Shown: one piece after another, positions 1-31,952 of the stretch | Layout: every line of letters starts with the position of its first letter | How positions within the stretch are numbered: the first letter of the stretch is position 1 | Origin: a virus | Length of the DNA stretch: 31,952 nucleotides | IMG/VR virus record: IMGVR_UViG_3300042447_000302 | Span: 1-31,952 of that record | Strand: one strand, 5' to 3' | Notes under the pieces: generated by a model | What the model was told of the DNA's origin: nothing | Databases searched by the model: none | What the model saw: the letters and a program-made list of their open reading frames with translations, nothing else | Translations under genes and position numbers: made by a program

Positions 1-127
1 AGCAATGCCTTTCCGACACTTGCTATTGTGCTGCCAAAGTTTTTTAGACCATCAGTAAGTTCTTTGAATGATATACTACCAATAGAACTTCCAAGTGCTT
101 TCATACTTTCAGCAGCACCTTGAAAAT
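1..127. repeat. Terminal direct repeat (left copy), assembly overlap
   Basis: The first 127 bases are identical to the last 127 (31826-31952), beginning AGCAATGCCTTTCC and ending CACCTTGAAAAT. The repeat lies inside the tape-measure gene, and joining the ends restores one uninterrupted reading frame. A length of exactly 127 matches a common maximum k-mer of short-read assemblers, so it most likely marks a circular assembly graph rather than a biological terminal repeat. Confidence 0.97.
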
Positions 128-383
128 CGAGAGAAGCAAGTTTCTGTGTTACCAGACCAAAGTTGTTTCCAAGTCTTTCAAATGCTGGACCAGCATTCGC
201 TCTTGCTGCTTCTCCAGCATCACCAATTTTATCTTGAAGTTCACCTACCTTTTCAGATAACTTTACAAACTCATCGCTTGAAGCATCCAGTGTGCGTAGT
301 TCAACAAGCAGTTTACGCATCTCCTTTTGAAGATTCTGAACACTACCTACTGCTTCACCAGTATCTATTTTTACCTTTGCCAT
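1..383 (-). CDS. Tape measure protein, N-terminal part (continues at 31952)
   Basis: This is the 5' part of the tape-measure gene, split by the contig ends. The ATG at 383 (product begins MAKVKIDTGEAVGSVQNLQK) follows the TAA of the 65-aa gene in a TAATG overlap. The frame stays open to base 1 and continues across the circular junction to the stop at 30406, for 600 aa in total. The first ~60 residues are a heptad-like helix (LQKEMRKLLVELRTLD, then LSEKVGELQDKI), typical of the start of tape-measure proteins of Bacteroidetes siphophages. The internal ATG at 31929 (equivalent to 104) is not the true start. Confidence 0.85.
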   Translation of the reverse strand, partial: MAKVKIDTGEAVGSVQNLQKEMRKLLVELRTLDASSDEFVKLSEKVGELQDKIGDAGEAARANAGPAFERLGNNFGLVTQKLASLDFQGAAESMKALGSSIGSISFKELTDGLKNFGSTIASVGKAL

Positions 384-580
384 TAAGCTATTATTTTATA
401 TATAATATACACACACACCATAATTGACAAAATATTCAACGACCATTTAATGGTAGAGAATACTATCTTGTTCTTCAGATGGAATTTTCCTTGAGCAATA
501 TCAGTATGCAAATTGCTTCCTTTGATTCCACTACTATACAAGTCTGTTATCGTCTTGAGATTCTCGTGTAGATTATTCAT
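383..580 (-). CDS. Small membrane protein between tail-tip and tape-measure genes
   Basis: A 65-aa protein I do not recognise. The first ~40 residues are polar. Residues ~44-64 (LNILSIMVCVYIIYKIIA region) form one C-terminal transmembrane helix. Its ATG overlaps the stop of the 767-aa tail gene by 8 bases, and its TAA overlaps the tape-measure ATG, so it is translationally coupled to both and is probably real. It could be a small virion or membrane-directed protein used with the tail, but no function can be assigned. The 3' end contains a TG repeat followed by an AT-rich run. Confidence 0.6.
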   Translation of the reverse strand: MNNLHENLKTITDLYSSGIKGSNLHTDIAQGKFHLKNKIVFSTIKWSLNILSIMVCVYIIYKIIA

Positions 581-2876
581 TTCTTAAATTTATTCGTGAT
601 ACATAAGATACTTCGCTTGGTCTGCCAGCAGTTGCGTTGAAAGCATAGCACTTTTCAGACTCGATATTCCATCTGTAACCATACAACTGACAACAAGTTT
701 GATTACCATCAAGGTCATTATCGACACCATCGCTAAATAATATTTGACCGCTTAACGTAGATGATACTGGTGTGAACTCACAAGCAGAAGGAACGTCAAC
801 TATCTTCATCAATTTACATTGTACTGATTGTCGCAATCCAACTGCGAATGAATTGATTTCGATTAATCTCCAATAGCTATCTCTCACAAAAATGATATCG
901 CTAAACTTTACGCTCAAATAGTCTGAAGCATCAAGGTCAAAGTATGATTCCATTATTCGGCTTTCAGCACTATACAACTCGTTGTAATATCTTCTCCAAT
1001 AAAGATTGAACAAGTTGTTGTATGGTGTTGCTATCATTTGTTGCAATGATGTTTCTGGCGCAAAGTTTAAGTCATACGTTCCTACATCTGGAATGATGTC
1101 AGAATAGTGACTGAACTGCTTTATCGTAGTAAGGTAAGAAGCCTCATCCACTTCATCCCACATATAAAGGTCAAGGTCTTTGGAACAGAGATACAATAAC
1201 CTTGCTTTTGGACTTACAAAGTTTGCTGACTGGTCAACGAATTTAGGAATCGGAACTTCTGTATTCGGAACTTCATTCAATGGTGTGCTTGATGCAACGA
1301 GTTTCAATTCTTTCGTTCCAGTTGCAAAATCGTTGAGAGTATTATCAATGACATAGTCACCGTAAATTCTACCAGCATCCGTGAATAGCTTTGAGAGATA
1401 TTCGCCACCAGCACTATATGACCAAGTGAACTTCTTGCTCTGTTCATCTGATGGTGCGTACAATACGATGTCCTTTTCGAAGTCTTGCTTCTTTGTCCAA
1501 TCTAATGTGTCACCACTTGCGATGTAGTCTTGCAAGAATTGTATGTTGATGAAATTTGGATTGAAGTCATCTGGAACGAATGCAAGATTGAACATACCGA
1601 TAATGTCTTTGACAAAATCGACTTGTCTATAATCTGGAGCATTAGCAGCAGCATCAAACGTACCACCTTGAATCGCATATCCGCTTGTGGTTGCAATCAA
1701 CTTGAACTCACAACCCAAGTCAACAAGATGCTCATTAAACGTGAAAGTGTTGAATGGTGGGCTTGGGTCTGTTACCATCCAGTCAAGCAAAATAATTCTC
1801 ATTTGAACTCTTTGCCCAAACTGCAATTCTAAAGTAGGCTCAAAGTAATTTGTTGTGACATACCAATATTCTGGAAAGTCAGCATTCCACAAAACTGCGT
1901 TTGTATCGACATCAATTATTTGAACACTTGCCGTATTAGAACCAGACTGAAGAACATTCCAGTCAGTCATTCCAACCTTTGTTCTTACGCCAAAAGTATA
2001 TGATGCAGTATTTGGTGCAGTGTAAACAAATGATGCGTCTAAATTGCCGCCATTATCTGCGTATTCTTCCATCGGCAAATCGGTATCATCAAATAAGTAC
2101 GTTCCACTAACAACATCAGTACTATCATCTGTTGCACCATAAAAGAATGCTTCATCCGTTCCTTCAACTGTTATCAAATCTTTCCCAACTACGAATGGAA
2201 TGTATATGCTTTGCAGTTGAGCATCGAGAGTTGAATTATCATATAAGAAGCCAGCATCAGCAAAAATCTGTTTGAACAGATACAAAGATTGAACGTATGG
2301 TGTTAATTCGCCAACGTATAACGGGCTATTTTCATCAAAGATTCTTCTTGCTCCATTTGCTACATCATCACTATTCTCGCTCCACTTCTTGCCTCTTTCA
2401 GTCAATCCATAAAGCAATCTATCATCACCAAAACCACCGTTTGGAATATTGTCATAAATCATTGCGTGATTCAAGTCAGCAATAGTGCTGATGTCTTTAA
2501 TCTTCTTGTCACCAATAGATGAACTGATGTTCGGCAAAGTTGAAAAAAAAAGCAGTTCTACTTCGTGCCATGTCAGACCTTTGCTATACACTTTCTTCAC
2601 TTGAACGTGACCACTTGCAACTTGAATTGTATCATCGCTCAATGTCGCTTTAATCTTTTTTGAAAAGTCAAATGCAGTATTGTTTGCGTTCCAGATGGAT
2701 GATAATATTTTCAAGTTGTTGTCGCTCATAGGAACTCTGAAGTCTTGCGAATAACCACCTACAACGCTAAAGTCGCTGATGCTTGCGAATTGCTTTTTCA
2801 GATAGATGTTTTCTGCTTCGAACAAGTCAAGCAAGAAACCATTATTGTTTATGTCGTATAGAGTTAAGTGTACCAT
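573..2876 (-). CDS. Tail-tip / baseplate structural protein
   Basis: A 767-aa protein. The N-terminal ~100 residues (VHLTLYDINNNGFLLDLFE, then ISDFSVVGGYSQDFRVPMSD) look like the start of large minor tail proteins of Bacteroidetes siphophages, which bind the tail end near the tape measure. A beta-rich middle (around residues 270-370) may be a carbohydrate-binding-like insertion. The C-terminus carries a small Cys-containing module (QTCCQLYGYRW...SEKCYAF), possibly a disulfide knot at an exposed tip. It starts directly after the 434-aa tail gene and overlaps the next gene by 8 bases. Size and position between distal-tail-like and tape-measure genes support the call. The exact role (hub, tip or receptor binding) is inference. 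Confidence 0.65.
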   Translation of the reverse strand: MVHLTLYDINNNGFLLDLFEAENIYLKKQFASISDFSVVGGYSQDFRVPMSDNNLKILSSIWNANNTAFDFSKKIKATLSDDTIQVASGHVQVKKVYSKGLTWHEVELLFFSTLPNISSSIGDKKIKDISTIADLNHAMIYDNIPNGGFGDDRLLYGLTERGKKWSENSDDVANGARRIFDENSPLYVGELTPYVQSLYLFKQIFADAGFLYDNSTLDAQLQSIYIPFVVGKDLITVEGTDEAFFYGATDDSTDVVSGTYLFDDTDLPMEEYADNGGNLDASFVYTAPNTASYTFGVRTKVGMTDWNVLQSGSNTASVQIIDVDTNAVLWNADFPEYWYVTTNYFEPTLELQFGQRVQMRIILLDWMVTDPSPPFNTFTFNEHLVDLGCEFKLIATTSGYAIQGGTFDAAANAPDYRQVDFVKDIIGMFNLAFVPDDFNPNFINIQFLQDYIASGDTLDWTKKQDFEKDIVLYAPSDEQSKKFTWSYSAGGEYLSKLFTDAGRIYGDYVIDNTLNDFATGTKELKLVASSTPLNEVPNTEVPIPKFVDQSANFVSPKARLLYLCSKDLDLYMWDEVDEASYLTTIKQFSHYSDIIPDVGTYDLNFAPETSLQQMIATPYNNLFNLYWRRYYNELYSAESRIMESYFDLDASDYLSVKFSDIIFVRDSYWRLIEINSFAVGLRQSVQCKLMKIVDVPSACEFTPVSSTLSGQILFSDGVDNDLDGNQTCCQLYGYRWNIESEKCYAFNATAGRPSEVSYVSRINLRNE

Positions 2877-4181
2877 TTATTGATATTCGTTTGATTGTCT
2901 GATAGTGAGATTCAAGTCATATACTTTGCCATCTCTCAACTTTCTTTCTGTGTAGCTATTTGATTCTACAACTACTGGAATAGGAATTGTTGATGCATCT
3001 GGAAGTATGTACACATCCTTGCTTTGAATCAATGAAGATAGCAGTAAGAACTCTCCTTCGCTCAAGACATTTGTGCTGATTGAAATTGTGGTGGAAACAT
3101 CTACCATACCTTCCATCATTCCTCTTTCGCTACCATCAAAATCAAACCCACTCATAGATGTCGCATAGTTACCAACTACTCTTTTGATTCTTTTTCGCTC
3201 AACATTAATTGTTTTCTCGTTTCGTTTTTCGAAGTTGAAATAATCCCATCCACCTTCATGTTCATTATACCAGCACAATCTGACATTGTCGAATTTGCAA
3301 TCTGTATCAACTGGATAGAATATGTATGGTACACTTCTTTCTTCAGTACCAGCTAAATTCAATATCTCAAACATATAGTACTTATAGTTTGGATAATCAG
3401 CGACATCAATGAAGTCAGTAGTACCAATAAGCGATGCTGGATATGCTGGAATAGCAACCATACCAGCATTGCTTCCAATAGTACCAATACCAGCAGATGC
3501 AGTATGTGATGCACCAGCACTATCTATCAATGTCATCTTCGCAAGATATGCGCTATCCAATCCGCTATCTTTATCTGTGAATGTATCTGTTCTATCATTG
3601 AGCATATACAGATATCCCATATCAAGGTTGTTTCTGCGAATAGGAATGTAGATTGACTTACCAAGATTTGTGGCTGGAAAGACTACTGATGGCTTATGAG
3701 TTCCAATCTTACGACCGCCCATTAATAGCGACAAATCACTTGTCATCTGATAACGTGACATAGAAGGTTTGAACCCATCAGATATTGCATACATTCCTTT
3801 GAAGAAGTAATGGTATTCAGTGATTGTTGACGCTGCTTGCTCTGTGAATACACCACTAACTAACCATCCTTCTATGACTTCAATTTTATACAGATATGCT
3901 GGATAATTTTGATTGCCCCAATTCGTTGTCAAATCAACATTTGTCAAATCTATTTTGCTTTCAATTCTATTGCGAATGATAGGCGAAAGATTCAGCAGTC
4001 CTTGTGGTGTTACTTCTGGTGTTGGCGCAATCTTTAATGTTGCAATCAATGTTGTGTCCTCATATATCTTGAACACGAATCTGAACCCATCATTACCAAC
4101 ATTTGTTGATGTCGCACGATAAATTAATGCTTGACTGCATTTGGTGAATGAGTAAGGCTTCTGATGAATCGTTATAGCCAT
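2877..4181 (-). CDS. Minor tail protein, possibly distal-tail (Dit)-like
   Basis: A 434-aa beta-rich protein. Residues ~45-80 (TLKIAPTPEVTPQGLLNLSP) and the later segment RLCWYNEHEGGWDYFNFEKR, followed by basic VERKRIKRVVGNY, resemble a conserved tail protein of Bacteroidetes phages. The C-terminal ~110 residues (LSEGEFLLLSSLIQSKDVYI, then ERKLRDGKVYDLNLTIRQS) read like a tail-ring beta-sandwich. It overlaps the upstream gp10-like gene by 10 bases and abuts the 767-aa tail gene. Family membership is from memory of similar gene orders. The distal-tail role is inferred from its place between neck-like and tip-like genes. Confidence 0.6.
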   Translation of the reverse strand: MAITIHQKPYSFTKCSQALIYRATSTNVGNDGFRFVFKIYEDTTLIATLKIAPTPEVTPQGLLNLSPIIRNRIESKIDLTNVDLTTNWGNQNYPAYLYKIEVIEGWLVSGVFTEQAASTITEYHYFFKGMYAISDGFKPSMSRYQMTSDLSLLMGGRKIGTHKPSVVFPATNLGKSIYIPIRRNNLDMGYLYMLNDRTDTFTDKDSGLDSAYLAKMTLIDSAGASHTASAGIGTIGSNAGMVAIPAYPASLIGTTDFIDVADYPNYKYYMFEILNLAGTEERSVPYIFYPVDTDCKFDNVRLCWYNEHEGGWDYFNFEKRNEKTINVERKRIKRVVGNYATSMSGFDFDGSERGMMEGMVDVSTTISISTNVLSEGEFLLLSSLIQSKDVYILPDASTIPIPVVVESNSYTERKLRDGKVYDLNLTIRQSNEYQ

Positions 4182-4738
4182 CCTTCGTTAATTTTTGTTT
4201 GAATATATTTTGTAATTTCTTCGTTGTACTTTTCCCAGTTTGATTCCATTTCTGCTTCGATAGCTTCTTTGAAATAGTGTACTGGTTCTATTCCGTATTT
4301 GCCAATCTTACGAGCAATCAAAAATGCTATCTGTCTTTTCGCTTCTTCTGTGTTTGTTCTTACGAATCTTCCACTTGCACTTCTCGACTTTATTTTTTTA
4401 ACAGACATCCAGTTCAGAATTGCACTGACTGGTGGTCTTTTTGAATTTGGTTTTCTTCCTTCTTCAACAACGTCTGCATACTGCTGCGTTCCTTTTCCGT
4501 AGAACTTAATATCGAACAAACTTTTTTTTACAACAACATTATAAGTTAATGACCTACTCAACCTTCCACTTGAATCTACCTTTGACTTATACTTATATGG
4601 TGTTGTTACGCCATTCCTTGTGCGATATCCAGTTCTTGTTCTGGTGACTGCAAGATTCCTTCTTGCACGTTCAATTACACCCTTTGCAAGTTCATCAGCA
4701 ATCTGCTCTATTTTGATATTGATATCAAATTCTTCCAT
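4172..4738 (-). CDS. HK97 gp10-like neck / tail-completion protein
   Basis: A 188-aa basic protein. It has an N-terminal helix (IADELAKGVIERARRNLAV), a short Arg-rich stretch, then YADVVEEGRKP and ILNWMSVKKI, and a C-terminal helix pair starting IGKYGIEPVHYFKEAIEAE. The pattern of a central hydrophobic Y-x-x-x-x-E-x-G followed by W and a final P-x-x-x-x-x-E helix is that of HK97 gp10-type proteins, which act at the head-tail joint or as tail completion factors. ATG overlaps the upstream TAA by one base. In most siphophages this gene sits beside the head genes; here it is in the tail block. Confidence 0.6.
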   Translation of the reverse strand: MEEFDINIKIEQIADELAKGVIERARRNLAVTRTRTGYRTRNGVTTPYKYKSKVDSSGRLSRSLTYNVVVKKSLFDIKFYGKGTQQYADVVEEGRKPNSKRPPVSAILNWMSVKKIKSRSASGRFVRTNTEEAKRQIAFLIARKIGKYGIEPVHYFKEAIEAEMESNWEKYNEEITKYIQTKINEGWL

Positions 4739-5055
4739 TAGTTGATTGTTGCAGATACTTCAATTAATCCATCAAATTCTGGATATGTAGCTTTGGCAGT
4801 TGGTCTAATGTGCTTGGTGAAAACGTGAACAAGGAAGTCTTGCCAGCAAGCATCTGTCAGTTCCAATTCAAAATCTCTCACAATAGAGTTTCTATCATCC
4901 CAAGATTCGATTGTCATTATTGCTTTTCCATCAACGAAATTGAAATAGATACTCAATGGCTTACCCAACGGGTCTTGCATATTGATAGTCTGCTCTGCTT
5001 CATTCGTGCCTACTGGTACAAGTCCTAACTTCTGGAAGATGATTTCTACTTTCAT
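4738..5055 (-). CDS. Hypothetical protein in tail block
   Basis: A 105-aa acidic protein that I do not recognise. I place the start at the ATG at 5055 (MKVEIIFQKLGLVP). It lies one base after the stop of the adhesin gene, whereas the longer possible frame from 5121 would add 22 residues antiparallel to nothing and overlap that gene. The sequence alternates short strands (LSIYFNFVDGKAIMTIESWD) and one helix (ACWQDFLVHVFTKHI). It could be a small structural protein or a chaperone for the fibre gene just upstream. The tight packing with both neighbours supports it being real. Confidence 0.65.
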   Translation of the reverse strand: MKVEIIFQKLGLVPVGTNEAEQTINMQDPLGKPLSIYFNFVDGKAIMTIESWDDRNSIVRDFELELTDACWQDFLVHVFTKHIRPTAKATYPEFDGLIEVSATIN

Positions 5056-5056
5056 A

Positions 5057-5719
5057 TTAAAAATGTTTTCGAGTGAATGAATAAATTGATGTTGTCGCCG
5101 TTGATTTTGTAGATGCTGCAACTGCTGATGATACTAATCGCCAGCTATTCGTCGTTGTGTTGGCGTTGGTTTCACCGAAATAAAATGCACCAGACACAAA
5201 TGGAAGTTCTGTAACAAAGTGCGCTGAATACGATTGGTACACTTGTGAAAGCGATACTGGTATCCAGTCATTGAAACCAAGATGCGATGTCGCTCTTAAA
5301 TTGGTTATGTTGTCTATTGTGTTATTCCAGTTGATTGAAGCACCGTTGTCAATAGCACTAAATGCCCATCCAGTAAGATTGTCAATGATGTAGTTGCTCA
5401 ATGCTCCAGTGAATGACATTCCAATAATCCTTCCAGATGCGTTACTATTCACACCAAGAGAATTTGTAAAACGATTCTTGTTTCCGAACGCGTTGTTGTA
5501 CTTCAACTTGAACCAGAAGTTCGTTGTGTCTGTATAGTCTAAATCTTGTATGACTGCTGGATTGATTGCATCTGATGAATAGTCATAGTAACCATTCTGA
5601 AAAGCCCAACCAGTGTCACCCACACGATACGATATTCTTTGCGTTGGTGTTGGTCGTCTGTAAAGTATTCCAGATGGTGTTACACCAGTAATTTCAACTT
5701 CAACATAATAATCTTTCAT
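5057..5719 (-). CDS. Putative tail adhesin / fibre protein
   Basis: A 220-aa Asn-, Ser- and Thr-rich protein. The second half (NLTGWAFSAIDNGASINWNN, then SHLGFNDWIPVSLSQVYQSY) resembles the DUF1566 / Lcl C-terminal type domain, with its G-x-x-D-W-x-P turn, found in tail fibres and bacterial adhesins. There is no signal peptide or membrane segment. It overlaps the upstream fibre-like fusion gene by 4 bases (ATGA) and is followed at once by the 105-aa gene. I infer a role in recognising host surface glycan. The domain assignment is moderate and rests on one motif. Confidence 0.5.
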   Translation of the reverse strand: MKDYYVEVEITGVTPSGILYRRPTPTQRISYRVGDTGWAFQNGYYDYSSDAINPAVIQDLDYTDTTNFWFKLKYNNAFGNKNRFTNSLGVNSNASGRIIGMSFTGALSNYIIDNLTGWAFSAIDNGASINWNNTIDNITNLRATSHLGFNDWIPVSLSQVYQSYSAHFVTELPFVSGAFYFGETNANTTTNSWRLVSSAVAASTKSTATTSIYSFTRKHF

Positions 5720-7479
5720 ATTCTCTCACAGATTAAATTGATGAATCCAATAGCACTTGTGTCTATTGTTATCTTTCCAGTATTCGCGGCAATCGTGCTT
5801 CCAAGTGTGTATGCTGAACCATTCAGTTTTATAGTCAATGTCACACCAGATGGATTGCTTCCGATGCTTTGAATCTTCCAAGCATAAGGTAGTATGACTT
5901 CGTGCTGAATAACATCTTTGAAGTTTACGGAATAGTTGAATACTGATGTGTTCTTCCAAGTTCCGCTTGTTGAATTATAGGTTAACCATTGACCATTCTG
6001 CACGTTAGTGATATCGACATCGTGCAGTTCGTCAAGTTCCCATCCATTCATCACCTTGACGTATATGCTTCCATTTACTGCGTGAGCATATTCAACATAA
6101 CCGATAACAACGATATGACCAGCACCAGTAGGTTTGACTTTCGTTATTGCTCCAGCAGTTGTAGGTGACAAATAAAGAACATCACCATCTGCCCAAGTTT
6201 CACCTTGCAGCGAACCAGTAGTATTGACATCCAATAATTGACCAACCGTAATGATAAAACCTTCTTGGTTTGTTGCTATTGTTTCGCAAACAAGACCAAT
6301 CGTATCTGCTGAATTGGTATCTGAATCTGCTCGTGCTAATGCAACTGATAATCTTCCACCAGTAGCACCACTCACTCTGACTGCTTGATAAGATGCTTTT
6401 GTTAGTGTTGTATTTGGCGTGACTTTATTTACTATTCGAGCAACCAAGTCAACACCATTTTTTAAAATGACATTTCCACCCTTGAGCAAGGTTTGTGAAC
6501 TACCAAGCGAATTATTCCATTGAGTAGCACCAACGACAAAACCAGCACCAGATGGATTGACATTTAAAGCTATGTGGTCAGCAGTTAAGTTGTGCGTTCC
6601 CAAGTCAACATCAGTTGTCGCGCCAGTGTACGGAACATAGCCACTCAAGTCACTATCTAATGCATATTGTGGATGTGGATTAGCAGCAGCCAAATGGTCA
6701 TCCATTATATCTTGAGCAACACCAACATCTTCCTTTCCAGCAATCGCAAGTTCTGCTGCATCCATCCTATCTGTCAAGTCAACAATAGATTCGTTGATGT
6801 TTACAATGACATCGCAATCTTCTATTGTTTCGCAAGTCAATCCACCACCACTACCTATATACTCAACAGAGATTAATGCTCCATTGATGCTCACTGAAAA
6901 GTCATCACCAAAGTCTAATGCACTTGTATATCCAACCAATGCCTCATTCGAATAGATACCAATCTTGGTTATAATACCACCATTTACTTCTGGATTGTCA
7001 ATTATGTTTGGTGAATAATCTGCTGGAATATCACAAGCAGACCAATTATACGGAACTGCTATTTGCAAGTTGAGTTGAACACCAGTAAGAACGTGAGTAA
7101 ATTCTTCGATGAATGGTTGGATGGTTGCCGTCTTACCAACGACCTCAACTTCTTTTCCGAATAGCACACCACCATTTTGAATTTCCGCAAGAAGGTCAAG
7201 TGCTAATCTCGTGCAGTCGCTGATGATTTCTTTTTGATATTCTTGCTTGGTTTCTTTGTCACGACCAATATCAGCAAATCTGATTTCGAAGTCGTATTCC
7301 AATGTTCCTTCAGATGGTGTTATCGTCACTGGAAGAACGTGCATAAAAGGATATTCTGGTTCTTTGAACAAATCTGCTTCAGCTACTTCTCCGTGATAGA
7401 ATTTACGGATAAGGAAGTGACCTTCGGCAAATTGACGAAGCCTCTCGATTGCTACACGATAACTATAATTGCTTGACAT
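5716..7479 (-). CDS. Tail-terminator-like domain fused to tail fibre
   Basis: A 587-aa protein with two unlike parts. Residues 1-~165 (FKEPEYPFMHVLPVTITPSE, then a DCTRLALDLLAEIQNG helix and PFIEEFTHVLTGVQLNLQI) read like a tail terminator/completion protein. From ~170 on it is fibre-like: a low-complexity beta region, a short coiled helix (VDLTDRMDAAELAIAGKEDV), HPQYALDSDLSGYVPYTGAT, a trimeric-fibre-like stretch, WADGDVLYLSPTTAGAITKV, and a repeat-like end LHDVDITNVQNGQWLTYNS. HPQYA and GYVPYTGAT motifs are common in phage receptor-binding fibres. The ATG overlaps the chaperone -1 frame by 17 bases. If the N-terminal reading is right, one polypeptide would anchor at the tail and bind the host. 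Confidence 0.6.
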   Translation of the reverse strand: MSSNYSYRVAIERLRQFAEGHFLIRKFYHGEVAEADLFKEPEYPFMHVLPVTITPSEGTLEYDFEIRFADIGRDKETKQEYQKEIISDCTRLALDLLAEIQNGGVLFGKEVEVVGKTATIQPFIEEFTHVLTGVQLNLQIAVPYNWSACDIPADYSPNIIDNPEVNGGIITKIGIYSNEALVGYTSALDFGDDFSVSINGALISVEYIGSGGGLTCETIEDCDVIVNINESIVDLTDRMDAAELAIAGKEDVGVAQDIMDDHLAAANPHPQYALDSDLSGYVPYTGATTDVDLGTHNLTADHIALNVNPSGAGFVVGATQWNNSLGSSQTLLKGGNVILKNGVDLVARIVNKVTPNTTLTKASYQAVRVSGATGGRLSVALARADSDTNSADTIGLVCETIATNQEGFIITVGQLLDVNTTGSLQGETWADGDVLYLSPTTAGAITKVKPTGAGHIVVIGYVEYAHAVNGSIYVKVMNGWELDELHDVDITNVQNGQWLTYNSTSGTWKNTSVFNYSVNFKDVIQHEVILPYAWKIQSIGSNPSGVTLTIKLNGSAYTLGSTIAANTGKITIDTSAIGFINLICERI

Positions 7480-7780
7480 TTTTTGCTTGATTTAAATCAG
7501 ATGAATATTGAGCATAGTACAATATTTCCTCTATTGGATAATAGATGTATTCCTTGAATCTTTTTAAGTCACCACCGCATATGGACATCAAGAAATGATA
7601 GTAGCCATATATCTGTCCCATCTGGCTTATTGCTTCTCTTGCTTCAGTTCTTCCGTCATCTTTTGAAGTTCTTTCGTCGCTTCCACCAAGTAGGTTAGGG
7701 AATTGTCGAGCAAGTTGCTTGCAATACTCGAAAAAAAAAGCGTGACACCGAATACATAATCCAGACGAAGATGACGCATA
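7463..7780 (-). CDS. -1 frame extension of tail assembly chaperone (GT-like)
   Basis: In the -1 frame relative to the chaperone gene there is no stop from 7780 down to the TAG at 7463-7465, although the zero frame stops at 7627. This frame continues from the slippery T-run at 7731-7739. A single -1 slip there would join 161 residues of the chaperone to 89 new ones (…EYCKQLARQFPNLLGG… ending SSDLNQAKNVKQL), giving about 250 aa. The extension contains ISQMGQIYGYYHFLMSICGG and an aromatic-rich helix. The internal ATG at 7621 could alternatively start a separate 52-aa protein. This is the arrangement of lambda G/GT. Confidence 0.7.
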   Translation of the reverse strand, partial: YASSSSGLCIRCHAFFFEYCKQLARQFPNLLGGSDERTSKDDGRTEAREAISQMGQIYGYYHFLMSICGGDLKRFKEYIYYPIEEILYYAQYSSDLNQAKNVKQL

Positions 7781-8214
7781 TCAACTGCATTCTTGATGTG
7801 CTTATCCGCATTGTAGGTTTCGATTTCATATTGCTTGCCCATCGTTGCATTTACTGGTCGATAGAATATTGCCATTGCTTTGTCGAGTTCTTGCAATATG
7901 TTTTCTTCCTTCGTGTAGTGCATCAAGTCTGCAAATTCACCATACGATAACTGACTGATGTTTGGAATGAAGCCATATGATTTTCCATTCAAGTCAAACC
8001 TTAACTTGAACTCTCCAGACTCTTGGTTGTCGATGACTGACTGAATGTAGTCGAGAGTTTCTTTTACTTCTGTGAATGGCAGCAAGCGCACTTCTTCTTC
8101 AGATACGCCAGTCATAATGCAGAATCTTTCAAACTCGTTCTTGGTGTTATTCCAGTCAAGGAATTGACCAAGTGATATGTCGCTATAACTGCGAGGTATA
8201 TATCCTTTTTTCAT
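7627..8214 (-). CDS. Tail assembly chaperone (G-like)
   Basis: A 195-aa mostly helical protein. It starts SYSDISLGQFLDWNN and contains ISQLSYGEFADLMHY, then LDKAMAIFYRPVN. This pattern is that of proteins placed just ahead of a frameshifted extension in Bacteroidetes siphophages and corresponds to gpG-type tail assembly chaperones, which coat the tape measure during tail building. The C-terminus EATKELQKMTEELKQEKQ is a charged helix that the frameshift product would replace. The ATG overlaps the small-terminase stop by 4 bases. The chaperone is distant from the tape-measure gene (about 7.8 kb in transcription order), which is unusual. Confidence 0.65.
   Translation of the reverse strand: MKKGYIPRSYSDISLGQFLDWNNTKNEFERFCIMTGVSEEEVRLLPFTEVKETLDYIQSVIDNQESGEFKLRFDLNGKSYGFIPNISQLSYGEFADLMHYTKEENILQELDKAMAIFYRPVNATMGKQYEIETYNADKHIKNAVDMRHLRLDYVFGVTLFFSSIASNLLDNSLTYLVEATKELQKMTEELKQEKQ
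7731..7740 (-). promoter_or_regulatory. Probable -1 ribosomal frameshift site (C followed by nine T)
   Basis: On the minus strand the chaperone reads CTT TTT TTT TCG at this point, a C followed by nine T. Slipping back one base from T-TTT-TTT keeps perfect codon pairing and enters the open -1 frame that ends at 7463. The run is ~110 bases before the zero-frame stop. I did not identify a firm downstream stem-loop or an upstream stimulatory sequence. Confidence 0.6.
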
Positions 8215-8534
8215 ATTGAATCTGAAATAACAACTTTGATTGGTTCAACTTGAGTGACCTCTTGACGTTCTACATAACCACGCTTCTTTCCTTTGGTCTT
8301 TAGAAAGAAGATGGTTGATGATACCTCACCATCTTGAATCTGCTTATGCAGTTGAGATTCTGCAAAGTCAATAGCAATGTCCTCAATAGATTCAACTTCT
8401 GCCTTGTATTCTGGATCATCATTCAACCAGTTGTAATGTGTTTGTCTTGATATTCCTACTGCCTTGCAAGCAGAAGTGACTACTCCAAGAGAACGCTCAA
8501 GTGCTGCAAGCATCTTCTTTTTTTCATTGTCCAT
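8211..8534 (-). CDS. terS: Terminase small subunit
   Basis: A 107-aa protein with a helix-turn-helix near residues 15-40 (VVTSACKAVGISRQTHYNWL) followed by DDPEYKAEVES. A long helix DFAESQLHKQIQDGE and the end IFFLKTKGKKRGYVERQE come after it. This order is characteristic of small terminases that bind packaging sites on phage DNA. Its ATG overlaps the Gp88-like stop by 11 bases, and its stop overlaps the chaperone ATG by 4. The large subunit is not beside it; it is on the opposite strand at 19262-20566. Confidence 0.85.
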   Translation of the reverse strand: MDNEKKKMLAALERSLGVVTSACKAVGISRQTHYNWLNDDPEYKAEVESIEDIAIDFAESQLHKQIQDGEVSSTIFFLKTKGKKRGYVERQEVTQVEPIKVVISDSI

Positions 8535-9222
8535 TTTGTAAAATTATTTTCTTTTTATTTTGCCATTCTCTGAAGGTTTGACTTCCTTGTTTTTTGACAA
8601 AGTGAGCAATATTGTTTCTGTACAAACCTATCTTATGATTCGGATTGATTGCTGCTTGTTTATCATCATCAGCTATATCAACGTACCCTTCAGCTATCAT
8701 TTGCTCGTAGTTGGTAAACACATCCGAATGTCTATCATTCTCAACATCTATCAGATGGTCTTGCTTTCCACCGAAGGAATATATGACGATGAAGTTATTT
8801 GGAATGCTTTTTTTGAAAGACTTGAATAACGCAACTTCTTTCGTGTAGGTGTAGAAGGTTACTTCTGGATTATTGATTGCTATACTCATCCATAATTTAG
8901 CGTACCAGTGAGCAAAGAAGTCACCAGCATCGTGTATGCGTACAAACTTTCCTATGTACTTTTTCTTTGCAAGTTCTTCATTCATCATAGCTTTGAACAA
9001 GCCACTATGGTTCAAGACCAATTCTAACTTTTCCAGATGTGCTTTTTTTACATTGCTGAAGTTGTACGTTCCGCTTTTCGCATAACAGAAAGCACCACAC
9101 ACACCAGCATTTGGACAAGTGTTGAACTTTTTTCCATTGGTAAGCGTGACGTTATGTGCTGGAATAGTCCATCCGAAGATTCCAGTTTTTTTTAGATCAC
9201 TATTCTGGGTGAGTAGATTCAT
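8524..9222 (-). CDS. Gp88-family Cys-rich protein, last gene of the modification cassette
   Basis: A 232-aa protein. The start at 9222 gives an ATGA overlap with the dioxygenase; a longer frame from 9321 is possible but would overlap it by ~100 bases. It opens LLTQNSDLKKTGIFGWTIP, then CPNAGVCGAFCYAKSGTY (Cys spaced C-x5-C-x3-C), VRIHDAGDFFAHWY and VTFYTYTKEV. These features match, from memory, the Gp88 family first seen in mycobacteriophages. The Cys cluster could hold a metal or an iron-sulfur cluster, which is inference. It lies between the dioxygenase and the small terminase and overlaps both, so it may be part of DNA modification or link it to packaging. Its reaction is unknown. Confidence 0.65.
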   Translation of the reverse strand: MNLLTQNSDLKKTGIFGWTIPAHNVTLTNGKKFNTCPNAGVCGAFCYAKSGTYNFSNVKKAHLEKLELVLNHSGLFKAMMNEELAKKKYIGKFVRIHDAGDFFAHWYAKLWMSIAINNPEVTFYTYTKEVALFKSFKKSIPNNFIVIYSFGGKQDHLIDVENDRHSDVFTNYEQMIAEGYVDIADDDKQAAINPNHKIGLYRNNIAHFVKKQGSQTFREWQNKKKIILQNGQ

Positions 9223-10019
9223 AAGTTGACGAATGCTTTTAGTGGATAGAACACGAGTGAGTTTCTGTAACCACCTTCGTGTGTTGGAATAATTGGCGTA
9301 ACTCCGTGAACATTTCTCCACGCTGGATAAACGAGTATTGAATTGTCCTTCTGCCCGATGGTCGCGTTGTAGTCTGGAATATGCAAGTCACCACCTTTGG
9401 AGTTATTCTTTTTGCAAATAATTACATTGACTGCTCCGACAATATTTCCAGTGTCACGATGGAATGGTGCGCTAATATTGTAGTTTGAAATTGATGAAGT
9501 GAACAGATTAGCAAACTTCCACTGACTACCAACTTCTTCAAATAATTTAGATTGCTGCTCGTATTGTTCTGGTAGCACTTCTTTTATAAGTTGCTCACTT
9601 TCTTTGGCTAACATCAACATTGCTTTGATAAAAGTTTCTGCTGACTTAACAGAGTGAACACTGCTTCTTGACGGATATGGTCTTTGCATATGTGGCTTTG
9701 GTGGTATGGAGCCTATTATGCTTGACATTTGAACAGTCCCTTTTTTTTTTGCTTCAGCCCTTGTCATTCCTTCTTTATACACTTTAGAAAAAACATCACT
9801 TCTTTCTAATAAAGACTTCGGCACATTTTTACTTCTAAATTCAGCATTAGCCAAATCAGCAAGTTTGCACATCTTGTCTGGCATCTTTGTCAAATAGAAC
9901 CCAATAGCAACACCATCTGCATAAAATATGCAATCTTCAGTGATGTTAGGTTCTATATACTCACAAGCCTCACCTATCTTTCTGCTATGAGGAATAGGTG
10001 TTAAGTCAATTCTTTTCAT
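9219..10019 (-). CDS. JBP/TET-like 2-oxoglutarate/Fe(II) dioxygenase, putative DNA base hydroxylase
   Basis: A 266-aa protein. The start at 10019 (MKRIDLTPIPHSRK) gives an ATGA overlap with the glycosyltransferase; an ATG at 10037 is an alternative. The catalytic core is at residues ~180-260: APFHRDTGNIVGAVNVIICK (H187, D189, N192), GGDLHIPDYNATI, the distal H238 in NVHGVTP, and R252 in GGYRNSLVFYP, which would bind 2-oxoglutarate. HxD, then ~49 residues to His and 14 to Arg, is close to the spacing in JBP thymidine hydroxylases, and HRD-x-x-N followed by hydrophobic strands recalls TET/JBP. The N-terminal 180 residues are not assigned. With a glycosyltransferase and a ParB-like protein next door, the likely substrate is thymine or methylcytosine in phage DNA. 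Confidence 0.75.
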   Translation of the reverse strand: MKRIDLTPIPHSRKIGEACEYIEPNITEDCIFYADGVAIGFYLTKMPDKMCKLADLANAEFRSKNVPKSLLERSDVFSKVYKEGMTRAEAKKKGTVQMSSIIGSIPPKPHMQRPYPSRSSVHSVKSAETFIKAMLMLAKESEQLIKEVLPEQYEQQSKLFEEVGSQWKFANLFTSSISNYNISAPFHRDTGNIVGAVNVIICKKNNSKGGDLHIPDYNATIGQKDNSILVYPAWRNVHGVTPIIPTHEGGYRNSLVFYPLKAFVNL

Positions 10020-10921
10020 TGTATAATATTTAACCATTTATTATTCTCATCATCTGACGGCAACTGATTCCCTAATAGTATTGGTTTGTGTAACACTTGC
10101 ACCAATTCTGATTCATTAGAAACTGCATAACAATTTTGATTGCTGACGTAGACACTATCTGGGACATTGCACCAGTCCTTGTGTAATATTAATCCGCAGT
10201 TGTGATATTCTGCTTCCAAGAAAGTGTACTGCGTTCCACCACCATCATTTTTGATAGTTGATAAGTCAACCAAGAATTTCGTTTCAGCATAAAGTTTACT
10301 GATGTCTTGAATATTTTTGGAATAGTAACCTTTGTAAAAAGCATCAAAATTCAATTGCTTCAATTTGTGGAAATAATAAATATGGTTCTTGTAACCATAA
10401 ATTTCAACATCCGCGCCAATATTGTTTGCTTTACAAATGATGTCTGTGTTTTTATCAAAGTCTACTCTGGACAATGCTCTGTTGTATTTTTTTGGCAGAA
10501 CATACTTTTTGTATCTGAAAAAAGGGTGTTTGAGAAAAGTATTTTCAATACCCATCTTGTTCAATAGAGTATGAACTGTTTTTCTAATTGTTACTACTTT
10601 ATTTTTTTGAGCAAATTCAACTACTTCATTTGACAATTCGGTCGGGTCGTGTATGACAATCGTAGAATTTTTAAAGTATTTCAAGTATTGGTAGTGTGCT
10701 TTGTCAACTGCTAAAATAATAGCATTGTCAAAATTATGTATAGCACCAGCAGTAATATTTTTGTATGTGATGTCACCATAAAACACACCACCACCTTTGA
10801 AAGATTCTTTTATTTTTATGACGTGGTTTTCATTGAGTATATGGCACAAATGAAAAGAAAAAGAAACCCAACCACCGTATTGTGAGTTGGATAAATAGAA
10901 CAATTTGTTACGAAGATTCAT
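10016..10921 (-). CDS. Glycosyltransferase (GT-B, GT4-like), putative DNA glucosyl/glycosyl transferase
   Basis: A 301-aa protein. The N-terminal half begins with a short strand-loop (LFYLSNSQYGGWVSFSFHLC) like the acceptor domain of GT-B enzymes. The C-terminal half has LVDLSTIKNDGGGTQYTFLE followed by AEYHNCGLILHKDW, the equivalent of the donor-binding G-x-G...E-A motif of GT4-type transferases, then a VSNQNCYAVSNESELVQVL helix. There is no membrane anchor or signal peptide, so it acts in the cytoplasm. It overlaps the ParB-like gene and the dioxygenase gene by 4 bases each. The simplest reading is transfer of a sugar to the hydroxymethyl base made by the dioxygenase. Modification of a virion protein or cell surface is the alternative. 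Confidence 0.75.
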   Translation of the reverse strand: MNLRNKLFYLSNSQYGGWVSFSFHLCHILNENHVIKIKESFKGGGVFYGDITYKNITAGAIHNFDNAIILAVDKAHYQYLKYFKNSTIVIHDPTELSNEVVEFAQKNKVVTIRKTVHTLLNKMGIENTFLKHPFFRYKKYVLPKKYNRALSRVDFDKNTDIICKANNIGADVEIYGYKNHIYYFHKLKQLNFDAFYKGYYSKNIQDISKLYAETKFLVDLSTIKNDGGGTQYTFLEAEYHNCGLILHKDWCNVPDSVYVSNQNCYAVSNESELVQVLHKPILLGNQLPSDDENNKWLNIIQ

Positions 10922-11529
10922 AGTTTATTCTTTTCTTCTTTCAACTTTTCAATCAACAAGCCACCGATATACAAACCTTGTTCACGCCAAAACTTTACCA
11001 ATTCTTGCGCTTGCTCATAGTGTTCTGCTTCAAATTCAATTTGAATTGCTTTCTTGACGCCACCAGACATTTCATCAATTTCACTTTGAAGTTCACTATC
11101 TTCAAGAATTGAATAGTCAACATCTGCTGGTGCTTTCCATACATCTAAACCCCATTCCGTGAGAAGTTCAGAGTCCCATTCGTTGGCAAGAATATCCCAA
11201 TCCCATTCACCGAAACCGACATTATCTTTGATGATGAACTCTTGCTTCTGCTGGTCAGTTAAATGTTCGGCTACAATAATCGGAACGATTTGCAGACCGC
11301 ATTCCATCGCTGCCTTATGGCGCATATTGCCACCCAGAATAACCATATCGGAATCTACAATGATAGGTCTAAGTTCAAGCATTTCTGGAAATTCAGATAT
11401 CGACTTGACTAACTTCTGGAATTTATCATCTTTGATGATTCGTGGATTACTTTCGTTTGACTTGATTGAGTCAATAGGAACTCTCTGCACGTTGTAATTT
11501 GCAAAGCTATTGGTTTGTTTTTTAGCCAT
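10918..11529 (-). CDS. ParB-like nuclease-domain protein
   Basis: A 203-aa protein. Residues ~14-110 are a ParB N-terminal-like domain: VQRVPIDSIKSNESNPRII, then LRPIIVDSDMVILGGNMRHK (the GGNxRxxA box), AMECG, and the GEWDWDILANEWDSELLTEW module. That module often follows ParB domains in phage DNA-modification proteins and in ParB-methyltransferase fusions. No methyltransferase domain follows; the C-terminus is a helical tail. There is no ParA gene and no obvious partition role. It heads the GT and dioxygenase genes with a 4-base overlap, so it probably guides or couples modification to DNA, a pairing reported for phage TET/JBP systems (Iyer and Aravind, from memory). Confidence 0.8.
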   Translation of the reverse strand: MAKKQTNSFANYNVQRVPIDSIKSNESNPRIIKDDKFQKLVKSISEFPEMLELRPIIVDSDMVILGGNMRHKAAMECGLQIVPIIVAEHLTDQQKQEFIIKDNVGFGEWDWDILANEWDSELLTEWGLDVWKAPADVDYSILEDSELQSEIDEMSGGVKKAIQIEFEAEHYEQAQELVKFWREQGLYIGGLLIEKLKEEKNKL

Positions 11530-11812
11530 TGTTTATATTAAGGTTTAGTTTGATTGAATCGCCATCTACAACAATCTCCTTGGTGATTGAAAAAAGAAAA
11601 TGCAATACACCAGTACCATATTCTTTGTAATGATAGGTGATTGTGTTATCTCTGGAAGTCTTAATGAGATTGTTTCTTACGAAACGAGATAATGCTTTTT
11701 CGCTCTTGAAAGAAAAGTTCTTTGCTTTCAGAGTCTTGACCAGTACATCCATTTCCGTGTTTGCCACGAGTTGGATTACTTCGTCTATTTTTTCTTGTGG
11801 TAATTCATTCAT
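11522..11812 (-). CDS. Hypothetical protein, first gene of the modification cassette
   Basis: A 96-aa protein that I do not recognise. Residues 1-55 are helical (EKIDEVIQLVANTEMDVLVK, then SFKSEKALSRFVRNNL) and the rest is beta-like (NTITYHYKEYGTGVLHFLF). Its end overlaps the ParB-like ATG by 8 bases, so it is translated with the cassette. It is the first gene after the 470-base intergenic region holding terminators and a possible promoter. Its small helical start could bind DNA, but no clear helix-turn-helix is seen. Confidence 0.7.
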   Translation of the reverse strand: MNELPQEKIDEVIQLVANTEMDVLVKTLKAKNFSFKSEKALSRFVRNNLIKTSRDNTITYHYKEYGTGVLHFLFSITKEIVVDGDSIKLNLNINNG

Positions 11813-11834
11813 AGAAGCAAAGCTAATGTATTAA

Positions 11835-11851
11835 TGTTAATAATGTTAATA
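11835..11851. repeat. 17-nt motif TGTTAATAATGTTAATA, copy 1
   Basis: This exact 17-mer also occurs, on the other strand, at 29757-29773. It is made of two tandem TGTTAATA units. Both copies are in non-coding DNA directly ahead of a minus-strand gene block. Copy 1 is 24 bases before the ATG of the first cassette gene. It is a candidate operator or activator site. Confidence 0.5.
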
Positions 11852-12042
11852 CAAAAAGAAACAAAAAACAAACAGAAGAAAAGGTAAAGAAGAAAAGAAA
11901 AAGAAAGAAAAAAGCAACTAAAAAAGAATGAATCAATCTCTTGCTCAATAGAGCAGTTGCACGTTCCAAGCATTGGTGTATTGCAAGTGTGGGCTGCTTC
12001 CTCTGGTATAGCCATCAACCAGTTGTGTAGTATGTAAAAAAA

Positions 12043-12070
12043 AGAGCAGTAGTCCCACCACTACTGCTCT
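12043..12070 (-). terminator. Rho-independent terminator, minus strand
   Basis: A perfect 11-bp stem (AGAGCAGTAGT with ACTACTGCTCT) surrounds a 6-base loop. On the minus strand it is followed by eight T (the A-run at 12036-12043). It would end transcripts coming from the sigma-factor operon or from a promoter near 12.18 kb. There is no T-run on the plus-strand side. Confidence 0.85.
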
Positions 12071-12175
12071 CAAAGTTTCAAGAAGAAACCTACACACACA
12101 ACTAATCAATGGTGGGCTATTGAGTAGTTATGTAATGCGTGACAAATATTCAATGATTATTTTGAATGGCAAAGA

Positions 12176-12206
12176 AAAAGTTACACACGTTACGAACGGA
12201 AACAAA
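12176..12206 (-). promoter_or_regulatory. Possible Bacteroidetes-type promoter, minus strand
   Basis: On the minus strand TTTG (12206-12203) is followed after 19 bases by TAACTTTT (12183-12176), close to the -33 TTTG / -7 TAnnTTTG consensus. It lies between the two terminators, so a transcript would begin near 12170 and meet the 12043-12070 hairpin after ~100 bases. Either a small RNA or a read-through-controlled late leader would fit. Weak evidence. Confidence 0.3.
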
Positions 12207-12234
12207 AGAAGCCAGACTCGATTGCCTGACTTCT
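12207..12234 (-). terminator. Rho-independent terminator after the Cys-rich gene, minus strand
   Basis: On the minus strand AGAAGTCAG pairs with CTGGCTTCT (9 bp with one G-U) around a 10-base loop, followed by TTTTGTT. It lies ~50 bases after the stop at 12286 and would end the VRR-NUC / sigma / Cys-rich operon. Confidence 0.65.
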
Positions 12235-12285
12235 CTCTTTGAATAACCACACACTAAAACAAGGAAACTATAATGCAGCACAAAT

Positions 12286-12693
12286 CTAAGCATCCAGAAC
12301 TGATGCTTTCAATTTTGACACCAAATCTTTCAAACAAGGTTCGCACGATGTCCTTCTATGAGTATCACCCACCACCTTATCCGCATAGTCATAAAGCAGA
12401 TTATATTGTTCTTTGGTCAGTTCGTCATTTTTAATCTCACCTATCAACTTCTTGATTTGTTCTCTTTCTTGTTGAGTCAACTTACCAGTGCTTTTCCAGA
12501 ATTGATTTGGACAATACTGATTACTGAATTGAGTCTTGAGATATACATTGCATCCACAAGTGTGATATGTTCTCTTTTTGATTTTGTGAGTTTCTGGAAT
12601 GAATGCTTTTCCACACCAGCCTTTATTGAAGAATTGACAACCCTTGCAAATGGCTCTACGCTCATCTACTATTTGTTTTGCAGCGAACCACAT
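12286..12693 (-). CDS. Cys-rich putative zinc-binding protein
   Basis: A 135-aa protein. The N-terminal half has ERRAICKGCQFFNKGWCGKA, then YHTCGCNVYLKTQFSNQYCP. These Cys pairs are spaced for two zinc sites. A Lys/Glu-rich helical section (LTQQEREQIKKLIGEI) follows, and a last pair is in SCEPCLKDLV. Similar Cys-rich proteins are common in Bacteroidetes phages without known function. It overlaps the sigma-like gene by 32 bases, and no later ATG fits. It is the last gene before two terminators. Nucleic-acid binding or regulation is plausible but not shown. Confidence 0.65.
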   Translation of the reverse strand: MWFAAKQIVDERRAICKGCQFFNKGWCGKAFIPETHKIKKRTYHTCGCNVYLKTQFSNQYCPNQFWKSTGKLTQQEREQIKKLIGEIKNDELTKEQYNLLYDYADKVVGDTHRRTSCEPCLKDLVSKLKASVLDA

Positions 12694-13156
12694 ATGATTT
12701 AATTTTTGATTTGATTTTGTTTATGTATGTGTATAGGTAGTCAACAGAACAACCAGCTATTGCGCTCCAGTACTCATAGTCAAAGTCACCTTGAAGATAT
12801 GCATTGATAATGTACTGCTCGTGTTCTGGTAGCCTACTGATGGCAATGTCGAGCAGTTCAATGTTGAGAACGTCAGTCATCCCAGAATCATCGACATCAT
12901 CAATATGCTCGACATAACTTATTTGTTGCAGTCTGTATTGTCTATAAAATGGTGACGATGGAAAGTTCCACCCCATATACATTGCTCGATTGATGTAGCT
13001 GAATTGTTGTAAGTCGGGAAAAGTGAATACAATGTCGTTTTTTAAGTCCAGATAAGTGAGAGTGAAATGCAACAACTCATAAGCATCATCCGAAGTTGGC
13101 GCAATCTTGTGTGCGCTAATCAGTAGCTTGTTGTATGTATCACTTGAAATATTCAT
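12662..13156 (-). CDS. Sigma-70-like factor
   Basis: A 164-aa protein. The middle (FSYINRAMYMGWNFPSSPFY, then RQYRLQQISY) fits a shortened region-2-like part. Residues ~100-155 (LDIAISRLPEHEQYIINAYL, then DYEYWSAIAGCSVDYLYTYI and NKIKSKIKSYV) have the layout of sigma region 4, a helix-turn-helix that reads -35 type elements. Such small sigma-like proteins are frequent in Bacteroidetes phages. It overlaps VRR-NUC by 17 bases and the Cys-rich gene by 32. As the only sigma-like gene in the genome it is the prime candidate to switch on late or middle promoters. Confidence 0.6.
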   Translation of the reverse strand: MNISSDTYNKLLISAHKIAPTSDDAYELLHFTLTYLDLKNDIVFTFPDLQQFSYINRAMYMGWNFPSSPFYRQYRLQQISYVEHIDDVDDSGMTDVLNIELLDIAISRLPEHEQYIINAYLQGDFDYEYWSAIAGCSVDYLYTYINKIKSKIKSYVVRCKTNSR

Positions 13157-13505
13157 CTATTATTTTGATCGCTTCATCTGCACCTTTGCAAATGTATGCA
13201 GCATATCCATTTAGAAGTAGATGTGATTTCCATTGCTTCTGTTCTGGCGAAGCAACACCACCACTTACTCTTTTCATTTCAATAGCAAGCCCAGCATATC
13301 CTTTGCGCTGCTCGTAAATGAACAAGTCTGGGAAACCAGCTATATAACCCATCTGCTTCATCTTAATAGCTTGACGCATACTCGTTCTCATTCCACCAGC
13401 AGAAGCACAATATAGGACATTTGGATGAGCAGAACGTAGGTACTGGATGACTATTTTCTGCTCAATTTCCTCCAAAGGCACTATTTTTTTACTTTTTTTT
13501 ATCAC
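13140..13505 (-). CDS. VRR-NUC domain nuclease
   Basis: A 121-aa protein that is nearly all VRR-NUC domain. It has an N-terminal helix (EEIEQKIVIQYLRSAHPN), GGMRTSMRQAIKMKQMGYIA, then GFPDLFIYEQ (D60), AIEMKR (E76 and K78 of the PD-(D/E)xK site), SPEQKQW and the final GADEAIKIIDEYF helix. Such stand-alone proteins in phages cut branched or Holliday-like DNA during replication or before packaging. It is the first gene of the short leftward operon and is divergent from the early genes. Confidence 0.85.
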   Translation of the reverse strand: MIKKSKKIVPLEEIEQKIVIQYLRSAHPNVLYCASAGGMRTSMRQAIKMKQMGYIAGFPDLFIYEQRKGYAGLAIEMKRVSGGVASPEQKQWKSHLLLNGYAAYICKGADEAIKIIDEYFK

Positions 13506-13553
13506 TGATATTCAACGAGTTATAAATTATTTTTAAGAAAAACGAAAATAAAT

Positions 13554-13584
13554 TTTGTCAATCCGAAATGTTGCCATTTATTTG
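13554..13584 (+). promoter_or_regulatory. Probable early promoter, plus strand
   Basis: TTTG (13554-13557), 19 bases, then TTTATTTG (13577-13584) matches the Bacteroidetes -33/-7 pattern (TTTG, 19-21, TAnnTTTG) except for one base in the -7 box. It is in the only gap between divergent operons and would start RNA ~25 bases before the first early ATG at 13616. The matching leftward promoter is not clear. Confidence 0.5.
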
Positions 13585-13615
13585 CCTTCAGAAAGGAACA
13601 CAATAATACACACAA

Positions 13616-13816
13616 ATGACACACACAACCACAATCTATTATGTACAATTCAATTCTATGAATGGTAACATCAGCAACGTAAACGCTTATTCAACTCGTG
13701 AAGATGCTCTGAAGATTATCAATGCGATTTGCGAACTATTTAATATCGACAACTGGAATGGTCAAGAAGGTGGTGGTGTTGGTTACGACATCAGAATCGA
13801 ATTAGAAGTAATTTAA
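13616..13816 (+). CDS. Small early protein, unknown
   Basis: A 66-aa first gene of the early operon. It starts with short strands (TTIYYVQFNSMNG), then a helix (TREDALKIINAICELF), and ends with strand DIRIELEVI. This is a compact alpha-beta protein with no motif I recognise. First position after the early promoter suggests a host-takeover or anti-defence function, but that is inference. Confidence 0.65.
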   Translation: MTHTTTIYYVQFNSMNGNISNVNAYSTREDALKIINAICELFNIDNWNGQEGGGVGYDIRIELEVI

Positions 13817-13830
13817 TAATCAAATCAAAT

Positions 13831-13840
13831 AACACACACA
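13831..13840 (+). promoter_or_regulatory. CACACA translation leader (representative copy)
   Basis: AACACACACA sits directly before the ATG at 13841. Near-copies precede several other early ATGs: 14063-14074 (ATG 14078), 14279-14291 (ATG 14292), 14473-14484 (ATG 14485), and weaker ones before 13616, 14974, 15519 and 17437. None has a Shine-Dalgarno sequence. The late genes lack this leader. It probably serves initiation in place of a Shine-Dalgarno site. Confidence 0.55.
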
Positions 13841-14047
13841 ATGAGAACAAAACAGATGGACAGAAGGCTTACTTTTTATTCTGCTTTGTGGTTACATAGC
13901 AATAAGCAGTACAAAGACGTTGATATTATTCATCGTGCATATGTAGTGAATGGAAAAGTTTATGCGATTGACTACACAAATATTGAAGGAGTTGAATGTA
14001 TTGCTCAAAATACGGCTATCTGTGACAGAATAATAAATTTCATCTAA
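13841..14047 (+). CDS. Small early protein, unknown
   Basis: A 68-aa protein with a basic N-terminus (MRTKQMDRRLTFYSALWLHS) and a beta-like rest containing KVYAIDYTNIEG. It is preceded directly by the AACACACACA leader. No family is recognised. Confidence 0.6.
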   Translation: MRTKQMDRRLTFYSALWLHSNKQYKDVDIIHRAYVVNGKVYAIDYTNIEGVECIAQNTAICDRIINFI

Positions 14048-14077
14048 TCATAAATAACAAATAACACACACAACATT

Positions 14078-14272
14078 ATGAAAGTAGAAGTAATTGCATT
14101 CGCTGAAGTGTTGGAAATTTGCCCAGCACTTTTCAAAAGAATCAAGACTTATGAAGAAAGTCATTGCAGAATTTCCTTCGTATGCACAGAAAAAAAGTTC
14201 TCTGAAATTTACAAGGAAGTAAGAAACTCTGGAACTAATCCTTTTGCTCTAATGGCTTGGTCTAATTTTTAA
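14078..14272 (+). CDS. Small early protein, unknown
   Basis: A 64-aa protein. Alternating strands and helices (VEVIAFAEVLEICPALFKRI, then ISFVCTEKKFSEIYKEV) suggest a small alpha-beta fold. It is in line with its neighbours and has the CACACA leader. No known motif. Confidence 0.6.
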   Translation: MKVEVIAFAEVLEICPALFKRIKTYEESHCRISFVCTEKKFSEIYKEVRNSGTNPFALMAWSNF

Positions 14273-14291
14273 ATAAAATAACACACACACA

Positions 14292-14474
14292 ATGAGAACA
14301 CTTCCAAAGTACAAACAGAATCTTCGAATTAATGGAAGCGATGTATGGTCATATACCACAATCGTTGCAAAAATCGAAGGTAACACTTTAAAGCAACTGG
14401 GGTATTGGTCAATGACAACCCAGAAGCATATCAACTATGTAGCAAAATATTTCAATTTAACATTAATCAAATAA
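14292..14474 (+). CDS. Small early protein, unknown
   Basis: A 60-aa basic protein (MRTLPKYKQNLRINGSDVWS start). It has a beta segment YTTIVAKIEGNTLKQLGYWS and a C-terminal helix. It has the CACACA leader at 14279-14291. No family is recognised. Confidence 0.6.
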   Translation: MRTLPKYKQNLRINGSDVWSYTTIVAKIEGNTLKQLGYWSMTTQKHINYVAKYFNLTLIK

Positions 14475-14484
14475 CACACACAAC

Positions 14485-14910
14485 ATGAAAGAATTACTTT
14501 TAACCCTACACAAGCTGAGCAATCTTGCTCGTTATGCTTACACCAACGACAACAGAAAAACATTATTGGACGATGGTCAGTTGAAGATTGAAACGTATTG
14601 CGCTGAAACCATTAAATTTGTTTACTTCAAATTCGATGGTCGTGATGAAATTAGAACTGCCATTTGCAGTAGTCGTTCAGAATATTTTGCTTGGGAAATG
14701 ACCACTTGGAATATTGAGGATGTCACTTTTGATGGTATGGTTGAGAAGCTAAATAGCGATGATTTATATCAATCTTTGGCTGGAGAGTTTGACCAAATCA
14801 CGATTGAATCAATGAAAGATGAACTGCAAAAGTTGAAAGAAAAAAGTGCCAACGAATACCAATCAGCAGTTGACAAGCATCTGAAAATCACAAAGAGATT
14901 GACTGCATAA
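14485..14910 (+). CDS. Early protein, unknown
   Basis: A 141-aa acidic protein. A first helix (LLLTLHKLSNLARYAYTND) leads into strands (IKFVYFKFDGRDEIRTAICS), then a helical C-terminal half (ESMKDELQKLKEKSANEYQS) likely to form a coiled coil. It has the CACACA leader and is followed by a hairpin-bearing gap of 63 bases. No known motif. Confidence 0.65.
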   Translation: MKELLLTLHKLSNLARYAYTNDNRKTLLDDGQLKIETYCAETIKFVYFKFDGRDEIRTAICSSRSEYFAWEMTTWNIEDVTFDGMVEKLNSDDLYQSLAGEFDQITIESMKDELQKLKEKSANEYQSAVDKHLKITKRLTA

Positions 14911-14938
14911 CCAAAAAAATCAAATCATTAAATAGGGG

Positions 14939-14957
14939 GTGCGCATCTGTAACGCAC
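14939..14957 (+). other. Short hairpin before the 175-aa gene
   Basis: GTGCG and CGCAC can form a 5-bp stem around a 9-base loop, after a run of five G. No T-run follows, so it is not a standard terminator. It could affect mRNA stability or translation of the gene at 14974. Confidence 0.25.
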
Positions 14958-14973
14958 ATAAATAAACAACACA

Positions 14974-15501
14974 ATGACACAAAGAATTATTAAAGCAATC
15001 GACATCTTCTTAGATGCCATTAACGAAGGAACACTGGCAAAAGGAAACTGCTCTGCTTGCGCAGTAGGCAACCTTGTAGCGCACGGCTTGGGTGGAAAAG
15101 TTAGCATAGTAAACACTGGGGTTGGACGTTACGCTAAGTTTGAACACCCTTCTGATATTTGGTTAGATAATAGTGATTGGTCAAACGCTTTTTGTACCGA
15201 TGGTGGTCATCAAATAAAAATACCACGCAGTTTTGGCAATCAAGAAGTCATAAAGAACATCGAAGCAACGGACTTCACGCTGGAAGAATTGATGCAGATA
15301 GAATTTGCTTTTGAAACCAATACAGAGATTCGATTGCGCGAGTATTATTTTCGTTCACCACAAGACATTCGTGCTGACCAAATCAAGGGTTTGGAAGCAG
15401 TAGTGAAAGTGATGCTCACTTTCGAAGATGGTGTTCCAGCAACCGATGAAGTAGTGAAAGAGATATTCACGAACAAGGCAAACCTTATTCCAATCGTATA
15501 A
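14974..15501 (+). CDS. Conserved-type phage protein, unknown function
   Basis: A 175-aa protein. Near residues 24-42 it has KGNCSACAVGNLVAHGLGGK, with two Cys and a Gly-rich turn. Acidic helices (DFTLEELMQIEFAFETN) and a C-terminal half with GLEAVVKVMLTFEDGVP follow. I recall proteins with a CxACAVGNL motif in Bacteroidetes phages and mobile elements, without known function. It lies in the early block of small genes. Confidence 0.65.
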   Translation: MTQRIIKAIDIFLDAINEGTLAKGNCSACAVGNLVAHGLGGKVSIVNTGVGRYAKFEHPSDIWLDNSDWSNAFCTDGGHQIKIPRSFGNQEVIKNIEATDFTLEELMQIEFAFETNTEIRLREYYFRSPQDIRADQIKGLEAVVKVMLTFEDGVPATDEVVKEIFTNKANLIPIV

Positions 15502-15518
15502 CATAACACAGACACACA

Positions 15519-15947
15519 ATGACAAACACAATCAACACACCACTTTCTATATTCGCTGAATTAGGTCAGCTAATGCAAGAAGATTATCAAGGTCTAATCT
15601 TTGAAACCATTAACTGCGGAAATTTTGATTTACGAGGAGCAGATAAAATCGTGACATTTACATCACGCAAGGAATATTCTCAAAACGTATGGATATCGGT
15701 AATGGAAAGCGGATGGGCTACTATTCATATGGATAACAAATTTGACGCGAATACTGGAACGCTGGAAGAAGTTGACTGGTTAGCGTGGGCAGAAGATTTG
15801 CTCCATTCTTACAAGACTGCAAATCACAATAAGATTCTCAAAGAGATTTCCTATCAAGCGCACCTTCGCGCATCAGAAAGTGATAATTGTTATCGTGAAG
15901 CATTGGAAAGAGTAAACGATAAAATCAGAATCAATGAAAGCAAATAA
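15519..15947 (+). CDS. Early protein, unknown
   Basis: A 142-aa acidic protein. Beta-like centre (DKIVTFTSRKEYSQNVWISV, then GWATIHMDNKFD) and helical C-terminus (LAWAEDLLHSYKTANHNKIL). Its layout (strands, then an acidic helix) is similar to the 141-aa protein at 14485, so the two could be distant relatives. It overlaps the next small gene by 14 bases. Confidence 0.6.
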   Translation: MTNTINTPLSIFAELGQLMQEDYQGLIFETINCGNFDLRGADKIVTFTSRKEYSQNVWISVMESGWATIHMDNKFDANTGTLEEVDWLAWAEDLLHSYKTANHNKILKEISYQAHLRASESDNCYREALERVNDKIRINESK

Positions 15948-16095
15948 ACGCAATTACATCTGTGTTCAGAGTAGTTACTACCCAACAGATAGACTGAACT
16001 ACAATGAGCAGTCAAAGTACATAGCAGATAACTCACCACTATCTGCTTACGACAGAATTAAGTCAATAGCTAAAGAATTATTACAATCAATTTAA
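15934..16095 (+). CDS. 53-aa hypothetical protein
   Basis: The ATG at 15934 lies inside the end of the previous gene. The frame reads MKANKRNYICVQSSYYPTDR, then a basic helical end (AYDRIKSIAKELLQSI), stopping with TAA at 16093-16095. It fills an otherwise empty 160-base gap before the SSB-like gene, and the product is Tyr-rich. Overlap with the upstream gene and close spacing support it; there is no homology evidence. Confidence 0.45.
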   Translation: MKANKRNYICVQSSYYPTDRLNYNEQSKYIADNSPLSAYDRIKSIAKELLQSI

Positions 16096-16107
16096 TTAAT
16101 CAAATCT

Positions 16108-16764
16108 ATGAGTCAAACAAAAGGATTTCACGCTCCAGTAGGTGAATCAAAACCAAAGGAAATTGTACCATCTGGCAATCACGTTGCAACTTGCTATCAA
16201 GTCATTGACTTGGGAACTGTTGAAGGACAATGGGAAGGACAACCAACATTCAAACGCAAAATCAGATTGACATTCGAATTGCCAAACGAACTTCGTGTGT
16301 TCAGCGAAGAAAAAGGAAAGCAGCCATTAGTCATTAGTCGTGAGTTCACGTTCTCAATGCACGAGAATAGCGTATTGCGACCATTCATTCAGTCTTGGAT
16401 AGGTAAGACTATGAATGATGATGATGCTCGTCAATTTGACTTTTCCTCTTTATGTGGAATGTCTGGATTGCTTAATGTTATTCACGCGAATAAAGATGGC
16501 AAGACATACGCTAACATTAGCACGATGACACCACTAATAACTGGAATGTCAGCACCAGCACCTATCAATCCTCAAGTAGTAATATTCCTTGACAACTTTG
16601 AATATTTCAACTGGGATGGATATAATGCTTTGCCAGAATTTATGCAGAAGAAGATTGCTGAATCTCCAGAATGGGGTTACTTACAGAACTGGATGTCTGA
16701 ACAAAAAGGAAAGCCAACTCAACCAGAACCAACAACAACACAAGACGATGACCTACCATTCTAA
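16108..16764 (+). CDS. ssb: Single-stranded DNA-binding-like protein
   Basis: A 218-aa protein. The N-terminal ~150 residues have OB-fold-like strands (PSGNHVATCYQVIDLGTVEG, then FKRKIRLTFELPNELRVFSE) and a conserved FTFSMHENSVLRPFIQSWIG. A Pro/Gln/Thr-rich linker leads to the acidic tail DDDLPF, the hallmark SSB C-terminus that recruits replication partners. It is larger than E. coli-type SSB and fits phage replication OB proteins. It sits directly before the DnaA-like gene. A single-strand annealing role is the alternative. Confidence 0.75.
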   Translation: MSQTKGFHAPVGESKPKEIVPSGNHVATCYQVIDLGTVEGQWEGQPTFKRKIRLTFELPNELRVFSEEKGKQPLVISREFTFSMHENSVLRPFIQSWIGKTMNDDDARQFDFSSLCGMSGLLNVIHANKDGKTYANISTMTPLITGMSAPAPINPQVVIFLDNFEYFNWDGYNALPEFMQKKIAESPEWGYLQNWMSEQKGKPTQPEPTTTQDDDLPF

Positions 16765-16969
16765 CAACGAGAGTTGGAAGTCATATGTCAAGTCAAACAT
16801 TGGGAGCGCAGTTGACCTTGCTGCGCTACTCAATGTGACTGCTCCAACTGGTAGGACATATTTGAAACATCCAAGAAGATTGACGATTGAGCAAGTGTAT
16901 ATCTTGTCCATCAAGACGGAAACACCTTTGAAAGAATTAACCACATTAATCATACTACACGATGAGTAA
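16748..16969 (+). CDS. Small HTH-like putative regulator
   Basis: A 73-aa protein. The ATG at 16748 overlaps the SSB-like gene by 17 bases; a longer frame from 16589 is a shadow. The core (AVDLAALLNVTAPTGRTYLK, then HPRRLTIEQVYILSIKTETP) has the length and hydrophobic pattern of a helix-turn-helix of the XRE/Cro type. It could be a transcription regulator of the early genes. Its stop overlaps the DnaA-like ATG by 8 bases. Confidence 0.5.
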   Translation: MTYHSNNESWKSYVKSNIGSAVDLAALLNVTAPTGRTYLKHPRRLTIEQVYILSIKTETPLKELTTLIILHDE

Positions 16970-17423
16970 AAATGACAAGTACTATTCTCCAGAAAGATTT
17001 ATGGAATTTATTATTCCAGAACGTCAAGATGACTTTGCTGAAGAATTTAATAAGATGTTCAATGGCAAGTTGTACGCTACACCAGTAAGAGTTCGAAGAT
17101 TGCTTGACTACTTATTTGAATGGTCAATTAATGAGTACTCAATCAAGCCAGAAGAAATACTCAACCAGACGCGACAACAACATATTACTATTATTAGACA
17201 TATAATGATGTTCGTGGTGTACGAGAACTTCAAAGGTGTTATAAGTCTAACTGATGTAGGCAAGATGTTCAATAGACGTGACCATTGTTCAGTGCTTCAC
17301 GCAAGGACTAAGTGCATCCAGAATTATCAGTTTGATGTAGTGCTGCGAGAACGGATGGATAGCTTGAATAAACATCTTTCTGACAAAGGAATTTATGTTT
17401 TACAGAAGTACGTTAATCAATAA
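16962..17423 (+). CDS. Free-standing DnaA domain IV-like DNA-binding protein
   Basis: A 153-aa protein. Residues ~60-125 match the DnaA C-terminal DNA-binding domain: IKPEEILNQTRQQHITIIRH, a helix VVYENF, SLTDVGKMFNRRDHCSVLHA and RTKCIQNY. The segment DHCSVLHARTK is the DnaA signature that reads DnaA boxes. There is no AAA+ domain. N-terminal residues 1-58 are unassigned. In a phage it may mark the phage origin and recruit host replication proteins, or compete with host DnaA. It is placed between SSB-like and probable loader genes. I did not find a clear DnaA-box cluster. Confidence 0.8.
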   Translation: MSKNDKYYSPERFMEFIIPERQDDFAEEFNKMFNGKLYATPVRVRRLLDYLFEWSINEYSIKPEEILNQTRQQHITIIRHIMMFVVYENFKGVISLTDVGKMFNRRDHCSVLHARTKCIQNYQFDVVLRERMDSLNKHLSDKGIYVLQKYVNQ

Positions 17424-17436
17424 ACAATAACACACA

Positions 17437-17835
17437 ATGAAAGCAGAAGAATATTTTTATGCTCACTCAAAGGCAAATGAGCAAGGATGCGTACCACCAG
17501 AGGAATGCATTAGAATGATGGAATTATACGCTGACCATCGAAAGAAAGAATCGAGCAGATTCACACCACCAACAGAAACAGAAGTGATTGAATATTTTGT
17601 TCACAGAACTGAAGGTAGCTGGGAAGATGGAAGAAGATTCGCGCAAAAGTTCATCGCACACTACGAACAGACTGAATGGCACTATGGTAAAAGGAAGATG
17701 AAGGATTGGAAACGTGCAGCGATATCTGCTTGGGATATGAATAAGTTTGTAACACAAAAAACATTGAGCAATGGAACATTTGGAAAAGGTACATCAGTTG
17801 ATGGATTCAACAGACTGGCAGAACAACTTGGGTAA
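17437..17835 (+). CDS. Putative replication protein (helicase-loader-associated type)
   Basis: A 132-aa protein. Its centre (FTPPTETEVIEYFVHRTEGS, then FAQKFIAHYEQTEWHYGKRK and MKDWKRAAISAWDMN) matches a module often found at the end of phage and transposon replication proteins in Bacteroidetes, with a conserved W-x-x-A-x-x-x-W. It is preceded by a CACACA leader and overlaps the next gene by 65 bases. A role in primosome assembly is inferred from the neighbours. Confidence 0.55.
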   Translation: MKAEEYFYAHSKANEQGCVPPEECIRMMELYADHRKKESSRFTPPTETEVIEYFVHRTEGSWEDGRRFAQKFIAHYEQTEWHYGKRKMKDWKRAAISAWDMNKFVTQKTLSNGTFGKGTSVDGFNRLAEQLG

Positions 17836-18556
17836 GGTTTATAATGCTGATTTCAGAAAGATTATTGCAGCAAGCAAAGATGAATTGATTGCAATGGTTG
17901 ACCAAAGAAAATTCCTTGAGTTGTATTATGCTCAACTTGTATTTCACCAGATAGCACAACCAGAACGAATTGAACCAGTATTGCAATCTCATTCGTTTAT
18001 TCAAGACCACTTTTCGTGGTGTAGTTGTTCTGACTTCAGAATTGCCTTTGAAATGAATGCTGCTGGTAAACTGAACGCAAAGCACAACTCATTTAAGTCA
18101 TTCGATAATATGTTTATCGGAAACGTCTTGAGTGACTACAAAGAGTTAAGGAATGATGCAATGAAGAAATGGAATGAGATTAATGTCAACTATGTAGATG
18201 CTTCGAAACAACTTGCACCATCAACCGAATCAATAGACTACTTGCAAGACATATTCGATAAAGATATTGATTATGCCAAAGAAGGAAAGTTCAGAAGTGC
18301 CTATATGCTTGGAACGAGAATGTATGACTGGCTCTATTCCAGCAACAATGCAACAGATGAATCTTGGTCTGAAGAAGAATGGTCAAGCGCAAAGAAGCAA
18401 GCGAAAAAAAATATAGCTGATGAACAAGAGTTGACAAGGACAAAAATGCAAAGGATAACCAGCAACGAAAGAATGCACCAGCTATACAAGGAATCAGTAA
18501 TGAATGAAATGAAAAAATTATTATACGTTCAATTTTTAAAAAACAAAATCAAATAA
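17771..18556 (+). CDS. Putative replication-associated protein
   Basis: A 261-aa helical protein. The middle has DFRIAFEMNAAGKLNAKHNS, then FKSFDNMFIGNVLSDYKELR, a pattern I associate with proteins encoded beside replication genes in Bacteroidetes phages and conjugative elements. The C-terminus is highly charged (EEEWSSAKKQAKKNIADEQE). The ATG at 17771 overlaps the previous gene by 65 bases; an ATG at 17801 shortens this to 35. It may be a helicase loader, which is inference from position after SSB and DnaA-like genes. Confidence 0.55.
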   Translation: MEHLEKVHQLMDSTDWQNNLGKVYNADFRKIIAASKDELIAMVDQRKFLELYYAQLVFHQIAQPERIEPVLQSHSFIQDHFSWCSCSDFRIAFEMNAAGKLNAKHNSFKSFDNMFIGNVLSDYKELRNDAMKKWNEINVNYVDASKQLAPSTESIDYLQDIFDKDIDYAKEGKFRSAYMLGTRMYDWLYSSNNATDESWSEEEWSSAKKQAKKNIADEQELTRTKMQRITSNERMHQLYKESVMNEMKKLLYVQFLKNKIK

Positions 18557-18563
18557 CAAAACA

Positions 18564-18896
18564 ATGGAAACAACAATTTACAAAACAATGGAAACTGCCT
18601 TGAACAAGATGGGCAAGACTTTTACTGCAAACGAGTTTTATCGTGTGTGTAGAGTATTAAATATTCCAGAACATTATCTAAAGAATGGTCACGCACAGAA
18701 ATTTTTATTTCAGAATTGCGAACTTGTGAGCAGAAAAGTTTACAGAAAGAAAGTCGTTGTACGTCCTAGACCAGATTTTCACGAGCAAGTTGTCACAACA
18801 ACTGAAACTTCTGATGTCCAAAAGATGATTAATCATCTGACTCAATTAGGATATCGAGTTATGATGCCAAAAACGGAATGGGTAGATGTTAATTAA
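18564..18896 (+). CDS. Hypothetical basic protein
   Basis: A 110-aa protein. The first half (ETALNKMGKTFTANEFYRVC) could be a helix-turn-helix; a basic section VYRKKVVVRPRPDF and a C-terminal QKMINHLTQLGYRVMMPKTE follow. It lies between replication genes and the winged-helix-like gene ahead of the large terminase. It may bind DNA. No family is recognised. Confidence 0.6.
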   Translation: METTIYKTMETALNKMGKTFTANEFYRVCRVLNIPEHYLKNGHAQKFLFQNCELVSRKVYRKKVVVRPRPDFHEQVVTTTETSDVQKMINHLTQLGYRVMMPKTEWVDVN

Positions 18897-18908
18897 AATC
18901 ACGCACCA

Positions 18909-19262
18909 ATGATAACAAACTTTGAGAACGTCACCTATAAATTGACTGACGAAGAAATGAAACACTTGCCTACTATAATAGCAATGCTGAAGCAAAGATA
19001 CGGAAGGGATAAAGCATTATCTTGCACCCACATTCAAGAGCAAGTGAACATCAGTCAAGCACGAATCAGAATCATTATTAATTACATTCGAAGAAATGGA
19101 TTAGTACCTGACTTGTGTGCCAGCAGCAAGGGATATTATGTCGCAAGAACGCAGCAAGAGTTCCACAAGTATGTTCAGTCATTGACAGATAGAATTAACT
19201 CTATACAATCGGTTCTGGATGCAATCAATCACAATCATTCACCACAATACGAATTGATATAA
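18909..19262 (+). CDS. Winged-helix-like DNA-binding protein directly before large terminase
   Basis: A 117-aa protein. Residues ~37-75 (KALSCTHIQEQVNISQARIR, then IIINYIRRNGLVPDLCASSK) form a helix-turn-helix followed by a beta wing (GYYVARTQQEF). A C-terminal helix (LTDRINSIQSVLDAI) could serve oligomerisation. Its TAA overlaps the large-terminase ATG (TAATG), so the two are translated together. It might regulate terminase, help it bind DNA, or stand in for a second small-terminase-like factor. A typical small terminase exists at 8211-8534. Confidence 0.65.
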   Translation: MITNFENVTYKLTDEEMKHLPTIIAMLKQRYGRDKALSCTHIQEQVNISQARIRIIINYIRRNGLVPDLCASSKGYYVARTQQEFHKYVQSLTDRINSIQSVLDAINHNHSPQYELI

Positions 19263-20566
19263 TGTATCAGTTTGAGTACACCCAAAGGCAGCAAGAAGCA
19301 TTGAGTTATTTGTCAATCAACAATACTGATTGCGAACTGCTGCTCTTTGGTGGTGCTGCTGGTGGTGGCAAGTCTTATCTTGGTTGTGCGTGGCAGATAT
19401 CAAGACGATTGAAATACGCAAACACCAGAGGATTGATAGGTAGATGCGAATTGAAGAAGTTGAAACAGACAACGATGAAAACCTTTTGGAAGATATGCGT
19501 TGACATTGGTCTGGTCAAAGACATTCACTACACCTATAACCAGCAAGAACAGACAATCAAGTTCTTCAATGGAAGTGAAATTGTGTTGATGGATTTGAGA
19601 GATATGCCAAGTGACGTTGAGTTTACAAGACTTGGTTCGCTTGAAATTACAGACTACTTTGTTGACGAAGTTGCTGAAGTGAGTAAACGTGCTATTGAGA
19701 TTCTGGATTCTCGTGTACGATACAACTTGATAGATGATAAGCCAAAAGGATTAATGACTTGCAATCCGACCAAAGGATGGTTATATAACGAGTTCTTTGA
19801 TGCACATCGTTCTGGAAACTTAAGATTTGATAGAGCATTCATTCGTTCCCTACCAGATGACAATCCACACTTACCACAATCGTATCTCGACAAGCTATCA
19901 AGGCTATCAGAACGTGACAGAAAAAGATTGAAAGATGGTGACTGGGATTATGATGATAGCAATGACAGATTGTATCATTATGACGATTTGCTTCGCTGCT
20001 TTAGGGACGAGATTGTAGGCAATAAGACGAAATATATCACTGCTGACATTGCTGCTCTTGGAAATGACAAGACGATAATTGGATTGTGGGATGGTATGAC
20101 ATTGCTTGAGATTCATAAACTGGAACACAAGTACCCAAATGAAGTTGCTGACTACATTCGCCAACTATCCATTCAGCACAATGTTCGATTGTCAAATATA
20201 GTTGTCGATGCTGATGGCTTGGGAATTGGTGTGGTTGGAATACTTAAATGTCAAGCATTCAATAATGGTGGTCGTTCTACTGAACCAGAGATATATTTGA
20301 ATCTGAAAAGTGAATGCTACTTCAAGATATCAGATGACATTGCTAACAATTCAATCACGTTTATCTGCAAGTCATACAAGAGTGATATCATTAAGGAATT
20401 GGAAGTTGTAAGGAATTACACTGCCAACACAGAAAAAAGAAGGCAAGTGACACCGAAGGATGAAATAAAAAGAATGAACGGGTTTTCTCCAGACATTGCT
20501 GATATGATTATGATGAGAAAATACTTTGATTTATATCCAAATTACAGAAGATATGGTGTGAGATAA
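19262..20566 (+). CDS. terL: Terminase large subunit
   Basis: A 434-aa protein, of usual length. The ATPase half has Walker A GGAAGGGKS (residues 30-38), LIGRCELKKLKQT, the Walker B-like YFVDEVAEV (D135, E136), and the C-motif-like TCNPTKGW (~166-173). The RNase H-like nuclease half has ITADIAALGNDKT (D262), NIVVDADGLGIGV (D316) and the last acidic site in GFSPDIADMIMMR. It packages DNA by ATP hydrolysis and cuts it at headful or cos sites. It sits in the rightward early operon, on the opposite strand from all other packaging and head genes, which is unusual. Confidence 0.95.
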   Translation: MYQFEYTQRQQEALSYLSINNTDCELLLFGGAAGGGKSYLGCAWQISRRLKYANTRGLIGRCELKKLKQTTMKTFWKICVDIGLVKDIHYTYNQQEQTIKFFNGSEIVLMDLRDMPSDVEFTRLGSLEITDYFVDEVAEVSKRAIEILDSRVRYNLIDDKPKGLMTCNPTKGWLYNEFFDAHRSGNLRFDRAFIRSLPDDNPHLPQSYLDKLSRLSERDRKRLKDGDWDYDDSNDRLYHYDDLLRCFRDEIVGNKTKYITADIAALGNDKTIIGLWDGMTLLEIHKLEHKYPNEVADYIRQLSIQHNVRLSNIVVDADGLGIGVVGILKCQAFNNGGRSTEPEIYLNLKSECYFKISDDIANNSITFICKSYKSDIIKELEVVRNYTANTEKRRQVTPKDEIKRMNGFSPDIADMIMMRKYFDLYPNYRRYGVR

Positions 20567-20593
20567 TAACAACAATAACAAAACAAAAAACAA

Positions 20594-20860
20594 ATGAGTA
20601 AACAAACAGCGCTTCAAGCGCTTATTGAATGGGCAATATCTCTAAAAGATAGAGAGCAACAATGCACAGATTGGATTGTAATAAAACATAAAGCAGAAGA
20701 ATTGCTACTAATGGAGAAGGAGCAGATTGAAGATGCTTATGATGACGGAGTTTCAGAAGGTGAAATGAGAGGTGAATCTGACTATGAAAATGAAGATAGG
20801 TTTGATAGTTGTACATCAAGCACGACTTACTACAACGAAACATATGGAAGTGACAAATGA
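20594..20860 (+). CDS. Small acidic phage protein
   Basis: An 88-aa protein. It starts SKQTALQALIEWAISLKDRE, then KAEELLLMEKEQIEDAYDDG, with a Ser/Thr/Tyr-rich acidic end. This layout is common in small proteins of Bacteroidetes phages with no known function. A-rich leader (aaacaaaaaacaaATG). It overlaps the next gene by 4 bases. Confidence 0.65.
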   Translation: MSKQTALQALIEWAISLKDREQQCTDWIVIKHKAEELLLMEKEQIEDAYDDGVSEGEMRGESDYENEDRFDSCTSSTTYYNETYGSDK

Positions 20861-21072
20861 CATCAATAGAAAAAGCAAAAGAACTTATTGAGCAGTTTAC
20901 ATTTAGTTGTAGAGAATGCGATAATGCAAAACTATCTGCTCTGATAGCAGTAGATGAAATAATTAAGGCTCTCGAAACATATGATGAGATAAATAATACC
21001 TTTGAATTGCAGAATATGGATAGTGATTTTCGGTACTGGGAAAGAGTAAAACAAGAAATATATAAACAATAA
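20857..21072 (+). CDS. Small helical phage protein
   Basis: A 71-aa protein (MTSIEKAKELIEQFTFSCRE, then ALIAVDEIIKALETYDE and RYWERVKQEIYKQ). Its helical layout ending in YWxxVKxEI is frequent in Bacteroidetes phages with unknown role. It overlaps the previous gene by 4 bases and is followed 4 bases later by the next. Confidence 0.7.
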   Translation: MTSIEKAKELIEQFTFSCRECDNAKLSALIAVDEIIKALETYDEINNTFELQNMDSDFRYWERVKQEIYKQ

Positions 21073-21076
21073 ACAA

Positions 21077-21478
21077 ATGACAACACAAATTGAAAATGAA
21101 ATCATCAAAATTATTGATGGTGTAGAACAAGGAAATGCTAATGCTGGTCAAGCCTACATAGCATTAAAAAAACTATCCGAACTCATAGATGATTCTATGA
21201 AACAAATCAAGCCAGAAGCACACATCGCATTCTCAAGATTTGGCGAAAAGAATTTCTCTGCATTCGGAGCAAAAATTCAAATGAAGAATGAAGCGTCAAG
21301 ATGGACATACAAAGGATGCACGCTTGTCGAAGAAACTCAAAAGAAGCTGAAACTCTACCAAGAGTTATCACAAAAAGCAGCAGAAACAAATGATGAGATA
21401 TATGATTCATCTGGAATCAGAATTGAACCAGCAGTAAAGATTGAAGGTGCTGAAACATTTGCAATATCATTCAAATGA
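21077..21478 (+). CDS. Conserved-type phage protein, unknown
   Basis: A 133-aa protein. An N-terminal helix (NANAGQAYIALKKLSELIDD), then FGAKIQMKNEASRWTYKGCT, then a helical stretch (KKLKLYQELSQKAAETNDEI). I recall similar proteins in Bacteroidetes phages, where an A-x-I-Q-x-K-N-x-x-x-x-W stretch is conserved, without known function. Its stop overlaps the next ATG by 4 bases. Confidence 0.65.
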   Translation: MTTQIENEIIKIIDGVEQGNANAGQAYIALKKLSELIDDSMKQIKPEAHIAFSRFGEKNFSAFGAKIQMKNEASRWTYKGCTLVEETQKKLKLYQELSQKAAETNDEIYDSSGIRIEPAVKIEGAETFAISFK

Positions 21479-21852
21479 AATTGGTAACTAATTTTCTTCT
21501 GATGTGTTTAGCATTCCTACTATCACCTTTGCTGGTAGTAGGTATGCTCTATGCATTCTTGTCTTATCTATTTTCTTTTCGATTCAGAAGATATTGGAAT
21601 AAAGTAAGCATCTATTTTCGTGCTTGCGCCATATCCATTGACCAACTTGGAAACGTCTTTTGCGCTGAACTATTCAATGACTTATTAATCAAAGATGATA
21701 GTAAACCATTTGGTGATGAAGATGAAACAATCTCATCTGTGCTTGGAAAGAATCAACTCAATAACAACTTGACAAAATTAGGTCAGTTGTTGAACTCACT
21801 TTTAGACCTACTCGATAACAATCATTCAATTAATTCAATAGAAAATGAATAA
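21475..21852 (+). CDS. Membrane protein, unknown
   Basis: A 125-aa protein. Residues ~5-33 form one long or two short transmembrane helices (NFLLMCLAFLLSPLLVVGML). The basic section FSFRFRRYWNKVSIYFR follows, and the rest is cytoplasmic or polar with acidic DDSKPFGDEDETI and helical Leu/Asn-rich end. It overlaps both neighbours by 4-8 bases. It may be a phage inner-membrane protein, such as a superinfection or lysis helper, but nothing specific shows it. Confidence 0.6.
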   Translation: MKLVTNFLLMCLAFLLSPLLVVGMLYAFLSYLFSFRFRRYWNKVSIYFRACAISIDQLGNVFCAELFNDLLIKDDSKPFGDEDETISSVLGKNQLNNNLTKLGQLLNSLLDLLDNNHSINSIENE

Positions 21853-22213
21853 TATTTTTGATAGAATTATGCAGATTCTTGTAATTCTCTTTTTTGCGCT
21901 TATTATTTATTGCAGCATAACAACTTCAGTAAGGAATGACCGCTTGAAGAAACAAGAGATTAAACTTTTGAAAGAAGCTATCATCAAAAAGCAACACTTA
22001 ATTGATAGCATAACAACAACAATATCTACACGACAAGACACCATTCGGATTATTGAACAACGTCAAAATATTTATACAACCAAAACTATTCACAATGAAA
22101 AAATCATTCTTCTTGCTTCTGATAGCATCAACAATATTATGTATCAAAACAACAAGCGCAAGTTCTTTGAAGAATGGATGCAAGGCAGATACACTCCAGC
22201 CAGATATAAGTGA
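21845..22213 (+). CDS. Spanin-like or accessory lysis membrane protein (N-terminal TM plus coiled coil)
   Basis: A 122-aa protein. One N-terminal transmembrane helix at ~10-27 (ILVILFFALIIYCSI), then a heptad-rich helix (RLKKQEIKLLKEAIIKKQHL, then SITTTISTRQDTIRIIEQRQ) that would be in the periplasm. This is the layout of inner-membrane spanins (Rz). The second gene of the pair begins inside its end in another frame. It is at the end of the early-strand operon, opposite the holin and amidase. Function by architecture only. Confidence 0.5.
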   Translation: MNNIFDRIMQILVILFFALIIYCSITTSVRNDRLKKQEIKLLKEAIIKKQHLIDSITTTISTRQDTIRIIEQRQNIYTTKTIHNEKIILLASDSINNIMYQNNKRKFFEEWMQGRYTPARYK

Positions 22214-22520
22214 TGCTCAAGCCTTCAATCTTTGTTACAATTCATTGGTGTTCTGGTGGATGGATAGCCAGCAAAAAGACACCATCATTTATCAAATGAA
22301 CAAGATTATTCTTTCCTATAAAGAAGTGATTGGAATAGAAGCATCAAGCAAGGAAGATTTGAAAAGGCTATATGACCTTCAAAAATCGCTCGAAAATGAA
22401 TCGATGCAATTTGCCTACGATAAAGAGAAAAGAAGAAAAGGAAGGTGGCGAAAAACTGCTGCAATAACAACTCTCGTTGCAATAGTTGAGGGTGCTGCAA
22501 TCTATTTTTTAGTTCGCTGA
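22095..22520 (+). CDS. Secreted protein with C-terminal membrane anchor, nested in the spanin-like gene
   Basis: A 141-aa protein. The ATG at 22095 is chosen because the product then starts with a signal peptide, MKKSFFLLLIASTILCIKTT followed by SASS (possible signal-peptidase site); an upstream TTG at 22053 is unlikely. The middle holds two Cys-containing turns and DTIIYQMNKIILSYKEVIG, then a basic KEKRRKGRWRK and a final transmembrane helix AAITTLVAIVEGAAIYFLV. Similar proteins occur in Bacteroidetes phages. It overlaps the gene before it by 119 bases in another frame and converges with the 67-aa gene. It does not have a clear lipobox. Confidence 0.55.
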   Translation: MKKSFFLLLIASTILCIKTTSASSLKNGCKADTLQPDISDAQAFNLCYNSLVFWWMDSQQKDTIIYQMNKIILSYKEVIGIEASSKEDLKRLYDLQKSLENESMQFAYDKEKRRKGRWRKTAAITTLVAIVEGAAIYFLVR

Positions 22521-22712
22521 AATTCCTAAATTGTTGGAATCAATTTCCATATTCAAGAACTCACCTTCGTTATAGGTTGACTTGAGCAGATATCTGACTT
22601 GTGCTTCACGAATAGTATAGCCCAAGACAACATATGGGTTCTTTTCTGTATCTGTTTTCAGATATACTATCTGACCAATTTTGAAACTTACTTGTATTTC
22701 GTATGACCACAT
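22509..22712 (-). CDS. Small protein at end of late operon
   Basis: A 67-aa protein. Beta-rich (SFKIGQIVYLKTDTEKNPYV, then VLGYTIREAQVRYLLKST), like small conserved proteins of Bacteroidetes phages that end late operons. No known role. It overlaps the convergent plus-strand gene by 12 bases, with no clear terminator between. Confidence 0.6.
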   Translation of the reverse strand: MWSYEIQVSFKIGQIVYLKTDTEKNPYVVLGYTIREAQVRYLLKSTYNEGEFLNMEIDSNNLGISAN

Positions 22713-22714
22713 AA

Positions 22715-23656
22715 TTACAAGATATTTCCGTTTTCTATTCTGTAATTGGTGACGTGATACTTATCAGCACCTTTGCTTTCAATGATTGCGAACCCTTGAT
22801 TGTACTTCGAGAATTTCGAATAGTCTGGTCTGATTTCACTCAAGCATCCAACGCTCCAGCAAGTTGTCATCTTGCCATTGATATCCTTCTCTGTATGTTC
22901 TGATGTCTGGTGTGAATGTCCACACATTGCAGATGCTTTTGCTCGTGTGTACAGACCTCTTGCCACATTTACTGGAGAGAATACACTACCACCCCATTCG
23001 TGTCCGTGAACAAGCGACAATCCTTTGTATTTCGCGTGAGCAAACTGGTCAATTTCTGTGATATTGAATCTTTCGAAGTCAAATAAATTCTTGAAGTCGA
23101 ATGCTTCAATACCATCCAATGCACTTGCGTTCTTTCTGATGTATGCTTGATATCTCAAGTCGTGGTTGCCGTACAGATAATAGATTTTTGCAGATGGAAA
23201 TTTGTATCGCAAGAACGAGAAGAATTGTTTTGTAAGTTGTATTTCTTCTTTCCAACTTCTTTTTCTTTTATCCTTTTCGAATCTGCTTAACTCATAAGCA
23301 TCAACGCAATCACCACCTAAGAATATGGTATCGCACTTTCTTTTTAATCCTTCATTTATTGCGCAATGCAATGCTTTTACATCGTGATATGGAACGTGAA
23401 CATCGTACAAGCATAGAACTCTCTTGCCTTCTATTTGAAAGAAGTGTTTTTCTGTTGCTGATGATTTTGGCAAGTTGTGAAACAAGCCATCATTAGCACT
23501 TGATTTCTTTTTTCTGACGTGCATATGATACTTTGCTCGCACACTTGATTCCGTTGTCTTGTACAATTCAGCTATTCGCTTGATGTACTTTGCTTGTGAC
23601 TCTCCTATCAGTTGTGGATTATCTGCAAATCTTTTTGTCCATACGTTATACGACAT
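22715..23656 (-). CDS. Calcineurin-like metallophosphoesterase
   Basis: A 313-aa protein. All five metal motifs are present: DVH (85-87) in LYDVHVPYHD, GGDCVD (114-119), GNHD (163-166), HGHE (217-220) and GHSH (246-249). Residues 1-75 are an extra helical part (QAKYIKRIAELYKTTESSVR) resembling a helix-turn-helix. The substrate could be a cyclic nucleotide, dinucleotide or nucleic-acid end. Located after holin and amidase in the late operon, it may act late or against a host defence, which is inference. The fit to the family is strong. Confidence 0.85.
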   Translation of the reverse strand: MSYNVWTKRFADNPQLIGESQAKYIKRIAELYKTTESSVRAKYHMHVRKKKSSANDGLFHNLPKSSATEKHFFQIEGKRVLCLYDVHVPYHDVKALHCAINEGLKRKCDTIFLGGDCVDAYELSRFEKDKRKRSWKEEIQLTKQFFSFLRYKFPSAKIYYLYGNHDLRYQAYIRKNASALDGIEAFDFKNLFDFERFNITEIDQFAHAKYKGLSLVHGHEWGGSVFSPVNVARGLYTRAKASAMCGHSHQTSEHTEKDINGKMTTCWSVGCLSEIRPDYSKFSKYNQGFAIIESKGADKYHVTNYRIENGNIL

Positions 23657-23659
23657 ATA

Positions 23660-24070
23660 TTATAAGTGTTTGTATTCTTCCATCGCATCAAAACAAGGAC
23701 AAGCCTTACTGACACCATCAAAGTCACGGTGACCTTGTACCATTGCCTTTGGAAACATATACTTCAAGTCAGTAATTCTTTCAAGTAGTTTTTTCTTCTG
23801 TGCTTCAGTTCTGTTATCTACTGGCTTTCCAAATTTATCTATACCACCAATATAACAAACGTGAATGCACTCTTGGTTGTAACCCTTAACACCATTTGAT
23901 GGATGAAGAACCGACAATAATTGTACTTCCTTTCCATCTGCTTGAATAATGAAGTGGTAGCCTACTTGCTTCCATTTCAAGACTTCCTTCCAGTATCGTT
24001 TAATACTGTCTATTGTTGCAGTCTGTTGTGTAGCCGTGCAATGAACTACGATGTATTTTATATCACGCAT
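23660..24070 (-). CDS. N-acetylmuramoyl-L-alanine amidase (endolysin)
   Basis: A 136-aa protein of the T7-lysozyme / amidase_2 type. Zinc ligands are H10 (IVVHCTAT), H114 (QGHRDFDG) and C124 (KACPCFD); a conserved Tyr is in VGYHFII (Y38). It cuts the bond between MurNAc and L-Ala of host peptidoglycan. There is no signal peptide, so it needs the holin encoded just before it (8-base overlap). Usual length for a single-domain amidase; no wall-binding domain. Confidence 0.93.
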   Translation of the reverse strand: MRDIKYIVVHCTATQQTATIDSIKRYWKEVLKWKQVGYHFIIQADGKEVQLLSVLHPSNGVKGYNQECIHVCYIGGIDKFGKPVDNRTEAQKKKLLERITDLKYMFPKAMVQGHRDFDGVSKACPCFDAMEEYKHL

Positions 24071-24554
24071 CCTTGTTTATTTTATATTCTCCAGTTTCGT
24101 CAAATGATTTCATCTTCTTCAGAATCCATACTGGAATCAAATCTTTTTTGATAGCACCAATATTTTCAACAATACTGATTCCTTCTCTCACGAGTAGAGC
24201 AGCAAAACATAATTCTTGCAGATAGCTAAAAACATATTTTGCCCAATCTGCATTTGAGAAGTTGCTCAATGAATGAATCATTATAAGGAATAATCCATAC
24301 AAGACTACCTTGATGATAAAGCCGCCAAACTTTGCAGAAGATATCTGATTGTATTTGTAGGCTCTCCAGATGCCCAAAATCGTATCTATTAGCACCACGA
24401 TAGCCAAGTATATCAAGAACGACCAATCATTGAAAATATAGGTCTGAAAAAACGAAGCAAACGTAGTCCAAGTGTACGCGATAATGAATGCTCCTTGATA
24501 CTTGAATGCGTTGAAGTATGGAATAAAAATATCAAGTCCGTTTTCTTTCATCAT
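24063..24554 (-). CDS. Holin (phage holin family 4-like)
   Basis: A 163-aa membrane protein. Transmembrane segments are at about 45-64 (FLIYLAIVVLIDTILGIW), 80-96 (IIKVVLYGLFLIMIH) and 107-123. The D-x-x-x-G at 57-61 followed by a basic loop is typical of toxin-secretion/phage-lysis holins. It forms the pore through which the amidase reaches the wall. It overlaps the amidase ATG by 8 bases. Two ATGs at 24554 and 24551 could give a dual start. Confidence 0.85.
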   Translation of the reverse strand: MMKENGLDIFIPYFNAFKYQGAFIIAYTWTTFASFFQTYIFNDWSFLIYLAIVVLIDTILGIWRAYKYNQISSAKFGGFIIKVVLYGLFLIMIHSLSNFSNADWAKYVFSYLQELCFAALLVREGISIVENIGAIKKDLIPVWILKKMKSFDETGEYKINKDA

Positions 24555-24642
24555 TCTCTTTCTTCTTTTGGATGTATGCCTTTAGATTAGCTTCAACTTT
24601 TTTCTTCAATCCTTTTGTTCTGGTGTTTGTTTTAGAATCCAT
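24532..24642 (-). CDS. 36-aa Lys-rich small protein, not previously evident
   Basis: ATG at 24642 overlaps the head-adaptor stop by 11 bases, and the TGA lies 23 bases inside the holin gene. The product is MDSKTNTRTKGLKKKVEANL followed by KAYIQKKKENDERKRT, a highly basic helical peptide. It fills the otherwise empty 77-base gap between two overlapping genes. Overlap at both ends fits the coupled operon pattern, but the peptide is short and has no homology support. Confidence 0.45.
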   Translation of the reverse strand: MDSKTNTRTKGLKKKVEANLKAYIQKKKENDERKRT

Positions 24643-25210
24643 TGAGATATCTATTAGTGAATCTTAAATCATCGCTTGTTCTGCTCGTTGGTGTGTTGCC
24701 AGTACTGAATACCATCTTGCTTCTGCCATTCACATTCTTGACTGGTGTCTTATCTGGAAACTCGTTGCTTGTGTATTCTGGAAATAGATTGCTATTGTGG
24801 CAAAGATAATCCACCATTCGTTGTGTGTAGTACAATGCCTTGCCTCTTGCATCAGCAATCAATCTATCTAATTCAGATGGTAGTATCACTTCTGAATTAT
24901 CGCTATTCTTCTTTACCAAACTACCATTATCATAACGATAATACATCGATGGAAGAAGTTGCACCATAACCCACCACACCAAACTTTTGCGAATGTAATT
25001 ATCACGCAATGCAAGGTAGTTTCCAGTAATACTACCATCAGCACTATCATCTTTTATCTTGTTCCACAAGTCAGTTCCAAGATACTGCTCAATGCTCATA
25101 TCTTGTGCGATGTAGATTGATTGATAGATTCTGTTGCTATCAACTGCATCATTAACTTGTGTATATTTCTTAACGTAGTTCTCGTCTATTATGCAAATTT
25201 CTGCTGCCAT
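24632..25210 (-). CDS. Head-tail adaptor-like protein (DUF6712-type)
   Basis: A 192-aa protein. It starts with the pattern IIDENYVKKYTQVNDAVDSN, then IYQSIYIAQDMSIEQYLGTD and LWNKIKDD. A helix (YIRKSLVWWVMVQLLPSMYY) and a Tyr/Arg-rich C-terminus follow. I recall this layout from head-completion/adaptor proteins encoded beside the portal in Bacteroidetes phages (DUF6712). It would sit under the portal as the head-tail connector. It is immediately after the portal gene. Confidence 0.7.
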   Translation of the reverse strand: MAAEICIIDENYVKKYTQVNDAVDSNRIYQSIYIAQDMSIEQYLGTDLWNKIKDDSADGSITGNYLALRDNYIRKSLVWWVMVQLLPSMYYRYDNGSLVKKNSDNSEVILPSELDRLIADARGKALYYTQRMVDYLCHNSNLFPEYTSNEFPDKTPVKNVNGRSKMVFSTGNTPTSRTSDDLRFTNRYLNGF

Positions 25211-25211
25211 T

Positions 25212-27164
25212 TTAATCTTGGTTTTTTAATGAACCTCTATTTGGTGTATTGATAGGTCTAATGCTCTCTTTGCCTTTTGGCTTCAAGAATGGAAGGTTTG
25301 AATCTTTTACTCTTTCGTCATTTGAAAGTCCATCGTTTGGTAAGAATCTTCCATTTTCTCTCTTTCTAAAGTATATTCTTCTCAACCAGCTATGATGGCA
25401 GTAAGAACCACCTTTGTAAAGAAAAATATTGTAACTACTTTGTCCTTGTGGAGCAAAATTTCCATTCACTTCTTGTTCGCTCATAGTTTCAATATCTTCA
25501 TATCTGTAAACATATCCAGCCTTTGAAAGACCTACCATATCACGACAAAAATCTCTACTATTTGCGCTAATGTTTTCTGAATACTTATATCTCAACTTAT
25601 ATAATCCGCTATCACCCCAATCACTTTTTTCATCTGGATTAGCATATTCGCCATACGACATATTCACATTCACTAACTTCTTGATGATGTCGCTTTCTTC
25701 TTCTGAAGTTCCAACTTCTTCTTCATACACCAGTTCCCATTCATCTTCATCTACAATCTCTCCAACCTTTGAAAGTTTTTCTCTCCAAAAAAATTCATCT
25801 TCTTTGGTAAATTCTGGAACTTCTAAATTATCTTTTTTTTTTAAATGAGTACACAACTTTTGTACTGCCATCTGTCCTTCACTAATAAAGAATGACTTTG
25901 CTACTTCTTCTGGAAGTTGCAAGAATTGAATTAAGAAGATGATTGCTTGTTGCTCTGTCAAGATTCCTTCTTTTACTTTTGAAACAATCTCTAATGCACT
26001 TGATATCTGCGCTGCATCAAGAACTTGTTGTGCTTCTTCTACACTTGTTTTATTTCCAGTTGTAGAATTAATTTCTTCATCATTCATCACGATAAATACA
26101 TCTGCACTTATGTTTGCTAATTGCAAAATTTCTTCAGCACATTCACAGATGATTCTTTGTGATGGCTCAATCACTTGCTCATTGAATATCTTGAGAGCAG
26201 TTTCCATTTCATCCTTATTGCTTCCCAATCCAGAACCATCACGAATGCCAAAAAGCAATGGCGATGTAACTCTGTGCGCTATCATAATCTGTCTGGTGCA
26301 AGTTTGCTCCAACATATCGTATAGCTTATCTGCATCATTGGTGGGAAAAGGGATAAATTCTGCTGCTCGTTCCTTATTCTCGTTGAAGAATATCAAGAAC
26401 TTACCAGCATTAACCGCACCGCTTACATTTTTTTCAATGTTTCTTTTTTCGGTGTCCATTTCTTCATCTGTTTCTGGAACACCATTATTCATGTTCACGA
26501 CAAATGATGGAAATAATCCATTCTGAATATTATTAACATGAAAGATTCCTATTTGTCTTGACAATTCGATGTAGTTCATAGCAGCTATATAATCTGGCTT
26601 CGAATAGTAATTTGCATCACTACTATTCTTGAACTTAATCTTGACTTGTCTTGATTCTTGGTCTTTTTGTTTTTCATTGAGTAATGGAATGTACACTGGT
26701 GTGTTTCTACGCATTCTCAAGTTTGACCAATCTTTTGAATAATAGATTCCAGTAACGTCACCACTTACTTTATCGTATGCTAATCGGCAACATTCTGCTG
26801 GTAGCTGATTCACTTTTGCTGGTTGTGTTTTGTCCATTGACCAAATCACTTCCCAGTAGATAGCACCTTGCATCACCAAGTCATACGCAGTATTATTGAT
26901 TGCTTTATCAATTCCGAGTTTCTTCATCATTGATATAGCTTCGATACTATTGCTATATATTTTCTTACCAGCAACCATCTGACTGATAGAACGAACAAGT
27001 GAACCATGAACTGGTGACTGCTCACTAACTTCAATCAGATATTGTGGATATAAATTCTTATCTCCGTATTCAATCCAACCTCGCGGATTTTCTTTTTCAT
27101 CAGCACCAATCTGCGTATAGCTTGCAAGATTGACACCAATCATTTTATTCGATGATGATATCAT
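25212..27164 (-). CDS. Portal protein with extra C-terminal Cys/His domain
   Basis: A 650-aa protein. Portal part (1-~440): GADEKENPRGWIEYGDKNLY, PQYLIEVSEQSPVHGSLVRS, then RVTSPLLFGIRDGSGLGSNK and an IFNEQVIEPSQRIICECAEE helix, as in portals of Bacteroidetes phages. It forms the 12-fold DNA gate of the head. Residues ~450-490 are acidic. Residues ~500-610 are a separate module (LYKLRYKYSENISANSRDFC, then GYVYRYEDIETM, GGSYCHHSWLRRIYFRK). The start at 27164 overlaps the previous gene by 20 bases; an ATG at 27143 would lie one base after its stop. Confidence 0.85.
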   Translation of the reverse strand: MISSSNKMIGVNLASYTQIGADEKENPRGWIEYGDKNLYPQYLIEVSEQSPVHGSLVRSISQMVAGKKIYSNSIEAISMMKKLGIDKAINNTAYDLVMQGAIYWEVIWSMDKTQPAKVNQLPAECCRLAYDKVSGDVTGIYYSKDWSNLRMRRNTPVYIPLLNEKQKDQESRQVKIKFKNSSDANYYSKPDYIAAMNYIELSRQIGIFHVNNIQNGLFPSFVVNMNNGVPETDEEMDTEKRNIEKNVSGAVNAGKFLIFFNENKERAAEFIPFPTNDADKLYDMLEQTCTRQIMIAHRVTSPLLFGIRDGSGLGSNKDEMETALKIFNEQVIEPSQRIICECAEEILQLANISADVFIVMNDEEINSTTGNKTSVEEAQQVLDAAQISSALEIVSKVKEGILTEQQAIIFLIQFLQLPEEVAKSFFISEGQMAVQKLCTHLKKKDNLEVPEFTKEDEFFWREKLSKVGEIVDEDEWELVYEEEVGTSEEESDIIKKLVNVNMSYGEYANPDEKSDWGDSGLYKLRYKYSENISANSRDFCRDMVGLSKAGYVYRYEDIETMSEQEVNGNFAPQGQSSYNIFLYKGGSYCHHSWLRRIYFRKRENGRFLPNDGLSNDERVKDSNLPFLKPKGKESIRPINTPNRGSLKNQD

Positions 27165-27528
27165 TTAGAATTGTGTTTTGTGGTACATCATAAAATTCTG
27201 TGTCCGTACCAATGACCAAATATCCAATCTCAACAACACCAACAATGTTGTTGCTTTCTGGATTGATGTTACTGCTGCTATTTTGCCCATAAACTATGTA
27301 CCGATATCTTCCAGTATTGGTCAGTCCTATTGTAGTAACTTCCAATTCTGAATATCGAGAACCATCACTCACTACCAACGGCACTTGATAAAGTGCTTCT
27401 CCAACATTACTATTCTCCTCGTGAATGAAGCCTATCATATAATGAGAAAAAGCAGCAAGTGTGTACCTACCTTCGAATAAAGATAGGTACAACTTCTGCT
27501 CTGAAGTATTCTTCTGTAAGTATTGCAT
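27145..27528 (-). CDS. Small beta-rich structural-like protein
   Basis: A 127-aa protein between the tube-like gene and the portal. Almost all strands (RYTLAAFSHYMIGFIHEENS, then RYRYIVYGQNSSSNI and NNIVGVVEIGYLVIG). No family is recognised. Its place in the head block and beta content suggest a decoration or neck protein. An 8-base gap after the previous gene and overlap with the portal support it. Confidence 0.6.
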   Translation of the reverse strand: MQYLQKNTSEQKLYLSLFEGRYTLAAFSHYMIGFIHEENSNVGEALYQVPLVVSDGSRYSELEVTTIGLTNTGRYRYIVYGQNSSSNINPESNNIVGVVEIGYLVIGTDTEFYDVPQNTILNDIIIE

Positions 27529-27536
27529 TAACTGCT

Positions 27537-28076
27537 TTAGTTATCTTCGATGGTTACACCAGCAAAGTTATCGAATGGAACGCTTGTGAATTGTTCGCAA
27601 TATACGCAACGATTTTTATCTTCTCCATACAGAGTGATAGTATAACCATTCAAGTCACCTTTAGCAGTTCCAGTAGAACCATTCGCGCTACCACCCATAC
27701 CAGTTAGTCCTTCCCAGTAGCCAACAACCCAAATCTTATCTTGGTTGTCTTGAACGAATGCCACCCAACGACCAGCCAACAATGCTTGTAGTTCAACTTG
27801 CTTTGCTAATGTCAAACCTTTTAAGGTTAATCCAATCGTATTTTTGTAGAAGATAGAACCATTCTCATTCGTATCTGGTTCTTCATTCCAGAAACCAGTA
27901 TTGCGATGCGGCTCATACTTGTATAGAGTAATAGTTGGTAATGTTTCCAACTCTAATGATGCATTGAATGTAGCGATACCATAGATGTTATCCCACTCAC
28001 CAAAGTAGATTGCTTTAATACCAGCGATTGTATCGTTGCAAGGTGCGCCAAATCCTCTTGTTAAATTACAACTCAT
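27537..28076 (-). CDS. Putative tail-tube or head-decoration protein
   Basis: A 179-aa protein. It begins SCNLTRGFGAPCNDTIAGIK, followed by AIYFGEWDNIYGIATFN. The second half has LKGLTLAKQVELQALLAGRW and VAFVQDNQDKIWVVGYWEGL, then Gly/Ser-rich GMGGSANGSTGTAKGDLNGY and TITLYGEDKNRC. Beta strands around a conserved D-x-x-x-K-x-W recall phage tube and decoration proteins. It is expressed right after the capsid gene behind a hairpin (28098-28125), with a very A-rich leader. Tube versus decoration cannot be settled by reading. Confidence 0.5.
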   Translation of the reverse strand: MSCNLTRGFGAPCNDTIAGIKAIYFGEWDNIYGIATFNASLELETLPTITLYKYEPHRNTGFWNEEPDTNENGSIFYKNTIGLTLKGLTLAKQVELQALLAGRWVAFVQDNQDKIWVVGYWEGLTGMGGSANGSTGTAKGDLNGYTITLYGEDKNRCVYCEQFTSVPFDNFAGVTIEDN

Positions 28077-28097
28077 TTTTTTTTATTTTTTAATAAA

Positions 28098-28125
28098 AAG
28101 GGATGGGCAGTTATACCCACCCCTT
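28098..28125 (-). terminator. Rho-independent terminator/attenuator after the major capsid gene, minus strand
   Basis: On the minus strand AAGGGGTGGG pairs with CCCATCCCTT (10 bp with one G-U) around an 8-base loop, followed by a T-rich run (TTTTTATT). It lies 20 bases after the capsid stop and would limit read-through into the downstream structural genes. Confidence 0.8.
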
Positions 28126-28144
28126 GATATGATTATTATTTCGA

Positions 28145-29092
28145 TTATGGTTGAACGTAACCGATGATGATGTTTGTTGGTGTTGCAACGGCAGTACCGA
28201 ATCTGTATGCCATACGCACTCTCACGTTATCAGAACCATCAGTTTCAGACATATTGATAACCTTTGCCTCGTTCAAATCAGAAAGCAAATCAGTACCAAC
28301 AATCAATTTATCTGCTTCAGAAGCAACCATACAAGAGTCTGGAATACCAGAACAAACGTAGATTGAATATCCATCGACCATCAATGGTGTATTTTCAGTT
28401 GCAGCATAAGTGAACTGATAACCTAATGCGTTGATTGCTTGACGATAGAATTGAGCAGTCTTGCGATTCACATACAATCTTACCGTGTCTGTTTTTCCAA
28501 TCAATGTTGATGGTAGCGCACCAAGAACAGATTGCATCTGTGCGATTACGTTTGATGCAGATGTAGCAGCAGAAAAGTCAACGTCTGGTGTACCAGATTT
28601 CGCGTTGTCAATCTTGCGAAGCAAACCATCGAATGCAGTGTAAGTTGGTGTTGAGTTGTTTGTTGCTGCATCGAAGTTGCCTTGCCACAAGTTCAATTCG
28701 ATTGCTTCACCAATTTTAGCCGCAACGTGTGCCAACATAAAATCAGCAAATTCAACTGGAACTTGGTCATTGATGAAGCCAGCACCAGTGTTATATGCTT
28801 CCCAGTCTTGAACAAATTGCTTTTTACACAACTCGATGTTTGTGTTCAAGTCAGTTGTAGTCAATACTACTTCAGAAAGTGTAAGTGTTCCAGCAGTTGT
28901 GAAGTCACAAGTTGCAGCAGTTACAAGACCGCTTGAAGAAAGCACCTTGATAACTTGCTTGTACTTTACATTTTCTTTGATAGTTACATATCCATTAGCA
29001 ATGGTATCAGCAGACAAGATTGCTGCTTGAATGTAAGGGAGTGCTAATTCTCCCGCGTAAGTTGATGAACTTATGGTTAATGATGTAGCCAT
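28145..29092 (-). CDS. Major capsid protein
   Basis: A 315-aa protein. An Ala/Thr-rich N-terminus (ATSLTISSSTYAGELALPYI) leads into KQFVQDWEAYNTGAGFINDQ, then FADFMLAHVAAKIGEAIELN and LWQGNF, and later RLYVNRKTAQFYRQAINAL. The layout fits HK97-fold capsid proteins of Bacteroidetes phages, where an N-arm and spine helix precede a beta hinge. It sits between scaffold and the tube-like gene, with the XkdF-type protease gene nearby. A strong hairpin follows it. The assignment by length, context and pattern is good; fold confirmation needs a profile search. Confidence 0.85.
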   Translation of the reverse strand: MATSLTISSSTYAGELALPYIQAAILSADTIANGYVTIKENVKYKQVIKVLSSSGLVTAATCDFTTAGTLTLSEVVLTTTDLNTNIELCKKQFVQDWEAYNTGAGFINDQVPVEFADFMLAHVAAKIGEAIELNLWQGNFDAATNNSTPTYTAFDGLLRKIDNAKSGTPDVDFSAATSASNVIAQMQSVLGALPSTLIGKTDTVRLYVNRKTAQFYRQAINALGYQFTYAATENTPLMVDGYSIYVCSGIPDSCMVASEADKLIVGTDLLSDLNEAKVINMSETDGSDNVRVRMAYRFGTAVATPTNIIIGYVQP

Positions 29093-29095
29093 TTC

Positions 29096-29698
29096 TTATT
29101 TTGTTGTTTTTTTGCTCAAAATAACATTCAGAGCATTGTTTTCTTTTGTTGTTTGTTTTGATAGAGAAACACCTTCTCTTTTTTCTGTAACCTTTTCTTC
29201 CTTTACAGATGAAGTTGCTGGCTTCTTTGAAAGAGTAGCAATCTTGACGTTTGCATCTGAAAGTTCTTTGGTCTTTGTAGCAAGGTCTTGCTTGATACTT
29301 GCCATTTCAGTTTTCGCATCCGCTAACTCTTTTTTGATTTCAGTTAGCTTGTTGTCCATCGCTTCAATGACAGATGCAATTTCAGCACTCAATTCTTCTT
29401 CTGCTGGTTCTTCTGCTTCTTTCACTTCTGTGATAACACCATTTGCCGTTACCAAAATAGTACCATTGTCAAGGGTATGTTCACCATCTGGTGCTGGTTG
29501 TGGATTGCCGTCAGCATCAATAACGTATAGTTCAGCACCTACGCTAAAGTCATCACTTGGTGTTGCCACCATCGTGCTTCCATCGGCTAATTTGCCTTCT
29601 GCTGACATTTTAATCTCCACAACTTTCGATAGCTTGACACCCTTGATGTCGTGCTTCTTCAAAAGTTCGGAAACTGTTTCGATAAATGTTTTGCTCAT
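29096..29698 (-). CDS. Putative scaffold protein
   Basis: A 200-aa protein. Residues 1-~95 are a beta-like domain (KLADGSTMVATPSDDFSVGA, then NGTILVTANGVITEVKE). Residues ~100-155 (AMDNKLTEIKKELADAKTEM, then ASIKQDLATKTKELSDANVK) are a coiled coil. The rest is basic and Ser/Thr-rich. This gene order (protease, scaffold-like, capsid) is typical, and the coiled coil suggests an assembly core. Cleavage by the adjacent XkdF-like protease is possible. Promoter-like boxes lie at 29722-29751 before its ATG. Confidence 0.65.
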   Translation of the reverse strand: MSKTFIETVSELLKKHDIKGVKLSKVVEIKMSAEGKLADGSTMVATPSDDFSVGAELYVIDADGNPQPAPDGEHTLDNGTILVTANGVITEVKEAEEPAEEELSAEIASVIEAMDNKLTEIKKELADAKTEMASIKQDLATKTKELSDANVKIATLSKKPATSSVKEEKVTEKREGVSLSKQTTKENNALNVILSKKTTK

Positions 29699-29721
29699 TT
29701 TTAAATTATTACTTATGCTCT

Positions 29722-29751
29722 ATTATAGATTCTCAAGTAACATTCTTCCAA
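29722..29751 (-). promoter_or_regulatory. Possible promoter for scaffold and capsid, minus strand
   Basis: On the minus strand TTGGAA (29751-29746) is followed after 18 bases by TATAAT (29727-29722), ending ~24 bases before the scaffold ATG. Only this position between a terminator and the capsid genes offers such boxes. The 17-nt motif lies 5 bases upstream of the -35-like box. The match is to the general sigma-70 form, not the Bacteroidetes one. Confidence 0.35.
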
Positions 29752-29756
29752 TTCTT

Positions 29757-29773
29757 TATTAACATTATTAACA
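29757..29773. repeat. 17-nt motif TGTTAATAATGTTAATA, copy 2 (minus strand)
   Basis: Reverse complement of the 17-mer at 11835-11851, with two tandem TGTTAATA units. It is located just upstream of the possible scaffold promoter and just after a terminator hairpin, in the position of an activator site. Confidence 0.5.
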
Positions 29774-29778
29774 AAAGA

Positions 29779-29806
29779 AAAAGGCATCCACGTTTGAATG
29801 CCTTTT
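29779..29806 (-). terminator. Rho-independent terminator after protease gene, minus strand
   Basis: AAAAGGCAT and ATGCCTTTT form a 9-bp stem around a 10-base loop. On the minus strand TTTTTCTTTTG follows. It lies ~25 bases after the protease stop and separates the tail and protease transcript from the scaffold and capsid transcript. The plus side has TTTTGC only. Confidence 0.75.
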
Positions 29807-29831
29807 GCTAACCTATCTAACAAATTTTATA

Positions 29832-30404
29832 CTAACCAGCCATCAATATTGATGACAATTCTTCATAGAACTCTTGCTCTTTTTTGCTTAATGCTACTTT
29901 CTCGTTGAAGAAACCTTCAAGTGAGAAACCTTTAAATGTTCCCTTCTTGACTTCTTGCCACACTTCATCATTCATCACTTTGCTACCAATGAACCAAGTG
30001 CCGTTGGGATAATCTTCGAAGCCCAAAGATACTGACTTGTCCATACTTGAATGCTTCAACCAACTTTCAACTACAACCAATCCATTCACCGCGAACTTGT
30101 GTTCTATTGTGTGGTTGTGGTGAGCATTTCTAATGAAGAACTCTTGAGATATCTTCTCTGTTGTTTCAGTTGTGAACTTACCATAGTATGGTGTGCCATC
30201 TGCATCTTCACGATAAATCAACTGATCTGGAATAATTACTGCTCCATAAACAATTCTTTTTTCTTCATCGTATGCTTTGAATTGTAGCTTCTTTGATAGT
30301 GCAATAAAATCAACTTCTATTGCTGGAAATTCTACGAGTGAAATTGCGTTGACACCAAGCATTCCACTTTCGTCTATTGTGTATTCTCTGACTTCTTTTT
30401 TCAT
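29832..30404 (-). CDS. Prohead protease, XkdF-like serine peptidase
   Basis: A 190-aa protein. It starts IDESGMLGVNAISLVEFPAI, then IVYGAVIIPDQLIYRED, followed by the likely catalytic His in FIRNAHHNHTIEH (H96 or H101), VVVESWLKHSS and the Ser in FKGFSLEGFF (S161). These segments match the XkdF N-terminal peptidase family (Peptidase_S78_2), which matures the head proteins. The stop of the tape-measure gene lies one base before it. Usual length for the family. Confidence 0.85.
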   Translation of the reverse strand: MKKEVREYTIDESGMLGVNAISLVEFPAIEVDFIALSKKLQFKAYDEEKRIVYGAVIIPDQLIYREDADGTPYYGKFTTETTEKISQEFFIRNAHHNHTIEHKFAVNGLVVVESWLKHSSMDKSVSLGFEDYPNGTWFIGSKVMNDEVWQEVKKGTFKGFSLEGFFNEKVALSKKEQEFYEELSSILMAG

Positions 30405-30405
30405 T

Positions 30406-31952
30406 TTATAATACCGTTAATGATTGTACTTTTTGTGATGCTTCAAGTGACGAAGATACATCACTTGATAATACATACGCTTGAACTGGACTTCCTTGCG
30501 CTGGTCTATTCTCAAGAAAACCAGTATCGAGAACATTGAATGCTGGTGTTGCAGTGGATTGATTGCCACCAGCATCACTAACCAAACTTCCACCACCAGA
30601 TGGTGCTGAACTTCCACCACCACCACCACCACCTTCAAACTTTGTTCTCTGAATCTTGATGACATTTGCCAAACCAGCAGCAAGAGCAATACCAGCCTTG
30701 ACAAAGTTAGCACCAGTTAATGCGTCTTGTGGTACTGCTAATTGAGCATTGACCGCTTGATACGTTGACATAATAGCTTGCGCCAAAGACAATGCCTTGT
30801 TGATTTTAAAGGCTCTCTTTGCACTCTTTTCGCTATCACCTTGCAATGCTTCATTCAATGACATCAATGCGCTCATTGCGTCTGATGCCATTTGAACTTG
30901 TGAACTTATGACCTTCGCATCGCGTAGTCTTTTTTCTTCTGCTGCTTTTTCATCTAAATTCTTCCACAAGGCAGCATAGTCAATCTTTGACTGCAATATT
31001 TTTTTATCAGCCTCAATGCTTGCAGCTATTTCAGCATTGCTGCTTTTTACAATAGCGTCAATTTCAGTCTTATTCCTATCTTCAAGAAACTTATTCAGTT
31101 CATTTCTTGACCAGTCATAGTATTCTTGTTCTTCTTTTTTTTGATTCTCTTTTTGTTGTTTTCTTTCATCTTGTTTCTGCTTTCTTTTTGCAGATTCTTC
31201 ATCATCGAATTTTTTATTGATATCTCTTTCAGCAATACGTTGAAGTTCCAACACTCTTTTTAAATCAGCATTATAATTTTCATTCGCTGCTTTTGTTTCA
31301 TTCAACTTTTTAATATCCTCTCTCAACTTATCTTCGCTTTGCTTTATAGCAAATTCACGAGCAGACATAGTGGATTGATTATATCTATCATCAACACCTT
31401 TGATAAAAGAGTTGTAATTTTCTAACTGCTTCGCTCTTTCATCAGATATTACATTAGTGTGATTGATTTCAGCAATCTCTTGTTCTTTGAGCAAATCTTT
31501 ATATCTGGTGTTCAGTTCACCAAGTTTCTTCTTTTGCTCATCCGTCATTCCATTTCTACCCAGATTGAAACTTTTTAATTTATCAATCTGCTTTTGAGTA
31601 TCTTCAATTTCTTTTGCTCTATACTCGGAGTTGATTCTGTAAATTTCTTCAGCATTTCCTTTTGCTTGCGCTACTTCTATTTCTTGTTGACGCTTGTAGT
31701 TTTGTATCTTCTCATCAACTCTATCAATGAACGCATTTACTTTTGCTTCTTGCGCTTCTCTGTAAGCATCAAAGGCAAGATATGCAGCAGTCAAGGCAGC
31801 AGCAACCAAGAAAATAGGGTTTGTAAGCAATGCCTTTCCGACACTTGCTATTGTGCTGCCAAAGTTTTTTAGACCATCAGTAAGTTCTTTGAATGATATA
31901 CTACCAATAGAACTTCCAAGTGCTTTCATACTTTCAGCAGCACCTTGAAAAT
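30406..31952 (-). CDS. Tape measure protein, main part (start is at 383 across the junction)
   Basis: Residues ~86-600 of a 600-aa protein whose start is at 383 on the other side of the circular junction. It has a hydrophobic stretch (NPIFLVAAALTAAYLAFDAY), a long charged coiled-coil centre (DDEESAKRKQKQDERKQQKE region), a second hydrophobic part (FVKAGIALAAGLANVIKIQR), then Gly-rich GGGGGGGSSAPSGGG and a conserved-type end AYVLSSDVSSSLEASQKVQS. It sets tail length; 600 aa predicts a tail of roughly 90 nm at ~1.5 A per residue (rule of thumb). The protease gene follows after one base. Confidence 0.85.
   Translation of the reverse strand, partial: FQGAAESMKALGSSIGSISFKELTDGLKNFGSTIASVGKALLTNPIFLVAAALTAAYLAFDAYREAQEAKVNAFIDRVDEKIQNYKRQQEIEVAQAKGNAEEIYRINSEYRAKEIEDTQKQIDKLKSFNLGRNGMTDEQKKKLGELNTRYKDLLKEQEIAEINHTNVISDERAKQLENYNSFIKGVDDRYNQSTMSAREFAIKQSEDKLREDIKKLNETKAANENYNADLKRVLELQRIAERDINKKFDDEESAKRKQKQDERKQQKENQKKEEQEYYDWSRNELNKFLEDRNKTEIDAIVKSSNAEIAASIEADKKILQSKIDYAALWKNLDEKAAEEKRLRDAKVISSQVQMASDAMSALMSLNEALQGDSEKSAKRAFKINKALSLAQAIMSTYQAVNAQLAVPQDALTGANFVKAGIALAAGLANVIKIQRTKFEGGGGGGGSSAPSGGGSLVSDAGGNQSTATPAFNVLDTGFLENRPAQGSPVQAYVLSSDVSSSLEASQKVQSLTVL
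31826..31952. repeat. Terminal direct repeat (right copy), assembly overlap
   Basis: Second copy of the 127-base exact repeat at positions 1-127. Removing one copy leaves 31,825 unique bases. It shows that the genome is complete and is either circular or circularly permuted, as with headful packaging. Confidence 0.97.

Follow-up and report, generated by a model that had tools for sequence, protein, structure and literature searches.

Thymine hydroxylation in finished DNA is known chemically from the JBP enzymes of kinetoplastids. Phage TET/JBP genes that are accompanied by ParB and glycosyltransferase genes are already known, and so are the TAGT, ADDT and P-loop kinase families. ADDT chemistry starts from 5-hydroxymethyluracil (5hmU), and the usual phage source of 5hmU is a thymidylate-synthase-type enzyme. 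Phages using TET with a C5-methyltransferase make 5hmC-based bases (PMC12730594), as was reportedly also described by Burke in 2021. A locus that is comparable to these systems lies in the 31,952-bp IMG/VR virus record IMGVR_UViG_3300042447_000302, the whole of which was analysed and is termed the window here. Comparison with related loci makes it probable that this locus encodes a post-replicative base hypermodification cassette, in which a TET/JBP dioxygenase would hydroxylate a base, with thymine as the likelier one, a GT-B fold glycosyltransferase (GT) would transfer a sugar, a ParB-like protein would assist, and the GT gene would occupy a swappable slot.

The gene run of the window

With its 127-bp direct terminal repeat, the record is probably complete, as a circular assembly, so that the absence of a C5-cytosine methyltransferase gene is meaningful. 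The original prediction of a genome without a DNA methyltransferase agrees with the lack of any PF00145 (C5-cytosine methyltransferase) match in the 31,952 bp. The match of the region 29832-30404 to phrog_1530, which is labelled 'DNA methyltransferase', covers the C-terminal part of that family, and the other matches of this region are head maturation proteases, so that the label is misleading and the region is not read as a methyltransferase. Five genes located at 8524-11812 on the minus strand overlap by 8, 4, 4 and 4 bases in the order of a 96-aa ORF, the ParB-like gene, the GT gene, the dioxygenase gene and a GP88-family gene, in accordance with the predicted coordinates and overlaps. The last of them overlaps the gene of a terminase small subunit-like protein (TerS) by 11 bases.

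The dioxygenase gene (9219-10019, minus strand) encodes a protein of 266 aa. An ATG at 10037 is also possible as its start, but the relatives begin at MKRIDL, which corresponds to 10019. This protein matches Pfam Tet_JBP with 43.6 bits (E 2.4e-11), above the Pfam curated cut-off of 34.9. The AF2 model built from 35 relatives has a pLDDT of 92.2, and the 26 PDB entries ranking highest in the fold comparison all belong to DNA-base dioxygenases, namely TET2, CcTET, NgTET1 and CMD1 (best E 6e-12). A profile search gives a weak alignment with TET2 (E 0.025), in which the two HRDxxN motifs coincide and the distal His and Arg are in register. The HRD-x-x-N motif, distal His and Arg had been numbered correctly as H187, D189, H238 and R252 in the 266-aa form, and are H193, D195, H244 and R258 in the longer ORF; these four residues, which form the HxD...H metal triad and the distal 2OG-binding Arg, are invariant in all 177 aligned relatives. 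Judging from its modelled fold and its active site, the 266-aa protein is a TET/JBP-type 2OG-Fe(II) DNA base dioxygenase, as predicted, and would be catalytically active as such. The label 'queuine tRNA-ribosyltransferase' given to it by PHROG (phrog_6059), and its GenBank copies (NC_020847 17129-17914), are misannotations, because the dioxygenase has a TET fold.

The GT gene (10016-10921, minus strand) encodes a 301-aa protein of an unnamed family. Single-sequence and profile searches give no significant match to this protein in Pfam, PHROG, NCBIfam or PDB sequences, nor does it match the TAGT family PF20691, which slot proteins of its relatives do match. Because the PDB sequence and profile searches are not significant, the fold had to come from a model. 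The AF2 model (pLDDT 85.6) gives 104 Foldseek matches at E<=0.001, and the matches listed at the top are mostly GT-B enzymes. They are mostly of the GT4 type, with a best E of 3.6e-8. The model therefore bears out the predicted GT-B transferase with its twin Rossmann fold. A structural match to DNA glycosyltransferases, which had been proposed as a check, is also found, since T4 beta-glucosyltransferase (1bgt) is among the matches at E 2.9e-5, but GT4-type enzymes match better.

A scan of IMG/VR detects 19 records with relatives of the GT, at 65-76% identity. The GT gene is located between the ParB-like and TET/JBP genes in all of the 20 distinct records, that is, these 19 and the window. In two of these records (L097/L098), the GT is at 65% identity to that of the window, whereas the adjoining TET is at only 25%, with the TET of L098 still matching Tet_JBP (2.5e-11). 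The invariable position of the GT between ParB and TET, even beside a TET of 25% identity, is strong evidence that the GT is functionally coupled to these two proteins.

The ParB-like gene (10918-11529, minus strand) matches Pfam ParB_N with an E value of 9.7e-9. The prediction of a ParB-like protein just before the GT and dioxygenase is supported both by this match and by the relatives, in which it is a conserved upstream partner. A ParB-like gene precedes the slot or TET in 161 of the 180 TET loci. The other 19 loci, in which ParB is not called, are cut off by contig ends, except that of phage Tonitrus, gene 1 of which is annotated as ParB-like. Across these loci, the order ParB-[slot]-TET is a conserved unit, and its ParB-like protein is presumed to be a DNA-binding or targeting factor. 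Two labels of the ParB-like gene are misleading. The match to phrog_498, 'DNA methyltransferase', is read as a ParB-like N-terminal region and not as a methyltransferase, and the gene labelled 'DNA methylase' in phage MED4-184 (CPAG_00033) is the ParB-like gene.

The GP88-family gene (8524-9222, minus strand; Pfam GP88 3.3e-47) overlaps the dioxygenase gene by four bases in the window phage and had been regarded as a part of the set. The relatives do not support this assignment: GP88 is present in only two of 31 TET genomes, and no TET lies within about 6 kb of any of 22 GP88 relatives. From this distribution, GP88 is a passenger rather than a core member of the cassette. One close relative (L183:1356-4017) contains a GP88 gene (82%), a ParB gene, a gene for a 376-aa ABC-ATPase/GNAT fusion and a TerS gene (80% to that of the window) in this order, and the fusion is weakly Mom-like (E 0.02). 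By its gene order, it is the same locus as that of the window, with another putative modification gene replacing GT-TET.

The 96-aa ORF (11522-11812, minus strand), which is the first in the run, has no family match in Pfam or PHROG and no tblastn match in the other fetched loci, so that its membership in the cassette is unsupported. The TerS gene (8211-8534, minus strand; PHROG 309/4044, 2e-8/4e-8) is a flank and not a part of the cassette. The predicted coupling of the cassette to the small terminase is correct in that TerS adjoins it, but the large subunit gene (TerL, 19262-20566) lies on the opposite strand, at a distance of about 11 kb. This link is not special to the window phage, as many relatives likewise have TerS or terminase after TET. 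In the separation of TerS from TerL the window differs from many relatives, in which a gene of about 386 aa comes directly after TerS.

Exchange of the gene between ParB and TET

The slot between ParB and TET is occupied by a TAGT-like cluster in 70, an FkbM methyltransferase in 54, the window-type GT in 22 (20 distinct records) and an ADDT-type multigene set in nine (one of them also with FkbM) of the 180 TET loci, these counts reflecting the choice of queries. ParB directly abuts TET, with no slot gene, in four relatives (L120, L134, L171 and L179), the DNA of which possibly contains unadorned 5hmU. A scan of bacterial genomes detects only three loci, in metagenome bins.

The FkbM-family methyltransferase, which is the second commonest slot enzyme (L024, L076, L081 and about 50 more loci), may O-methylate 5-hydroxymethyl bases. 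To our knowledge, an O-methylated 5-hydroxymethyl base is not known from DNA. The slot of another locus (L010:947-2247) contains a TAGT glycosyltransferase and a Sulfotransfer_2 protein (4e-16), for which a sulfated sugar on DNA is a possible product.

A tree of 95 TET sequences requires a minimum of 29 changes of slot type, a count that is indicative only, as the tree was built by a quick method. For the window-type GT, at least seven slot changes are forced by well-supported branches of the TET tree. The TETs of L047 and L064 are 96.6% identical, yet their slot genes, TAGT and FkbM respectively, are unrelated. The DNA of these two loci is 86% identical through the very end of the ParB stop codon and 89% identical from the first base of TET. 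The sequences differ only in the slot, and the exchange is exact at the gene ends. Another pair, L014 and L015, with TAGT and a four-gene ADDT set respectively, breaks at nearly the same places. Alignment of these loci shows that the middle gene is replaced, precisely at its boundaries, by genes of other tailoring enzymes, with ParB and TET retained. DNA chemistry thus seems to be a swappable part in related phages, and its exchange presumably alters the surface chemistry of phage DNA in an arms race with the hosts.

Target base and alternative readings

According to the mechanism that we propose, the ParB-like protein would help to bring the enzymes to phage DNA, and the TET/JBP dioxygenase would hydroxylate the 5-methyl group of a pyrimidine in duplex DNA, more likely converting thymine to 5hmU. 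The GT-B enzyme would then glycosylate the hydroxymethyl group, with a nucleotide sugar as donor, to produce a base-J-like glycosyl-5hmU, and the modified DNA would be packaged and would evade host nucleases or glycosylases. Because the slot enzymes are alternative to one another, none of them can be the universal source of the TET substrate, and their action most likely comes after that of TET, on the hydroxymethyl group. Sequence alone reveals neither which sugar is added nor which base carries it.

The thymine target is supported by the genes that replace the GT and by the genes that the relatives lack. The TETs of L015 and L025 are 76-77% identical to that of the window, and their slot sets contain ADDT (PF18724), a P-loop protein, GNAT and a GATase-like protein. 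In L178, the slot encodes a P-loop protein and an FAD-type oxidoreductase together with ADDT. None of the P-loop proteins from the slots of the near relatives matches the kinase family significantly. The cultured phages CloverMinnie and Tonitrus contain ParB, TET, ADDT and P-loop kinase (PF18751) genes in that order, LilMcDreamy contains ParB-TET-ADDT, and Terij contains ParB-TET-P-loop kinase, with terminase genes coming after the cassette. Thymidine hypermodification has been ascribed to the Tonitrus system (PMC11955845), and 5hmdU kinase followed by transferases constitutes a 5hmdU pathway (PMC6449724). Of 56 TET records, seven encode a C5-methyltransferase (PF00145), and ten records of the GT type contain none; thymidylate-synthase-type enzymes (PF00303) are likewise absent from 30 TET records. 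The slot alternatives from thymidine hypermodification, together with the absence of a C5-methyltransferase or thymidylate-synthase-type source, argue indirectly for thymine, and the comparison makes 5hmU distinctly likelier than an oxidized 5-methylcytosine as the TET product. The predicted thymine oxidation followed by glycosylation is supported to this extent, but base J itself, with glucose on 5hmU, is not. A base-J-like nucleotide in phage DNA is nevertheless plausible from these gene combinations.

The same cassette may act on cytosine instead, in such a way that host or unrecognised phage C5 methylation produces 5mC, TET converts it to 5hmC and the GT glycosylates the latter. We regard this as unlikely, although it is the best of the alternatives. 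It has a basis in an established pathway, in which phage TET and C5-methyltransferase make 5hmC-based bases (PMC12730594), and the slot TAGTs are homologous to T-even enzymes that act on glucosyl-hmC (PMC13390438, PMC13216743). A host methylase could supply 5mC, and the seven relatives with PF00145 also fit this pathway. However, 49 of the 56 records and all GT-type records tested are devoid of this gene, and the ADDT and kinase alternatives of the slot belong to 5hmU chemistry. The Asn and Tyr matching TET2 Asn1387 and Tyr1902 at the base-contact sites are kept in all 177 relatives, which would fit cytosine, and an Asn or Asp in TET2, NgTET1 and CMD1 contacts N4 of 5mC (PMC11040006). Asn can pair with either C or T, so that the active-site residues fit both bases. 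In 176 of the 177 relatives, Leu takes the place of TET2 His1904, which speaks against cytosine if His1904 has the role that we presume for it.

It is improbable that the GT modifies a target other than DNA, such as a host surface glycan or protein, and merely shares the operon. Its best Foldseek matches are indeed GT4 enzymes whose acceptors are small molecules or glycans, but its position is exactly between ParB and TET in all 20 records, also beside a TET of 25% identity, and this position is filled by DNA-tailoring families in the relatives. It is highly improbable that the dioxygenase works alone in counter-defence, removing or oxidizing a methyl mark such as 6mA or 5mC in the DNA of the host or the phage, because the four slot-less relatives and the action of CcTET on 6mA (PMC11040006) are opposed by the large majority of loci with a tailoring enzyme in the slot and by Asn, not Gly, at the 6mA-determining site.

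Comparison with described systems

For hydroxylation of thymine followed by tailoring, a wider reading has a slightly better than even chance of being correct. In a large group of small lytic phages, ParB and a thymine-specific TET would form a fixed installer of 5hmU in finished DNA, and a single tailoring gene would be swapped exactly at gene boundaries. The tailoring genes would be those of glycosyltransferases of two folds, an FkbM O-methyltransferase, a sulfotransferase and amino-acid transferase sets. If so, the hypermodified thymine would differ from lineage to lineage, one version being a bacteriophage nucleotide of the base-J type that an unnamed GT-B family produces, and thymine hydroxylation in finished DNA would be a widespread phage strategy, serving as a fixed platform for quickly interchangeable decorations. 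The unstudied tailoring enzymes (the GT-B family, FkbM and the sulfotransferase pair) could place new chemistry on DNA. Whether T or 5mC is the substrate is testable in cultured relatives, such as Prochlorococcus phages MED4-184 and P-HS2, which have FkbM in the slot, Mycobacterium phage LilMcDreamy and Gordonia phage CloverMinnie. A literature search, limited for subscription journals, finds no description of the GT-B family of the window, its obligate position, or the frequency and precision of the slot exchange.

The cassette resembles the base J system of kinetoplastids (JBP1/JBP2 and base J glucosyltransferase) in that a TET/JBP dioxygenase is combined with a second enzyme, a glycosyltransferase for the hydroxymethyl group, and probably also in its thymine substrate. 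It differs from that system in its operon with a ParB-like partner, its new GT-B family and its exchangeable tailoring gene. Unlike JBP1, the 266-272 aa phage protein has no detected J-binding domain; its length is taken up by the Tet_JBP region and by an N-terminal segment that matches no other Pfam family. The cassette shares the phage TET family and decoration by glycosyltransferases, including TAGT (PF20691), with the 5hmC pathway of phage TET, C5-methyltransferase and GT, but C5-methyltransferase is absent from the window phage and most relatives, and the slot GT of the window is unrelated to TAGT by sequence and by fold class (GT-B versus GT-A).

In relatives of the cassette, ADDT and P-loop genes occur within the slot or beside TET, as in thymidine hypermodification of the M6/ViI type by 5hmdU kinase and amino acid:DNA transferase. 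Unlike in that system, 5hmU would come from the action of TET on DNA, not from a thymidylate-synthase-like dUMP hydroxymethylase, and the window phage has a GT instead. The alpha- and beta-glucosyltransferases of T4, which glucosylate phage DNA, share the GT-B fold with the GT of the window. This GT is only about 12-13% identical to them (Foldseek) and is closer to GT4-type enzymes, and its predicted acceptor is 5hmU.

What the first reader, a model, noticed from the sequence alone, without database searches (positions are those of the whole stretch)
13600..17437. Repeated CACACA leader before early start codons
AACACACACA(A)-ATG occurs before at least four consecutive small genes, with weaker forms before four others, at almost constant distance from the ATG. 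Late genes do not have it and rely on overlap. Bacteroidetes rarely use Shine-Dalgarno sites, so this may be a phage-specific initiation enhancer or a target for a phage or host RNA-binding protein to favour early genes.
Basis: seen in the sequence. Interest (0 to 1): 0.5.

Follow-up and report, generated by a model that had tools for sequence, protein, structure and literature searches.

The report
CACACA leaders before phage early genes
A virus that probably infects Bacteroidota bacteria puts a similar, unstructured CACACA-rich stretch in front of most early genes that cannot borrow ribosomes from the gene before, most likely as its own way to start protein synthesis, and a conserved candidate small-RNA locus nearby might target these stretches.

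Summary
ACACACA lies within 25 nt upstream of 7 of 49 curated starts but only 4 of 1226 non-start ATGs. All four AACACACACA and all five TAACACACA lie on the rightward ('early') strand before ATGs. All 7 starts belong to the 13 uncoupled rightward genes; none is among 8 coupled rightward or 28 leftward starts. Alternation exceeds what A/C composition gives (7 leaders versus 0.28 expected).

Best reading: an SD-less, single-stranded A/C leader that lets the 30S subunit bind uncoupled starts; a clade-specific dialect of the Bacteroidota A-rich leader with ACA-enhancer content. Two kin contigs share it; 27 loci with 51-61%-identical terminases and four cultured relatives mostly have other A-rich words. 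It is no general host habit: at most 3 hits per genome in 395 Bacteroidota genomes.

New: the noncoding gap 11813-12285 (minus) holds two conserved hairpin-terminator RNA candidates with GU-rich segments complementary to leaders; in one relative the match is 16 nt, leader plus start codon. A phage-coded, GcvB-like regulator is a serious but unproven addition. Gene-content junctions sit at leaders, but a control shows this is not specific.

The parts
13600..13615 (+). leader of gene 13616 (acaataatacacacaa), first gene of the rightward block; weaker form
13825..13840 (+). leader tcaaataacacacaca, directly before ATG 13841
   Evidence: a 19-base word AATCAAATAACACACACAA (13823) recurs at 14465
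14062..14077 (+). leader taacacacacaacatt of gene 14078 (5 nt between tract and ATG)
14276..14291 (+). leader aaataacacacacaca, directly before ATG 14292
14469..14484 (+). leader aaataacacacacaac of gene 14485; contains the stop codon of gene 14292
14958..14973 (+). weaker leader ataaataaacaacaca of gene 14974
15503..15518 (+). leader ataacacagacacaca of gene 15519
17421..17436 (+). leader taaacaataacacaca of gene 17437; in L043 the aligned leader precedes an extra gene and the 17437 orthologue, coupled there, has none
18548..18563 (+). A/C leader atcaaataacaaaaca of gene 18564 (same 16 nt in L040)
18893..18908 (+). A/C leader ttaaaatcacgcacca of gene 18909; ttaaaatcacacacca in L040 and L043
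20578..20593 (+). A/C leader acaaaacaaaaaacaa of gene 20594
21061..21076 (+). A/C leader tataaacaataaacaa of gene 21077
13616..14474 (+). four small ORFs of 60-68 aa (13616, 13841, 14078, 14292), none with a tblastn match in kin L040
   Evidence: no Pfam match
16108..16764 (+). uncoupled gene without the leader; 218 aa ending DDDLPF, perhaps single-strand DNA binding (inferred from the tail)
16962..17423 (+). DnaA C-terminal-domain protein (PF08299, E 4.7e-13), coupled start without leader
12281..12312 (-). Bacteroidota-type promoter-like site TTG-N21-TAGATTTG; TANNTTTG kept in L040 and L041 (its TA lies in the stop codon of gene 12286-12693), TTG kept in L041 but not L040
   Evidence: consensus recalled, not mapped
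12201..12277 (-). candidate small RNA 1: GU-rich segment 12259-12241 (E1), then hairpin 12233-12208 and T-rich tail
   Evidence: z -2.9; 10 of 10 pairs kept in 3 genomes, 3 with changes on both sides
12036..12135 (-). candidate small RNA 2: stem-loop with GU-rich arm (12108-12089, E3), hairpin, terminator 12070-12043 with T-run, loop-loop complementarity CCCACC/GGTGGG
   Evidence: (z -5.5)

Best explanation
The repeated element is the ribosome landing site of the phage's rightward block. Most genes there that do not overlap or abut their upstream neighbour carry a leader of about 12-20 nt made almost only of A and C (typical form AATAACACACACA-ATG). A and C cannot pair with each other, so the stretch stays single-stranded; [quoted passage not shown] Genes whose starts overlap the previous gene are reinitiated by coupling and need no leader. 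The CACACA spelling is this phage clade's own dialect of the A-rich leader used across Bacteroidota and their phages. Shown: position, strand, association with uncoupled starts, excess alternation, predicted openness, absence in a coupled orthologue, turnover with retained A/C composition in kin. Inferred: that it raises initiation, that bS1 is the receptor, that coupling serves the other genes, that the genes are early.
For: Enrichment at starts and strand bias. Uncoupled + starts (13) have on average 3.15 ACA triplets and 13.6 of 16 A/C upstream, coupled + starts (8) 0.88 and 10.5, leftward starts (28) 0.36 and 10.25; 13 or more A/C in 11 of 13, 1 of 8 and 4 of 28. Alternation beyond composition: 7 leaders with ACACACA versus mean 0.28, maximum 4, in 5000 shuffles of the leaders' own bases. 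Predicted unpaired probability -18..+5: 0.78 uncoupled +, 0.51 coupled +, 0.59 leftward, 0.46 at 150 sampled non-start + strand ATGs. SD-like words 0 of 50 starts. Natural experiment: in L043 the leader aligned with that of 17437 precedes an extra gene, and the 17437 orthologue, overlapping it, has no leader. In L040, 6 of 7 orthologous leaders keep 12 or more of 16 A/C, 2 of 7 keep ACACACA. No TTG-N17..21-TANNTTTG promoter-like site on the + strand in 13400-22600. Passages read: ACA triplets upstream of the start raise translation in Salmonella (PMC3879156); A at -3, -6, -12, -13 and low structure favour initiation in Flavobacterium johnsoniae (PMC6847099).
Against: No expression data. 16108 is uncoupled but lacks the leader, and 5 of 7 L040 orthologues of uncoupled genes have no ACACACA, so the exact core is dispensable. 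C at -6 occurs in 38% of the 13 uncoupled leaders, whereas A to C at -6 lowered a T4 gene 32 reporter by about 70% in E. coli. A plain A-rich leader, as before some leftward genes, would also be unstructured, so openness alone does not explain the CA alternation. The leader words of the more distant relatives are A-rich without CACACA, so the core is not needed in this phage group at large. The host is unknown.
Confidence: 0.68

Rival explanations
1. The leaders are in addition the shared target of a phage-coded small RNA. The noncoding gap 11813-12285 in the divergent leftward block makes one or two hairpin-terminated RNAs whose GU-rich segments pair with the CA-rich leaders and start codons and shut off (or tune) the early genes when the leftward genes are on, as GcvB does with CA-rich start regions in enterobacteria.
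For: The gap holds 3 of the 6 (AC)3 words found on the + strand outside 13600-17437. Two hairpin-plus-T structures found by the terminator scan (4 sites versus 0.5 in shuffles), z -2.9 and -5.5 for the two RNAs, kept in L040 and L041; 3 of 10 pairs of the first and 2 pairs of the second terminator change on both sides. TANNTTTG kept before RNA 1 in all three. L041's segment is perfectly antisense over 16 nt to leader plus start codon of L043:787, same contig; best matches of other leaders are 9-14 nt. Duplex energies favour uncoupled early starts over other starts: E1 p 9e-5, 0.0025, 0.011 and E3 p 2e-4, 0.01, 0.098 in window, L040, L041+L043. Longest-match score puts the region first of 1228 windows in L040 and first of 1858 in L041+L043; in the window a neighbouring stretch (11853-12112) is first of 2390 and the E1 stretch 20th.
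Against: In the window the matches are 10-11 nt, no longer than best matches of other leaders elsewhere; by number of 9-nt matches another place (5101-5360) does better; E3 and E1 rank 9 and 16 of 6956 segments, 6 and 4 of 3638 in L040, E1 3 of 5436 in L041+L043, so other segments pair as well or better. Any GU-rich segment would favour CA-rich leaders. The GU-rich arm of RNA 2 lies in a stem whose 9 outer pairs never vary, so it may be kept for folding. L041's 16-nt match can be read on the + strand as a leader-ATG copy before a 59-aa ORF, although that frame has stops in L040. The -33 TTG is missing in L040. Only 3 related genomes; 37 of 500 shuffles reach the covariation of RNA 1. A model of RNA 2 finds nothing in six unrelated loci with CACACA leaders.
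Confidence: 0.22
2. The leaders are boundary sequences for swapping gene cassettes: recombination between repeated leaders adds or removes small genes and keeps the repeat alive.
For: 16 of 18 alignment ends, or 9 of 11 junction clusters, between the window and kin lie within 30 nt of an uncoupled ATG, 0 near coupled starts. A 19-base perfect repeat (13823, 14465) flanks three genes absent from L040, where one leader joins the two flanks.
Against: Control on 158 qualifying pairs among 27 loci without CACACA leaders: of 1004 (not independent) alignment ends, 197 lie at uncoupled starts (41.5 expected) and 347 at coupled starts (37.8 expected), so junctions at gene starts are general and need no repeat. 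Does not explain strand and ATG registration.
Confidence: 0.1
3. Simple mutational by-product: CA-dinucleotide slippage or A/C-rich composition.
For: CA repeats are slippage-prone (recalled); leader lengths vary.
Against: Strand- and start-specific; excess over composition; recurs at starts in other phage contigs: 10 of 130 loci of the ATG-ending patterns have 3 or more such leaders (L015/L033/L039 and L003/L018 look like duplicates, so about 7 kinds) versus 0 of 92 loci found only by the reversed pattern.
Confidence: 0.04
4. Transcription signal: each leader is part of a promoter or a binding site for a phage regulator.
For: A protein with a weak sigma-factor match is encoded next to the block.
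Against: No Bacteroidota promoter-like pair on the + strand in 13400-22600; sigma-70-like sites at shuffle level (30 versus 36.0); the tract abuts the ATG with 0-5 nt.
Confidence: 0.04

Closest known systems
Bacteroidota A-rich (Kozak-like) leaders, e.g. Flavobacterium johnsoniae (PMC6847099, passages read)
   Same: No SD; unstructured, A-rich region upstream of ATG; A common at -3, -12, -13
   Different: Alternating CACACA core, C frequent at -2, -4, -6; a near-identical word repeated before consecutive genes
ACA translation-enhancer motifs of yifK and dppA mRNA and their GU-rich regulator GcvB (PMC3879156, passages read)
   Same: Several ACA triplets just upstream of the start; a GU-rich small-RNA candidate complementary to them
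   Different: No SD sequence next to the ACAs; phage genes; RNA and pairing unproven; no enhancer assay
Start-Associated Sequences of cluster K mycobacteriophages (PMC3203893, passages read)
   Same: Short non-palindromic word repeated a few nt upstream of ATG, mainly one orientation, non-structural genes, unrelated genes share it
   Different: Sequence unrelated; SAS contains AGGAG, this has no SD element; SAS is a 13-mer consensus, this is a variable A/C tract
T4-type early promoter stem-loop cassettes (recalled; the primary paper was not seen, only a listing of papers holding its title phrase)
   Same: Repeated regulatory boundary between small early genes that come and go
   Different: No promoter found in the leaders; junction enrichment not specific

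Membership tests
Bacteroidota SD-less A-rich leader | No Shine-Dalgarno-like word upstream of starts | tested here: met
   0 of 50 starts
Bacteroidota SD-less A-rich leader | Low secondary structure around the start | tested here: met
   0.78 unpaired at 13 uncoupled starts versus 0.46 at 150 non-start ATGs
Bacteroidota SD-less A-rich leader | A at -3, -6, -12, -13 | tested here: inconclusive
   62%, 54%, 69%, 77% A in 13 uncoupled leaders; C is 31% at -3 and 38% at -6
Bacteroidota SD-less A-rich leader | Host is a Bacteroidota | tested here: inconclusive
   terminase 40% to Flavobacterium phage 11b, 55% over part of its length to a contig of a Flavobacteriaceae MAG; host itself unknown
Start-Associated Sequences (cluster K mycobacteriophages) | 13-bp consensus containing AGGAG | tested here: not met
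   no GGAG, GAGG, AGGA or GGGA at -16..-4 in 50 starts; leaders read directly
Start-Associated Sequences (cluster K mycobacteriophages) | Repeated, one orientation, few nt before ATG, non-structural genes | tested here: met
ACA enhancer | Multiple ACA triplets near the start | tested here: met
   mean 3.15 in 16 nt at 13 uncoupled starts
ACA enhancer | Mutation lowers translation | not testable with these tools
   needs reporters
GcvB-like multi-target small RNA | Independent transcript with intrinsic terminator | tested here: inconclusive
   conserved hairpins with T-runs and a promoter-like site; no RNA data
GcvB-like multi-target small RNA | Single-stranded GU-rich pairing region complementary to CA-rich start regions | tested here: inconclusive
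   complementarity above average but not unique; arm of RNA 2 is in a stem
GcvB (Rfam) | Match to a described RNA family | tested here: not met
   no Rfam match in the window at gathering threshold

The most novel reading that the evidence does not exclude
A phage-made operon-wide RNA switch: near-identical CACACA start leaders act both as SD-less ribosome landing sites and as a common address for a small RNA coded in the divergent leftward block, so that one antisense RNA can turn off many uncoupled early genes at once in a host that does not use Shine-Dalgarno pairing. Seeds and leaders drift together in related phages (16-nt perfect match in one of them).
Probability: 0.2. Interest if true: 0.8.

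Novelty: new variant of a known kind. Interest (0 to 1): 0.5.

Why it matters
How Bacteroidota ribosomes pick start codons without Shine-Dalgarno pairing is still partly open. A phage that spells one leader over and over, only where coupling cannot help, gives a natural set of start sites to test, and hints that phage lineages each evolve their own leader dialect. If the nearby RNA does pair with the leaders, it would be a compact phage example of one RNA controlling many genes through a shared start sequence, and the leader could serve as an expression part for Bacteroidota.

Tried and rejected
Host-wide usage: not supported. AACACACACAN{0,2}ATG gave 98 matches (my count by eye) in 395 Bacteroidota genomes, 72 of them with any, at most 3 each; the reversed pattern gave 51 (by eye). 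The window has 3 such matches in 32 kb. In 14 genomes reached through prophage-like loci a looser pattern was also rare. A cluster of matches in a Barnesiella genome turned out to be an intergenic repeat, not leaders.

Pairing of the CA tract with 16S rRNA: no ACACAC complement in one Flavobacterium 16S locus with flanks (locus fetched). Only one 16S was tested.

Leader-bound recombination as a specific mechanism: undercut by the control.

Annotation of the small leader genes: no Pfam match; no tRNA, no Rfam match in the window. tblastn of one L015 and one L001 protein found nothing in phage records. The L009 terminase is nearest to a marine uncultured phage and Roseobacter phages, so CACACA leaders are probably not confined to Bacteroidota phages, though L009's host is unknown.

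Literature: no description of CACACA leaders in Bacteroidota phages appeared in the listings (listings only, partly truncated; the library lacks most subscription papers).

Small errors made: one search used 16751 instead of 16748 for one coupled start (recounted). Left out of the curated list: GTG 13505 (ATG 13391 used), TTG/GTG ORFs and doubtful ORFs in 11813-12290, 22053/22095, and 31929 at the record's end. One structure string was off by one and was recounted. MAFFT misaligned the L041 hairpin in A4, so the trimmed alignment A5 was used. Cultured phages phi10:1 and Versailles were read only to base 50,000.


Full report
What the window is. The window is the whole of a virus record of 31,952 bases; its completeness is not known and an ORF begins 24 bases from its right end. 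Portal and other virion proteins are on the leftward strand; a rightward block (13616 to about 22500) holds small unknown genes, a DnaA C-terminal-domain protein and the large terminase. The terminase is 40% identical to that of Flavobacterium phage 11b, 55% to part of one on a Flavobacteriaceae MAG contig, and 98-99% to those on three viral contigs, two of which (L040/L044 and L041/L043) cover the early region. No start has a Shine-Dalgarno-like word (0 of 50). A Bacteroidota host is likely but inferred.

AACACACACA occurs four times and TAACACACA five times, all on the + strand, all just before ATGs. Seven of 49 curated starts, but 4 of 1226 other ATGs, have ACACACA within 25 nt; with automatic gene calls it is 7 of 54 against 0.22 expected. 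The 7 are 13616, 13841, 14078, 14292, 14485, 15519 and 17437. The gap between tract and ATG is 0-5 nt.

The rule behind it is coupling. Thirteen rightward genes start at least 3 nt after the previous stop; 12 of them have 12-16 of 16 upstream bases A or C, the exception being 16108 with 9. With the threshold at 13 the counts are 11 of 13, against 1 of 8 coupled rightward and 4 of 28 leftward starts; ACACACA is found in 7, 0 and 0 of them. The core is more than composition: shuffling each leader's own bases gives 0.28 such leaders on average, never more than 4 in 5000 trials, against 7 observed. The leaders are predicted to be open (0.78 unpaired, against 0.51, 0.59 and 0.46 for coupled, leftward and non-start sites).

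Relatives show turnover with constraint. In kin L040 and L041/L043 uncoupled starts carry related but not identical leaders such as AAATAACACACAACACA-ATG and AATAATACACACA-ATG. Where L043 has an extra gene between the orthologues of 16962 and 17437, the aligned leader stands before the extra gene, and the 17437 orthologue, overlapping it, has none. Of 7 L040 orthologues of uncoupled genes, 6 keep 12 or more A/C but only 2 keep ACACACA. The 27 loci with terminases 51-61% identical have no ACACACA leader in 227 uncoupled starts but strong A-rich words such as AAACAA and AATAAA; four cultured relatives have their own words (phi10:1 AACTAA in 20 of 55; 11b AAATAA in 16 of 40) and one ACACACA leader among 202 uncoupled starts. 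So each lineage seems to have its own dialect.

Wider distribution. Of 130 viral loci found through patterns ending in ATG, 10 have three or more CACACA leaders (several look like duplicates of one contig type, leaving about 7 kinds); of 92 found only by the reversed pattern, none has even two. One carrier, L009, has a terminase near marine Roseobacter-phage ones, and one pair (L003/L018) shows GGAG after the tract, with SD-like words at 13 of 22 L003 starts. In 395 Bacteroidota genomes the pattern is rare: 98 matches, at most 3 in a genome, against 51 for the reversed pattern (counts by eye); the window alone has 3.

How it probably works. In these hosts the anti-SD is concealed and initiation depends on low structure and upstream adenines (PMC6847099, passages; PMC10783764, passages). 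In Salmonella, ACA triplets upstream of the start are strong translation enhancers, tentatively through protein S1 (PMC3879156, passages). A CACACA tract at the ATG combines both. I infer that it recruits 30S subunits to starts that cannot be served by coupling. The C at -6 and the exact alternation are not explained by openness alone.

An unexpected neighbour. Looking for other CA words led to the 473-nt gap 11813-12285 on the leftward strand, which carries three of them in antisense, that is GUGUGU in a leftward RNA. The 700-nt stretch around it is 86% identical in L040 and 73% in L041. The terminator scan finds both hairpin-plus-T sites there on the leftward strand (4 sites in all, one of them nested in another and one on the + strand, against 0.5 in shuffles); z-scores of the two RNAs are -2.9 and -5.5. 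The first hairpin keeps all 10 pairs in three genomes, three of them through changes on both sides, although 37 of 500 shuffles do as well with so few sequences. The second terminator has two such pairs, beside a stem containing the GU-rich arm, and complementary loops that hold less well in L041. A TANNTTTG element is kept just upstream in all three, its TTG partner in two. A model of RNA 2 finds only the three kin genomes among 43 sources at E below 0.5; six unrelated loci with CACACA leaders give nothing. A pattern scan of viral contigs finds only the same kin. Most of the more distant relatives are fragments that may not include the place.

Does it target the leaders? For: a 16-nt perfect complement to leader plus start codon in L041/L043, better duplex energies with uncoupled early starts than with other starts in all three genomes for E1 and in two of three for E3, and high complementarity by longest-match score (first of 1228 windows in L040, first of 1858 in L041+L043, first of 2390 for 11853-12112 in the window, which includes a T-rich part; the E1 window ranks 20th). 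Against: 10-11 nt matches in the window are ordinary, other segments pair as well or better, any GU-rich segment would favour CA-rich leaders, the arm of RNA 2 is in a stem, and the 16-nt match may be a leader copy on the other strand before a 59-aa ORF. I rate targeting at about one in five.

Recombination. The 19-base repeat at 13823 and 14465 flanks three genes absent from L040, and 9 of 11 junction clusters lie at uncoupled starts. But among the more distant relatives junctions crowd at all gene starts, coupled ones most. Cassette exchange happens at gene borders; the CACACA repeat need not cause it.

Verdict. A real, start-specific, clade-specific leader; most likely a translation-initiation element, a new variant of a known kind, with a candidate RNA regulator next door that deserves an experiment.

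Noticed in passing
window 12036-12285, - strand: Two tandem hairpin-terminated noncoding RNA candidates in a 473-nt gap, conserved in L040 and L041, with loop-loop complementarity CCCACC/GGTGGG in the second; no Rfam match.
   Followed up: partly
window 11853-11960, - strand: Long T/C-rich tract (TTTTTTCTTTCTTTTTC...) before gene 11812, conserved in kin; complementary to A-rich leaders, function unknown.
   Followed up: no
window 14930-14960, + strand: GGGGGTGCGCATCTGTAACGCAC, a G-rich stretch with a short inverted repeat between genes 14485 and 14974, unusual in this A/C-rich block.
   Followed up: no
L282 (Cellulophaga phage phi10:1): AACTAA occurs in 20 of 55 uncoupled leaders (1.1 expected): another phage-specific repeated start word.
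   Followed up: partly
L015, L033, L039; L009; L001; L004; L020; L097: Other phage contigs with three or more CACACA leaders each, GC 0.40 to 0.61.
   Followed up: partly
L003 and L018: CACACACA tract followed by GGAG before the ORF start: a combined ACA-plus-SD leader.
   Followed up: no
L093 8500-9100; L094 8240-9370 (Barnesiella genome): Intergenic repeat families with CACACA words beside GTAGGGGCGAGTGGAAGCTCGCC units.
   Followed up: no
window 12662-13156, - strand: Protein with a weak sigma-factor match (PHROG 1740, E 2.7e-4) near the head of the leftward block; could drive late genes.
   Followed up: no
window 13100-23000: Terminator-like sites exceed shuffles (11 versus 5.0, sd 2.3), 8 of 11 on the - strand within the rightward block.
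   Followed up: no
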